Virus record (IMG/VR): IMGVR_UViG_3300046665_000397
Span: 1 to 39,690 of that record
DNA from: a virus
Strand: one strand, 5' to 3'
DNA: 39,690 bases
Below, in pieces: positions 1-39,690 of the stretch. Position numbers and translations under genes: made by a program. Each line of letters starts with the position of its first letter. The first letter of the stretch is position 1. The notes beneath the pieces were generated by a model. The model searched no databases and was not told the DNA's origin. It was given only the letters and a program-made list of their open reading frames with translations.

Positions 1-1
1 A

Positions 2-151
2 AAGCAGTTAGCTACACCTAGAACCGCTATAACAGTAACGCCTTCACAGAAGCTTAGAGCCGAACGTATGTTAGCGTCTGGTCATACACAAGCTGAAGTT
101 GCCGATGCTCTAGGTATATCAACTACTACATTAGCTAAGGTATTCAATTAA
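2..151 (+). CDS. C-terminal end of a helix-turn-helix protein (partial)
   Basis: The open frame enters from the left edge and stops at TAA 149-151, giving 49 residues. The last 25 or so (RMLASGHTQAEVADALGIS and on) look like a resolvase-type helix-turn-helix: a GHTQAEVA first helix, a turn, then a GISTTTLAKVF recognition helix. It is probably a small DNA-binding protein or the tail of a recombinase or regulator. The N-terminus is outside the window, so the family cannot be fixed. Confidence 0.6.
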   Translation, partial: KQLATPRTAITVTPSQKLRAERMLASGHTQAEVADALGISTTTLAKVFN

Positions 152-172
152 TAAAGAAAGGAGACGATCTCA

Positions 173-445
173 ATGAAGCAATCAATGCTAACAACTATAG
201 ATAATCCTTTTAATCCGTTCATGCAGTTTGACGAATGGTATGCTTTTGATGAAGGCAAAGGCTATCACACATGCTCATACTTGGCTAGGATAGCTATCAC
301 ATCAGATGAACTTAGTGAAGAAGAACAAGATAATGAGATTGAGTTAGCGATTGACGAGGTCGTTAAATTAGATGTGCTTGGCATCTATAGAAGGATTGAA
401 AAGGATGAAGAAGTAAGAGCTGTTGAATTAGAAGAACTAAATTAA
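173..445 (+). CDS. Conserved small phage protein of unknown function
   Basis: 90 residues, starting 22 bases after the previous stop, with a good ribosome site (AAAGGAGA) before ATG 173. The sequence has an aromatic N-terminal half (NPFMQFDEWYAFDEGKGYHT) and an acidic C-terminal half. Proteins of this look are common near the packaging genes of Firmicutes phages, but I know of no function. No membrane segment or metal site is visible. Confidence 0.7.
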   Translation: MKQSMLTTIDNPFNPFMQFDEWYAFDEGKGYHTCSYLARIAITSDELSEEEQDNEIELAIDEVVKLDVLGIYRRIEKDEEVRAVELEELN

Positions 446-513
446 TAACTTTTTACTAAACCCTAAACATTAATTTTACAAAGAATTCAAAAGAAATTTT
501 TTAGTTAGGCATA

Positions 514-575
514 GGGGAGGGGGTCTCGCAAAATATACCCCCCTACCACATCGCCCGCCCCCTAAAAAAATCCCC
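514..575. other. GC-rich candidate cos / packaging-initiation region
   Basis: In an AT-rich genome this stretch holds runs of 4-6 G or C: GGGGAGGGGG at 514-523, CCCCCC at 538-543, CCCGCCCCC at 554-562 and CCCCGGAGGG at 572-581. AGGGGGT (518-524) can pair with ACCCCCCT (537-544). The minus strand carries four G-runs and could form a G-quadruplex. HK97-type phages that pair HNH endonuclease with terminase cut at GC-rich cos sites just upstream of these genes, which fits the position. No nick site can be assigned from sequence alone. Confidence 0.35.
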
Positions 576-589
576 GGAGGGATATTTGG

Positions 590-702
590 CTGGACATTTT
601 CACACGTGGCAGCGGTCTTTCACAATAAACAGGTTGTGGTGATCCTGTTCTCCTTTCAAAGAAGTGTTTGAAACTACTTCTGCCACGTCTGAAAGTGCCC
701 AG
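590..702 (+). ncRNA. Strongly folded element (structured leader RNA or packaging-site RNA/DNA)
   Basis: A long closing helix joins 590-602 to 690-702 (12 of 13 positions pair, one by G-T wobble, one A-C mismatch). It continues after a C-C mismatch with nine perfect pairs, 604-612 (ACGTGGCAG) with 680-688 (CTGCCACGT). Inside are two hairpins: AACAGG 628-633 with CCTGTT 644-649, and AAGT-GTT 662-668 with AAC-t-ACTT 672-679. The element ends 25 bases before the start of the transglycosylase gene and lies just right of the cos-like stretch. It could be a leader RNA of the late operon, a separate RNA acting in packaging, or a structured DNA site. I see no promoter of the right-arm type in front of it. 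Confidence 0.6.
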
Positions 703-727
703 AAACTAAGTAAGAGAGGAGCATATC

Positions 728-1450
728 ATGAAAAAAATGTTGGACAAGCCATCTAAAACTATACCATGTATAATGATGCTGATGTTATTAAGTCTTGTGA
801 GTTTTAAAGGAGACTCAAGATTTGTCGAGACTGTAAAAGTCGAATCATCAATGACTCAAAATTTGGAGGTTGAAGATAAAAGTAGCAACAAAGTAGTTGT
901 GGTATCAACTCCAGTAGTATCAACTCCAGTATCAGTAGAAGAGATTAAACAAAAACCAGTATATAAACCAAGGATTGATACAGTCCAAAAAGTAAAAATA
1001 CAAGCTAAGAAGAAACCAGCCTTGTCTCGTGGAGGGTCCCCCATCAAACAAACTGCTGAAGTAGAAACTATAAAGATCTATATAAGACAAATAGCTTCGA
1101 AATATGACATGGACCCAGAGCTCATCATGAGCGTCGTTTATCAGGAATCAAGATTTAATCCAAACGCAAAGAATGGCAATTGTCTTGGGTTGATGCAAGT
1201 TAGCAAACGATGGCATTCGAGCAGGGCCGCTAAACTTGGTGTCAAAGATTTCTACGACCCTTATAGTAACATACTACTTGGCGTTGATTATCTATCCGAA
1301 CTACACGCTCAATATAAAGATATGAGACTGGTTCTGATGTTATATAACATGGAGCATAAGACAGCCCTTAGATTGTATAAAAGTGGACAGATAAGTAATT
1401 ATGCAAAAACAATAATATCAAGAGCAGGAGAATATAAGAAAGGAGAGTGA
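728..1450 (+). CDS. Membrane-anchored lytic transglycosylase (SLT/lysozyme-like fold)
   Basis: 240 residues. A hydrophobic segment at about 12-26 forms a signal peptide or anchor, followed by a Val/Thr/Lys-rich linker to about 112 and a C-terminal transglycosylase domain. The catalytic Glu is E140 in VVYQESRFNP, with the family GLMQV motif at 154-158 and the equivalent of AYN at LYNM 205-208. The family cuts the MurNAc-GlcNAc bond in peptidoglycan. Start ATG 728 has an AGAGGAG ribosome site. It is unusual for such an enzyme to be the first gene of the packaging operon, 7 bases before the small terminase. It may act in DNA entry or lysis. The domain call is firm, the role is not. Confidence 0.85.
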   Translation: MKKMLDKPSKTIPCIMMLMLLSLVSFKGDSRFVETVKVESSMTQNLEVEDKSSNKVVVVSTPVVSTPVSVEEIKQKPVYKPRIDTVQKVKIQAKKKPALSRGGSPIKQTAEVETIKIYIRQIASKYDMDPELIMSVVYQESRFNPNAKNGNCLGLMQVSKRWHSSRAAKLGVKDFYDPYSNILLGVDYLSELHAQYKDMRLVLMLYNMEHKTALRLYKSGQISNYAKTIISRAGEYKKGE

Positions 1451-1457
1451 AGTAACG

Positions 1458-1793
1458 ATGGCCGCTTCTAGAAAAGACGAACCAAAGAGACGACGTGCCC
1501 CAGCCACAACGCCAGAAGCAAGAGAAAATCAGATGATATCCCTAGCAGTCGATTTGGCGGAGAGACAACTTCTTGAAGGTACGGCATCGTCACAAGTAAT
1601 ATCTCACTTCCTAAAACTCGGGTCGACAAGGGAACGCCTCGAGAAGGAACGATTGGAGAAAGAGAATGAACTTTTAACGGCAAAAACCGACGCTATAAAA
1701 TCGCAGAAAGATCAGGAGAAATTATACAAGAATGCACTCAATGCAATGCGTAGTTATAGTGGACGTGGGGGTTCTGATGACGATGAAGATTAA
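1458..1793 (+). CDS. terS: Probable terminase small subunit
   Basis: 111 residues. The N-terminus is basic (KDEPKRRRAPATTPEARENQ). The centre reads LAERQLLEGTASSQVISHFLKLGS, a pattern I associate with small packaging proteins encoded next to HNH genes in Firmicutes phages. A charged, probably coiled helix (about 57-92) and an acidic tail follow. Position between cos-like DNA and HNH/large terminase supports a DNA-recognition role in packaging. The call rests on neighbourhood and overall pattern, as there is no clear enzymatic motif. Confidence 0.55.
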   Translation: MAASRKDEPKRRRAPATTPEARENQMISLAVDLAERQLLEGTASSQVISHFLKLGSTRERLEKERLEKENELLTAKTDAIKSQKDQEKLYKNALNAMRSYSGRGGSDDDED

Positions 1794-2202
1794 AATTAGA
1801 ACTTATACAGAGTTGATGGAATTGAAAACCTTCGAAGAGAGATTCAGATATTTGATGTTAGCTGGAGTAGTTGGTCAAAAAACATTTGGATATGACAGAT
1901 ATTTAAATCAAATATTATATGCTTCCGATAGATGGAAGAAAACAAGAAACGACATTATAATAAGAGATAATGCGTGCGACCTTGGAGTAAAGGATAACGA
2001 TATATATAGTAGAATATTCGTACATCATATGAATCCGATACCAGCAGATGAGTTTGATATGGATAATGATGAATACTACGACCCTGAGTTTCTAATATGT
2101 ACATCCAAGTTAACGCATGACGCCGTACACTATGGAGATGAGAAATTATTAATAAAAACGCCAAAGGAAAGAAGACCTAACGATACCTGTCCATGGCGAT
2201 AA
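1777..2202 (+). CDS. HNH endonuclease of the packaging module
   Basis: 141 residues from ATG 1777. This start lies five bases after GGGGG (1766-1771 region) and overlaps the end of the small terminase by 17 bases. An earlier in-frame ATG at 1732 lacks a ribosome site and would overlap much more. The core is an HNH/beta-beta-alpha-metal fold: RDNACDLG, then FVHHMNPIPADEF, then EFLICTSKLTHDAVHYG, ending RRPNDTCPWR. Such HNH proteins work with the terminase for cos cleavage in HK97-like phages. The paired His in VHHMNP and the His in THDAVH are the expected metal and catalytic residues. Confidence 0.85.
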   Translation: MTMKIKIRTYTELMELKTFEERFRYLMLAGVVGQKTFGYDRYLNQILYASDRWKKTRNDIIIRDNACDLGVKDNDIYSRIFVHHMNPIPADEFDMDNDEYYDPEFLICTSKLTHDAVHYGDEKLLIKTPKERRPNDTCPWR

Positions 2203-2222
2203 TATAATAAAGGGGGATGTAT

Positions 2223-2528
2223 ATGGATTATCGTAAATTTAGTCAGAGGACTAACGAAAAACAACCTATGAATGAAGCTGTGATAACAAAAGTTGAAGCA
2301 GATATAGACCCACCAAAAGAATCCAAGGATGGAATAGTATCTACTCAATATAGGTTAAACGTGAGAGAAGAACCAAGCACTAATGGCTCTATACTAGCCA
2401 CATTAGACCCACATAATAAAATCCTTGTAGAAGAGATTAAAGGTAGTTGGTGTCTAATATATACCAGTTTTGGTGTTAAAGGTTATGTTATGTCAAAATA
2501 CATTAGGATAGGAGGCGACAATGGATAG
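2223..2528 (+). CDS. SH3-domain (SH3b) protein
   Basis: 101 residues from ATG 2223, six bases after GGGGG (2212-2216). The ATG at 2217 abuts that ribosome site and is unlikely to be used. Residues from about 42 match a bacterial SH3 repeat: RLNVREEPSTNGSILATL, a KGSWCLIYT core and a GVKGYVMSKYI end. Such domains bind cell-wall peptides or proteins. The N-terminal 40 residues are unassigned. The last 8 bases overlap the next gene. A wall-binding domain here may pair with the transglycosylase upstream. Confidence 0.75.
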   Translation: MDYRKFSQRTNEKQPMNEAVITKVEADIDPPKESKDGIVSTQYRLNVREEPSTNGSILATLDPHNKILVEEIKGSWCLIYTSFGVKGYVMSKYIRIGGDNG

Positions 2529-2898
2529 TATACTTGATTCTATAAAGGGACTATTCGGAATCGCGGCCGACGTAACACACTTCGATCCGGATATAATAAT
2601 GGGCATTAATACTGGAATTATGACATTGACTCAACTTGGAGTTGGACCTAGTGAAGGATTCCTAATCTCTAATTCAACTGCAAAATGGTCAGATTTCATT
2701 GGCGATAGAAAAGATATAGAAGGTGTAAAAACCTATTTATTTCTAAATACAAAGCTGACATTCGACACACCAACCAATTCATACCTTGTTGAGGCTATAA
2801 ATAGGAAGATGACCGAACTTGAATGGAGACTAAATGTTAATGTGGATAAACCTATTCCAGTTATTCCAGATACTACAGTAGAAGAGGGGGGACTGTAA
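2521..2898 (+). CDS. Head-tail connector-like phage protein
   Basis: 125 residues with pattern MDSILDSIKGLFGI...THFDPDIIMGINTGIMTLTQLGVGPSEGF...WSDFIGD...VKTYLFLNTKLTFDTP...EAINRKMTELEWRLN. This alternation of helices, with a conserved GVGP turn and ELEWRLN end, is what I recall for small all-helical connector-type proteins of Firmicutes siphophages (gp6-like). It overlaps the SH3 gene by 8 bases and ends exactly before the next TTG start, so the genes are translationally coupled. Function is inferred from pattern and position only. Confidence 0.5.
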   Translation: MDSILDSIKGLFGIAADVTHFDPDIIMGINTGIMTLTQLGVGPSEGFLISNSTAKWSDFIGDRKDIEGVKTYLFLNTKLTFDTPTNSYLVEAINRKMTELEWRLNVNVDKPIPVIPDTTVEEGGL

Positions 2899-3276
2899 TT
2901 GAATACTAATTATTTAAACCATTACGGCATTCTCGGTATGAGATGGGGTCGCAGAAGTTCTAATTCAACAATTGAAAGACCTACCACAGTAATAAGACGT
3001 ACTAGCGAGGACCATGATAAGAGAATGTCATTAAAAGGTAAGAAAATACATGAATTATCGAATGACGAATTAAGAACTTATACCCAGCGTATGGCATTAG
3101 AGAGACAATATAAAGAAATTTCGAAGTCTGAAATTGGCTTTGGTAAAAAGTTAGTTAATGATATCATAAGTACTGCTACTAAAGGTGCAAAAGATATGGC
3201 CTTGAGTTACGTCAACAAACAAGCTGCTAAAATGGTTGAGGATTTGATAAAGAAAACTACGAAAGCTGCTACATAA
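2899..3276 (+). CDS. Small basic phage protein with N-terminal GMRWG motif
   Basis: 125 residues. The start is TTG 2899, seven bases after a G-rich ribosome site (GAGGGGGG), directly following the previous TAA. The N-terminus carries HYGILGMRWG, a motif that recurs at the start of many head-region proteins of Firmicutes phages, sometimes ahead of proteases or scaffold-like proteins. The rest is Lys-rich and helical. No catalytic residues are visible. A structural or assembly role in the head is a guess based on position just before the large terminase. Confidence 0.6.
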   Translation: MNTNYLNHYGILGMRWGRRSSNSTIERPTTVIRRTSEDHDKRMSLKGKKIHELSNDELRTYTQRMALERQYKEISKSEIGFGKKLVNDIISTATKGAKDMALSYVNKQAAKMVEDLIKKTTKAAT

Positions 3277-3287
3277 AGGTGATATAA

Positions 3288-5033
3288 ATGGCATTATCAA
3301 ATACCGCAACACCTAAATATTACGGAGAATTTCGTGAAGCAGTAATAAATGGCGATATACCAGTTTGCAGAGAAATTTCAATGGAAATGAATCGTATAGA
3401 CGGGTTGATAAATAACCCAGCCATCTATTACGATGGTAAAGCAGTTGATGGATTCATTGAATATTGTGAAAATGAATTAACCCTAACAGATGGTTCGGAT
3501 TTAATATTACTTGACTCATTTAAAGTTTGGGCCGAGCAGGCACTTGGGTGGTTCTACTTTGTTGAAAGAAGTGTTTATGTTCCAAACCAAGATGGCCGAG
3601 GCGGTAAATTCGTCCGTAAGCAGGTTAAAAAGAGACTTGTAAATAAACAATATCTAATAGTTGCCCGTGGAGCAGCTAAATCGATGTATGGGTCATGTAT
3701 CCAGAATTACTTCTTAAATGTTGACACTTCTACTACCCAACAACTAACTACAGCCCCAACCATGAAGCAAGCCGAAGAAGTTCTATCGCCAATAAGAACC
3801 GCAATAACGCGTTCGAGAGGTCCGCTATATAAATTCCTAACTGATGGCTCATTACAAAATACGACAGGTTCAAAAGCAAACCGTGTTAAGCTTGCGTCAA
3901 CAAAGAAAGGAATTGAGAATTTCCTGACTGGTTCCACATTAGAGATACGACCTATGACAATAGACAAGTTACAAGGGCGTAGGGATAAGGTTGCTACAGT
4001 CGATGAATGGTTGTCGGGAGATATTCGCGAAGATGTAATCGGAGCTATCGAACAGGGTGCATCCAAACAGGATGATTATCTTATTATAGCTATGAGTTCA
4101 GAAGGCACAGTTCGTAATGGTAGTGGCGATACAATCAAAATGGAACTCTTAGATATACTTAAGGGTGAATATGTTAATCCACATGTATCCATTTGGTGGT
4201 ATAAGTTAGATGATATTAAGGAAATTAATGACCCATCTATGTGGTTAAAGGCAAATCCTAATCTTGAAAAAACTGTAACTTATGAAGTATACCAGCAAGA
4301 TGTCGAAAGAGCTGAGAAGGCTCCAGCTGCTAGGAATGATATTCTAGCTAAGAGATTTGGTATTCCAATGGAAGGCTACACATATTTCTTCACTTATGAA
4401 GAGACATTAACTCATAGAAAGCGTAGCTTCTGGGGATTACCTTGTGCATTGGGCGCCGACTTATCTCAGGGAAATGACTTCTGTGCATTCACTTTCTTAT
4501 TTCCATTGAGGAATGAAGAGTTCGGTGTGAAAACCAGAGCTTATATTAGCGAATTAACTCTTATGAAACTACCAGCAGCTATGCGTATAAAATATAATAG
4601 TTTTATTGATGAGGGCAGTTTAATTGTATTAGATGGCACAGTCCTTGATATGATGGAAGTGTATGATGACCTTGATAAGCATATAAACGATTTACAATAT
4701 GATATTAGATGTTTTGGATTTGACCCATATAATGCTAAAGAATTTGTAACTCGTTGGGAAAATGAAAACGGTCCATTTGGACTAGAGAAAGTAATACAAG
4801 GAGCTAAGACTGAATCAGTTCCATTGGGCGAATTAAAAACTCTATCTGAGGAACGAATGTTACTATTTGATGAGGAATTAATGTCATTTACTATGGGCAA
4901 TGCTGTTACATTAGAAGATACAAATGGTAATCGTAAGCTATTAAAGAAGAGATATGAACAAAAGATAGATAACGTATCGGCATTAATGGATGCTTATGTT
5001 GCCTATAAAGCTAACAAAGATGCTTTTGAATAA
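3288..5033 (+). CDS. terL: Terminase large subunit (ATPase and nuclease)
   Basis: 581 residues, the DNA-packaging motor. The ATPase domain shows Walker A ARGAAKS at 126-132, Walker B VATVDE at 235-240, and coupling motif IIAMSSEG at about 266-273. The RNase H-like nuclease domain follows with GADLSQGND (D391), CFGFDP (D479) and a C-terminal Asp in the KIDNVSALMDA region. Length and motif order fit the HK97/Terminase_1 class. The ribosome site AAAGGTG precedes ATG 3288. It sits right before the portal, the normal order. Confidence 0.95.
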   Translation: MALSNTATPKYYGEFREAVINGDIPVCREISMEMNRIDGLINNPAIYYDGKAVDGFIEYCENELTLTDGSDLILLDSFKVWAEQALGWFYFVERSVYVPNQDGRGGKFVRKQVKKRLVNKQYLIVARGAAKSMYGSCIQNYFLNVDTSTTQQLTTAPTMKQAEEVLSPIRTAITRSRGPLYKFLTDGSLQNTTGSKANRVKLASTKKGIENFLTGSTLEIRPMTIDKLQGRRDKVATVDEWLSGDIREDVIGAIEQGASKQDDYLIIAMSSEGTVRNGSGDTIKMELLDILKGEYVNPHVSIWWYKLDDIKEINDPSMWLKANPNLEKTVTYEVYQQDVERAEKAPAARNDILAKRFGIPMEGYTYFFTYEETLTHRKRSFWGLPCALGADLSQGNDFCAFTFLFPLRNEEFGVKTRAYISELTLMKLPAAMRIKYNSFIDEGSLIVLDGTVLDMMEVYDDLDKHINDLQYDIRCFGFDPYNAKEFVTRWENENGPFGLEKVIQGAKTESVPLGELKTLSEERMLLFDEELMSFTMGNAVTLEDTNGNRKLLKKRYEQKIDNVSALMDAYVAYKANKDAFE

Positions 5034-5050
5034 GAGGGGGAGGTTTAAAA

Positions 5051-6388
5051 GTGGCAGGAAAGTTTAAAGACATATTAAAACATGCATGGAATGCATTTAC
5101 CAATAAAGACCCAACCGATGATTATAAAGGTCATGGACCGAGTTATTCATATAGGCCTGATAGACCAAGATTAACTCGTGGAAATGAGCGATCAATTGTA
5201 ACATCAATATATAATCGTATTGCTATAGACGTATCATCTATTGCAATTAACCATGTTAAAGTAGATGATAATGGTCGTTTTCTATCTATAGTTCCTTCAA
5301 AATTAAACGAATGTTTAACCGTGGAGGCAAATATAGACCAGACGGGGAGGTCATTTATTCAGGACGCAGTAATGTCCATGTTAGATGAGGGCTGCGTAGC
5401 AATAGTTCCAGTAGACACAACTGGAGACCCGTACCTGTCAGGCGCTTATGATGTCTTAACAATGCGTACTGGTAAAGTTATAGCATGGTATCCAAAAGAT
5501 GTTAAGGTTCGTATCTATAATGAAAGAACTGGACTACATGAAGATATTGATGTACCAAAGAAATTAACTTGTATTATAGAGAATCCTTTATATTCAGTTA
5601 TAAACGAACATAATTCTACAATGCAAAGATTAGTTTCGAAACTAAATTTATTAGATAGCATCGATCAACAGAGTGGGTCTGGTAAATTGGATTTATTAAT
5701 TCAATTACCTTATATAATAAAGACTGCCGCACGAAGAGAACAGGCTGAACAACGTAGAAAAGACATAGAAGACCAATTGGTTGGTTCTAAGTATGGAATT
5801 GCATACACTGATGGAACCGAAAAAGTTATACAGTTAAATCGTCCAGTAGAGAACAATCTAATGGGTCAAATTGAATTCCTAACGAGTATGCTATATAGCC
5901 AGCTAGGGATCACTCAGAGCATATTAGATGGTACCGCTGACGAGAAGACAATGCTTAACTATTACAATAGGTCTATCGAGCCTTTTATAGCGGCCTTAGT
6001 TGATGAAATGAAACGAAAATTTCTAACTAGAACCGCTAGGACACAGAAACAGACAATAATGTTCTTAAGAGACCCATTTAAATTAGTCCCTATAAGTCAG
6101 TTAGCTGATATAGCTGACAAATTTACTAGGAATGAAATATTATCTTCTAATGATGTGAGAGGTATTGTTGGGTTCAAACCATCATCCGATCCAAAGGCAG
6201 AGGAACTTAGGAATAAGAACATAAGCGGTAATGGAGACCAACCTCAGCTTCAAAATGGTAGTGTAGCATCGACAGATGATGAAATCGATGAAGACGATAA
6301 TGCAATTGATGAACAGGATGCTATATTTAACGACCTGCTGTATAAATTAGAATCTGATATCGACGATATATTAGGCGGTGACAATTGA
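5051..6388 (+). CDS. Portal protein
   Basis: 445 residues from GTG 5051, which follows a strong GAGGGGGAGG ribosome site. Features of HK97-type portals include an early RDRPRLTRGNERSIVTSIYNRIAIDVSS segment, a central beta-rich region, and a C-terminal stem region with TQSILDGTADEKTMLNYYNRSIEPF and LGITQS. The last 50 residues are very acidic. The portal forms the dodecameric ring at the packaging vertex and binds the terminase. Its TGA overlaps the next ATG (TGATG). Confidence 0.92.
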   Translation: MAGKFKDILKHAWNAFTNKDPTDDYKGHGPSYSYRPDRPRLTRGNERSIVTSIYNRIAIDVSSIAINHVKVDDNGRFLSIVPSKLNECLTVEANIDQTGRSFIQDAVMSMLDEGCVAIVPVDTTGDPYLSGAYDVLTMRTGKVIAWYPKDVKVRIYNERTGLHEDIDVPKKLTCIIENPLYSVINEHNSTMQRLVSKLNLLDSIDQQSGSGKLDLLIQLPYIIKTAARREQAEQRRKDIEDQLVGSKYGIAYTDGTEKVIQLNRPVENNLMGQIEFLTSMLYSQLGITQSILDGTADEKTMLNYYNRSIEPFIAALVDEMKRKFLTRTARTQKQTIMFLRDPFKLVPISQLADIADKFTRNEILSSNDVRGIVGFKPSSDPKAEELRNKNISGNGDQPQLQNGSVASTDDEIDEDDNAIDEQDAIFNDLLYKLESDIDDILGGDN

Positions 6389-6936
6389 TGAAAGTACCGA
6401 TTGATAAACCATCAATTATGCATTACTCATCTAAGTATTATGATCCGGCTAAAGCCCATGAATACTATTTGAATAAGAGAAAATTAAAGCCTAAACGTAG
6501 AACTACTAAAGGTATGTCCGAAAAACAAAAGGAAGCATGGGAATATTCCAAGGATAATATAACTGAGGAAAGAAAACAAAAAATAGAAGAACTCCGTGAT
6601 AAAACCAATGAAGCTAGGGTTAGGATATCTGCAAAAATTAGAAGCGTTAAAGATAAGTTAGATCCAAAACTCAAAGAATATGAGGCTGAAAGAGCTAAAC
6701 TTATAGCTTCATTAAAGGGAGCTATAGAAGCTTTAAGGACTGAATACGAAAATATATATCAGCGTGAGTATGACAGTATAAGATCTAAAGTTAAGGCCGG
6801 TAAAACCAAAAAGGTTGGCTCTGGTAAGAAAGCGACTAAAAGACAAAAGAATGTAAAGAGTAACAATTCTAAGAAGGTTCAAAATTCTAAACCTTCTAAG
6901 ATGAAAAAGAACATAGAAGAAGTTTTATTAATGTAA
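6388..6936 (+). CDS. Basic coiled-coil protein between portal and capsid (possible scaffold or minor head protein)
   Basis: 182 residues from ATG 6388, overlapping the portal stop. The TTG at 6385 is less likely. It begins with HYSSKYYDPAKAHEYYLNKR, a motif I recognise from head genes of Firmicutes phages. A long charged helical region (about 40-130) follows, then a very Lys-rich tail. It has no enzymatic motif. The position directly before the protease-capsid gene and the coiled-coil character would suit a scaffold or an internal DNA-binding head protein. This is inference only. Confidence 0.6.
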   Translation: MKVPIDKPSIMHYSSKYYDPAKAHEYYLNKRKLKPKRRTTKGMSEKQKEAWEYSKDNITEERKQKIEELRDKTNEARVRISAKIRSVKDKLDPKLKEYEAERAKLIASLKGAIEALRTEYENIYQREYDSIRSKVKAGKTKKVGSGKKATKRQKNVKSNNSKKVQNSKPSKMKKNIEEVLLM

Positions 6937-6955
6937 TAAGAGGGGGAAATTAAAA

Positions 6956-8650
6956 ATGGCAAAACAAAAGTTTGATTTTAGTGGATATGCTACTAAAGCT
7001 GATCTTAAATGTTCAGATGGAAGGACAATCCGTAAAGATGCTTTTAAGCATAATGATGGTAAGAAGGTCCCACTGGTTTGGCAGCATATGCATGATGGTC
7101 CTGAAAATATTCTAGGCCATGCCATCTTAGAAAATAGAGAAGATGGAGTATATACCTACTGTGTATTCAATGATACTGAAGAAGGTAAGAGAGCAAGAAC
7201 ACTTGTTGAACATGGAGACATAACTGAGTTATCAATACATGCAAATGAACTTAAGCAGAAGGGTTCAGATGTACTTCATGGTAACATAAGAGAAGTTAGT
7301 CTTGTATTAGCAGGAGCAAATCCTGGAGCTTTCATCGACAATATAGAGTTCAAACATGGAGATACTTTTGAGACTGATGAAACAGAAGCTATCATATATA
7401 CAGATGGCAAATTCACTATGGGCGGGGAAATTGAACATGCCGCTTCTGAAGATAAGGAAACAGTTGGAGATGTATTCAACAGTCTTAATGAAAAACAAAA
7501 GAATGTAGTATATGCCTTAATCGCTCAGGCCATTGACGGGTCAGGAGACGATAAGAATATAGATCACTCAAATAATGGAGGGGAAGATTTTATGAAAAGA
7601 AATGTATTTGACAAAAACACAAAAAAGAAGGATGATGTCCTTGAACACGCAGATGTAGCAGCTATATTTGCAGACGTAAAGAGGTATGGTACACTTAAGG
7701 AAAGTGCGCTAGCTCATGGAATCACAAACATTGACTACCTATTCCCAGATGCAACTTCCATTGATGGAACTCCACAGTTTATAAGCAGAGATATGGGCTG
7801 GGTTAAGAAGGTTATGGCCGGTGTTCACCACACTCCATTCTCAAGAATCAAATCAACATTTGCTGATATAACAGAAGCAGATGCAAGAGCAAGAGGTTAT
7901 ATTAAAGGTAAACTTAAAGTGGAAGAAGTGTTCTCTCTATTAAAGAGAAGTACTACTCCAACTACTGTTTATAAGAAACAAAAGCTTGACAGAGATGACG
8001 TTGTTGATATAACTGACTTCGATGTTGTTGCATGGTTAAAGGCTGAAATGAGAGTTATGCTTGATGAGGAAATAGCTAGAGCTGTCCTTGTTGGTGACGG
8101 TAGATTAGCTTCATCTGATGACAAGGTTAATGAATCTAACATAAGACCTATATGGACAGATGCTGATTTATATTCAGTAAAAGTATCATTTGATGCTCCT
8201 GCTGAGATGACTGATGATCAGAGAGCTAGGGCTTTCATAAAGTCAACAATTAAGTCTAGAAAGGAATACAAAGGTTCCGGAGACCCTACAATGTATATGA
8301 CAGAAAACATGCTTACTGATTGTCTATTGCTTGAAGACACAACTGGAAGAGAGATATATGATTCAGTAGCTAAGTTGGCAACCAAACTTAGAGTTAAGGA
8401 AATAATAACTGTACCAGTTATGGAGAACTTAACTAGAGTTGTAGAAACTGACACTATGACTCTTCACGGAATCATGGTAAATCTAGATGACTACAACATT
8501 GGTGCTGATAAGGGCGGAGCTGTAAACATGTTCGACGATTTCGATATAGACTACAACGCACAGAAGTATCTTATCGAAACTAGAGCAAGTGGAGCATTAA
8601 CAAAGCCATATGCTGCTCTTGTTATAGAATCAAAGGAAGTTGTAGGTTAA
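6956..8650 (+). CDS. Prohead protease fused to HK97-fold major capsid protein
   Basis: 564 residues. Residues 1-130 are an HK97-type prohead protease, with H44 in VWQHMHDGPE, S93 in ITELSIHA and EVSLVLAGANPGA at 113-125. A variable, acidic linker follows (about 130-212). Residues 213-564 are the major capsid protein, with ITEADARARGYIKGKL, a spine helix region, and a C-terminal GGAVNMFDDFDIDYNAQKYL. An in-frame ATG at 7592 (residue 213) has its own excellent ribosome site, so free capsid protein can be made in excess over fusion. The protease presumably cuts itself away during maturation. Confidence 0.88.
   Translation: MAKQKFDFSGYATKADLKCSDGRTIRKDAFKHNDGKKVPLVWQHMHDGPENILGHAILENREDGVYTYCVFNDTEEGKRARTLVEHGDITELSIHANELKQKGSDVLHGNIREVSLVLAGANPGAFIDNIEFKHGDTFETDETEAIIYTDGKFTMGGEIEHAASEDKETVGDVFNSLNEKQKNVVYALIAQAIDGSGDDKNIDHSNNGGEDFMKRNVFDKNTKKKDDVLEHADVAAIFADVKRYGTLKESALAHGITNIDYLFPDATSIDGTPQFISRDMGWVKKVMAGVHHTPFSRIKSTFADITEADARARGYIKGKLKVEEVFSLLKRSTTPTTVYKKQKLDRDDVVDITDFDVVAWLKAEMRVMLDEEIARAVLVGDGRLASSDDKVNESNIRPIWTDADLYSVKVSFDAPAEMTDDQRARAFIKSTIKSRKEYKGSGDPTMYMTENMLTDCLLLEDTTGREIYDSVAKLATKLRVKEIITVPVMENLTRVVETDTMTLHGIMVNLDDYNIGADKGGAVNMFDDFDIDYNAQKYLIETRASGALTKPYAALVIESKEVVG
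7577..7594 (+). promoter_or_regulatory. Internal ribosome-binding site and start codon for capsid protein alone
   Basis: GGAGGGGA at 7577-7584 stands seven bases before ATG 7592-7594, in frame with the long gene (codon 213). The site is as strong as any in the window and lies exactly in the linker between protease and capsid domains. It would yield a 352-residue capsid protein. Confidence 0.75.
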
Positions 8651-8662
8651 TAGATAAATATT

Positions 8663-8706
8663 ATAATTAGAGCGCCCTATTTCATAAGTGACTAGGGCTC
8701 TCTTCA
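8663..8706 (+). terminator. Hairpin terminator or attenuator after the capsid gene
   Basis: GCCCTA 8674-8679 pairs with TAGGGC 8693-8698, extended by GAG/CTC across a small bulge. A short T-rich stretch follows. The sequence around it closely resembles the hairpin after the major tail gene (10026-10076). The weak T-tract and the genes downstream suggest partial termination. Confidence 0.65.
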
Positions 8707-8729
8707 GTAGAAAAAGAAGGAGATTCAAA

Positions 8730-9071
8730 ATGGCTAAATTTTATGGAGAAGTTGGCTATGCTGCTACTGTGAAAACTGCTCCTGGAGTATTTAAGGAGAA
8801 GATAACAGAAAGGCCTCATTCAGGAGACGTTATAAGAATCTCAAGAAATTTACAGGCAGGTGAAAATCTAAATGATGATTTGAATATTAACAATCAATTC
8901 AGCATCATAGCAGATCCATTTGCTTATGAAAATTTCCATTCAATGAGATATGTTAAGTGGATGGGAGGATATTGGAAGATTAGTAAAATAGATGTTCAAA
9001 GACCACGTTTAATATTAACAGTTGGAGGTGTATACAATGGAGAGAAGGCTCCAATTACAAGCGCTCCTTGA
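8730..9071 (+). CDS. Head closure / head-tail joining protein
   Basis: 113 residues from ATG 8730, eight bases after AAGGAGA. An upstream in-frame start at 8688 would place translation inside the terminator hairpin and is rejected. The protein is beta-rich (GEVGYAATVKTAPGVF, VRIS-type strands, MRYVKWMGGYWKISKID) and lies between capsid and tail genes, the place of head-closure proteins in HK97-like phages. The last 35 bases overlap the next gene. There is no sequence motif that fixes the role. Confidence 0.6.
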   Translation: MAKFYGEVGYAATVKTAPGVFKEKITERPHSGDVIRISRNLQAGENLNDDLNINNQFSIIADPFAYENFHSMRYVKWMGGYWKISKIDVQRPRLILTVGGVYNGEKAPITSAP

Positions 9072-9345
9072 AGAACTGATTGGTTCCGAGAATGTATATT
9101 TTCAACCTCCAGCAACAATTGAAATGATATATCCATGCATAGTCTTCAAGAGAGGAGTTAGTAGCAAGACATTATTTGCTAATGATAACCCTTACCGACA
9201 TAAAGTTGGTTATATGGTAACTGTTATAGATGATAATCCAGACAGCGACCTATTATATAAAATCGCCAATCTACCTATGTGTAGTTTTGAGCGACATTAT
9301 ACATCAGATAATCTTAATCACGATGTCTATAATCTTTATTATTAA
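9037..9345 (+). CDS. Neck or tail-completion protein
   Basis: 102 residues from ATG 9037, which is preceded by GGAGGTG. The TTG at 9022 overlaps that site and is not used. An N-terminal helix (RRLQLQALLEELIGS) and a strand-rich remainder (IYPCIVFKRG, HKVGYMVTVID) ending ERHYTSDNLNHDVYNLYY match the general plan of small neck / tail-terminator proteins. The call depends on gene order between the head closure and major tail genes. Confidence 0.55.
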   Translation: MERRLQLQALLEELIGSENVYFQPPATIEMIYPCIVFKRGVSSKTLFANDNPYRHKVGYMVTVIDDNPDSDLLYKIANLPMCSFERHYTSDNLNHDVYNLYY

Positions 9346-9358
9346 GGGGGAATATTAA

Positions 9359-10015
9359 ATGCCAAAAATAGTTTGGGATCAAGCTGGCGAAAAACTTTAC
9401 GAAACAGGTGTAAGTAAAGGAGTACTTTATTTACAAGATGCAACAGGAACATATCCAGCAGGTGTAGCTTGGAATGGTTTAGTTAGTGTAACTGAAAGTC
9501 CTTCAGGTGCAGAACCACAACCACTTTATGCTGACAATGTAAAATATCTTAGTTTAATGTCTGCAGAGGAATTTGCAGCAACAATTGAAGCTTATACTTA
9601 TCCGGATGAATTCGCAGAGTGTGACGGTTCAGCTGAGGTGGCGGTTGGCGTTACTGTTGGACAACAGAATAGAACACCATTTGGTATGGTTTATCAAACC
9701 ATTATAGGAAATGATACAGAGGGGGAAGCTCATGGTTATAAGATTCATATAATCTATGGTTGTCAAGCGGCTCCTTCAGAGAAGGCATATGCATCAGTTA
9801 ATGATTCACCTGAAGCTATAACTTTCTCATGGGAAGTATCAACAACTCCTGTACCAGTTCCTGGATTCAAACCATCTTCTACTCTAGTTATAGATTCAAC
9901 AAAGGTAACTGCACTTAAACTTAAAGCTATTGAAGATCTTCTATTTGGTACTGATGCTGTTGCAGCTAAACTACCATTACCGTCAGAAATAATAACTTTA
10001 ATGGATGCGGCTTAA
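9359..10015 (+). CDS. Major tail (tube) protein
   Basis: 218 residues with strong ribosome site AAGGGGGAA. It has the typical composition of a tail tube subunit: VWDQAGEKLYETGVSKGVLY at the start, Ala/Gly/Glu-rich beta strands, and a well-defined ISFSWEVSTTPVPVP-type segment before a C-terminal helical stretch. It is followed by a terminator-like hairpin, as expected for a highly expressed structural gene. Position between neck proteins and tail assembly genes agrees. Confidence 0.85.
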   Translation: MPKIVWDQAGEKLYETGVSKGVLYLQDATGTYPAGVAWNGLVSVTESPSGAEPQPLYADNVKYLSLMSAEEFAATIEAYTYPDEFAECDGSAEVAVGVTVGQQNRTPFGMVYQTIIGNDTEGEAHGYKIHIIYGCQAAPSEKAYASVNDSPEAITFSWEVSTTPVPVPGFKPSSTLVIDSTKVTALKLKAIEDLLFGTDAVAAKLPLPSEIITLMDAA

Positions 10016-10025
10016 AATTAAAATA

Positions 10026-10076
10026 ATATTATAATCAAAGAGCCCTTTTCTATTCCTGACTAGGGCTCTTTTTAGT
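10026..10076 (+). terminator. Intrinsic terminator after the major tail gene
   Basis: AAAGAGCCC 10037-10045 pairs perfectly with GGGCTCTTT 10063-10071 and runs into a T-tract ending at 10073. It is the better-formed copy of the hairpin found after the capsid gene. Confidence 0.85.
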
Positions 10077-10136
10077 ATGAAATAAGGATATACAAATATT
10101 AATTTTTAAATTTTAAATTTGAAAGGGGATAACCAA

Positions 10137-10523
10137 ATGTTAAAAAAGAGAATGACATATCCAGATTATGATGGAAATCAAAGAACTGAGGATTTCTACT
10201 TTAACCTTACTAAGGCTGAAATAACTGAAATGGAAGTATCAGCTGAAGGCGGACTAACAAAAGCACTTGAGAAGATAGTTGCCGCTCAAGATGGAAAGAG
10301 GATAATAGAATCTTTTAAAGATTTAATATTAAGAGCATATGGTGAAAAGTCTCCAGATGGTAGGAGATTTATAAAGAATCAGGAACTCAGGGATTCGTTT
10401 GCGCAAACAGAAGCATATAGTATGTTATTCATGGAATTATCTATGGATCCTAAAGCTGCTGCTGAATTTGTAAATGCTATCGTTCCAGAAACACCAAAAC
10501 CATCTATAGCACCAGCTAAATAA
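10137..10523 (+). CDS. Tail assembly chaperone-like protein
   Basis: 128 residues from ATG 10137, which follows GAAAGGGGAT. The TTG at 10119 overlaps the ribosome site. The sequence LKKRMTYPDYDGNQRTEDFYFNLTKAEITEME and later GEKSPDGRRFIKNQELRDSFAQTEAYSMLFMELS is the usual pattern of the small protein following the major tail gene in Firmicutes siphophages (gpG-like). The C-terminus is Pro/Ala-rich. No slippery frameshift heptamer was recognised at its end. Confidence 0.7.
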   Translation: MLKKRMTYPDYDGNQRTEDFYFNLTKAEITEMEVSAEGGLTKALEKIVAAQDGKRIIESFKDLILRAYGEKSPDGRRFIKNQELRDSFAQTEAYSMLFMELSMDPKAAAEFVNAIVPETPKPSIAPAK

Positions 10524-10541
10524 TTAGAAGGGAGAATAAGT

Positions 10542-10994
10542 GTGAAAAAATATATAGGAACTAAATTGATACAAGCAAAACCAATGTCACTTGGAGATTA
10601 TAACATCTTTAAAGGATGGGTAATCCCGAAGAATGAAGACCCAAATAGAGAAGGCTACATGGTTAAGTATTCTGATAACTACGTTTCATGGAGTCCAAAG
10701 GGTGAGTTTGACAAATCATATAGACTGATTATAGATATGACGTTTGGACTTGCTATAGAGGCCATGAAGAAGAGCTTTAAAGTTGCTCGTAGAGGTTGGA
10801 ATGGTAAAGGAATGTATATTTACTACGTCCCAGCAAATTCATACCCAGCAACAACAGAAGTAGCCAAAAAAGAATTTGGCGAAATGGTCCCATATAATCC
10901 TTACTTTGCAATTAAGAATGTGAATGGAACAGTTAGCACATGGGTTCCGTCAGTAAATGATTGTTTGGGTGAGGATTATTATATAGTAGAATAG
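10542..10994 (+). CDS. DUF2829 / Tad2-like protein (possible anti-Thoeris)
   Basis: 150 residues from GTG 10542. Residues 1-62 form a frequent partner domain (KKYIGTKLIQAKPMSLGDYN, EGYMVKYSDNYVSWSPK). Residues 66-149 show the DUF2829 pattern: GLAIEAMKKSFKVARRGWNG, KGMYIYYVP, then a C-terminal STWVPSVNDCLGEDYYIVE. DUF2829 includes Tad2, which binds the cyclic ADP-ribose-type signal of Thoeris defence and blocks it. The gene sits as an odd insertion between two tail assembly genes, a common place for moron genes. The family call is good. Anti-Thoeris activity is inferred. Confidence 0.75.
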   Translation: MKKYIGTKLIQAKPMSLGDYNIFKGWVIPKNEDPNREGYMVKYSDNYVSWSPKGEFDKSYRLIIDMTFGLAIEAMKKSFKVARRGWNGKGMYIYYVPANSYPATTEVAKKEFGEMVPYNPYFAIKNVNGTVSTWVPSVNDCLGEDYYIVE

Positions 10995-11018
10995 ATAATT
11001 AGAAGGGAGGCCAAAGGG

Positions 11019-11567
11019 ATGTTAAAAGTCACGGTACCTGATACCGAGCTATACGACGAAAGGACCAATGAGTTCATTTCCTCAAAAGAGCAAATTCTGA
11101 TATTAGAACACTCACTGGTCTCCCTTTCAAAATGGGAATCAAAGTGGAAGAAACCATTCCTATCAAAGACGGAAAAAACTATTGAAGAGACAATAGATTA
11201 CATAAGATGTATGACTATAACACAGAATGTTAAAGACGAAATATATAGCGATAAGATTATAACAGACGATATAATCAATCAAGTAACAGAATATATAGAC
11301 GATGAAATGACAGCTACCACATTTCCAAAGGATGAAACTAAAAACAAAAATAGAGAGACAGTAACAGCTGAAATCATCTATTATTGGATGATAGCTTTAA
11401 ATATATCAAAAGAATATGAGAAATGGCATCTTAATAGATTAATGGCGTTAATTAACGTATGTAATATCAAGAACTCACCTCCGAAGAAAATGAGCAAGAG
11501 GGAAGTAATGAGTAGAAATGCAAGATTAAATGCAGAACGTAAGAAAAAAATGAATAGTAGGGGGTGA
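11019..11567 (+). CDS. Tail assembly protein (second chaperone-type gene)
   Basis: 182 residues. The pattern ILEHSLVSLSKWESKWKKPF, ETIDYIRCMTI, YIDDEMTATTFP, then TAEIIYYWMIALNI, KWHLNRLMALINVCN and a basic KKMSKREVMSRNARLNAERK tail is typical of the conserved protein found just upstream of tape measure genes in Clostridia phages. It is the positional counterpart of gpT-like chaperones but is a separate gene here. Two ribosome-like sites (AAGGGAGG and AAAGGG) precede ATG 11019. Confidence 0.65.
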   Translation: MLKVTVPDTELYDERTNEFISSKEQILILEHSLVSLSKWESKWKKPFLSKTEKTIEETIDYIRCMTITQNVKDEIYSDKIITDDIINQVTEYIDDEMTATTFPKDETKNKNRETVTAEIIYYWMIALNISKEYEKWHLNRLMALINVCNIKNSPPKKMSKREVMSRNARLNAERKKKMNSRG

Positions 11568-11571
11568 CCTA

Positions 11572-11949
11572 ATGATAACTTTTAAACAAAAGGGAGACTT
11601 CAATAAGACAGAAAAATTCTTTAAAGGAGTAGTCACTTCCAACTATATGCATATATTTGAGAAATATGCTCGTCAGGGGGTCAATGCTCTAGCGGCTGCC
11701 ACACCTGTCGATTCAGGGGAAACTGCAAATTCTTGGAATTTCCAAATAAAAAATTATGCTGGAGGAGCATCTATAACATGGACAAATTCTCACGTTGTCG
11801 ATGGAGTTCCGATAGCTATAATATTGCAGTATGGACACGCAACAAGAAACGGTGGATATGTGCAAGGACGAGATTATATAAATCCGGTAATGCAACCAAT
11901 ATTTGATAACATAGCAAAAGATTTATGGGGGGAGGTAAATAATCTATGA
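11572..11949 (+). CDS. HK97 gp10-like tail-completion / neck protein
   Basis: 125 residues from ATG 11572, four bases after the previous stop, with ribosome site GGGGGTGA. The sequence GVNALAAATPVDSGETANSWN followed by HVVDGVPIAIILQYGHATRNGGYVQGRDYINPVMQPIFD is the signature of the HK97 gp10-like family: an 'A-TPVDTG' turn followed by the 'GT' strand and 'P-MRPA'-like end. It joins tail tube to head. Its stop overlaps the tape measure start by four bases. Confidence 0.75.
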   Translation: MITFKQKGDFNKTEKFFKGVVTSNYMHIFEKYARQGVNALAAATPVDSGETANSWNFQIKNYAGGASITWTNSHVVDGVPIAIILQYGHATRNGGYVQGRDYINPVMQPIFDNIAKDLWGEVNNL

Positions 11950-14900
11950 GTAAGAGTGTTGACGAACGTATCGTCCAGATGCGGTTTGATAACAAAGAGT
12001 TTGAGAATGGCATTAAAGCTAGCACTAAATCGCTTGATAATCTTAAAAAAGGTCTACAATTAGACGAATCAGCTAAAAGTTTATCTAATCTAGATAAGGT
12101 TGGTAAGAGTTTCTCTCTAGCCGGAATATCTAGTGGTGTAGAAACAATAGCTAGTAGATTCACAACTCTTGGAATCGTAGGTGTTACAGCCCTCGTAAAT
12201 ATATCTAATTCAGCCATAGATGCTGGTAAAACCCTTATATCATCTCTGACAATAGACCCAATCAAAATGGGATACGAGGAATATGAGACAAAGATGAACG
12301 CCATTCAAACAATATTAACTAATACTTCAAGTAAAGGCACTAAGCTTAAAGACGTTACAGAAGCACTTGACGAATTAAATACTTACTCTGACAAAACCAT
12401 ATATAACTTTTCTGAAATGACAAAGAATATAGGTACTTTCACGGCGGCAGGTGTTGATCTGGAGACATCAACTAGGGCAATACAAGGTATAGCTAATCTT
12501 GCTGCTGGTTCAGGTTCAAGTGCTTTACAAGCATCAACCGCGATGTATCAGCTTTCTCAGGCTATAGCGGCTGGTAAAGTTGGACTACAAGACTGGAACT
12601 CGGTAGTTAATGCTGGAATGGGCGGTGAATTATTCAAGAATGCTCTTCTAGATATGGCTAAAGGTATGCATACTGTTAAGACCGAGATGGTTGACGGACA
12701 AGAAATGATAGTATCATACACTAAGAAGGGTAAAAAGCAGTTAAAGACATTTAGAGATTCTTTAAAAGATGGATGGTTAACATCTAAGGTTCTCGTAGGA
12801 ACTCTTGAAAAATTTGCTAATGACGAATCGTTGTTAAAAGCAGCAACCCAAGTTAAAACATTAACTCAATTATTAAATACAATGAAGGAATCTGTACAAT
12901 CTGGATGGGCTAAGAGTTGGGAATTAATAGTTGGTGATAAGGACCAGGCTGCCGAAGTATTTACTGGTATAAACGACGTATTCAGCAAGATGGCTGGAAA
13001 TGCGGCGGATACTAGGAATGCAATGTTGGAAGTGTGGAACATGAAAGGCGGAAGAGCTTATGCTATAGAAGCCGTTACAAACGCATTTAATGCCTTAATG
13101 GATATACTAAAGCCCATAAAGGAGGCATTTAGAGAAGTCTTCCCTGCTATGACTGGTGAGAGACTTATCGAGATAACAAAGAATATCAGAGACCTAACAT
13201 CAGAATTCAAAATAGGGGATACTACAGCTGCTAATATAAAGGCGACATTCAAAGGATTATTTTCAGTATTAGATATAGGATTGAAAGCTGTCAAGTTAAT
13301 TGTAACTGGTATAGGAGCTCTAATAAAAGCACTAACTCCAGAATTACCTGACGCCATATTAGCTGTAACAGGGTATATTGGTAGTTTCTTAACCTCTATA
13401 AATGATAGTGTAGATGCAAACGCAATAGCTACTACTTCATTGGAAACCCTAGGCAGTATATTTGGGTGGATAGGGGAAGTTATAGGTAAAGTTTCTGAAG
13501 ATATATCCCCATATCTAACAAACGTTAAAGAAATATTGACGTCTTTAGGGGGAGCAATAAAGGAATTCTTTACTGGTACAACAGTAATGGCTAGTTCTAT
13601 GACTACGAGTAACGAGGCATTCGCTGAAGCCACAACCGTATCCTTTGATTTTAAAACAGCATTAGATAAACTCCATGAAATATTCGAAAAAATTGGTAAT
13701 ACAGTTGGAAAGGTAGCAACCGCTATTAAAAATGTCCTGACCCCAGTAATAAAGTTTATTAAAGAAAAAATAGACGAACTTTCATTAGAAAATATTGGTG
13801 CCGTATTAACAGGTAGCGGTTTGTTAATGTTGGCAAGAGCTCTAAGTAAAGGTATAGGTTCAGTATCGGACATTATAACTTCCATATCTGGCGTGTTCGA
13901 CAAACTTGGAGATACATTGAAAGCTTTCCAGTTAAAGGTTAAAGCAGAGGCATTAGTTAAGGTTGCTGTTGCTCTAGCTATATTAGCTGGCGCAATATTC
14001 CTACTATCTAGAATCAAAATAGAAGAATTAGCTGTAGCTTTAGGAGCACTTACACTTGTATTCGCAGAGTTAGTTATAGGTCTTAAGATATTAGAAAAGA
14101 GTACCAGCACAATGAGTATATTTAAGAAACAGTCAAAAATGCAATTAATTGGACTCGGCGTGGCAATACTACTTTTAGCAACAGCTGTAAAAACGCTATC
14201 ATCACTTGATCCGGATAAGTTAAAACAAGGGGTAACCGCCATAGCAGAAATAATGGGCATGCTTGTAGTATTTATAAACATGACTAAGAGCGGAGACTTG
14301 GCAACCTCAGCTGGAGGCTTAGTAGCATTTTCATTAGGTATAACCATTCTGGCAGGAGCATTAGCTATATTTGGTAACTTAAAACCAGAGGTCCTTAAAC
14401 AAGGTACAGAGGCTATAGTCGCTCTAATGGGTGCAATAATGTTATTTATAAACCTAACAAGAGGTGGAGACTTGAAAGCTAGTGCTGCTGGTTTAATGGG
14501 ATTTGCTACTGGCATAGCCATTCTAGCTGGAGCGTTAGCAATATTTGGCAATTTGAAACCTGAAGTTCTTAAACAAGGTGGCGAAGCATTAGCCTCACTT
14601 ATGTCGGTAATAGCGATGTTTGTATTAGTTACAAAAGGTGGCGATTTGAAGGCTAGTGGTGGAGGTTTAATGGGATTTGCAACAGGTATAGCTATCCTAT
14701 GTGGATCGCTAGCAATACTCGGCAAAATGAAACCAGAGGTTCTAGAACAAGGAGCAAAAGCTATCATAACCCTTATGGGTTCGATAGGCGTATTTGTAAT
14801 GATGACAAGAGGTGGAGACCTGAAACAAAGCTCGGCTGGTATGATGGGATTTGCCGTAGGTCTTGCTTTATTATCAGGAGCATTGGCACTTCTTGGGAAT

Positions 14901-17060
14901 ATGGACCCAGCTTCACTAGGACAAGGAGCGGAGGCTATTATAACACTAATGAAAGCAATAGCTTTATTCATAATAGTTACAAGAGGTGGAGATTTAAAAA
15001 GTAGCTCAGCAGGACTAATTGGTTTTGCAGTAGGACTCACCGTATTGACTGCCGCAGTAGCTATACTTGCACTTATAAATCCAGATAAAATAATTCAAGG
15101 TGTTGGTGCACTTGTGGTGCTTATGACTGCAATAGCATTATTTATTAAATTAACAAAAGAAGGCGATTTAAAGAAAAGTGCAGATGGATTAATAAAATTT
15201 GCTGCGGGGTTAGCCGTTTTAGCAGGCGTTATTGCAATTCTATCAGCGTTAAATCCTGAAAAATTATTAATGGCTAGTACTGCTGTATCGGCACTTATGT
15301 TATCCATTGCGGTCTTCATCAAAGTAACAAAAGAGGGAGATTTAGCTAAGAGTGCTCTAGGATTAATAGCATTCTCAGCGGGTATAGCCGCATTATCATA
15401 TTCACTAATATCATTGGGACAATTAAATTACGAGCAGATTATAGCTGGTGGAGCCGCGATATCAATATTATTATTGGCAATCGTCGGGTTCGTTAAGCTA
15501 ACCAAAGGTGCAGATTTAGTAGTTACAGGGGGAGCACTTGTAGTATTCTCTGGGGCTCTATTTGTTCTAACACAGGCTCTTGTCGCCATCGGTTCAGTTG
15601 ATGTCATGACATTAATTACTGGGATAGGCGCCTTAGCCGCAGTATTTGTTATAATAGGAGTAACTTCAGCTGTGTTAACGCCTTTAGCGCCAGCCATATT
15701 AGCTTTATCAGCAGCAGTTCTAATATTTGGTGCTGGTTGTTTAGCTGTTGGAGCTGGGATGCAATTGTTTGCCGAAGGATTAGATAAATTAGTAATCTCA
15801 GGTGCAGCTGGTTCAGCTGCATTAGTGATAGTAGTGGAGAATCTAATCAGTCTCATACCATCAGCATTGAAATCATTAGCTCTAGGTATTATTGGATTTG
15901 TTAAGACTCTTGGAGATAATGCTCCAGTCGTAGCAGCGGCATTCATGAAGATAGTTAATGCTATTCTTGATACTGCCGTTAAATCAGTACCAAAAATGGT
16001 TGATTCAGGTTTAAAACTAGTGTTAGGGATACTGAAAGGGATTGCTGATAATATTCAAAAAGTAGTTGAGGCTGGTATAAGCATAATAGTTAACTTTATA
16101 AAGGGAGTTACAAATAAGTTACCAGACATTGTGAGCACTGCACTTAAATTAATAATCACATTTATAAATAGTTTAGCGGATGCAATAAGGAATAATGCTC
16201 CTGCTTTAAATGCGGCTATAAGTAATCTTATGAACGCCATTATACGCGCTATTGTCGGTTTCATACCCACTTTAGTTGGTATTGGTAAAGATGTAATTCT
16301 AGGACTTATAGACGGTATAAAAGCGATGGGAACTTCTTTATGGAGTGCTATGAAGGATATTGTTTCATCAGCAGTTGAGAGCGTAAAAGACTTATTAGGT
16401 ATACATTCTCCATCCACAGTATTTGATGGTATGGGTGTAAACATGATGCAAGGTATGATTAATGGTATCAAAAGTATGGCCAGTAGACTATGGAGGGCTG
16501 CGAAGGATACGGTATCTGACGCTGTGAGTAAGGTTAAAGACGTCCTAGGTATTCATTCACCTTCAAGAGTATTTGCTGAAATAGGTAAATTCTCTGTTAT
16601 GGGTCTTGCTGGAGGTTTAGATAAGTTCTCATATATGGCTTCTAACGAAGCTGAGAACGTTGGCTCTAACGCTATGAATGCTTTGAGAAACACTATGTCA
16701 AAGATGTCGGATGTGTTAAACAGTAATGCTGATATGAATCCCACTATTCGTCCTGTACTCGACCTTACTAACATTCAAAATGGGAGTAAACAAATAGGTA
16801 ACATGATGAACAAATACAATGGCTATAGTATTTCTGGCACAGTAGATAAGGCTAATTTCACAGCTAATAATATGAGAGCCAAACAGATACCTACCGACGT
16901 TAGCATATCTGCAACAAAAGATGGCATAACAACACAAAGACCTGGAATGACTCAACATAACACTTTCCATATTACAGGAGCTAATCCTAAGGAAATTGCA
17001 AATGAGGTTGCTCGTATAATTCAAACACAAGTAGAGAGGAGTGAAAAAGCGTGGGCGTAA
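11946..17060 (+). CDS. Tape measure protein
   Basis: 1704 residues, the largest gene here. At the usual 0.15 nm per residue this predicts a tail near 250 nm. The N-terminal region has the tape-measure domain (YEEYETKMNAIQTILTN, LNTYSDKTIYNFSEMTKNIG, AGVDLETSTRAIQGIANLA). A hydrophobic region from about residue 650 to 1250 contains a 58-residue repeat. The C-terminal part has two copies of a module ending in LGIHSPS (about 1490 and 1535), also common in these proteins. The start overlaps the gp10-like gene, and the end overlaps Dit by ten bases. A long antisense open frame here is a by-product of codon bias. Confidence 0.95.
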   Translation: MSKSVDERIVQMRFDNKEFENGIKASTKSLDNLKKGLQLDESAKSLSNLDKVGKSFSLAGISSGVETIASRFTTLGIVGVTALVNISNSAIDAGKTLISSLTIDPIKMGYEEYETKMNAIQTILTNTSSKGTKLKDVTEALDELNTYSDKTIYNFSEMTKNIGTFTAAGVDLETSTRAIQGIANLAAGSGSSALQASTAMYQLSQAIAAGKVGLQDWNSVVNAGMGGELFKNALLDMAKGMHTVKTEMVDGQEMIVSYTKKGKKQLKTFRDSLKDGWLTSKVLVGTLEKFANDESLLKAATQVKTLTQLLNTMKESVQSGWAKSWELIVGDKDQAAEVFTGINDVFSKMAGNAADTRNAMLEVWNMKGGRAYAIEAVTNAFNALMDILKPIKEAFREVFPAMTGERLIEITKNIRDLTSEFKIGDTTAANIKATFKGLFSVLDIGLKAVKLIVTGIGALIKALTPELPDAILAVTGYIGSFLTSINDSVDANAIATTSLETLGSIFGWIGEVIGKVSEDISPYLTNVKEILTSLGGAIKEFFTGTTVMASSMTTSNEAFAEATTVSFDFKTALDKLHEIFEKIGNTVGKVATAIKNVLTPVIKFIKEKIDELSLENIGAVLTGSGLLMLARALSKGIGSVSDIITSISGVFDKLGDTLKAFQLKVKAEALVKVAVALAILAGAIFLLSRIKIEELAVALGALTLVFAELVIGLKILEKSTSTMSIFKKQSKMQLIGLGVAILLLATAVKTLSSLDPDKLKQGVTAIAEIMGMLVVFINMTKSGDLATSAGGLVAFSLGITILAGALAIFGNLKPEVLKQGTEAIVALMGAIMLFINLTRGGDLKASAAGLMGFATGIAILAGALAIFGNLKPEVLKQGGEALASLMSVIAMFVLVTKGGDLKASGGGLMGFATGIAILCGSLAILGKMKPEVLEQGAKAIITLMGSIGVFVMMTRGGDLKQSSAGMMGFAVGLALLSGALALLGNMDPASLGQGAEAIITLMKAIALFIIVTRGGDLKSSSAGLIGFAVGLTVLTAAVAILALINPDKIIQGVGALVVLMTAIALFIKLTKEGDLKKSADGLIKFAAGLAVLAGVIAILSALNPEKLLMASTAVSALMLSIAVFIKVTKEGDLAKSALGLIAFSAGIAALSYSLISLGQLNYEQIIAGGAAISILLLAIVGFVKLTKGADLVVTGGALVVFSGALFVLTQALVAIGSVDVMTLITGIGALAAVFVIIGVTSAVLTPLAPAILALSAAVLIFGAGCLAVGAGMQLFAEGLDKLVISGAAGSAALVIVVENLISLIPSALKSLALGIIGFVKTLGDNAPVVAAAFMKIVNAILDTAVKSVPKMVDSGLKLVLGILKGIADNIQKVVEAGISIIVNFIKGVTNKLPDIVSTALKLIITFINSLADAIRNNAPALNAAISNLMNAIIRAIVGFIPTLVGIGKDVILGLIDGIKAMGTSLWSAMKDIVSSAVESVKDLLGIHSPSTVFDGMGVNMMQGMINGIKSMASRLWRAAKDTVSDAVSKVKDVLGIHSPSRVFAEIGKFSVMGLAGGLDKFSYMASNEAENVGSNAMNALRNTMSKMSDVLNSNADMNPTIRPVLDLTNIQNGSKQIGNMMNKYNGYSISGTVDKANFTANNMRAKQIPTDVSISATKDGITTQRPGMTQHNTFHITGANPKEIANEVARIIQTQVERSEKAWA
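14289..15680 (+). repeat. Eight in-phase 174-bp repeats in the tape measure gene
   Basis: Units begin at 14289, 14463, 14637, 14811, 14985, 15159, 15333 and 15507, exactly 174 bases (58 residues) apart with no insertions or deletions. Each encodes a GGDL-like turn, a Ser/Ala/Gly stretch, a 'G-LMGFATGIAILAGALAI' helix, 'NLKPEVLKQG' and a second helix ending in FI-LT(R/K). Copies 2-4 are most alike. Later ones diverge. A related unit with a longer linker precedes them. Confidence 0.9.
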
Positions 17061-17764
17061 TAACCTATAATGGAAAAACATCGGATAATTTGTTTCAGGT
17101 GGAACGCCCACCTGTTTACGAATATCCTGAAAGAGATGTAGATGTAATATCTGTTCCTGGAAGGAATGGCGACATAATAATAGATAAAGGAAGTTACAAA
17201 AATGTCAATCGTCCGTACGAGATTTCTGTAGGTTCCATATCTGGTGATTTCACTCAATTAGTTAATAAAATTGTAGAATGGCTCCATACTTCAACTAAAT
17301 ACGCTAGACTTGAGGATTCTTATGAGCCTGATTATTACAGAATGGCTGCTTATACGGACGGAGGATCAATTGAAAATTTATACCATATGGCTGGAAAAAC
17401 CACTTTAAACTTTAATTGTAAACCACAAAGATTTCTTAAGGTTGGGGATACTCCAGTTACAATTAATGCTACAACATTATTGAATAATCCTACTAATTTT
17501 ATAGCACTTCCTATAATTACGGTATCTGGAAGTGGAACTGGAATACTAAGAGTTGGAGACACTATAGTTAACATAACAACAATTCAAAATGGGATGATAA
17601 TAGACAGTATGGCTGGCGATGCATATAAAGGTACAGACAATCTTAATGGAACTGTTGATCTTAGTAATAAAGATTTTCCAAGTCTAATTCCAGGAGATAA
17701 CGAGATATCTTTCTCAGGGGGAATTACATCTGTCAGTATTATCCCTAAATGGTGGACCATATGA
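17051..17764 (+). CDS. dit: Distal tail protein (Dit)
   Basis: 237 residues from GTG 17051, inside the end of the tape measure gene with ribosome site GAGAGGAG about nine bases upstream. The N-terminal half (VITYNGKTSDNLFQVERPPVYEYPERDVDVISVPGRNG, then GSYKNVNRPYEISV) is the siphovirus Dit core that forms the hexameric ring under the tail tube. The C-terminal half is a beta-rich galectin-like domain. It stops in an ATGA overlap with the next gene. Confidence 0.88.
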   Translation: MGVITYNGKTSDNLFQVERPPVYEYPERDVDVISVPGRNGDIIIDKGSYKNVNRPYEISVGSISGDFTQLVNKIVEWLHTSTKYARLEDSYEPDYYRMAAYTDGGSIENLYHMAGKTTLNFNCKPQRFLKVGDTPVTINATTLLNNPTNFIALPIITVSGSGTGILRVGDTIVNITTIQNGMIIDSMAGDAYKGTDNLNGTVDLSNKDFPSLIPGDNEISFSGGITSVSIIPKWWTI

Positions 17765-19635
17765 TTAGGTTGTTCGATTCAGCAACCACAATATTTACTA
17801 CTCTTGGTATAGGCGCGTTAAGCGACGCTATATCATGTGTTGTTACAGAGAATCGAAATGGTACTTATGAATTAGAAATGGAATATACAACAGATGGAAA
17901 ATATTACTCAGAAATCCAATTGAGAAGAATAGTGTTTGCAAAACCAAACCCATATTCAAACCCACAACCGTTTAGAGTATACAATATATCCAAACCAATA
18001 AATTGTGTAGTAACTATAAATGCTGAACATATTAGTTATGACTTATCAGGATTTCCTGTTTCACCATTTAAAGCTACTAATTCTCAGGATGCATTTTCTA
18101 AATTAAAAGGATATTGTGTATATGATTTACCCTTTACGCTTACTACAGATATAAACGATGACAGCGAGATGACTATAAAACTTCCGTCTAGCGTGCGTTC
18201 AATACTAGGAAGTAGAATATTAGAAGAGTATGGCGGCGAGTATGAGTTCGATATGTACGATGTCAAATTACTTCAAAATAGAGGTCTCAATAGAGGCACC
18301 TCTATAAGATATGGCAAGAATCTACTAGATTTAAGACAGGAAGAGAATTGTAGTTCTGTGTATACTGGGGTTTATCCTTTCTGGTATTCAGACGAATCCG
18401 GCTTAGTAGAGCTCCCTGAGCAGGTATTGAATGCGACTGGGACGTATGACTTCATTAAGATATTCCCGCTTGACTTAACTGATGCCTTCCAGAATGAACC
18501 TACAGAGGAAGAATTAAGGACAAAAGCCACTGCATTTATGACTACGTATAATATAGGCATCCCAAAGGTTGCGCTTGAGGTATCGTTCTTGATGCTTGCA
18601 CAAACTGGAGAGTACGAAAACATAGCAAATCTCGAAAAGGTTCATCTATGTGATACAGTAAACGTATATTTCCCAAAATTAGGCGTTAATGCTACAGCTA
18701 AATGCATACAGACTAAATATAATGTTATAACAGATAAATATGAGAGCGTACAATTGGGAGAAGCGCAATCCAATGTTGCAACCACAATCTCATATCAGAA
18801 AAAAGCAATTGGCGAAAGACCAACTAAGAGCTCAATGGCTCAAGCAATTGATATTGCGACCCAGCTTATGACTGGAGGTCTTGGCGGTCATGTAATTATG
18901 AGAAGTAGTACTGGAGGTAAATATCCAGATGAAATATTAATCATGGATACAGATAATGTAGCCACTGCTACGAACGTATGGCGTTGGAATTCTGGTGGTT
19001 TCGGATTCAGTTCGAATGGTATATCTGGGCCTTATGAAACGGCCATTACTATGGACGGTATGATAGTTGCAGAGTTTGTAAAGACTGGAAAACTTAGTGC
19101 TGACGTAATTGAAGGTTCATTGTTAGACATTACAGGTAATGCTAGTATACTTTCAAAAGCTGAAGTATCATATGTTAACGAATCAATTTATGACGTTCAA
19201 TCTCAGATTACAGCTAATGCTGAAGCAATACTCCTAAAGGCGGAATCCTCTGTAACAGATAATCTCGGAGATCTTATATCTCAAAATAGTGCGGCCATTC
19301 AGGTTGTAGACGATAGAGTTACAACCGAAGTTTCAACTTTAAATGATAATTTAGAAGAGGTAAAAACTTATATGGAGTTTGACGCTAGCGGTTTAACACT
19401 TGGTAAATCAGATAGTCTTCTTCAAATACATATAAGTAATCAACAAATGGATTTTATTAATAATGGGTCATCAGTAGCGTATATAAACGGACAAAAGATG
19501 TTTATTAACAGTCTAGATGTTACAACATCATTGCTTGTAGGAGCTCATGCAATAGAAAAATATGACCCTACAGAATCAGACGAGACAAACGGTGATGAAA
19601 TAACAATAGTACGATGGGTAGGAGGTAATCGTTAA
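17761..19635 (+). CDS. Tail-associated lysin / prophage endopeptidase tail protein (Tal)
   Basis: 624 residues from ATG 17761, chosen because ATGA couples it to the Dit stop. The GTG at 17749 is a weaker choice. It begins IRLFDSATTIFTTLGIGALSD and has the gp44-like hub fold (DAISCVVTENRNGTYELEMEYTTDGKYYSEIQLRRIV) in the first 370 residues. The rest is a coiled, Ala/Ser-rich rod (about 460-530) and a C-terminal beta region. It forms the baseplate hub. No peptidase motif is obvious, so enzymatic activity is doubtful. Confidence 0.85.
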   Translation: MIRLFDSATTIFTTLGIGALSDAISCVVTENRNGTYELEMEYTTDGKYYSEIQLRRIVFAKPNPYSNPQPFRVYNISKPINCVVTINAEHISYDLSGFPVSPFKATNSQDAFSKLKGYCVYDLPFTLTTDINDDSEMTIKLPSSVRSILGSRILEEYGGEYEFDMYDVKLLQNRGLNRGTSIRYGKNLLDLRQEENCSSVYTGVYPFWYSDESGLVELPEQVLNATGTYDFIKIFPLDLTDAFQNEPTEEELRTKATAFMTTYNIGIPKVALEVSFLMLAQTGEYENIANLEKVHLCDTVNVYFPKLGVNATAKCIQTKYNVITDKYESVQLGEAQSNVATTISYQKKAIGERPTKSSMAQAIDIATQLMTGGLGGHVIMRSSTGGKYPDEILIMDTDNVATATNVWRWNSGGFGFSSNGISGPYETAITMDGMIVAEFVKTGKLSADVIEGSLLDITGNASILSKAEVSYVNESIYDVQSQITANAEAILLKAESSVTDNLGDLISQNSAAIQVVDDRVTTEVSTLNDNLEEVKTYMEFDASGLTLGKSDSLLQIHISNQQMDFINNGSSVAYINGQKMFINSLDVTTSLLVGAHAIEKYDPTESDETNGDEITIVRWVGGNR

Positions 19636-22600
19636 TGGCTAGTGGTAGTATTGCAGTATCAACTGGTAATCAATATATAAGTGGACACTTAGACTGGAGC
19701 AGTACTCCTGATACCGTGAATAATAGGAGTACAGTAACCGCCACTATGCGTCTTAGCAGAACTAACTCGGGCTATACTACTACTGGTAGTGGCTCATTCA
19801 CAATAACTATTAATGGTGTATCATATACAAATAGTGCAAGTTTTACTATTACACAAAACTCAGACACTTTAATGGTTACCTTCTCTACTACTGTTGACCA
19901 CAATTCCGATGGTAGCAAATCTATAACTATAAGTTGTAGTGGTGACATGCCGAGTACTTCTATGGACGGAGCAAGCGGTAGTGGAACAGCAGTGTTAGAT
20001 ACGATTGCTAGAGCATCTGGCATATCAGTATTTAATAATTTTACAATAGGTTCCGGATTTACTGTTACTGGTGACGTTAAGAGTAGTGTCTTTACACACG
20101 TTCTAACTTTTAAAGCTGGGAGTTCAGTAATTGCTACTAGAACTTGGACTGCTGGGACATCGTCTGCCACAATAACACTTACTCAAGCAGAATACAATGT
20201 AATATTAAATGCTATAGCTAGTGGCGGAACTTCAACGACAGTTACATTAACATTAGAAACTAAGAGCGGTAGCACTACAATCGGCACTGCTAGTAAATCA
20301 GTTACAGCGAGTATATCAGCCAGCACAATAGCGACATTTAATGATTTTACAATAGGCTCGGATATTACAGTTATAGCTTCAACTAATTTGCCTTCTCTTG
20401 CTTTTAAGTTTGAATTAAAAGTAGGGTCCACTTCAATAAAATCTGTCACAACAGCCGCTGGAGATAATAGCACCGACATGGGGCTCGGAACAACCCAGCG
20501 GGACGCAATGTTAAATCTGGTAGCATCAGGAGCATCATCTGTTACGGCCACTCTTTATGTTACAACTTTATATGGTACAAAACAGATAGGAGCAGTCGCA
20601 ACTAATACGTCCATAGCAAATGTAACAGTTGGTAATATAACTGCTTTTGCTGGTTTCAATATTAACGGTACTGGTAAACCAGTCACTGCTACTGGAATTG
20701 GAACAGCTGGATTGACATATAAATTAGAATTAAAGATTGGAAGTACTTCGATATTAACTAGAACATCTGGACTTTCTAATTCATATTCTCTGGTTTTAAG
20801 TTCTGGCGAACAGACGGCAATGTATAATGCGATGCCGACTGTAATATCCACTACCTGCACACTATATTTAACCACTCTGTACGGTACAAAACAAATAGGA
20901 GCGATAGATAGCATAACAGCTACCGCCGCTATAGATACAAGTGTAATAAAGCCAAGTATAGGCACTGTTACCGCTGTCGAAACAAAGACAGCAGCTGGTC
21001 AGGTTGGAGCGGTAGTTGGGGAATTCGTACAATTGTTAAGTAGTATCAAAATGGATATCAATACTGCATACGCAAGCTCTGGTGCAACTCTTAAGAGTTA
21101 TAAAATAGAATTTCTAGGCGCTTCATATGCTCAACAAAGTTATACGACCGGACCTATAAATTCATCGGGAACTGGATTGGTTGTAAAAGGAACAGTAACA
21201 GACTCAAGAGGGTTAACCGCTACTAAACAGATAACTATAGATATTATGGCTTATAAGGTTCCAACATTAACATTGTTCAAATATAGTAGAGCTAATAGCG
21301 CTGGAGTATCTGACGTTTTGGGCACATATGCGTCGATTACTAACAGTGGTTCTATTTCTACTCTTAAGAATGCATCTGGAACTGAGACGAACGCTTTAAC
21401 GTATAAGTTATATTCTAGCCCTAGGGGAGCCAATTCTTGGACTCTTAAAAAGACAGTGACTGTTGCTGCTGGAACTCTTTCCACAGTAAATGCCAAAGAT
21501 TTGATAGGGGTAGGAGGAGAGTATTTAGCTACCACATCCTATGATTATCAGATACAATTTGCTGATAAATTCAATACTACAATATCCGTAATAACAATGC
21601 CTTCTGGCGAAGTATCACTTAGTTGGGGTAAAAAAGGTCTTGGTATAGGTAAAATATTAGAACAGGGTGTTTTAGATGTACTTGGTGATTCATATTTTAA
21701 TGGGGATATATATTTAGCCCCAGTTAAGAATTTTAAATGTATGCCTACAGCCAACGGTCAGGAGTGGAGTTTTGACTTGCTTAATAGTGGGACTTTTACT
21801 GGAACTTATTGGCAAGTTTGGTCTAGTACAAAAACTACTTTGTTAAAAGTAGAAGCAGATACAGGATTGGTAACAGTTCCATATAATTTAACCGTTGGTG
21901 GAAATATTAATTCTACAAATTCTATATTTTCAACTGGTGCACCTGCAACCGGAAATGTAGACCATATATGGCATGACGATACAGCAAACGCTTGGAACTT
22001 TTGTTCAGATGTAGCTGAAAAAACAGTAGGTAATTCAAAATTAGTAGCAGGGAGTGCTGACTTAAGTGGCTCATTAAACTTAGATGGAAATGTTATATTT
22101 ACAAATCAGAGCACAGGGGTAAATTTGGCATTTTTAACTGGCACTCCAACAGTGGCAACAAGTGGGGCTTATATAACTGGTGGTGCTGATTATGCAGGAC
22201 TTACTAAACTTAATAATGTAGCGATTCAGACTTGGTTTGGATTTAGCGTATCGCCCACTATAAGTGGTCAAGCTGTCCCTCAAGGAACTCCTGCTTTTTC
22301 AGTAGATGCAAGAACTGGTAATGTATATGCAAAAACAAATTTTTATGTTGGTGCAACAGCCGTAGCTTTATCCAATCATAATCATGATGGAGCATATGCA
22401 AATGTGGCAGGAGATACGTTCACTGGAACTGTTAATGGTATAAACTTCTCAACCGACCCAACTAATGGTCACGGTTTTAGATTTTGGAACTCTGAATCAT
22501 ATAAAATATACATGTCTCAATCAGCAGATGCTACTTGGGGTGGAAGATATGGCGAAGCGGTATCCGATTACAATATGTACTTCAAAATGTCAGGCACAAA

Positions 22601-23216
22601 TAGAGGTTTTGTATTTATGAATGGTACTACCGAGTTACTAGATATAAATCCTACTGGAATATGGGCGAATGGTTCATTTGCAGCCGCAAGCACAATAGCA
22701 ACTAACTATGGTACGACCACTGGACAAGTTATAATGGGATACAATAACGAGTTATATACGACTTTTACTGGAGCAAATCCTGTATGTATCAATTACAGAG
22801 GCGGAGCCACTGGAGGATTAAAAGTATATAATGGTGCTACTAATTCTGGCTTAGGTCCAATCTATGGATCTACTAAATCGGCAGTGGTTAGCACAGAAAA
22901 CTATGGAGAAGTTGTTTTATATTGCGATGAGTCACCTAATCATGTGTTTCATGATAGCGGTCATGGTGTAATCGGCGAGGATGGATTATGTTATATATCA
23001 CTAGACCCAATATTCTTAGAAACCGTTTCTACAAAGAACGGAGATTATCTAGTATTTTTAACGGGATATATCGGATCAAATGTTGAAATAGTTGGAAAAT
23101 ACTCTGATTACTTTATAGTAAGTGGAATAGCTAATAAAGAATTCGATTGGTTAATACGAGTTGAGAGAAAGGGTATGGAAAGACTTAGGTTTAATGACGG
23201 TGATATAGTTATATAG
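19635..23216 (+). CDS. DUF859-type tail tip / receptor-binding protein
   Basis: 1193 residues, start ATG within TAATG overlap of the Tal stop. Residues 1 to about 690 are a row of Thr/Ser-rich beta-sandwich modules (MASGSIAVSTGNQYISGHLD, then repeated ATIATFNDFTIGSDITV-like and LYVTTLYGTKQIGA-like units) as in DUF859 phage proteins, closing with SWGKKGLGIGKILEQGVLDVLG. A fibre-like region follows, with SNHNHDGAYANVAGDTFTG at about 911-930. The C-terminal domain (YISLDPIFLETVS, YFIVSGIANKEFDW) likely binds the host surface. No S74 chaperone is visible. Confidence 0.85.
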   Translation: MASGSIAVSTGNQYISGHLDWSSTPDTVNNRSTVTATMRLSRTNSGYTTTGSGSFTITINGVSYTNSASFTITQNSDTLMVTFSTTVDHNSDGSKSITISCSGDMPSTSMDGASGSGTAVLDTIARASGISVFNNFTIGSGFTVTGDVKSSVFTHVLTFKAGSSVIATRTWTAGTSSATITLTQAEYNVILNAIASGGTSTTVTLTLETKSGSTTIGTASKSVTASISASTIATFNDFTIGSDITVIASTNLPSLAFKFELKVGSTSIKSVTTAAGDNSTDMGLGTTQRDAMLNLVASGASSVTATLYVTTLYGTKQIGAVATNTSIANVTVGNITAFAGFNINGTGKPVTATGIGTAGLTYKLELKIGSTSILTRTSGLSNSYSLVLSSGEQTAMYNAMPTVISTTCTLYLTTLYGTKQIGAIDSITATAAIDTSVIKPSIGTVTAVETKTAAGQVGAVVGEFVQLLSSIKMDINTAYASSGATLKSYKIEFLGASYAQQSYTTGPINSSGTGLVVKGTVTDSRGLTATKQITIDIMAYKVPTLTLFKYSRANSAGVSDVLGTYASITNSGSISTLKNASGTETNALTYKLYSSPRGANSWTLKKTVTVAAGTLSTVNAKDLIGVGGEYLATTSYDYQIQFADKFNTTISVITMPSGEVSLSWGKKGLGIGKILEQGVLDVLGDSYFNGDIYLAPVKNFKCMPTANGQEWSFDLLNSGTFTGTYWQVWSSTKTTLLKVEADTGLVTVPYNLTVGGNINSTNSIFSTGAPATGNVDHIWHDDTANAWNFCSDVAEKTVGNSKLVAGSADLSGSLNLDGNVIFTNQSTGVNLAFLTGTPTVATSGAYITGGADYAGLTKLNNVAIQTWFGFSVSPTISGQAVPQGTPAFSVDARTGNVYAKTNFYVGATAVALSNHNHDGAYANVAGDTFTGTVNGINFSTDPTNGHGFRFWNSESYKIYMSQSADATWGGRYGEAVSDYNMYFKMSGTNRGFVFMNGTTELLDINPTGIWANGSFAAASTIATNYGTTTGQVIMGYNNELYTTFTGANPVCINYRGGATGGLKVYNGATNSGLGPIYGSTKSAVVSTENYGEVVLYCDESPNHVFHDSGHGVIGEDGLCYISLDPIFLETVSTKNGDYLVFLTGYIGSNVEIVGKYSDYFIVSGIANKEFDWLIRVERKGMERLRFNDGDIVI

Positions 23217-23226
23217 GAGGGATCAA

Positions 23227-23433
23227 ATGACTATCAAAATAAACGCATTTCAATTTATTAACGGACAGGATGAAAATAGAATAAGTTATACTTACAGTGT
23301 ACTTGATGATGACGGTATGATAGTTAAGGCTAATATACGAAAATCAACTGTATTAAAGGTCTCAGATACAAATGAAACAGATGCCGTTACAAGCTTATTA
23401 CGTTTCTTAGAATTAAAGGAACAAATAATATAG
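23227..23433 (+). CDS. Small phage protein of unknown function
   Basis: 68 residues, ribosome site AGGAGGGA before ATG 23227. It begins TIKINAFQFINGQDENRISYTYSVLDDDG and has a C-terminal helix (VTSLLRFLELKEQ). It lies between the tail-tip gene and the lysis block, where small baseplate or XkdX-like proteins often occur, but no family was recognised. Confidence 0.6.
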   Translation: MTIKINAFQFINGQDENRISYTYSVLDDDGMIVKANIRKSTVLKVSDTNETDAVTSLLRFLELKEQII

Positions 23434-23450
23434 AAAGGAGATAATATATA

Positions 23451-23675
23451 ATGATACAAAAAGGATTCAATCTATTAGTTGAGGAATTAAAGCTAAAATT
23501 AGTGACTGCAATACAACAAAGCAATCTACCAATCGGTGCATGTACTATGGTGTTTAATGAAGTCCATCATGATATTATAAATGCCACTAATGAGACTCTG
23601 GAAAAAGAGCATAGGGCGTATGAAGAAGCTGTTAGAAAAGAGGCCGAAGACTCTACAGATGTTAAACAGATATAA
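23451..23675 (+). CDS. Small helical phage protein of unknown function
   Basis: 74 residues, ribosome site AAAGGAGA before ATG 23451. It is predicted all-helical: FNLLVEELKLKLVTAIQQS, a hydrophobic turn NLPIGACTMVFNEV, and a charged C-terminal helix. Proteins with the 'LPIG-VYYILKDI/MVFNEV' centre are common just before holin genes in Clostridia phages. No biochemical role is known to me. Confidence 0.6.
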   Translation: MIQKGFNLLVEELKLKLVTAIQQSNLPIGACTMVFNEVHHDIINATNETLEKEHRAYEEAVRKEAEDSTDVKQI

Positions 23676-23700
23676 TAACAAATGGGGAAGGGGAACTGCA

Positions 23701-24063
23701 ATGAAGGAATGGGTTATACGATACTGGTTGCAGGTTGGTTTTGGATTACTGACAGCATTCGTAATCGCATGTTTTAAAATACTAAGTAGAAAAATAGGTA
23801 AGAAGATAGATGAGCAAGAAGCAATCAAAATGGGGGTTCAGGCTCTTCTAAGAGACCGTATAATACAGACATATAATCATTATATGGATAGAGGTTATTG
23901 TCCTATTTATGCTAGAGAGAATATTGATGGGTTAACAAAAGAGTATTATAATCTACATGGCAACGGCATTGTGCATAAATTAGTAGATAAACTCTTAGAA
24001 TTACCAACATGTAAGCCGCATGAATCTTATGAAAATAAAGAGGATAATTGCAGCGTTAACTAG
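23701..24063 (+). CDS. Single-TM membrane protein of the lysis block
   Basis: 120 residues from ATG 23701, just after GGGGAAGGGGAA. Earlier in-frame starts overlap the previous gene and lack a site. Residues about 8-26 (YWLQVGFGLLTAFVIACFKIL) form one membrane helix, followed by a basic stretch and a soluble helical domain (QEAIKMGVQALLRDRIIQTYNHYMDRGYC and on). I recall similar proteins beside amidase and holin genes in Clostridia phages. A holin-accessory role is plausible. Confidence 0.65.
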   Translation: MKEWVIRYWLQVGFGLLTAFVIACFKILSRKIGKKIDEQEAIKMGVQALLRDRIIQTYNHYMDRGYCPIYARENIDGLTKEYYNLHGNGIVHKLVDKLLELPTCKPHESYENKEDNCSVN

Positions 24064-24097
24064 ATAAAAATATATTATATGATGGGAGATGGATGTT

Positions 24098-25159
24098 ATG
24101 TCCGAAGTATTAAAAGAAGTAGTTTTAGACCCTGGACACTTCGAATTTAGAAACCAAGGTGTGTCCAAACAATACTGGGAAAGTGTGGCAGTATTGAAAC
24201 TCTGTAGGATGATAAGAGATAAGCTTAATCCGATGGGATTAGTTCACGTTTCTTTAACAAGAGATGATGAAAAGGATATATCTCTATCAAGAAGAGGTAA
24301 AATAGCCGCTGAGAGAAATGCTTATCTGTTTATTTCAAATCATACAGATGCCTGCGGTACATCAAGTGTGAAAGGCACAACGGTGTTTCATAGCGTTGAC
24401 TTACCCGGCGATAAGGTATGGGCTGAAGAGTTTTCTTCAAAGATATCCAAAGCCCTAGAAACCACTAACAGAGGAGCTAAGGTAAGGGAAAGCGAAATAC
24501 ATAAGGATGAAGATTACTACGGTGTCATTGACTCAGCTCAAGACAACTTAGTACCTCATGTATTTATAATTGAATCAGGATTTCATACAAACGTTGAGGA
24601 TGAGGCTAAACTAAGACAAGACGAATGGATTGAAAAGATTGCCAATGCCCAATGCGAAGTTATATTAAAGTTGTGTGGTTTTGGTGATAAGGAGATCCCA
24701 GTTGTAGAACCAGCAATGCCTGTTCCGGCTGTGAATCCAATTACTCCAAATTACAATCAAATACCATTTAGCAGAAGGACTTTAACGATACAGCAGAATC
24801 TTAACAGATTAGGTTTTAAGGGTAAGAATGGGTTAAGATTGGCTGAGGATGGTAAGAACGGAGAAAATACTGATTTTGCCATAAGAAGATTCCAAAGAAT
24901 TATGGGATTAGAGATTGACGGAAAGGTAGGACCAAAAACTCAGGCAGCATTTGATGAAATATTCTCAAAGCCATATGATAGTCAACCTTCTCCACATCAT
25001 GAATATGCTACAAGATATATTCAATGGAGAGTAGGAGCTAAAATCACTGGAAGTTATGGTTGGGAAACAGCAAGAGTCGTTGCTATATGGCAGGGACAGT
25101 ACGGACTTAAGCAGGATGGAGAGACAGGCCCAATTACTTGGAGAAAATTAATATGTTAA
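24098..25159 (+). CDS. Endolysin: N-acetylmuramoyl-L-alanine amidase with two PG-binding domains
   Basis: 353 residues from ATG 24098, nine bases after GGGAG. The ATG at 24089 touches that site and is unlikely. Residues 7-190 are an Amidase_3 zinc enzyme: H14 in LDPGH, E28 in YWESVAV and H82 in ISNHTDA bind zinc, and IIESGFHTN carries the catalytic Glu. Two C-terminal peptidoglycan-binding repeats follow, RTLTIQQNLNRLGF...GLEIDGKVGPKTQAAF (about 226-288) and HHEYATRYIQWRVGA...YGLKQDGETGPITWRKL (about 300-352). It cleaves the sugar-peptide amide bond and lyses the host, with the holin just downstream. Confidence 0.92.
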   Translation: MSEVLKEVVLDPGHFEFRNQGVSKQYWESVAVLKLCRMIRDKLNPMGLVHVSLTRDDEKDISLSRRGKIAAERNAYLFISNHTDACGTSSVKGTTVFHSVDLPGDKVWAEEFSSKISKALETTNRGAKVRESEIHKDEDYYGVIDSAQDNLVPHVFIIESGFHTNVEDEAKLRQDEWIEKIANAQCEVILKLCGFGDKEIPVVEPAMPVPAVNPITPNYNQIPFSRRTLTIQQNLNRLGFKGKNGLRLAEDGKNGENTDFAIRRFQRIMGLEIDGKVGPKTQAAFDEIFSKPYDSQPSPHHEYATRYIQWRVGAKITGSYGWETARVVAIWQGQYGLKQDGETGPITWRKLIC

Positions 25160-25181
25160 AATAAAAAAGGGGGAAAATATA

Positions 25182-25502
25182 ATGGATATATTAAAGTATA
25201 TTAATGAAAATTATGTAATCATAGTGGCGGTACTATATGTTTTGGGGGTTCTATTAAAAAATAGTCCTAAGGTTCCGGATTGGACAATACCATGGATACT
25301 ATTGTTGGTTGGAGTTGGATTCAGCGTTTGGATGGGCGGTTTCTCAGCTCAGGTAGTAATTCAAGGATTTTTAGTGGCGGGGGCTGCTGTAATGGGTAAT
25401 CAGTTATTTAAACAGACTTTAGAGGGAAAGGCTCAAATAGGTTCAGATATTCCTCCAAAAGAGTTAAAACCGACCGGGGAGATAACCGAGTTTAGGAAGT
25501 AG
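25182..25502 (+). CDS. Phage holin
   Basis: 106 residues, ribosome site AAGGGGGAA before ATG 25182. Three hydrophobic segments, about 10-25, 36-52 and 57-76, are followed by a hydrophilic C-terminal tail, typical of the Hol44/Phage_holin_5-type holins. It would form membrane pores that release the amidase. It is the last gene of the late operon and is followed at once by a hairpin. Confidence 0.8.
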   Translation: MDILKYINENYVIIVAVLYVLGVLLKNSPKVPDWTIPWILLLVGVGFSVWMGGFSAQVVIQGFLVAGAAVMGNQLFKQTLEGKAQIGSDIPPKELKPTGEITEFRK

Positions 25503-25510
25503 TATATATT

Positions 25511-25560
25511 AGGTCGTATGAGGTTAATGTCTTTATACGACCTTCAAACATTCTTTTATT
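25511..25560 (+). terminator. Terminator closing the late operon
   Basis: AGGTCGTAT 25511-25519 pairs perfectly with ATACGACCT 25535-25543. The T-rich tail that follows is loose (TTCAAACATTCTTTTATT). It separates the lysis genes from the first right-arm promoter, 24 bases on. Confidence 0.75.
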
Positions 25561-25566
25561 GATGAT

Positions 25567-25592
25567 TCGCAAAAATAACGTATCCTATAATG
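25567..25592 (+). promoter_or_regulatory. Phage promoter P1 (YCGC-N7-AC-N6-TATAAT class)
   Basis: TCGC 25567-25570, AC 25578-25579, TATAAT 25586-25591, then G. First of 20 copies with identical spacing. The YCGC box sits at about -31 if TATAAT is read as a sigma-A -10, and no TTGACA-like -35 box exists in any copy. Position supports promoter function: an intrinsic terminator lies upstream and a ribosome site downstream. Confidence 0.8.
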
Positions 25593-25622
25593 AGAAACTA
25601 AAGTTTGAAAGGAGAATGTAAA

Positions 25623-26066
25623 ATGTTTAAATTCACCAAAAAGGACAAAAGGACAAATCTTGAAAGGGAAATAGATGAGGTTTTAGTTAAAATAACTAGA
25701 ATAAAATCTGAGCTAGATAATAGCCCCAGTGAGGAACTTGATGAAAGGATAAAATCGTTAATGAAAGATATGTCGAACGTAGATTCAGGAAGTTTAGACT
25801 ATCTGAATATGGCCAAGTCTCTAGAAATATTATACAAAACGAAAGCTAGTATAAAGAGCAGGTCAGAAGAGTATTCAGAAATGGTTAAAAACCATAAAGA
25901 ACTATGTGAGACAAGAGAAAAAATAAAGGAACGAAATAAAGAAATCAAAAAGGCTCTTATCACTGGAGGTATACAATTAGTCGGATTGGCAATAGTAGTA
26001 AAACACGAAGACCTTCATGTAATAACAAGTAAGGCATTTAGTCATATTCCTTGGGTACGTTCGTAA
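25623..26066 (+). CDS. Charged helical phage protein with hydrophobic C-terminus
   Basis: 147 residues from ATG 25623, six bases after GAAAGGAGA. The TTG at 25605 overlaps that site. The first 110 residues are highly charged and helical (heptad-like KITRIKSELD, RIKSLMKDM, KSRSEEYSEMVKNHKELC). A hydrophobic stretch, ITGGIQLVGLAIVV, and a KHEDLHVITSKAFSHIPWV tail follow. It is likely a coiled-coil tether at the membrane. No family function is known to me. Confidence 0.7.
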   Translation: MFKFTKKDKRTNLEREIDEVLVKITRIKSELDNSPSEELDERIKSLMKDMSNVDSGSLDYLNMAKSLEILYKTKASIKSRSEEYSEMVKNHKELCETREKIKERNKEIKKALITGGIQLVGLAIVVKHEDLHVITSKAFSHIPWVRS

Positions 26067-26100
26067 CAGATACAACTCAGACAAAAATAGAATCTATATA

Positions 26101-26137
26101 AAAGGGTGTGTAAAAACATACCTTTTTATTTTTGCCT
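26101..26137 (+). terminator. Terminator after the 25623-26066 gene
   Basis: AAAGGGTGTG 26101-26110 pairs with CATACCTTTT 26117-26126 (two wobbles) around loop TAAAAA, then a T-rich tract. Its 3' end leads directly into promoter P2. Confidence 0.85.
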
Positions 26138-26140
26138 ACC

Positions 26141-26166
26141 CCGCATAAATAACACATCTTATAATG
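26141..26166 (+). promoter_or_regulatory. Phage promoter P2
   Basis: CCGC 26141-26144, AC 26152-26153, TATAAT 26160-26165, G next. It drives the 34-residue membrane peptide at 26199. Confidence 0.8.
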
Positions 26167-26198
26167 AAAAATAGTTAATTTTGAAAGGGGTTTTTATT

Positions 26199-26303
26199 GT
26201 GAGAATCGATATTAAGTCATTTATATTAGGAGCAATTGTTGGAGGTTGTACGATAATATATAGGGCATCAGTCGCTGTAGCAAGAGACAAAGTTAAAAAA
26301 TAG
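26199..26303 (+). CDS. 34-residue membrane microprotein
   Basis: GTG start 26199, ten bases after GAAAGGGG. The peptide reads MRIDIKSFILGAIVGG, CTIIYRASVAVARDKVKK. One short membrane helix (residues 8-20, Gly-rich) is followed by a basic cytoplasmic tail. It is too short for standard gene callers. The start, promoter in front and terminator behind make it a complete one-gene unit. Function unknown. Confidence 0.65.
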   Translation: MRIDIKSFILGAIVGGCTIIYRASVAVARDKVKK

Positions 26304-26314
26304 ACTAGAAACGG

Positions 26315-26335
26315 AGAAGCTTAGGCTTCTTTTTT
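26315..26335 (+). terminator. TTAG-loop terminator 1
   Basis: AGAAGC 26315-26320, loop TTAG, GCTTCT 26325-26330, T-tract to 26335. Confidence 0.9.
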
Positions 26336-26338
26336 AGC

Positions 26339-26364
26339 TCGCGATAATTACAATGCATATAATG
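26339..26364 (+). promoter_or_regulatory. Phage promoter P3 (ncRNA 1)
   Basis: TCGC 26339-26342, AC 26350-26351, TATAAT 26358-26363, G 26364. No ribosome site or open frame follows. The downstream transcript folds as ncRNA 1. Confidence 0.8.
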
Positions 26365-26457
26365 AAGAAGACTGGGTTACCAGGTTAATAGTTCAATGGT
26401 AGAACGTTCGAGCAATCGAGAGACGTAAGTTCGAAGCTTACAATTCTTTTTTTATTT
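26364..26457 (+). ncRNA. ncRNA 1: tRNA-like RNA without an anticodon loop
   Basis: This unit has a promoter and T-tracts but no open frame. It can form the following elements: closing pairs GAAGAA 26364-26369 with TTCTTT 26444-26449; hairpin CTGG-GTTA-CCAG 26372-26383; a D-arm look-alike GTTC-AATGGTA-GAAC 26391-26405, preceded by TA as in tRNA positions 8-9; TCGA-GCAA-TCGA 26408-26419 where the anticodon arm should be; a five-base variable stretch; and a perfect T-arm GTAAG-TTCGAAG-CTTAC 26425-26441. It lacks a normal acceptor stem, an anticodon and CCA, so it is not a working tRNA. An alternative pairing, ACGT 26404-26407 with 26423-26426, competes. Confidence 0.7.
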
Positions 26458-26460
26458 TTT

Positions 26461-26486
26461 TCGCATAATATACATACATTATAATG
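26461..26486 (+). promoter_or_regulatory. Phage promoter P4
   Basis: TCGC 26461-26464, AC 26472-26473, TATAAT 26480-26485, G next. It reads into the 79-residue gene at 26512. Confidence 0.8.
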
Positions 26487-26511
26487 AAAACATATTATAG
26501 GAGTGATAAAA

Positions 26512-26751
26512 ATGATAAAAAAACTTAAGAAATTTATGTTAAGAATGCAACTTAAAAGGTGTGGACTTAAAGAGATTAAATTAGGTAAAGAATATCAAGA
26601 TATCTGCGACGTAATTATGGATGGGATAATAAAAGGGGAGGATATAAGTAAAATTGAAAGATTACAATTGAAACGAAGATTTATTCATAGAGATAGATTA
26701 GATCTTATTGATAGAAGATTCGAATTGGAAAGGACAATTTTAAGGGCTTAA
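26512..26751 (+). CDS. Small basic protein of unknown function
   Basis: 79 residues from ATG 26512, eight bases after AGGAG. The GTG at 26503 overlaps that site. It is very basic at the start (MIKKLKKFMLRMQLKRCGLKE) and helical throughout, ending ERLQLKRRFIHRDRLDLIDRRFELERTILRA. It may bind nucleic acid. The last 20 bases form the 5' arm of the terminator. Confidence 0.65.
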   Translation: MIKKLKKFMLRMQLKRCGLKEIKLGKEYQDICDVIMDGIIKGEDISKIERLQLKRRFIHRDRLDLIDRRFELERTILRA

Positions 26752-26764
26752 TCGGTCCTTTTTA
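26729..26764 (+). terminator. Terminator overlapping the end of the 26512 gene
   Basis: AAGGAC 26730-26735 pairs with GTCCTT 26755-26760 across a 19-base loop. T-tract follows. Confidence 0.75.
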
Positions 26765-26770
26765 TTTACC

Positions 26771-26796
26771 TCGCAGAATTAACTCATCTTATAGTG
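26771..26796 (+). promoter_or_regulatory. Phage promoter P5
   Basis: TCGC 26771-26774, AC 26782-26783, TATAGT 26790-26795 (one of two copies with G in the fifth place). Confidence 0.75.
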
Positions 26797-26810
26797 AGAG
26801 GGGTGATATT

Positions 26811-26972
26811 ATGAAGAGTTTCATTATATTAACTATAGTGTTAGCAACAGTATTAATAGCTGTATCGTTATTATTAGATAACCTAATGGGTATATTTCTA
26901 GTATGTACAGTGGTATGTTTACTGTTAGACGCTAAGGAAAAGGAGAGACACAATAATAGACCTGACCGATAG
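26811..26972 (+). CDS. 53-residue two-TM membrane microprotein
   Basis: ATG 26811, ribosome site GAGGGGTGA. Two hydrophobic stretches, FIILTIVLATVLIAVSLLL (about 4-22) and MGIFLVCTVVCLLL (about 26-39), are joined by a short DN turn. The C-terminal tail is charged (DAKEKERHNNRPDR). Both ends are probably cytoplasmic. No family recognised. Confidence 0.65.
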   Translation: MKSFIILTIVLATVLIAVSLLLDNLMGIFLVCTVVCLLLDAKEKERHNNRPDR

Positions 26973-26975
26973 AGG

Positions 26976-26995
26976 GAAGCTTAGGCTTCTTTTTT
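26976..26995 (+). terminator. TTAG-loop terminator 2
   Basis: GAAGC 26976-26980, TTAG, GCTTC 26985-26989, T-tract. Confidence 0.88.
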
Positions 26996-26998
26996 AGC

Positions 26999-27024
26999 TC
27001 GCAAGAATAACAAACCATATAATG
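26999..27024 (+). promoter_or_regulatory. Phage promoter P6
   Basis: TCGC 26999-27002, AC 27010-27011, TATAAT 27018-27023, G next. Confidence 0.8.
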
Positions 27025-27056
27025 AAAACTAAAATATATTTTTAGGAGGACTTATT

Positions 27057-27203
27057 ATGAGTAGTATATTGATAGGAATAATGATTACTATAGGATGTAT
27101 ATCAGCAATGATTTATGCAATTTATAGAATTATAAAGGGATTTGTATTTATGATTAAAGGTACTGGCAGAAAAGTAAAAAGAAGATTTGTAAAGGGAGCT
27201 TAG
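27057..27203 (+). CDS. 48-residue membrane microprotein ending in the terminator
   Basis: ATG 27057, ribosome site TAGGAGGA. One hydrophobic segment (ILIGIMITIGCISAMIYAI, about 4-22) is followed by a basic C-terminal half (KGFVFMIKGTGRKVKRRFVKGA). The stop TAG 27201-27203 is part of the TTAG loop of the terminator. Function unknown. Confidence 0.65.
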   Translation: MSSILIGIMITIGCISAMIYAIYRIIKGFVFMIKGTGRKVKRRFVKGA

Positions 27204-27215
27204 GCTTTCTTTTTA
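27191..27215 (+). terminator. TTAG-loop terminator 3 (contains a stop codon)
   Basis: AAAGGGAGC 27191-27199, TTAG, GCTTTCTTT 27204-27212 with two wobbles. The loop TAG is the stop of the 27057 gene. Confidence 0.85.
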
Positions 27216-27218
27216 ACC

Positions 27219-27244
27219 TCGCCATAAATACATACTTTATAATG
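27219..27244 (+). promoter_or_regulatory. Phage promoter P7
   Basis: TCGC 27219-27222, AC 27230-27231, TATAAT 27238-27243, G next. Confidence 0.8.
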
Positions 27245-27271
27245 AAAGCATGATTTGAAAGGATAATTAAG

Positions 27272-27379
27272 ATGAAAAATTACAGTTTTGGACATATGGT
27301 GTTTGACTTTATTATGGTCATTCTAACAGGTGGTTTATGGCTTATTTGGGTTTTAATTAGATATTTAAGAACACATTAG
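27272..27379 (+). CDS. 35-residue membrane microprotein
   Basis: ATG 27272, eight bases after GAAAGGAT. The sequence MKNYSFGHMVFDFIMVILTG, GLWLIWVLIRYLRTH has one membrane helix (about 9-29) with Gly-Gly in the middle, two Trp, and a basic end. This looks like the small 'ILTGGLWLIW' membrane proteins seen in other phages and mobile elements. The function is unknown to me. Confidence 0.65.
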   Translation: MKNYSFGHMVFDFIMVILTGGLWLIWVLIRYLRTH

Positions 27380-27391
27380 AAAATAAAGGAG

Positions 27392-27412
27392 GAAAGCTTA
27401 GGCTTTCTTTTT
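27392..27412 (+). terminator. TTAG-loop terminator 4
   Basis: GAAAGC 27392-27397, TTAG, GCTTTC 27402-27407, T-tract. Confidence 0.9.
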
Positions 27413-27415
27413 AGT

Positions 27416-27441
27416 CCGCATAAATAACATACATTATAATG
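27416..27441 (+). promoter_or_regulatory. Phage promoter P8
   Basis: CCGC 27416-27419, AC 27427-27428, TATAAT 27435-27440, G next. Confidence 0.8.
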
Positions 27442-27470
27442 AAATCATATTTTGAAAGGGGATTTTAAAA

Positions 27471-27698
27471 ATGGAAAATGTTATAAAATTATATGAGGAA
27501 CATATAGAAAAGTTAATGAACCAACATGAGGATATAATGAATACGCTTAAACCGTTGAATGATGTAGAGGCATCTAGAGACGCAGAGTTAAGGGAATTCG
27601 TTAGCGATTTAATGGAATTAGCTACATATGTATCTAGCTGTATTACTGTAATAGAGTACAAGATAAAAATACTTAAAAGAATGATTGAAGAAGCTTAG
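27471..27698 (+). CDS. Helical protein of unknown function, ending in the terminator
   Basis: 75 residues, ribosome site GAAAGGGGAT. Two long amphipathic helices (ENVIKLYEEHIEKLMNQHEDIMNTL and RDAELREFVSDLMELATYVSSCITVIEYKIKILKRM) suggest a soluble helical hairpin or coiled coil. It ends MIEEA, where GAAGCTTAG is the terminator core. Confidence 0.7.
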   Translation: MENVIKLYEEHIEKLMNQHEDIMNTLKPLNDVEASRDAELREFVSDLMELATYVSSCITVIEYKIKILKRMIEEA

Positions 27699-27710
27699 GC
27701 TTCTTTTTTT
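27688..27710 (+). terminator. TTAG-loop terminator 5 (contains a stop codon)
   Basis: AGAAGC 27689-27694, TTAG 27695-27698, GCTTCT 27699-27704, long T-tract. The loop TAG stops the 27471 gene. Confidence 0.9.
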
Positions 27711-27714
27711 AACC

Positions 27715-27740
27715 TCGCAAGATTTACAAGCTATATAATG
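27715..27740 (+). promoter_or_regulatory. Phage promoter P9
   Basis: TCGC 27715-27718, AC 27726-27727, TATAAT 27734-27739, G next. Confidence 0.8.
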
Positions 27741-27763
27741 AAAGTAATTTCTTGGGGGATATT

Positions 27764-27871
27764 ATGAATAAGAAACAAAAACTTAGCGCTGCTATAGTTG
27801 CGATGAAAGTCGTTTACGTAATAGTAGAAGAAGGTTTGAAGATACTAAAAAATATTCAAATTGAGAAATAA
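27764..27871 (+). CDS. 35-residue amphipathic microprotein
   Basis: ATG 27764, ribosome site GGGGGAT. MNKKQKLSAAIVAMKVVYVI followed by VEEGLKILKNIQIEK. Predicted as a single amphipathic helix with a hydrophobic centre (AAIVAMKVVYVIV), perhaps lying on the membrane. No family recognised. Confidence 0.6.
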   Translation: MNKKQKLSAAIVAMKVVYVIVEEGLKILKNIQIEK

Positions 27872-27878
27872 TTAAATC

Positions 27879-27899
27879 GAAAGCTTAGGCTTTCTTTTT
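27879..27899 (+). terminator. TTAG-loop terminator 6
   Basis: GAAAGC 27879-27884, TTAG, GCTTTC 27889-27894, T-tract. Unlike the others it is not followed by a YCGC promoter. Confidence 0.9.
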
Positions 27900-27921
27900 A
27901 TTTCAAATAGGAGTGGTAGTA

Positions 27922-28128
27922 ATGAAAAAAACACACCCAAAAAGTAGGATAGTACAGTTCCATCATAGTTCAACACGTGCTAGTAAGCTATTAGATTGTG
28001 ATAATGGCAGTAGCGAGATAGTATTACAACTCGAAGAAGTACAACATTCGAAATTTGATTTTATTGCTGAGATAATTAACAAAAGTGACTATAATGTAGT
28101 AGAAAAAGTAGAGGAGGTGAGAATATGA
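27922..28128 (+). CDS. Small phage protein of unknown function
   Basis: 68 residues from ATG 27922, eight bases after AGGAG. The GTG at 27913 overlaps the site. Basic N-terminus (KKTHPKSRIVQFHHSSTRASKLL) then an acidic end. It overlaps the next gene by four bases. No promoter is seen between terminator 6 and this gene, so it needs readthrough or an unrecognised start. Confidence 0.6.
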   Translation: MKKTHPKSRIVQFHHSSTRASKLLDCDNGSSEIVLQLEEVQHSKFDFIAEIINKSDYNVVEKVEEVRI

Positions 28129-28304
28129 AGATATGCGGGGTATATACTATAAACAATACGGATGGGAGTACATTTTATAACACTGTACGTAATACCATAG
28201 ATAGTTTACAGGATGATGGTCAGGAAGTCGAAGTACAATATCAGGTAAACACTCTCTTAAATGGACAAATAGTACAGAGCGCTTTAATTTTAGGAAGAAA
28301 ATAA
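28125..28304 (+). CDS. Small protein, weakly Cse60-like
   Basis: 59 residues from ATG 28125, with GAGGAGGTGA upstream, overlapping the previous stop. The order strand-helix-strand (KICGVYTINN, FYNTVRNTIDSLQDDG, EVEVQYQVNTLLNGQIVQSALILGRK) resembles the tiny Cse60-type sporulation/phage fold. The match is by shape only. Confidence 0.6.
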   Translation: MKICGVYTINNTDGSTFYNTVRNTIDSLQDDGQEVEVQYQVNTLLNGQIVQSALILGRK

Positions 28305-28331
28305 TTTAATAGTTATAAAGGGGGTAAGGTT

Positions 28332-28433
28332 ATGCACTGGTTGGTAATTATAATTCTTGTATTTCTTAGCTTTCTATTCTATTCAATGGCAGTAGCAGCT
28401 GGTCGAGCAGATACAAAATCAGGTAATAAATAA
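28332..28433 (+). CDS. 33-residue membrane microprotein
   Basis: ATG 28332, ribosome site GGGGGTAAGG. MHWLVIIILVFLSFLFYSMA followed by VAAGRADTKSGNK: one membrane helix (3-22) and a short polar tail. It is nine bases ahead of the TTG/13 bases ahead of the ATG of the next gene, so part of an operon. Confidence 0.65.
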   Translation: MHWLVIIILVFLSFLFYSMAVAAGRADTKSGNK

Positions 28434-28446
28434 GGAGGAATTGGTT

Positions 28447-28851
28447 ATGGGAGAACATGTTAAAATACTAAAAGACAGTGGTGATACACGAGAATTTGGG
28501 ACCGGAGCAATTAGAGATATGGCGGAAGGAAAAGGACGTTTTGACTTATTGCCAGCGGCCGCATTACTTAGATTAGCTAAACATTATGAGGCTGGGGCTA
28601 AAAAATATGGAGATAGGAACTGGGAGAACGGTCAACCTATATCTGTATTAATTGATAGTGGGATGAGACACTTGTTCAAGTATTTAGACGGGTGGACGGA
28701 TGAGGACCATCTTTCGGCGGCTGCATGGAATATATTAGGGGCTATGTGGATGGAAGAAAAAAATCCAGCCATGCAAGATATAAAACCAAGGATTGATGCG
28801 GCAATTGGGTGGTTACAAAGACAAGAAGAGATGTGTAAAAGGGAGGATTAA
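28447..28851 (+). CDS. DUF5664 protein, dATP/dGTP diphosphohydrolase-type N-terminal domain
   Basis: 134 residues from ATG 28447. The TTG at 28441 is too near the AGGAGGAA site. The whole protein is the family domain: FGTGAIRDMAEGKGRFDLLP, LAKHYEAGAKKYGDRNWENG, LIDSGMRHLFKYLDGWTDEDH, LSAAAWNILGAMWMEE. The Glu/Asp/His residues in these blocks (EAGAKKYG, DEDHLSAAAWN) form the all-alpha pyrophosphatase-like metal site. Family members act on nucleotide pools in phages. The exact substrate here is not shown by the sequence. Confidence 0.85.
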   Translation: MGEHVKILKDSGDTREFGTGAIRDMAEGKGRFDLLPAAALLRLAKHYEAGAKKYGDRNWENGQPISVLIDSGMRHLFKYLDGWTDEDHLSAAAWNILGAMWMEEKNPAMQDIKPRIDAAIGWLQRQEEMCKRED

Positions 28852-28853
28852 TA

Positions 28854-29504
28854 ATGAAATTATTTTGTAGACACGAATGGGAAGAGGTTAGAGGGACTAG
28901 ACGTTTATATAACATAGGAACAAGTAAAGAGGCAAGATTTAAATGCTGCGAATGTGGAAAAGAGAAATGGTTTGATATATTTACAATGAAGAGGAATACG
29001 TACGTATTTAAAGAATATAATAAAGGTGCTATATCTGATGGTAGTCACACCTTCGATGAGCTATATCATCACAGAATGGTATTATTTTCAATAATATGTA
29101 GCAATTACAGTCCTTTAGCATGGAAATCTTGGAAACATCATGATGGAACTATGTATGAAAATTACTTCATAGTTGGAATTAATACACCTGAAGGTCAGTA
29201 TTCATATCACTATCATAAGGATAATTGGGATAAATTTAATGTTCCATATAAAGACTTTGCCCCCGAATGGGATGGACATAAACCAGAGGATATAGGGAGA
29301 TTATTAAGTTTACCAATTAACTTGGCTGACCTGATGGGCTGGTTACAGGGAGAAAAGTTTTTAATAGACGAACATTCGTCCACTATGACAGCCGATTTTG
29401 AGGATACACACAAATGGGAGTTAAGCAGGAATGTTTTTATAAACAAGGCTATGAAAAAGGTAGGTGAAATGACAGATGCCAAAGGACGTAAGTATAATGA
29501 ATAA
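28854..29504 (+). CDS. Zinc-ribbon / WDGH-domain phage protein
   Basis: 216 residues. The N-terminus has a ribbon with C5, H7 and C31, C34 (FCRHEWEE...CCECGKEKWF). Residues about 65-153 are a WDGH domain: TFDELYHHRMVLFSIICSNY, AWKSWKHHDGTMYENYFIVG, NTPEGQYSYHYHKDNWDKF, APEWDGHKPEDIGRLLSL. The last 60 residues are unassigned. WDGH domains occur as single proteins or fusions in phages and have no known activity. Three bases separate it from DUF5664, and its end overlaps the kinase start. Confidence 0.8.
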   Translation: MKLFCRHEWEEVRGTRRLYNIGTSKEARFKCCECGKEKWFDIFTMKRNTYVFKEYNKGAISDGSHTFDELYHHRMVLFSIICSNYSPLAWKSWKHHDGTMYENYFIVGINTPEGQYSYHYHKDNWDKFNVPYKDFAPEWDGHKPEDIGRLLSLPINLADLMGWLQGEKFLIDEHSSTMTADFEDTHKWELSRNVFINKAMKKVGEMTDAKGRKYNE

Positions 29505-30024
29505 GAAAATAGTTCTAATTAATGGTTCGGGGGGAGTTGGTAAAGACACTTTTATAGAGTTTTGTAGTCAATACGTACGTACACTTAATATATCAACTGT
29601 AGATAAGGTTAAAGAAGCTGCCAAGTTATTGGGTTGGAATGGTGGAAAAACTGAGAAAGATAGGTTATTTCTATCAAACCTTAAACTTACAGCGGTAGAT
29701 TATAACGACCATTCGTACAATTATATAAAAAAATCAATTGAAGATTTTATGAACCCAACAAGACATTCGCATTTACTATTTATACATGTTAGGGAACCTG
29801 GCGAAATAGAAAGGTTTGTAAAAGATTTTGGATGTTTAACTGTATTGGTTAGGAACAATAATGTTGCAGGTATATCTTCAAATATGGCCGATTCAAATGT
29901 TGAGAATTATAAGTACAATTATATAATTAATAATCATTATAGTTTAGACATATTAGATGAATCCGCCAGGGGATTTGTATTTGATATATTTAGTAATCGC
30001 TCGCGCAAAAAACTTTTCCTATAA
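29497..30024 (+). CDS. Deoxynucleoside monophosphate kinase-like P-loop protein
   Basis: 175 residues from ATG 29497, after AAAGGA and overlapping the previous gene. The 29476 start has no site. Walker A GSGGVGKDT occupies residues 10-18. HLLFIHVREPGEIERFV and TVLVRNNN are like the LID/NMP-binding parts of phage dNMP kinases, and the protein ends in a helical region. It would phosphorylate dNMPs for phage DNA synthesis. Its last eight residues are encoded by promoter P10, and its stop TAA lies in the TATAAT box. Confidence 0.75.
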   Translation: MNKKIVLINGSGGVGKDTFIEFCSQYVRTLNISTVDKVKEAAKLLGWNGGKTEKDRLFLSNLKLTAVDYNDHSYNYIKKSIEDFMNPTRHSHLLFIHVREPGEIERFVKDFGCLTVLVRNNNVAGISSNMADSNVENYKYNYIINNHYSLDILDESARGFVFDIFSNRSRKKLFL

Positions 30025-30026
30025 TG
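30001..30026 (+). promoter_or_regulatory. Phage promoter P10 (inside the end of the kinase gene)
   Basis: TCGC 30001-30004, AC 30012-30013, TATAAT 30020-30025, G next. Only copy with no terminator just upstream. Confidence 0.8.
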
Positions 30027-30041
30027 AAAGGGGTTGTTAAA

Positions 30042-30194
30042 ATGAATAAGATTGAAAAAATAGCAAGAGATGTATTGTTGAAACCATCAGGGAAACATAT
30101 TTTAGATGTACCAGGGGTTATGGAATTAAGCGATGATGAAATGCGACAATTATCAGTGGAAATTAAGAAACTCGAAAACAAAGAGGAAGCTTAG
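30042..30194 (+). CDS. 50-residue acidic protein ending in the terminator
   Basis: ATG 30042, ribosome site GAAAGGGG. MNKIEKIARDVLLKPSGKHI then LDVPGVMELSDDEMRQLSVE and a charged helix ending ENKEEA. TAG of the TTAG loop is the stop. Probably soluble, with no family known to me. Confidence 0.65.
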   Translation: MNKIEKIARDVLLKPSGKHILDVPGVMELSDDEMRQLSVEIKKLENKEEA

Positions 30195-30205
30195 GCTTTC
30201 TTTTT
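30185..30205 (+). terminator. TTAG-loop terminator 7 (contains a stop codon)
   Basis: GGAAGC 30185-30190, TTAG, GCTTTC 30195-30200 (one wobble), T-tract. Stops the 30042 gene. Confidence 0.88.
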
Positions 30206-30208
30206 AGT

Positions 30209-30234
30209 CCGCTAAAATAACACACCTTATAATG
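30209..30234 (+). promoter_or_regulatory. Phage promoter P11
   Basis: CCGC 30209-30212, AC 30220-30221, TATAAT 30228-30233, G next. Confidence 0.8.
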
Positions 30235-30259
30235 AAAAATAAAATTTTTGGAGGTTAAT

Positions 30260-30577
30260 ATGAAAAACGTAAAGGAATTCTGTAAAAAACACAAGAAAGA
30301 ACTTATCATTGGAGGAAGTCTTATAGGGGCAACAGTAATTGTTGTGCTGACTAAAGGTAAACTTAAAATGGTTAAAAAAGAGTTAATTGATGTTGCAGGA
30401 AAAAACGTAATTAGTTGGAAAGAAACAGGAAATTTTGTTGGATTAGAAAAAGTAAAAGAATTTATAGAATCAAATGCGAATAGCAATTCTCTATATGCAG
30501 TAGTAAAAGAAGGAGACGTTGGAAACGATGTATACTCTCTAATAGTATTGAATGGTGGGAATGATATAGTATTATGA
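30260..30577 (+). CDS. Single-TM membrane protein of unknown function
   Basis: 105 residues from ATG 30260, seven bases after GGAGG. The TTG at 30248 overlaps the site. A basic N-terminus (KNVKEFCKKHKKE) leads into a membrane helix (LIIGGSLIGATVIVVLT, about 14-31) and a soluble 70-residue C-terminal part with helix and strands, probably on the outside by the positive-inside rule. The same plan, a short basic start, Gly-rich helix and charged tail, recurs at 34945 and 35203. Confidence 0.7.
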   Translation: MKNVKEFCKKHKKELIIGGSLIGATVIVVLTKGKLKMVKKELIDVAGKNVISWKETGNFVGLEKVKEFIESNANSNSLYAVVKEGDVGNDVYSLIVLNGGNDIVL

Positions 30578-30581
30578 TCTT

Positions 30582-30604
30582 AAAGAGCTTTTGCTCTTTT
30601 TATT
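30582..30604 (+). terminator. Terminator after the 30260 gene
   Basis: AAAGAGC 30582-30588, loop TTTT, GCTCTTT 30593-30599, T-tract. Confidence 0.9.
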
Positions 30605-30630
30605 TCGCGTAAAAAACATCTCTTATAATG
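30605..30630 (+). promoter_or_regulatory. Phage promoter P12
   Basis: TCGC 30605-30608, AC 30616-30617, TATAAT 30624-30629, G next. Confidence 0.8.
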
Positions 30631-30655
30631 AAAAATAATTCTAGGAGGTTTTATT

Positions 30656-30889
30656 ATGGACGATGATAACAAGATTATTAAACTAGCTGCTGCTGGATTT
30701 ATTGGATTGGTTATGGTCCCTATAGTAATTAGGGTCACAACTGGTTTGGCAAACTCAGCAGTATGCGGAATAAGTAATGCTGTTGAAAGACGAAGATATA
30801 ACAAAAGAATTAAAAAGGGGTTAAAAGATGGAAGCATAGTCAAAATCGATGGAGTATACTATGAAGTATGCGAAATGGAGGAGGATTAA
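30656..30889 (+). CDS. Single-TM membrane protein of unknown function
   Basis: 77 residues, ribosome site TAGGAGG. A hydrophobic region (IIKLAAAGFIGLVMVPIVIRVTTGLANSAVCGI, about 7-39) is long enough for one tilted or two short helices. The tail after it is first basic (ERRRYNKRIKKGLKDGS) and then acidic. Terminator arm overlaps the last codons. Confidence 0.7.
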   Translation: MDDDNKIIKLAAAGFIGLVMVPIVIRVTTGLANSAVCGISNAVERRRYNKRIKKGLKDGSIVKIDGVYYEVCEMEED

Positions 30890-30902
30890 CTTTCCTCTTT
30901 TT
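30881..30902 (+). terminator. Terminator overlapping the end of the 30656 gene
   Basis: GAGGA 30881-30885 pairs with TCCTC 30893-30897, T-tract follows. Confidence 0.75.
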
Positions 30903-30904
30903 AT

Positions 30905-30930
30905 TCGCGTAAAAAACACACCCTATAATG
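30905..30930 (+). promoter_or_regulatory. Phage promoter P13 (ncRNA 2)
   Basis: TCGC 30905-30908, AC 30916-30917, TATAAT 30924-30929, G 30930. No start codon with a ribosome site is in the 115 bases that follow before the next promoter. Confidence 0.8.
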
Positions 30931-31046
30931 AGGAGAAAAAGTAGTTGAATATCAGTAAACTAGTAGAGATAGTAAGAGATCTAGCTTAAAGGATAAAGCG
31001 CCGATATAACCATCGGAGATATCGAGATCGTACTCCTTTTCTTTTT
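30930..31046 (+). ncRNA. ncRNA 2: branched structured RNA
   Basis: A non-coding unit between P13 and P14. Closing stem GAGGAG 30930-30935 with CTCCTT 31033-31038, directly before the T-rich end. Inside: hairpin TAGTT 30942-30946 / AACTA 30958-30962, and a three-way element closed by GATCT 30978-30982 / AGATC 31025-31029 that holds hairpins GCTT 30984-30987 / AAGC 30996-30999 and CCGAT 31001-31005 / ATCGG 31012-31016. A competing pair is CGATAT 31002-31007 / ATATCG 31019-31024. No homology to a known RNA class was recognised. Confidence 0.6.
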
Positions 31047-31047
31047 G

Positions 31048-31073
31048 TCGCATTTATTACATATCCTATAATG
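31048..31073 (+). promoter_or_regulatory. Phage promoter P14
   Basis: TCGC 31048-31051, AC 31059-31060, TATAAT 31067-31072, G next. Confidence 0.8.
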
Positions 31074-31103
31074 AAAATATAAAATATAAGGAGATGTTAT
31101 ATT

Positions 31104-31334
31104 ATGATAAGATGGATAAAGAACGATTTCATGTGTGTGAGAGAGGCTCTAGGTTGTCTAATAAATAGGAGGATTCCATTTGGAATAGCAATATTGTATT
31201 ACATAATCGTGGGGGTTCTAGCTGCACCACTTGGAATTGCATGTTGGATATATCTTATAGTATGGCGTAAGGTCACACTTAGAAAATTAGATAAAACGTT
31301 TGGTAAATATACCAGAGATGAAGAGGAAGCTTAG
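31104..31334 (+). CDS. Membrane protein of unknown function, ending in the terminator
   Basis: 76 residues, ribosome site AAGGAGAT. A basic N-terminal region is followed by IPFGIAILYYIIVGVLAAPLGIACWIYLIVW (about 24-54), probably two membrane helices in a hairpin with a Pro turn. The C-terminal tail is charged and ends DEEEA, with the stop from the terminator loop. Confidence 0.7.
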   Translation: MIRWIKNDFMCVREALGCLINRRIPFGIAILYYIIVGVLAAPLGIACWIYLIVWRKVTLRKLDKTFGKYTRDEEEA

Positions 31335-31345
31335 GCTTTCTTTTT
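31325..31345 (+). terminator. TTAG-loop terminator 8 (contains a stop codon)
   Basis: GGAAGC 31325-31330, TTAG, GCTTTC 31335-31340 (one wobble), T-tract. Not followed by a YCGC promoter. Confidence 0.88.
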
Positions 31346-31367
31346 AACCTTTGAAAGGGGAACCGCT

Positions 31368-31517
31368 ATGGATAAATCTTATGTAACTAAAGTTTGTCAT
31401 GTATGTAGGGGGGCTAAGAAGGTATCTAATTGGTACCACGATCCATTCCTGACTCCATGCGTCTGTTTAAAATGTGGCGGAAAAGGATACCTAATAATCA
31501 ACAAAACAATTAACTAA
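31368..31517 (+). CDS. 49-residue DnaJ-type zinc-finger microprotein
   Basis: ATG 31368, ribosome site GAAAGGGGAA. It carries CHVCRG (C10, C13) and, after a loop with a further C31, CLKCGGKGYL (C33, C36). Two Cys-x-x-Cys-x-Gly units are the zinc-binding half of the DnaJ cysteine-rich domain. There is no J domain. It may help fold or bind a partner. No promoter lies between it and terminator 8. Confidence 0.7.
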   Translation: MDKSYVTKVCHVCRGAKKVSNWYHDPFLTPCVCLKCGGKGYLIINKTIN

Positions 31518-31529
31518 TTATATTTTACC

Positions 31530-31555
31530 TCGCGAAAATTACACAGTATATAGTG
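31530..31555 (+). promoter_or_regulatory. Phage promoter P15 (ncRNA 3)
   Basis: TCGC 31530-31533, AC 31541-31542, TATAGT 31549-31554, G 31555. Confidence 0.75.
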
Positions 31556-31645
31556 AAAGGAAGTGGTGTAACACGAATGTAGAATCTTAAGTGATTCCGC
31601 CGCTGTAGGAGTTCGTTGCTCCCTGCAGCCCTTTCATTTTTATTT
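31555..31645 (+). ncRNA. ncRNA 3: cloverleaf-like structured RNA
   Basis: A non-coding unit between P15 and P16. Closing stem GAAAGG 31555-31560 / CCTTTC 31630-31635, then ATTTTTATTT as the terminator tail. Three arms inside: GTG-GTGTAA-CAC 31563-31574; GAATC-TTAAGT-GATTC 31582-31597; and a long arm CTGTA-GGAG 31603-31611 / CTCC-c-TGCAG 31619-31628 with seven-base loop TTCGTTG. The order of arms recalls a tRNA, but loop sequences do not fit one. No open frame with a ribosome site is present. Confidence 0.65.
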
Positions 31646-31648
31646 ACC

Positions 31649-31674
31649 TCGCGAGGAATACAACTCCTATAATA
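31649..31674 (+). promoter_or_regulatory. Phage promoter P16
   Basis: TCGC 31649-31652, AC 31660-31661, TATAAT 31668-31673. The only copy followed by A instead of G. Confidence 0.78.
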
Positions 31675-31704
31675 GAAAATTATATTCTTAGGAGGAATTA
31701 TATT

Positions 31705-31884
31705 ATGAAACAAATATGTAAAATATTATTAATAATGTTTATAGGGTTTATTCTTGGATGTGGATTGGCTGAGGCAAATACTCAGTATCAACGAGCAAAA
31801 GAGAAGAAACAAGATAGCGTAGCAATTAGTAAATTTCTAAAAGGTTTAAGTAATGATTACGGATTTGAATATACCGAAAATTAG
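31705..31884 (+). CDS. Small membrane protein, possible lipoprotein
   Basis: 59 residues, ribosome site TAGGAGGAA. The N-terminus MKQICKILLIMFIGFILGCG has a basic start, a hydrophobic core and ILGC with C19 in lipobox position, so it may be lipidated at Cys19 and displayed outside. Otherwise it is a one-TM anchor. The mature part is polar (LAEANTQYQRAKEKKQDSV and on). Small phage lipoproteins often block superinfection, but nothing here proves it. Stop TAG lies in the terminator stem. Confidence 0.65.
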   Translation: MKQICKILLIMFIGFILGCGLAEANTQYQRAKEKKQDSVAISKFLKGLSNDYGFEYTEN

Positions 31885-31905
31885 AGAGCTTCGGCTTTCT
31901 TTTTA
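31884..31905 (+). terminator. UUCG-loop terminator
   Basis: GAGAGC 31884-31889, loop TTCG, GCTTTC 31894-31899, T-tract. Same stem as the TTAG family but with a stable UUCG tetraloop. Confidence 0.88.
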
Positions 31906-31906
31906 T

Positions 31907-31930
31907 ATTTTAAAAAATGAGAGGAGAAAA
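31907..31930 (+). repeat. 24-bp direct repeat carrying a ribosome site, copy 1
   Basis: Identical to 32121-32144. The right half is TGAGAGGAGAAAA, the ribosome site of the gene that follows. Confidence 0.85.
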
Positions 31931-31935
31931 TCACT

Positions 31936-32118
31936 ATGGGTAAAGGTGATAGGTATATCCAAAGGAGGCAAGAGTTAATTCAGAGAAGTGAATTAATGAA
32001 TACTTTGAAGAATCGTCCTATTGACAGAAATTGGATTTCATTTACGGACACTAGAGTGGCTAAAGACGGACAACACAAACTTGCGAGCGATATAATGAAT
32101 AAGAAAAAGCATAAATAA
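31936..32118 (+). CDS. Small basic protein of unknown function
   Basis: 60 residues from ATG 31936, seven bases after GAGGAGAA. It is hydrophilic and Arg/Lys-rich (MGKGDRYIQRRQELIQRSEL, then NTLKNRPIDRNWISFTDTRV). No promoter of the array is seen between it and the preceding terminator. Confidence 0.6.
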   Translation: MGKGDRYIQRRQELIQRSELMNTLKNRPIDRNWISFTDTRVAKDGQHKLASDIMNKKKHK

Positions 32119-32120
32119 TA

Positions 32121-32144
32121 ATTTTAAAAAATGAGAGGAGAAAA
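32121..32144 (+). repeat. 24-bp direct repeat carrying a ribosome site, copy 2
   Basis: Same 24 bases as 31907-31930, here in front of a 12-codon open frame. Confidence 0.85.
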
Positions 32145-32148
32145 CACC

Positions 32149-32187
32149 ATGAATGAAAAAACTGAAAGCATAAAGGAGATGATATAA
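32149..32187 (+). CDS. 12-codon leader peptide or remnant
   Basis: ATG 32149 with the repeat's strong ribosome site encodes MNEKTESIKEMI and stops in a TAATG overlap with the next gene, whose own site (AAAGGAGAT) lies in its last codons. It is either a leader peptide coupling translation or the remains of a gene replaced next to the repeat. Confidence 0.4.
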   Translation: MNEKTESIKEMI

Positions 32188-32330
32188 TGCCATCGGAAAA
32201 ATATATTAGGTTAATATATCAATACTTAAAACAAGGAAAGTGGAAACAGAAGACGGAATATGTTAAACCAGAGGATTTAAAGAAATACGAAGACTTTAAA
32301 ATTATATCCCAGAAAGAAGTGTGGAGGTAA
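32187..32330 (+). CDS. 47-residue protein of unknown function
   Basis: ATG 32187, site AAAGGAGAT. MPSEKYIRLIYQYLKQGKWK followed by QKTEYVKPEDLKKYEDFKII: a basic helical start and a mixed C-terminus. Three bases separate its stop from the next start. Confidence 0.6.
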   Translation: MPSEKYIRLIYQYLKQGKWKQKTEYVKPEDLKKYEDFKIISQKEVWR

Positions 32331-32332
32331 TC

Positions 32333-32524
32333 ATGGAAAGAGAAATAGAACAATTAATTAGAGATAAGGCCAGAATATTAGCACAGCATTTTCCAACAAC
32401 CGCTAACTACGAGAGTAGATGTAGTTTATGGAAATGTGGATTACAGAAGGGGTTAGTGTCAGAGGAGCTATATAGTATGGCTGAAAAATACTATGGTAGT
32501 CTTTGGACATATGTCGGAGATTAA
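32333..32524 (+). CDS. 63-residue helical protein of unknown function
   Basis: ATG 32333 with site GGAGGTAATC. The 32321 start lies in that site. EREIEQLIRDKARILAQHFP and LWKCGLQKGLVSEELYSMAEKYYGSLWTYVGD look like a compact helical domain. It ends immediately before promoter P17. Confidence 0.65.
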   Translation: MEREIEQLIRDKARILAQHFPTTANYESRCSLWKCGLQKGLVSEELYSMAEKYYGSLWTYVGD

Positions 32525-32526
32525 CC

Positions 32527-32552
32527 TCGCAGAATTTACAAGGTATATAATG
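32527..32552 (+). promoter_or_regulatory. Phage promoter P17 (ncRNA 4)
   Basis: TCGC 32527-32530, AC 32538-32539, TATAAT 32546-32551, G 32552. Confidence 0.8.
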
Positions 32553-32617
32553 AAGAGATGGAAGCGTTTGAATGCACCAAGTAGAAGGAGGTTCTACACA
32601 TCTCTTTATATTTTTAA
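32552..32617 (+). ncRNA. ncRNA 4: three-way junction RNA presenting GGAGG in a loop
   Basis: Closing stem GAAGAGATG 32552-32560 pairs along its full nine bases with CATCTCTTT 32599-32607 (one wobble), followed by ATATTTTT. Two inner hairpins: GCGT-TTGA-ATGC 32564-32575 and the perfect GTAGAA-GGAGG-TTCTAC 32581-32597. The loop GGAGG is a Shine-Dalgarno sequence held out of any gene start. The element is either an independent 60-base RNA or the leader of the zinc-ribbon gene at 32638. Confidence 0.68.
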
Positions 32618-32637
32618 AATTGGAAGGAGATAATATT

Positions 32638-32784
32638 ATGATATTTGTATTGGTTTGTTCATGTGGATGTAGACATTTCGATTACAATGAAGAGGGTAAA
32701 TTCGTATGCACGGAATGCGGAGAGGAATACAATTATTGGGAAGCTGGCGGTCATCTGCTAGGAGTGGAGGATGACAATGAATAA
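32638..32784 (+). CDS. 48-residue zinc-ribbon protein
   Basis: ATG 32638 with GGAAGGAGAT seven bases upstream. An open frame from 32572 runs through ncRNA 4 and is not used. C8, C10 and C12 region (LVCSCGCRHFDY) and CTECGEEY (C24, C27) make a small zinc ribbon, with an acidic end. Likely binds nucleic acid or protein. Confidence 0.7.
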   Translation: MIFVLVCSCGCRHFDYNEEGKFVCTECGEEYNYWEAGGHLLGVEDDNE

Positions 32785-33001
32785 AAATAAAGTTAAAAAA
32801 TATGTAAAGATAGGTTTAATTATTACAATTGCTGTTGGATTGGCGACGTTAATAAATGGAGTTGTATTTAGCGAATCTACTCCATCTCTACATCTAGATG
32901 AGGATACTGATAACATAGACATGTATGATGATAAAGAATTTTATTACCTTACTCATAATGATGACGGAACAATGAATGATTATGGTAAGAGTCTTATATA
33001 A
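32777..33001 (+). CDS. Single-TM protein with acidic C-terminus
   Basis: 74 residues from ATG 32777, six bases after GGAGG. The ATG at 32771 touches that site. MNKNKVKKYVKIG leads into a membrane helix (LIITIAVGLATLINGVVF, about 14-31) and an acidic external tail (LHLDEDTDNIDMYDDKEFYY). It overlaps the previous gene by eight bases. Confidence 0.7.
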   Translation: MNKNKVKKYVKIGLIITIAVGLATLINGVVFSESTPSLHLDEDTDNIDMYDDKEFYYLTHNDDGTMNDYGKSLI

Positions 33002-33032
33002 CTAAATTATATTTTGAAAGGAGAAAATCACT

Positions 33033-33167
33033 ATGAAATTTTTATTGTTCGCTATAAATTTATACTTTAGACATATGAGGAAACCTCTTAAAGATATGAG
33101 TAGCGGGAAATTGACATCTGCAGTAATAACCACAGATGAATATATTATAACAATTAATCAATTATAA
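33033..33167 (+). CDS. 44-residue protein of unknown function
   Basis: ATG 33033 with site GAAAGGAGAA. MKFLLFAINLYFRHMRKPLK has a short hydrophobic, aromatic start, then DMSSGKLTSAVITTDEYIITINQL, possibly a beta hairpin. No family. Confidence 0.6.
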   Translation: MKFLLFAINLYFRHMRKPLKDMSSGKLTSAVITTDEYIITINQL

Positions 33168-33196
33168 AATAAGAATTTTGAAAGGAGACTAAATAA

Positions 33197-34003
33197 ATGA
33201 ATATAAAAGGAATAACCGAAATAACTAAAACTGTTGGAGGATTTGCGACTAAGCATTCTCCAACCATATTAACCGGCATAGGCGTAGCAGGAGTTATAAG
33301 TACAATTATATCAGCTCATAATGATACAATAAAAGCATTAGCTATACTAGATGATGAATTATTAGAGCGAAATCCAACATCTAAAGTTCAGCCGACTATA
33401 GACAAGATAACTGATGAGTTTACAAAGAAGGAAATAGTTAAATTAACCTGGAAATGTTATGTACCCACAGCGATTCTAGCAACAATAACTATGGGATGTA
33501 TTGTAGGTGGGAATTCAATAAACCTGCGTAGGAATGCGGCTCTTGCTGGAGCATATTCTCTAGCTGAGACAGCTTTAAAAGAATATAAGAATAAAGTTGT
33601 TGAGACCATGGGTAAAAATAAAGACAAAGAGATTAAAGAAGAAATAATTAAAGATAAACTTAGGGAAAACCCTTATTATAAGACAGAGGTTATACGTACT
33701 GGTAGGGGCGATACCCTATGCTATGATTCATATTCTGGGAGATATTTCTGGAGTGATATGAATGATATTAAGGCTGCTATAAATAATTTGAACATGAGAA
33801 TGAGAAATGAAAACTGGGCTACACTAAATGACTTCTATTCAGAAATAGATATTGAAGGTATAAAGGCTGGGGATTTATTGGGCTGGCACGTTAATTATGG
33901 AACCGTTGAATTGGATTATGACACTCATCTATCAGATGACGGACGACCATGTCTAGTTGTAGACTTTGATACTGAACCTAAATATTGGAAAATGGATTTT
34001 TAA
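33197..34003 (+). CDS. DUF6353-like phage membrane protein
   Basis: 268 residues, site GAAAGGAGA. The N-terminal part has a membrane helix (SPTILTGIGVAGVISTIISA, about 21-40), a helical loop, and a second hydrophobic segment (YVPTAILATITMGCIVGG, about 88-105). The C-terminal half is soluble: YKTEVIRTGRGDTLCYDSYS, GRYFWSDMNDIKAAINNLN, DLLGWHVNYGTVELDYDTHL. This order matches the DUF6353 family I know from gut Clostridia phages. Function is unknown. A second, related gene begins at 39326. Confidence 0.75.
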   Translation: MNIKGITEITKTVGGFATKHSPTILTGIGVAGVISTIISAHNDTIKALAILDDELLERNPTSKVQPTIDKITDEFTKKEIVKLTWKCYVPTAILATITMGCIVGGNSINLRRNAALAGAYSLAETALKEYKNKVVETMGKNKDKEIKEEIIKDKLRENPYYKTEVIRTGRGDTLCYDSYSGRYFWSDMNDIKAAINNLNMRMRNENWATLNDFYSEIDIEGIKAGDLLGWHVNYGTVELDYDTHLSDDGRPCLVVDFDTEPKYWKMDF

Positions 34004-34016
34004 GGGGGATTAAATA

Positions 34017-34142
34017 ATGGAAAAACAGAAGGTATATAATGTAGGTCATAAAATGGGTACAATGCTATGTTGGATATTTGTGGCCTCAGTTGCGTCTATT
34101 ACAATAGCTTTAACTGCGAAATTTATAATGTGGTTGTTTTAG
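34017..34142 (+). CDS. 41-residue membrane microprotein
   Basis: ATG 34017, site AAGGGGGAT. MEKQKVYNVGHKMGTMLCWI then FVASVASITIALTAKFIMWLF: one membrane helix with polar N-terminus. It is in the same operon as the DUF6353 gene, and its TAG overlaps the next ribosome site. Confidence 0.65.
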   Translation: MEKQKVYNVGHKMGTMLCWIFVASVASITIALTAKFIMWLF

Positions 34143-34151
34143 GAGGCTGCC

Positions 34152-34484
34152 ATGAGAGATAGGGAAAGGAAACAAAAAGAACAAAAAAGCATTATAATCA
34201 GAACTAAAAAAGGTAATACAGTAAATTGTTATCATTTCACCACTTATGGGAGAGATAGTCATGATCTCCCTAGTGGGGCTAACAGATATGCAACATTCGA
34301 CAAGGCCGCTGAGCGTATAGAAGTCAATTGGAATGTTGGAGGAGATGTATTCATAAGACTATACGAACGTCATCCTAATGGATTTGATGTTGTTGACACT
34401 GTAGTGTTTGATAAGAAATTTGTTACTGCAATAGAGATAGAGACAGATTTTAAGAATTTGCGATGGGAGGATTTAAATGGTTAA
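34152..34484 (+). CDS. Hypothetical phage protein
   Basis: 110 residues, site TAGGAGG. Basic start (RDRERKQKEQK) and a beta-rich body (IIIRTKKGNTVNCYHFTTYG, GGDVFIRLYERHPNGFDVVD, TVVFDKKFVTAIEIETDF). It overlaps the MazG-like gene by eight bases. Confidence 0.65.
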   Translation: MRDRERKQKEQKSIIIRTKKGNTVNCYHFTTYGRDSHDLPSGANRYATFDKAAERIEVNWNVGGDVFIRLYERHPNGFDVVDTVVFDKKFVTAIEIETDFKNLRWEDLNG

Positions 34485-34785
34485 CTTTGATGCAGAGCAA
34501 CAGGAAGTTATGTCCAAAGAGGTGAAACAACTACAAAGAAGGTTGGTGGATGAAAAAGACATAGGTTATCTATCTGTCTGTCTAGTTGAAGAGATGAGTG
34601 AGTTAATAAAAGTTTTAGCCAAAAAGATGAGAAAGTCAGATAAATTTAAACAAGAAGATTTAGAGGAAGAATTAGGTCATGTCTTACTTATGTGCGAATC
34701 GATAAAAACTAAATTTCATGTAAGTGATGCTGCAATATTATATCATAAACATGATGCTCTTACGAGGTGTTTTAAAAATGGTTAG
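34477..34785 (+). CDS. MazG-like nucleotide pyrophosphohydrolase with altered metal site
   Basis: 102 residues, site GGGAGG before ATG 34477. All-alpha MazG-type fold: LVEEMSELIKVLAKK gives the EExxE motif (E38, E39, E42), then DLEEELGHVLLMCESIK gives the second half of the site. In the family this second motif reads ExxD. Here H68 stands where Asp is expected. The protein may bind metal differently or be a non-catalytic nucleotide binder. Together with DUF5664 and the kinase it forms a nucleotide-pool set. Confidence 0.75.
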   Translation: MVNFDAEQQEVMSKEVKQLQRRLVDEKDIGYLSVCLVEEMSELIKVLAKKMRKSDKFKQEDLEEELGHVLLMCESIKTKFHVSDAAILYHKHDALTRCFKNG

Positions 34786-34891
34786 TATAATAATTGGAGC
34801 GATAATAATATGGGTTGTAGCGTTGATATTAGTAGCAATAATATTTAGTACGCTTATGTTTATACAGCTTATTAAGTTAATGTGGTTCTAA
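34778..34891 (+). CDS. 37-residue membrane microprotein
   Basis: ATG 34778, overlapping the previous stop, with site ACGAGGTG. MVSIIIGAIIIWVVALILVA then IIFSTLMFIQLIKLMWF is almost entirely hydrophobic. One or two helices. It ends two bases before P18. Confidence 0.6.
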   Translation: MVSIIIGAIIIWVVALILVAIIFSTLMFIQLIKLMWF

Positions 34892-34892
34892 A

Positions 34893-34918
34893 TCGCAGAA
34901 AAAACATAGCTTATAATG
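34893..34918 (+). promoter_or_regulatory. Phage promoter P18
   Basis: TCGC 34893-34896, AC 34904-34905, TATAAT 34912-34917, G next. No terminator separates it from the gene upstream. Confidence 0.8.
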
Positions 34919-34944
34919 AAATATAATTCTTGGGAGGAATCATT

Positions 34945-35106
34945 ATGAGAGAAAAGGTAAACCAATTTTATCAAAAGAATAAGGAGGTTATTAAGACCGC
35001 AGGCAAGTCAGCAGTAGTGACGACAGCTGTTATGGGTTTAATATCAACTGCTATTCTAGCAAAATTAGTTAGCGCCTTGGATAAAGCAATGGACGACAAG
35101 AAGTAA
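34945..35106 (+). CDS. 53-residue membrane microprotein
   Basis: ATG 34945, site TGGGAGGAA. Charged start (REKVNQFYQKNKEVIKTAGK), membrane helix (SAVVTTAVMGLISTAILAKL, about 22-41), charged end. The plan is like the 30260 protein. Confidence 0.65.
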   Translation: MREKVNQFYQKNKEVIKTAGKSAVVTTAVMGLISTAILAKLVSALDKAMDDKK

Positions 35107-35111
35107 TAGAG

Positions 35112-35133
35112 AGAAAGCCTAAGCTTTCTTTTT
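35112..35133 (+). terminator. Inverted copy of the TTAG-loop terminator
   Basis: AGAAAGC 35112-35118, loop CTAA, GCTTTCT 35123-35129, T-tract. CTAA is the reverse complement of TTAG, so the module lies in the opposite orientation but still works because the stem is symmetrical. Confidence 0.88.
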
Positions 35134-35140
35134 ATTTACC

Positions 35141-35166
35141 TCGCAGGATTTACAAACCCTATAATG
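35141..35166 (+). promoter_or_regulatory. Phage promoter P19
   Basis: TCGC 35141-35144, AC 35152-35153, TATAAT 35160-35165, G next. Confidence 0.8.
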
Positions 35167-35202
35167 AAAACTAAAATAATATTTTTGAGAGGAGATAATA
35201 AA

Positions 35203-35436
35203 ATGGAAAACGAAAGAGTTGAAGAGATTAAACAAGAGGTTATAGTTGAGGAAAAGAAGAAAATGGGTAAAGTAAAGAAATACTTATTAATCGGAGGAGG
35301 CGCATTAGCAGCACTGTTAGCAGTGGGGTTAGTAGCCAAATCGAGAAATAAGGGAGATATTGAAAACCAGTTTCAGCTACCACAAGTAGATCATGAGTTT
35401 GAACCAACTTTAGAAGAGAGTTCTATTGTTGAGTAA
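35203..35436 (+). CDS. Single-TM protein with acidic C-terminus
   Basis: 77 residues from ATG 35203, site GAGAGGAGAT. The frame is open from an ATG inside the promoter (35164), which has no site. Acidic/basic N-terminal helix, then a membrane segment (YLLIGGGALAALLAVGLVA, about 27-45), then an acidic tail (DHEFEPTLEESSIVE). Confidence 0.7.
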   Translation: MENERVEEIKQEVIVEEKKKMGKVKKYLLIGGGALAALLAVGLVAKSRNKGDIENQFQLPQVDHEFEPTLEESSIVE

Positions 35437-35448
35437 TCAAGAGATATT

Positions 35449-35490
35449 AAAGGGGGATGGGTGTTATGGAAACATAGCATCCTTTCTTTT
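35449..35490 (+). terminator. Terminator with GAAA tetraloop
   Basis: GGATG 35455-35459 pairs with CATCC 35478-35482, enclosing TATG-GAAA-CATA 35465-35476. T/C-rich tract TTTCTTTTGTTTT follows. Confidence 0.75.
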
Positions 35491-35512
35491 GTTTTAAGGA
35501 GGATTTATATTG

Positions 35513-35680
35513 ATGGGCATATTGCTATATTTATTTGGAAGTAGGTTGAGTATATTAGATGCTGTAATAATCAGTACTATTTTGTTACTATTCATGAACA
35601 AGAAATATAAGTACGCCATATTACTGTTTATAATTGGTGGTTTAGTTACTTCTGGTTTTGAAATTTTACTAGGTATATAA
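35513..35680 (+). CDS. 55-residue two-TM microprotein
   Basis: ATG 35513, ten bases after GGAGG. TTG 35510 at seven bases is an equal alternative that adds one residue. Two hydrophobic segments, about 1-27 (MGILLYLFGSRLSI, LDAVIISTILLLF) and 36-54 (AILLFIIGGLVTSGFEILLG), are joined by NKKYKY. No YCGC promoter is in front of it. Confidence 0.6.
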   Translation: MGILLYLFGSRLSILDAVIISTILLLFMNKKYKYAILLFIIGGLVTSGFEILLGI

Positions 35681-35705
35681 TCATATATTCAAGGGGGAAT
35701 ATATT

Positions 35706-35876
35706 ATGGATAATCATGAGAAGGCATTAAGAACTTACGAGGCTTTACAGAAAAGGAAAAAAAAGAAAGAATTACAGAGGAAATTAGATTTAAATGGTCT
35801 TGGATGGAATGGAGCTAATAAGTATTTTATTAGAAACCAGAGGAACTATTATAATGGAAAACATACTTGCAATTAA
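35706..35876 (+). CDS. 56-residue basic protein of unknown function
   Basis: ATG 35706, site AAGGGGGAA. Lys/Arg-rich helix (ALQKRKKKKELQRKLDLNGL) then GWNGANKYFIRNQRNYYNGK. It may bind nucleic acid. It ends four bases before promoter P20. Confidence 0.6.
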   Translation: MDNHEKALRTYEALQKRKKKKELQRKLDLNGLGWNGANKYFIRNQRNYYNGKHTCN

Positions 35877-35880
35877 AAAT

Positions 35881-35906
35881 TCGCAAATTTTACATAGCTT
35901 ATAATG
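35881..35906 (+). promoter_or_regulatory. Phage promoter P20 (last of the array)
   Basis: TCGC 35881-35884, AC 35892-35893, TATAAT 35900-35905, G next. Confidence 0.8.
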
Positions 35907-35942
35907 AAAAGATTAAATAATTTTTGAAAGGAGAAATTCACT

Positions 35943-36209
35943 ATGGGAAGAAAAATAGAAACTGTGAAAGAAATTGGAGGAGTTATTGTAGGATTAGGAA
36001 TTGGTTCTATCGTAAACAGTATTGTTAAGAATAATACTTCAGAGGAGGATGGTAAAGTTAAAAAGCTTACTATCTGGGCTGGAGGAATAGTATTAGCAAG
36101 TATTGCGGCAGATAAAGGAATCAAGTATTTCCACAATAAAGTTGATGCAGTTGTAGCAGGTTATAAGAAACCAGTAGAGGAAGAGAAATCTGAAGAAAAA
36201 AAAGTTTAG
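35943..36209 (+). CDS. Two-segment membrane protein of unknown function
   Basis: 88 residues, site GAAAGGAGAA. Hydrophobic segments at about 12-28 (GGVIVGLGIGSIVNSIV) and 43-58 (LTIWAGGIVLASIAAD) are separated by a charged loop. The C-terminal tail is Lys/Glu-rich. The start block is shared with the genes at 31936 and 33033. Confidence 0.7.
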   Translation: MGRKIETVKEIGGVIVGLGIGSIVNSIVKNNTSEEDGKVKKLTIWAGGIVLASIAADKGIKYFHNKVDAVVAGYKKPVEEEKSEEKKV

Positions 36210-36217
36210 TCACTAAT

Positions 36218-36255
36218 GATAAATATCAGTAACATGGTATTTATCTTTTATTTTT
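36218..36255 (+). terminator. Terminator closing the microgene array
   Basis: GATAAATA 36218-36225 pairs perfectly with TATTTATC 36238-36245, T-tract to 36255. Confidence 0.85.
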
Positions 36256-36278
36256 AATTTTGGAAGGGGATTAACCAA

Positions 36279-36782
36279 ATGGATAAATTAAATAAAGAAT
36301 TACTAAGAAAAATTGAGAAGATATTAGATATTGAGTTTTATGAGTGGCAGATTAATTACCTCCTGGATATACCAATGCTATTTGATATGAGTATTACAGG
36401 TAGATATACAGGTAAAACCCTGGCTTATGTTATAAAGCTATTGTTCAAGGATGATACTCCAATTAAAGTATATGACCTAGAACAGATGTATTGCATATCT
36501 GATGGTTATCATTTAAAAGGCAGGGACGGTCTTAAATTAAGAGATGGCTACACTATATGGTTTCGTGATTATTTCGTACATATTCATCAGACGTTAAATA
36601 TGGCTGGAATTAAAACGAGACCAGTATTTTATAGTAAAACTGAATATGATGAATATATGAATAGAAGTAAGATTCCAAAAGGTGCCATGATAATAACCAA
36701 TAGTAATATTTACTTTTATGACGGAGACGGAAACTATCAATGTGGATTGATGGAATATATAGAAGGAAAGGAAGATAGGTAA
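36279..36782 (+). CDS. Truncated P-loop ATPase-like phage protein
   Basis: 167 residues, site GGAAGGGGAT. YEWQINYLL (21-29) looks like a helicase Q-motif, and GRYTGKT (41-47) like a degenerate Walker A. VYDLEQMY and GAMIITNSNIYFYDG follow, but no DExx box is clear. It has the start of an ATPase/terminase-like core without the rest, so it may only bind NTP. Confidence 0.6.
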   Translation: MDKLNKELLRKIEKILDIEFYEWQINYLLDIPMLFDMSITGRYTGKTLAYVIKLLFKDDTPIKVYDLEQMYCISDGYHLKGRDGLKLRDGYTIWFRDYFVHIHQTLNMAGIKTRPVFYSKTEYDEYMNRSKIPKGAMIITNSNIYFYDGDGNYQCGLMEYIEGKEDR

Positions 36783-36783
36783 A

Positions 36784-37074
36784 ATGGATAGGAAGTTTAT
36801 TACTGGCATTGATGCCGATTTCAATAAAAATACTCATGAGACAGATTTAATTACAATATTAAGAGATGAGATAAAAGTTAATTTAGATAAGAAGATGAGC
36901 ATAGCTATTGAGGAGCAGGTCGAAGAATTTCGTAGAACTTTAGAAAGAGAAAAGAATTCTGCTATAGGTGATATCATCAATTCAATAGATATACTTGTTA
37001 ATAAGTCGGGCTATAATATGTCTGGCGAAATGGATGTTAATATAAGGGTAAGACCTAGAAGGGGGAACTATTAA
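36784..37074 (+). CDS. Hypothetical phage protein
   Basis: 96 residues, one base after the previous stop, with site AAGGAAGATAGG. A helical centre (TILRDEIKVNLDKKMSIAIE, EEQVEEFRRTLEREK) is followed by a basic end (VRPRRGNY). Its stop overlaps the next ATG by one base. Confidence 0.65.
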   Translation: MDRKFITGIDADFNKNTHETDLITILRDEIKVNLDKKMSIAIEEQVEEFRRTLEREKNSAIGDIINSIDILVNKSGYNMSGEMDVNIRVRPRRGNY

Positions 37075-37370
37075 TGACCGAATTAAGAAGATGTACGGTT
37101 AAGGGTAATAACGCCTGGTTTCATAGATGGTGTGATAAGTCGAGAATTGTTCCTCCATCACCTATGATTGGTGGGCATGGCGGGGGAGTTATAAGGGATA
37201 CTGTAGCCATAGTAGAACATGATGATGGAACAATACATGAATACTATCCTACTGAGGTTAAATTTATAGATGGAAATAATAAAGAGACTAATGAATGTAT
37301 TAGACTCTATGGAGATGATCTAGTGTTAAAGCGAATGAGAGAATATCAAACTGGAAAGGGCGGGTTATAA
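37074..37370 (+). CDS. Hypothetical phage protein
   Basis: 98 residues, site AAGGGGGA. CTVKGNNAWFHRWCDKSRIV, a Gly-rich GGHGGGVIRD turn and strands AIVEHDDGTIHEYYPTEVKF suggest a small beta domain. No family function known to me. Confidence 0.7.
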   Translation: MTELRRCTVKGNNAWFHRWCDKSRIVPPSPMIGGHGGGVIRDTVAIVEHDDGTIHEYYPTEVKFIDGNNKETNECIRLYGDDLVLKRMREYQTGKGGL

Positions 37371-37371
37371 G

Positions 37372-38103
37372 ATGAAAGAAGAAAGAGAAGTATTAAAGGT
37401 TGAACTTGCAGCTGAAGGTGGTAAGAGTATTAAGGTTACTTATCCTTCAAATTCTCATAAGGATAAAGAAGAAGCAAAAAAAGAGAAGGTTGAAAAGAAA
37501 GTAGAGAAGATTATTAGCGGCAAGGTTGTTACAAAGAAAAAATCCCTTGGTAAGAAGTTTATGGAGAGCTTCATAGGTGAGGATGTTAAGGATGTTAAAT
37601 CATATATATTATATGATGTGTTGATACCCTCAGCTAAAGATACTATATCCGATATTGTTCATGGAATTACTGATACAATACAGGGTAGTATAGAGGTATC
37701 ATTATTTGGAGAAAGGAGGTCTAGAAGTTCAAGAGGAAGAAGGGATTCTAATAGAAGCTACGTTAGTTATGACAAGATGTCATCACGAGATAAGAGGGAT
37801 AGAGATAGGGATAAAAAAGTTGATGACAGACCAAACCTAAATCATGCAAAAAATCGTTCGCGTCATGTGTTTGATGATATAATTCTCGAAAGTAGAGCTG
37901 AGGCTGATGAAGTTAGAGATTCACTTATAGACCTAATAGAAGAATATGGTCAAGCGACTGTAGCAGATTTATATGACCTGGTTGGGATTAGTAGTAATTA
38001 TACGGACGATAAATGGGGTTGGGAGAACCTTGCTAGTTCGAGTATAAGTAGAATACATGAAGGATATGTCTTAAATCTACCTAAGACTATACCTTTAGAT
38101 TAA
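37372..38103 (+). CDS. Conserved phage protein with disordered centre
   Basis: 243 residues, site AAGGGCGGG. An N-terminal Lys/Glu-rich region precedes a helical segment (YDVLIPSAKDTISDIVHGIT, about 80-102), an Arg/Ser/Asp-rich disordered stretch (about 118-160), and a C-terminal domain (DIILESRAEADEVRDSLIDL, YGQATVADLYDLVGI, KWGWENL, GYVLNLPKTIPLD) that looks like a winged-helix or helical fold. I recall this layout from other Clostridia phages but not a role. Confidence 0.7.
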   Translation: MKEEREVLKVELAAEGGKSIKVTYPSNSHKDKEEAKKEKVEKKVEKIISGKVVTKKKSLGKKFMESFIGEDVKDVKSYILYDVLIPSAKDTISDIVHGITDTIQGSIEVSLFGERRSRSSRGRRDSNRSYVSYDKMSSRDKRDRDRDKKVDDRPNLNHAKNRSRHVFDDIILESRAEADEVRDSLIDLIEEYGQATVADLYDLVGISSNYTDDKWGWENLASSSISRIHEGYVLNLPKTIPLD

Positions 38104-38115
38104 TAGGAGGATATT

Positions 38116-38328
38116 ATGGTAAGAGGTCAACAGTTTGATTATAGTACACTACCTTTAAGAGTGGTAAATAGGGATGGCTATATTGGGAGACTTAAAATAT
38201 TCACAAAAGAACAATTACAGGCAATGTATATTTCTAAGATAGGTAAACATATAAAATTTAAAGGAGTTCTGAAATTTGTTAGGGATGTTGCTATAGCTGA
38301 TGATTATATATACATTCTAGTTAATTAA
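38116..38328 (+). CDS. Small protein, paralogue of the next gene
   Basis: 70 residues, site TAGGAGGAT. The block FTKEQLQAMYISKIGKHIKF, KGVLKFVRDVAIADDYIYI matches CPKEVLQKGYIDMIGKDINF, GVRITEDYIFV in the following gene, so the two arose by duplication. Confidence 0.65.
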   Translation: MVRGQQFDYSTLPLRVVNRDGYIGRLKIFTKEQLQAMYISKIGKHIKFKGVLKFVRDVAIADDYIYILVN

Positions 38329-38339
38329 GGAGGAACATT

Positions 38340-38645
38340 ATGATAGATATATTAGGTTGGGATGAAGGTAAGAGTTCCGATAGTAGTAAAATAACAATGA
38401 CTATTCCTAATACTGATACTTATATGGGAGCTCATACAATATGTCCTAAGGAAGTACTTCAAAAAGGTTATATCGATATGATAGGAAAAGATATTAACTT
38501 TTGTGGAGTAAATGGAAAAGTTAGCGGTGTTAGGATAACAGAGGATTATATATTTGTTGATCTGGAGGGGTCTGCAGGAATTAAAGAGGTATTTGACCCG
38601 ATTTTAAAGAATGAAATAAAAATGTTTAGTATTGAAAGGAGATAA
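38340..38645 (+). CDS. Small protein, paralogue of the previous gene
   Basis: 101 residues, site AAGGAGGAA. Longer N-terminus (MIDILGWDEGKSSDSSKITM) and C-terminus than its neighbour. The shared core is about residues 36-75. It ends within the ribosome site of the next gene. Confidence 0.65.
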   Translation: MIDILGWDEGKSSDSSKITMTIPNTDTYMGAHTICPKEVLQKGYIDMIGKDINFCGVNGKVSGVRITEDYIFVDLEGSAGIKEVFDPILKNEIKMFSIERR

Positions 38646-38647
38646 AA

Positions 38648-39133
38648 ATGGAAGAAAAAATTGTAATACTAATGCCTCCGGGTATAGGACGAACAATCGC
38701 TAGGCCTATAGGTCAATCTATATTAAGGAAAGTGATTGATTCTGGTATGGATTTAGATGGGGAGGTGGTGGAATATAGAGGTAAGAGAGCGCTCATTCAT
38801 GTAGTAGATGATCCATCTACTATAGATAGGAGTCTAGCCCAATCTATGTTGCTAGCTGTTAGTGAAGAAATAAATGAAAGACTTATGAGGGAAATAATGG
38901 GTGATGCAATAATTCCGACTCATATGACATCAACTGATAAAACATTGAGTAGTCTAGCGGGATTACCATATATGCATGCTGGAATACCAGAACCACTCAT
39001 AAACATAAAAATAAATCATGTAATTAGTTCGACTGGAACATCAAAAGCTATAATTCAAGACTTAGCCGACCATATATCCAGAGAACTAAGTAAGAAACCA
39101 CCAAGTAGTGGAGCTATGTATTTAGTAAGATAA
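38648..39133 (+). CDS. Hypothetical phage protein
   Basis: 161 residues, site GAAAGGAGAT. EEKIVILMPPGIGRTIARPI starts the chain, a basic/acidic beta region (DGEVVEYRGKRALIHVVDDP) follows, and helices (AQSMLLAVSEEINERLMREI, ADHISRELSKKP) complete it. No P-loop despite the PPGIGRT stretch, which lacks GK[ST]. Confidence 0.65.
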   Translation: MEEKIVILMPPGIGRTIARPIGQSILRKVIDSGMDLDGEVVEYRGKRALIHVVDDPSTIDRSLAQSMLLAVSEEINERLMREIMGDAIIPTHMTSTDKTLSSLAGLPYMHAGIPEPLINIKINHVISSTGTSKAIIQDLADHISRELSKKPPSSGAMYLVR

Positions 39134-39158
39134 TTTATATTTACGGGGGATGAGTGTT

Positions 39159-39296
39159 ATGTCAATAGAATTAAAGAAAGACGCTATTGAAAAAGCATAT
39201 CCGGGTGAAAAATGGAAAAAAAAGGTGGCTAAAATGTCACCCAATCAAATTCTAGCAGTCTACAATAGAATGTTAGATAGTAGACAATTAAAATAA
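39159..39296 (+). CDS. 45-residue protein of unknown function
   Basis: ATG 39159, site GGGGGATGAG. MSIELKKDAIEKAYPGEKWK then KKVAKMSPNQILAVYNRMLD: hydrophilic, two short helices around a Pro turn. Confidence 0.6.
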   Translation: MSIELKKDAIEKAYPGEKWKKKVAKMSPNQILAVYNRMLDSRQLK

Positions 39297-39325
39297 AAAT
39301 ATTAGAAAGAGAGAGGAAAAAAATT

Positions 39326-39690
39326 ATGAAACTAGAAATGGTAAAAAATGTTATTACAACAACAGCAGGACGTAGCGGGTTAATACTAAAGAAGTATAGC
39401 CCAGAGATATTAATGTTTATAGGTATAACTGGAGGTATTGGTAGCACATTTTTAGCTTGTAAGGCTACTCTAAAGGTTGATGAAATATTGACAGAATCTA
39501 GCGATACTGTTGAGAAGATCCATAGAGTACATGAAGAAAGAGGAGAAGCTGTTTACTCTGAGAAAGATGTTAAGAAAGATTTATTAACAGTTAGAGTTCA
39601 GACAGCAGGTAAAGTTGTTAAGTTATATGGTCCAGCAGTAACACTAGGACTTGTTTCTATAGCTTGTATGTTGGGCGCTCATAATATTAT
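39326..39690 (+). CDS. DUF6353-like membrane protein (partial, runs off the edge)
   Basis: ATG 39326, site AGAGAGGAA. The first 121 residues are visible. A basic N-terminal helix precedes a membrane segment (YSPEILMFIGITGGIGSTFLA, about 24-44), a charged helical loop (VDEILTESSDTVEKIHRVHE), and a second segment (LYGPAVTLGLVSIACMLGAH). The order and spacing are like the complete protein at 33197-34003, which has YVPTAILATITMGCIVGG in the second place. Confidence 0.7.
   Translation, partial: MKLEMVKNVITTTAGRSGLILKKYSPEILMFIGITGGIGSTFLACKATLKVDEILTESSDTVEKIHRVHEERGEAVYSEKDVKKDLLTVRVQTAGKVVKLYGPAVTLGLVSIACMLGAHNI

Follow-up and report, generated by a model that had tools for sequence, protein, structure and literature searches.

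The anti-Shine-Dalgarno (anti-SD) core of 16S rRNA, CUCCUU, is complementary to AAGGAG, and in 16S rRNA the h45 hairpin stands before the tail that carries it. T7-type phages have intercistronic hairpins that are processed by RNase III. In Staphylococcus aureus, a C-rich unpaired motif of the RNA RsaA masks a Shine-Dalgarno (SD) sequence and creates an RNase III site (PMC3961350), and the pRNA of phage phi29 binds the connector and forms a multimeric ring through loop-loop interaction (PMC2366019). The locus analysed here has traits of all of these. It lies in a window of 39,690 nucleotides (positions 1 to 39,690 of the IMG/VR virus record IMGVR_UViG_3300046665_000397), where a long helix (P1) encloses a smaller hairpin (P2) and a copy of the anti-SD core, between the genome end and the packaging genes. 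The features are as follows.

525 to 560, no strand assigned: cos-region DNA CTCGCAAAATATACCCCCCTACCACATCGCCCGCCC, the right-end side of the junction, kept in relatives whose contigs span this junction
561 to 589, no strand assigned: physical left end of the linear genome, CCTAAAAAAATCCCCGGAGGGATATTTGG, and the spacer ahead of the helix, placed by contig and record starts
590 to 612, + strand: 5' strand of the long helix P1, the double-stranded RNA (dsRNA) stalk, with 21 of 23 positions paired with 680 to 702
618 to 621, + strand: UUUC of upper P1, predicted from the comparative alignment to pair with GAAA at 670 to 673
629 to 648, + strand: hairpin P2 from the comparative alignment, ACAGG (629-633), loop UUGUGGUGAU and CCUGU (644-648)
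650 to 657, + strand: CUCCUUUC, a copy of the 16S anti-SD core, unpaired or looped in most relatives
670 to 673, + strand: GAAA of upper P1, the putative partner of 618 to 621 in the comparative alignment
680 to 702, + strand: 3' strand of P1, pairing with 590 to 612
714 to 721, + strand: SD GAGAGGAG of the first gene, read from the sequence and complementary to 650 to 657 with one G-U
728 to 1450, + strand: SLT-domain (lytic transglycosylase-like) protein (Pfam PF01464, E 7.6e-19)
1458 to 1793, + strand: phrog_4259 protein, from its position likely the small terminase subunit
1732 to 2202, + strand: HNH endonuclease (phrog_4321) of the packaging module
3288 to 5033, + strand: HK97-type terminase large subunit TerL (phrog_9, PF20441, PF03354)

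The contigs of many independent relatives start exactly at CCTAAAAAAATCCCCGG, which corresponds to window position 561, and the same motif opens the records of Lactococcus phages 1706 and P078, Streptomyces phage Bing, and Arthrobacter phage JEGGS. The GC-rich DNA that the earlier note had described as cos-like and adjoining the helix is therefore the cos region, and the helix begins about 30 bases inside the left end. In relatives, the usual first gene 3' of the RNA element encodes the phrog_4259 protein; in the subgroup of the window, the SLT gene is inserted between the element and the packaging genes.

P1 has one G-U pair (597/695) and two mismatches (594/698 and 603/689), and the 21 pairs among 23 opposed positions that had been reported for it can be read directly from the sequence. 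To call this far beyond chance, as had been done, is too strong for the window alone. When the whole window was scanned for inverted repeats without bias, P1 scored 36; the maxima of 30 dinucleotide-shuffled versions of the window averaged 30.1 (sd 2.0) and reached 35 at most. The segment 27191-27410 outscores P1 in the same scan with 37.5. The minimum free energy (MFE) fold of 580-712 has -46.7 kcal/mol (z -4.5 on the + strand and -5.2 on the - strand). Taken from this single sequence, P1 is only modestly beyond chance and one sequence is not decisive; the doubt is removed because relatives carry the same architecture.

These relatives, viral contigs and clostridial prophages, were gathered by searches with TerL and phrog_4259, and a motif search added more. 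Those with the same terminase have, in the same location, a long P1 that encloses inner hairpins and has arms of different sequence. In an alignment of 22 sequences, 20 of 25 P1 pairs show double compensatory changes that keep the pairing, and the covariation score is 0.583, compared with 0.245 ± 0.019 for shuffles; sliding the partner strand gives no more than 0.18. The earlier note had looked to covariation in relatives to tell a structured RNA from a DNA site, in which bases rather than pairs would be conserved; here the pairs are conserved and the bases vary, which argues against a DNA site. A CUUU/AAAG block within P1 is nearly invariant in the 22-member alignment, so the P1 sequence is not wholly free. 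Otherwise it varies widely, and what is held is its length (median 33.5 bp, 10-90% range 26-41 bp), which makes a stalk of about 25-40 bp. The window's own element gave no match in an exact-sequence search, as expected if it is mainly structure that is conserved.

The conserved strand can be read from the imperfect pairs. G-U and A-C were scored alike when helices were located, and only stringent, well-paired segments were counted. There were 346 G-U against 116 A-C in 100 elements, with a G-U excess in 80 elements and a deficit in nine, and both subtypes agree (115:39 and 239:79). Chance helices, which served as a control, gave a G-U:A-C ratio of 264:207, and fourfold sites in TerL favour T over A only mildly. 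The excess of G-U over A-C indicates that the conserved object is an RNA of the + strand, sense to the packaging operon; such an asymmetry would be predicted by selection on a + strand RNA, unlike a DNA palindrome.

Comparison also revised the inner region, where two inner hairpins had been proposed. The hairpin at 629-633/644-648 stands; the other part of that claim does not, as CUCCUUUC is unpaired or looped and the helix appears to continue through 618-621/670-673. This upper part of P1 competes with the window's own MFE fold, which pairs UUUCAAA with UUUGAAA. The P2 loop UGGUGA is common in type A, the type of the window, in which the hairpin lies directly before the anti-SD core. Type A makes up 41 of the 103 elements classed, a count partly inflated by one search that required the UGGUGA loop. 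A covariance model (R1) detects one copy per genome in the type A phages in which it is found; it misses the divergent Lactococcus and Arthrobacter forms and is therefore not a model of the full family. As for a target of UGGUGA, its complement has no clear enrichment at type A gene starts (TCACCA, 7 against 3.0 expected), and the shorter complement TCACC occurs there 11 times against 8.1 expected.

The most conserved part of the element is the anti-SD core, which is absent from the earlier note. CTCCTT is present in 96 of 127 inner regions against four expected from shuffling, the 127 being distinct inner regions of helices of at least 20 bp at loci found by protein homology only; among the inner regions that lack it, several are chance folds inside coding sequence. 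The consensus of the motif is U-CUCCUUUC-RR, and its mean unpaired probability is 0.71, compared with 0.52 for other inner 6-mers. By single-sequence MFE folding, 63 of the 96 have it in a loop (hairpin loop, internal loop, or multiloop) and 33 have it mostly paired, as does the window itself; in elements other than type A, it sits in its own hairpin. The hallmark of an SD-masking RNA, a conserved and unpaired motif complementary to the SD, is present.

The element occurs in metagenomic phages, Clostridia prophages, and cultured Lactococcus and Arthrobacter phages. Lactococcus phages 1706, P078, P092, P118, and P162 each have a stalk with two anti-SD-core loops. In the lactococcal phages, the core is kept within hairpin loops, GUC-CUCCUUAAA-GAC and AUGU-UCUCCUUU-ACAU, and the 3' flank differs. 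In Arthrobacter phage JEGGS, the element is located directly upstream of the phrog_4259 homologue, with CUCCUUUCAAGAG following a small hairpin, and its sequence is found in 31 Arthrobacter phage records. The usual place of the element is right before phrog_4259 and about 30 bases from the left end; in contigs L274, L291, L273, and L226, it is preceded by other genes on the cos side and lies 0.5-1.4 kb from the end. The helix is absent from Streptomyces phage Bing despite the same end motif, phrog_4259 homologue, HNH, and TerL, and from contigs L127, L155, and L112, whose end motif and genes are likewise the same. In those relatives, the packaging machinery therefore does without the element, which is tied neither to the cut site nor to one gene. 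Its displacement from cos, together with its absence from relatives that have cos and TerL, argues against a cos DNA site and against a universal packaging RNA.

Two further structures were seen at left genome ends. Gordonia phage Secretariat (L299, 1-250), which has related packaging genes, carries a long left-end helix that lacks the anti-SD core and may be a divergent form or something else. In contig L038, a tRNA-like fold (1650-1730, GGTTCGAATCC stretch) is located in the interval from the left genome end to the long helix.

Early-type promoter boxes were absent within 900 nt upstream of the element (58 elements), and in 11 relatives the closest such box upstream is at a distance of 4.0-4.4 kb. 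The element may thus be part of a longer transcript, and transcription across cos in a circular genome is possible. A search for sigma-70-like promoters in the stretch that separates the last gene from the element gave no consistent consensus. In the window, the promoter-like box CTCGCAnAAATAACAnAnCnTATAATGA has 19 strong copies, all on the + strand within 25566-35907, in the early part of the genome, and none in the late part (starts at 25566, 26140, 26338, 26460, 26770, 26998, 27218, 27415, 27714, 30000, 30208, 30604, 30904, 31047, 31529, 32526, 34892, 35140, and 35880). It has a -10 and a TCGC box in place of the usual -35, and close matches are found in 41 stretches of other viral contigs. 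The cos-region DNA at 525-538 (CTCGCAAAATATAC) resembles the first half of such a box (TTCGCATAATATAC at 26460) and is followed by CCCCCC where the early box has its -10. A terminator-like palindrome, GAAGCTTAGGCTTC and variants, followed by a T run, occurs in six copies within 26315-27909, most of them directly 5' of promoter boxes, which gives the small early genes the look of individual units, each with a promoter and a terminator of its own. The same region contains a weak Rfam tRNA match (26389-26441, 30.6 bits against a threshold of 29) that is not called by ARAGORN.

Comparison of the relatives shows that the RNA structure, its strand, its position, and the display of the anti-SD core are all conserved, and with that core in its inner loops the element most likely serves translation control rather than DNA packaging. 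We see about an even chance that it is a leader RNA that masks ribosome-binding sites with its anti-SD loop, in cis or in trans. Within the late packaging mRNA, the element would form a structured part of the 5' (or an intercistronic) leader, in which a dsRNA stalk carries inner hairpins that expose CUCCUUUC. The loop would pair with GAAAGGAG-type SDs of phage mRNAs, those of its own operon and possibly others, and this pairing would delay or limit translation of the late genes. The stalk is a plausible RNase III substrate, and cleavage could free the RNA from the downstream mRNA or unlock that mRNA. We infer the transcription, the pairing of loop and SD in vivo, the RNase III step, and the mode of action in cis or in trans. 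A leader RNA controlling late translation had been named before as the simpler option, and the conserved RNA structure, its + strand, and its place directly upstream of the packaging operon lend it support.

For pairing in cis, the duplex of 714-721 with 650-657 in the window is estimated at -13.1 kcal/mol. The motif and the SD of its own gene have a mean of -14.07 kcal/mol against -13.73 kcal/mol when permuted, a marginal difference (p 0.049). The core fits SDs in general. Those of first genes are stronger than the SDs of later genes, an advantage that is equal for the 16S tail and so cannot be put down to the loop in particular. Between P1 and the SD, the linker has a median of 43.5 nt; in 7 of 96 members it is shorter than 15 nt and could hardly span a stalk of ~95 Å for pairing in cis. 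Linker lengths would thus permit looping in most members and not in some. A trans-acting RNA, cut by RNase III from the late leader and carrying the anti-SD mimic on its stalk, could compete with the 30S subunit for mRNAs and shift translation at the late switch, a tentative version to which we give about half the weight of the leader RNA in general.

The stalk could instead process, stabilise, or antiterminate a cos-crossing transcript (as an RNase III site, 5' protection, or a put-like element), with CUCCUUUC binding a protein or having another use. The P1 sequence varies while its length is kept, as for the substrate of a dsRNA enzyme, the nearest early-type promoter 4.0-4.4 kb upstream in 11 relatives makes a longer transcript possible, and the element can stand between genes. 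We nevertheless consider this rather unlikely, as it leaves unexplained both that no inner sequence is better conserved than the anti-SD core and that several different inner folds present this core in loops. Clearly less likely still is a decoy of the 16S 3' end that titrates a factor recognising the tail (a defence nuclease, toxin, or maturation enzyme) and protects late ribosomes. The type A hairpin does lie directly before CUCCUUUC, as h45 does before the anti-SD, and the core is common to phages of Bacillota and Actinomycetota, yet only the part complementary to the SD is conserved: the base before the core is mostly U (C in 16S), A or G follows CUCCUUUC (U in 16S), and the lactococcal loops diverge right after CUCCUU. 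A conserved core with non-16S flanks indicates that conservation follows SD complementarity and not 16S identity.

That the element might be a part of the packaging motor, like phi29 pRNA, was the idea raised in the earlier note, and a branched RNA just inside the genome end beside the packaging genes, present once in each genome in which the model detects it, does suit an RNA bound to portal or terminase. It has fared poorly, and we hold it to be very improbable. Rfam 15 covariance models gave no match to the element and no pRNA in the whole window at the gathering threshold, and a search with relaxed E-value of 450-800 and seven related loci gave no pRNA match. (The relaxed matches that did appear, miRNA-like, Xist, snoRNA, and readthrough-knot, were dismissed as far below gathering scores.) Moreover, the helix is missing in Bing and in further relatives that share the cos motif, HNH, and TerL, and the anti-SD core, which a packaging RNA does not explain, points to mRNA or ribosome and not to the portal. 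A DNA site of cos, bound by terminase or HNH or forming a cruciform, is strongly disfavoured and the least credible of these readings. The start of the element about 30 bases from the left end in most relatives would fit it, but the arms vary in sequence, one strand shows a threefold excess of G-U over A-C, the distance to the end reaches 0.5-1.4 kb in some elements, and phages without the element keep the cos motif. With no sequence conservation, no fixed distance from the cut, and the G-U asymmetry, a cos DNA element was rejected.

The leader RNA thus preferred belongs to a large family of structured phage RNAs that is apparently uncatalogued, has no entry in Rfam, and accounts for a conserved, unannotated gap that many phages have at the genome end. 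A literature search that covered mainly the main texts of open-access papers found no description of the element, which may still be an unnamed candidate in a large screen (e.g., PMC8040213). If the model is true, a phage RNA that presents the ribosome's anti-SD core would be an unusual form of translation control, and the cultured phages among the members make direct testing feasible.

Like phi29 pRNA, the element is a branched RNA that has a long terminal helix and is encoded beside packaging functions at the left end of a tailed-phage genome; it differs in its motor (HK97-type TerL, HNH, and cos), in its absence from some relatives with the same terminase, and in its anti-SD core. Like the T7-type hairpins, it is a long hairpin that closely precedes phage genes within a polycistronic message, but there is one per genome where tested, with an anti-SD core and a stalk that covaries across a large family. 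The order of a hairpin and then directly CUCCUUUC is that of h45 and the anti-SD tail, from which the element differs in that only the SD-complementary core is conserved and that it is enclosed in a long helix. RNAs of the RsaA/RNAIII type of S. aureus share with it a structured RNA with an unpaired, C-rich, SD-complementary motif (PMC3961350), a second conserved loop (in type A of the element), and a dsRNA helix fit for RNase III; unlike them, the element is phage-borne, lies in the leader of a structural operon rather than in a free sRNA gene, has a much longer single stalk, and has putative SD targets. It is best called a new RNA family, one that would work like the known SD-masking RNAs.

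What the first reader, a model, noticed from the sequence alone, without database searches (positions are those of the whole stretch)
32552..32617. Tiny RNA that shows a Shine-Dalgarno sequence (GGAGG) in a hairpin loop
The perfect hairpin GTAGAA-GGAGG-TTCTAC displays GGAGG, complementary to the 3' end of 16S rRNA, inside a nine-pair closing stem. It could hold 30S subunits, sponge a C-rich small RNA, or act as a leader that controls the 32638 zinc-ribbon gene.
Basis: partly seen in the sequence, partly recalled or inferred. Interest (0 to 1): 0.7.

Follow-up and report, generated by a model that had tools for sequence, protein, structure and literature searches.

The report
Phage mini-RNA closed by its terminator
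A gut-type bacterial virus carries a ~56-base RNA gene with its own promoter; it is one of a large, apparently undescribed collection of tiny tRNA-like and other folded RNAs in this virus group, and the 'ribosome-binding' word in its loop is probably incidental.

Summary
The hairpin is real. GUAGAA-GGAGG-UUCUAC (32581-32597) is one arm of a three-way junction whose nine-pair closing stem is GAAGAGAUG/CAUCUCUUU (32552-32560/32599-32607), followed by a T-rich tail (z -3.4). It starts directly after TATAAT (32546-32551) of a promoter family found 1099 times on the gene strand and twice on the other in this phage group (ReqiPepy6-like; relatives in Clostridia genomes, Rhodococcus, Gordonia). About 8% of these promoters are followed by the same design: the RNA's 5' end pairs with a 3' strand that runs into a U-tract (50 seen, 3.4 expected at the strict cut). 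The enclosed domain is a tRNA, a tRNA-like fold or another small fold; the window RNA is of the short, non-tRNA, three-way-junction kind. Across the class the closing stem is kept and the loops differ; a GGAGG hairpin loop was seen only here, and 4 of 40 shuffled windows give one. No relative of the RNA itself was found, so loop conservation was not tested directly. Best reading: a self-contained phage small RNA whose closing stem plus U-tract is a leaky terminator, placed as leader of the zinc-ribbon/DUF6353 genes. 'Tiny RNA' and 'leader' are supported by position; 'SD display' is not. Its trans function is unknown.

The parts
32523..32554 (+). Phage promoter-family element: CGC 32528-32530, ACA 32538-32540, TATAAT 32546-32551, then G
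   Evidence: PWM from relatives; 1099 + strand hits vs 2 on - strand in L005-L228 and window; this site scores 33.8 bits
32552..32560 (+). 5' strand of closing stem P1 (GAAGAGAUG)
   Evidence: fold z -3.39; closed-RNA score 9.5, class excess 50 vs 3.4 expected
32564..32575 (+). P2 arm GCGU-UUGA-AUGC
   Evidence: MFE and centroid
32581..32597 (+). P3 arm GUAGAA-GGAGG-UUCUAC; 17 nt, the size of a tRNA T-arm, but without a T-loop sequence
   Evidence: MFE and centroid; tRNA not matched by Rfam up to E=10
32599..32607 (+). 3' strand of closing stem P1 (CAUCUCUUU); overlaps the start of the U-tract
32605..32615 (+). T-rich tail TTTATATTTTT, presumed end of the small RNA / leaky intrinsic terminator
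   Evidence: sequence; same TTTTATTTTT-type tail after the closed RNAs of relatives
32625..32632 (+). Shine-Dalgarno region AAGGAGAT of the next gene; can pair with P1 3' strand 32600-32607 if the first four RNA bases are missing
   Evidence: alternative MFE of 32556-32640
32638..32784 (+). Downstream gene, 48-aa zinc-ribbon-like protein (weak Zn_ribbon_RRN7 match, below cut-off)
33197..34003 (+). DUF6353 / phrog_2152 membrane protein of the same gene run, which has no other promoter of the family (next one 2.3 kb downstream)

Best explanation
The element is a self-contained small-RNA gene of a ReqiPepy6-like siphophage. A phage-type promoter starts an RNA at, or within two bases after, the G that follows TATAAT (inferred). 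The RNA folds into a three-way junction whose closing stem brings the 5' end to the 3' end (predicted). The stem runs into a U-tract and acts as a leaky intrinsic terminator (inferred), so most transcripts end near 32607-32617 as an end-protected RNA of about 56-64 nt. Read-through supplies the mRNA of 32638 and following genes including DUF6353 (inferred from the lack of another promoter). It belongs to a class, defined here, of promoter-closed small RNAs in these phages; the others enclose tRNAs, tRNA-like folds or other small folds, and this one is probably a decayed or remodelled tRNA-type insert or a tRNA-like mimic. The GGAGG loop is probably incidental. What the RNA does in trans is not shown.
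For: Promoter family: 1099 hits on the gene strand vs 2 on the other; reversed control pattern 0 hits in 34 records. Closing stem beginning at the promoter and running into a T-rich tail: 50 of 816 promoters at score >=9 vs mean 3.4, max 6, when the 5' 14 nt are swapped among promoters; this RNA scores 9.5. In a -60..+40 scan 44 of 62 such stems start 0-2 nt after TATAAT. Whole fold z -3.39. Interiors of non-tRNA closed RNAs <=100 nt fold better than shuffles (mean z -1.4, n=18; this one -1.44). Like-built short RNAs: L084:9807, L044:8234, L216:7330, L056:8813; same P1 GAGAUGG...ACAUCUCUUU in L060:8966 (with a real T-arm), and GAGAUGG...ACAUCUCUUU in L229/L241. Homologous closed RNAs with compensatory changes in other phages: L062/L075. 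A gene follows directly without a promoter in 46 of 59.
Against: No transcript data. No ortholog of this RNA, so no covariation test for it alone. P1 is AU-rich and the U-tract is interrupted (TTTATATTTTT), so termination may be weak. A sigma70-type start 6-8 nt after TATAAT would remove most of the 5' strand of P1. The tRNA origin rests on shared P1 letters and arm size only; Rfam tRNA does not match. At the strict cut about 7% of closed RNAs are expected to be false.
Confidence: 0.6

Rival explanations
1. Cis-regulatory leader: the RNA is mainly a switch for the 32638/DUF6353 genes. With P1 formed the downstream SD is free; when the 5' strand is missing or occupied, the P1 3' strand AUCUCUUU pairs with the SD AAGGAGAU and blocks translation.
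For: Two exclusive folds: -18.1 kcal/mol with P1 from 32552, and an anti-SD hairpin (-15.5) when the RNA starts at 32556. The gene follows directly.
Against: Pyrimidine-rich 3' strands and purine-rich SDs are complementary across the class by composition. The enclosed domains differ between phages and so do the downstream genes. The last promoter before DUF6353 carries a closed RNA in only 10 of 91 loci, about the background of 8.6%.
Confidence: 0.2
2. Pseudo-tRNA debris: a tRNA transcription unit whose inside has decayed; only promoter, closing stem and U-tract are kept because they insulate neighbouring genes.
For: Many closed RNAs in relatives are tRNAs or near-tRNAs with the same promoter and ends; L060:8966 shares the acceptor letters and keeps a T-arm.
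Against: Interiors of the non-tRNA members still fold better than shuffles, and some non-tRNA members are conserved between phages with compensatory changes.
Confidence: 0.15
3. Shine-Dalgarno display: the GGAGG loop binds 16S rRNA 3' ends or a C-rich small RNA, holding 30S subunits or acting as a sponge.
For: GGAGG is unpaired in the predicted fold.
Against: Loop not shared by any other closed RNA examined. GGAGG in a loop is expected in about one of ten shuffled windows. A five-base loop cannot form five pairs freely (general RNA geometry, from knowledge). Only six CCTCC words occur on the + strand of the window. Nearly every mRNA of this phage already shows such words.
Confidence: 0.03
4. 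Not an RNA gene: part of a protein. ORF 32550-32633 (27 aa, Arg-rich) or the N-terminal extension 32572-32784 of the zinc-ribbon protein is what is selected.
For: Both frames are open.
Against: The 32550 ATG lies inside the promoter's TATAATG; the 32572 ATG is inside P2, with a far better SD before 32638. No relatives of the 32638 protein in 224 loci, so an extended form has no support.
Confidence: 0.02

Closest known systems
Phage-encoded tRNAs (RF00005) as defence-evasion or supply RNAs
   Same: In these phages tRNAs sit in the same promoter / closing stem / U-tract frame; the window RNA shares acceptor-like P1 letters with tRNA-like L060:8966. Evasion by phage tRNAs is described in PMC10264068 and PMC11555353 (titles and abstracts).
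   Different: The window RNA has no anticodon arm, no D-arm, no T-loop sequence and no tRNA covariance-model match.
43-base TATAAT-containing intergenic motif of Gordonia cluster DJ phages (phage Conley, after Vardy; PMC10868162)
   Same: Very likely the same promoter family: it is abundant in the related Gordonia phage Avazak.
   Different: The passages of that announcement read here mention a motif and intergenic gaps; RNAs closed by pairing with the promoter-proximal end are not mentioned in them.
Intrinsic (rho-independent) terminators
   Same: Stem directly followed by a U-rich tail.
   Different: The 'loop' is a folded domain of 38 nt (up to more than 100 in relatives), and the 5' strand is the first transcribed bases of the unit.

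Membership tests
Promoter-closed small RNAs of ReqiPepy6-like phages (class defined here) | Phage-family promoter directly upstream | tested here: met
   33.8-bit PWM hit, TATAAT 32546-32551
Promoter-closed small RNAs of ReqiPepy6-like phages (class defined here) | Stem starting 0-2 nt after TATAAT pairs with a 3' strand that runs into a T-rich tail | tested here: met
   8 Watson-Crick pairs, score 9.5; class excess 50 vs 3.4
Promoter-closed small RNAs of ReqiPepy6-like phages (class defined here) | Structured interior | tested here: met
   interior z -1.44 alone (20 of 200 shuffles as good, so modest), whole RNA z -3.39
Promoter-closed small RNAs of ReqiPepy6-like phages (class defined here) | Transcribed as a discrete RNA | not testable with these tools
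   needs RNA sequencing of infected cells
tRNA (RF00005) | Match to the covariance model / ARAGORN | tested here: not met
   no tRNA match at 32540-32640 up to E=10; ARAGORN none in the window
tRNA (RF00005) | T-arm with TTCRANT loop | tested here: not met
   17-nt arm, but loop is GGAGG (6-bp reading) or AGGAGGT (5-bp reading)
SD-displaying / ribosome-binding or sponge RNA | Unpaired SD-like loop conserved among relatives | tested here: inconclusive
   no other closed RNA has it, but no ortholog of this RNA itself was found to test
cis-acting translational/transcriptional leader | Fixed position before a gene without its own promoter, with alternative folds touching the SD | tested here: inconclusive
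   position met; alternative fold possible; no association with a particular downstream gene

The most novel reading that the evidence does not exclude
A widespread phage group infecting Clostridia and Actinobacteria runs a fast-changing arsenal of promoter-closed mini-RNAs (tRNAs, permuted or truncated tRNA-likes, three-way junctions, repeated hairpins), expressed from a promoter whose RNA starts directly at TATAAT. They act in trans as decoys or inhibitors of host RNA-targeting enzymes; the window's 56-nt junction is one of the smallest.
Probability: 0.25. Interest if true: 0.8.

Novelty: new variant of a known kind. Interest (0 to 1): 0.5.

Why it matters
If confirmed, a large phage group would have a standard cassette for small RNAs in which the RNA's own ends form the terminator stem, so that tRNAs and other small folds are built the same way. 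That gives a simple handle (promoter motif plus closing stem) for finding dozens of uncatalogued phage RNAs, some conserved between very distant phages, and raises the testable question whether they are tRNA mimics or decoys against tRNA-targeting immunity.

Tried and rejected
Exact 17-mer of the hairpin in IMG/VR: one hit, inside a coding gene of an unrelated phage (L001), judged chance. Exact promoter-core 18-mer in IMG/VR: one hit (L004) in an unrelated context. P1 pattern with this phage's promoter: one relative in P1 only (L229). P1 pattern without promoter: ten hits, none with the promoter. DNA similarity in named phages: none. Rfam: no family for this element and only tRNAs in seven relatives. 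Single-protein search with DUF6353: none; the alignment search worked. Orthologs of the neighbour proteins 32333, 32638, 32771: none in 224 loci. Association of closed RNAs with DUF6353: not above background. Phage sigma factor region 2: none in 25 relatives (control worked); T7-type RNA polymerase: none, but the control also stayed silent, so this is no evidence of absence. Literature: no description of these RNAs found, but subscription journals are mostly not held.

Full report
WHAT IS THERE. The hairpin GUAGAA-GGAGG-UUCUAC is at 32581-32597. The minimum-energy fold is a three-way junction: closing stem P1 GAAGAGAUG/CAUCUCUUU (32552-32560/32599-32607), arm P2 GCGU-UUGA-AUGC (32564-32575) and arm P3 with the GGAGG loop. 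MFE is -17.0 kcal/mol, z -3.39, 1 of 200 shuffles as good. A T-rich tail TTTATATTTTT follows. GGAGG in a hairpin loop alone is not rare here: 4 of 40 dinucleotide-shuffled windows have at least one.

WHERE IT LIES. The window is a fragment of a siphophage-type genome whose terminase is about 78% identical to those of Rhodococcus phage ReqiPoco6 and Streptomyces phages. A DUF6353 protein lies 0.6 kb downstream; its relatives are in many IMG/VR contigs and in Lachnospiraceae/Clostridia genomes. Directly upstream of the element is TCGCAGAATTTACAAGGTATATAATG, one of about twenty copies in the window. A matrix built from relatives (TCGCR-A/T-rich-ACA-N5-TATAATGRR) hits 1099 times on the gene strand and twice on the other in the loci L005-L228 plus the window; the pattern read backwards never hits in 34 further records. 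A 43-base TATAAT motif reported for Gordonia cluster DJ phages (PMC10868162) is very likely the same element. It is best read as the phage's promoter; the median distance to the start codon is 33 nt.

THE CLASS. In about 8% of cases the promoter is followed not by a short leader but by a folded RNA. The first transcribed bases pair with a strand that runs into a TTTTATTTTT-like tail. At score 9 or more, 50 of 816 distinct promoters show this, against a mean of 3.4 (maximum 6) when the first 14 bases are exchanged between promoters. Scanning stem starts from -60 to +40, 44 of 62 lie 0-2 bases after TATAAT. What is enclosed varies: tRNAs recognised by ARAGORN, tRNA-like folds with a T-loop, and folds with no tRNA trait. 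The non-tRNA interiors of up to 100 nt still fold better than shuffles (mean z -1.4, n=18). Several are shared between phages: the window's own RNA at 31555 with L016 and L040, the L062/L075 pair with compensatory changes, and a ~120-nt RNA shared by two IMG/VR phages and, in its core, by Avazak and ReqiPepy6.

THE WINDOW RNA IN THE CLASS. It scores 9.5 on the closing-stem test and is among the shortest. Short junctions of the same layout, with other loops, are L084:9807, L044:8234, L216:7330 and L056:8813. Its P1 letters GAGAUGG...ACAUCUCUUU recur in L060:8966, which keeps a real T-arm, and in L229/L241. P3 has the 17-nt size of a T-arm. This makes descent from a tRNA unit plausible, but Rfam's tRNA model does not match, so it is not filed as a tRNA. 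No ortholog of this RNA or of the neighbouring genes was found.

HOW IT MOST LIKELY WORKS. Shown by computation: promoter family, closing-stem excess, fold, T-tail, and a gene following without a promoter (46 of 59 such RNAs; here the next promoter is 2.3 kb on). Inferred: RNA start at the G after TATAAT or within two bases; leaky termination in the U-tract; end-protected RNA of about 56-64 nt; read-through to 32638 and DUF6353. Unknown: what the RNA does in trans. A mimic or decoy of tRNA is the most attractive guess because tRNAs share the same frame and phage tRNAs are known to counter tRNA-targeting immunity (PMC10264068, PMC11555353; abstracts), but nothing here tests it.

RIVALS. A cis switch is possible: if the RNA began at 32556 or later, AUCUCUUU of P1 would instead pair with the SD AAGGAGAU of gene 32638; this complementarity is expected from composition across the class and the RNAs are not tied to one downstream gene. 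Decay of a tRNA unit is possible but does not explain structured, sometimes conserved non-tRNA interiors. SD display is disfavoured: the GGAGG loop is unique to this RNA in the class, no start codon stands behind it, and the five-base loop is sterically poor for five pairs (knowledge). Peptide coding is disfavoured: the 27-aa frame starts inside TATAATG.

A LOOSE END. A stem that starts 0-2 bases after TATAAT means the RNA contains those bases, whereas sigma-70 promoters start 6-8 bases further on (knowledge). No sigma-70 region-2 protein (control worked) and no T7-type polymerase (control silent) was found in 25 relatives. Either the promoter is read in an unusual way, or the motif is not a normal -10 box, or the closed RNAs are made from transcripts that start further upstream.

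VERDICT. Observation confirmed; 'tiny RNA' and 'leader' supported by position; 'SD display' not supported. The larger finding is the class of promoter-closed small RNAs.

Noticed in passing
window 26136-35912 (about 20 sites) and L005-L228: Strictly oriented promoter family TCGCR-N6-7-ACA-N5-TATAATGRR before most small genes, shared by phages of Clostridia, Rhodococcus and Gordonia; 1099 vs 2 hits by strand.
   Followed up: yes
promoters with closed RNAs, all loci: Closing stems start 0-2 nt after TATAAT, implying an RNA start about 6 nt earlier than a sigma-70 -10 box gives; no sigma factor found in relatives.
   Followed up: partly
window 31555-31635; L016:9683; L040:8423: Second closed RNA in the window, conserved in two other phages, no Rfam family.
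   Followed up: partly
window 26364-26445; L242 7865-7956 (-): tRNA-like RNA with an extra hairpin CUGGGUUACCAG between acceptor and D-arm, conserved in another phage.
   Followed up: partly
window 30930-31040: Third candidate closed RNA (109 nt, six-pair P1 with a T-rich tail).
   Followed up: no
L241 3390-3514 (-), L247:5917-6042, L008:5891-6010, L007:9502-9625: ~120-nt RNA with core GAGACRCnAAUGnGURGGWGAAAnnCCYACCC shared between IMG/VR phages and actinobacterial phages.
   Followed up: partly
L008:14480-14570, L247:6496-6590, L241 (closed RNA after the promoter at 7115 of the - strand): Closed or promoter-led RNAs made of two or three hairpins repeating the same inner motif, e.g. CCCCGUUAUACGGAG three times in Avazak.
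   Followed up: no
L010:351-416: Closed RNA with a T-arm-like hairpin (CGGUUCAAUUCCG) as its first arm instead of the last: a permuted tRNA-like layout.
   Followed up: no
L001 8150-8166 (-): A coding gene of an unrelated phage shares about 22 contiguous bases with the hairpin; judged coincidence.
   Followed up: partly
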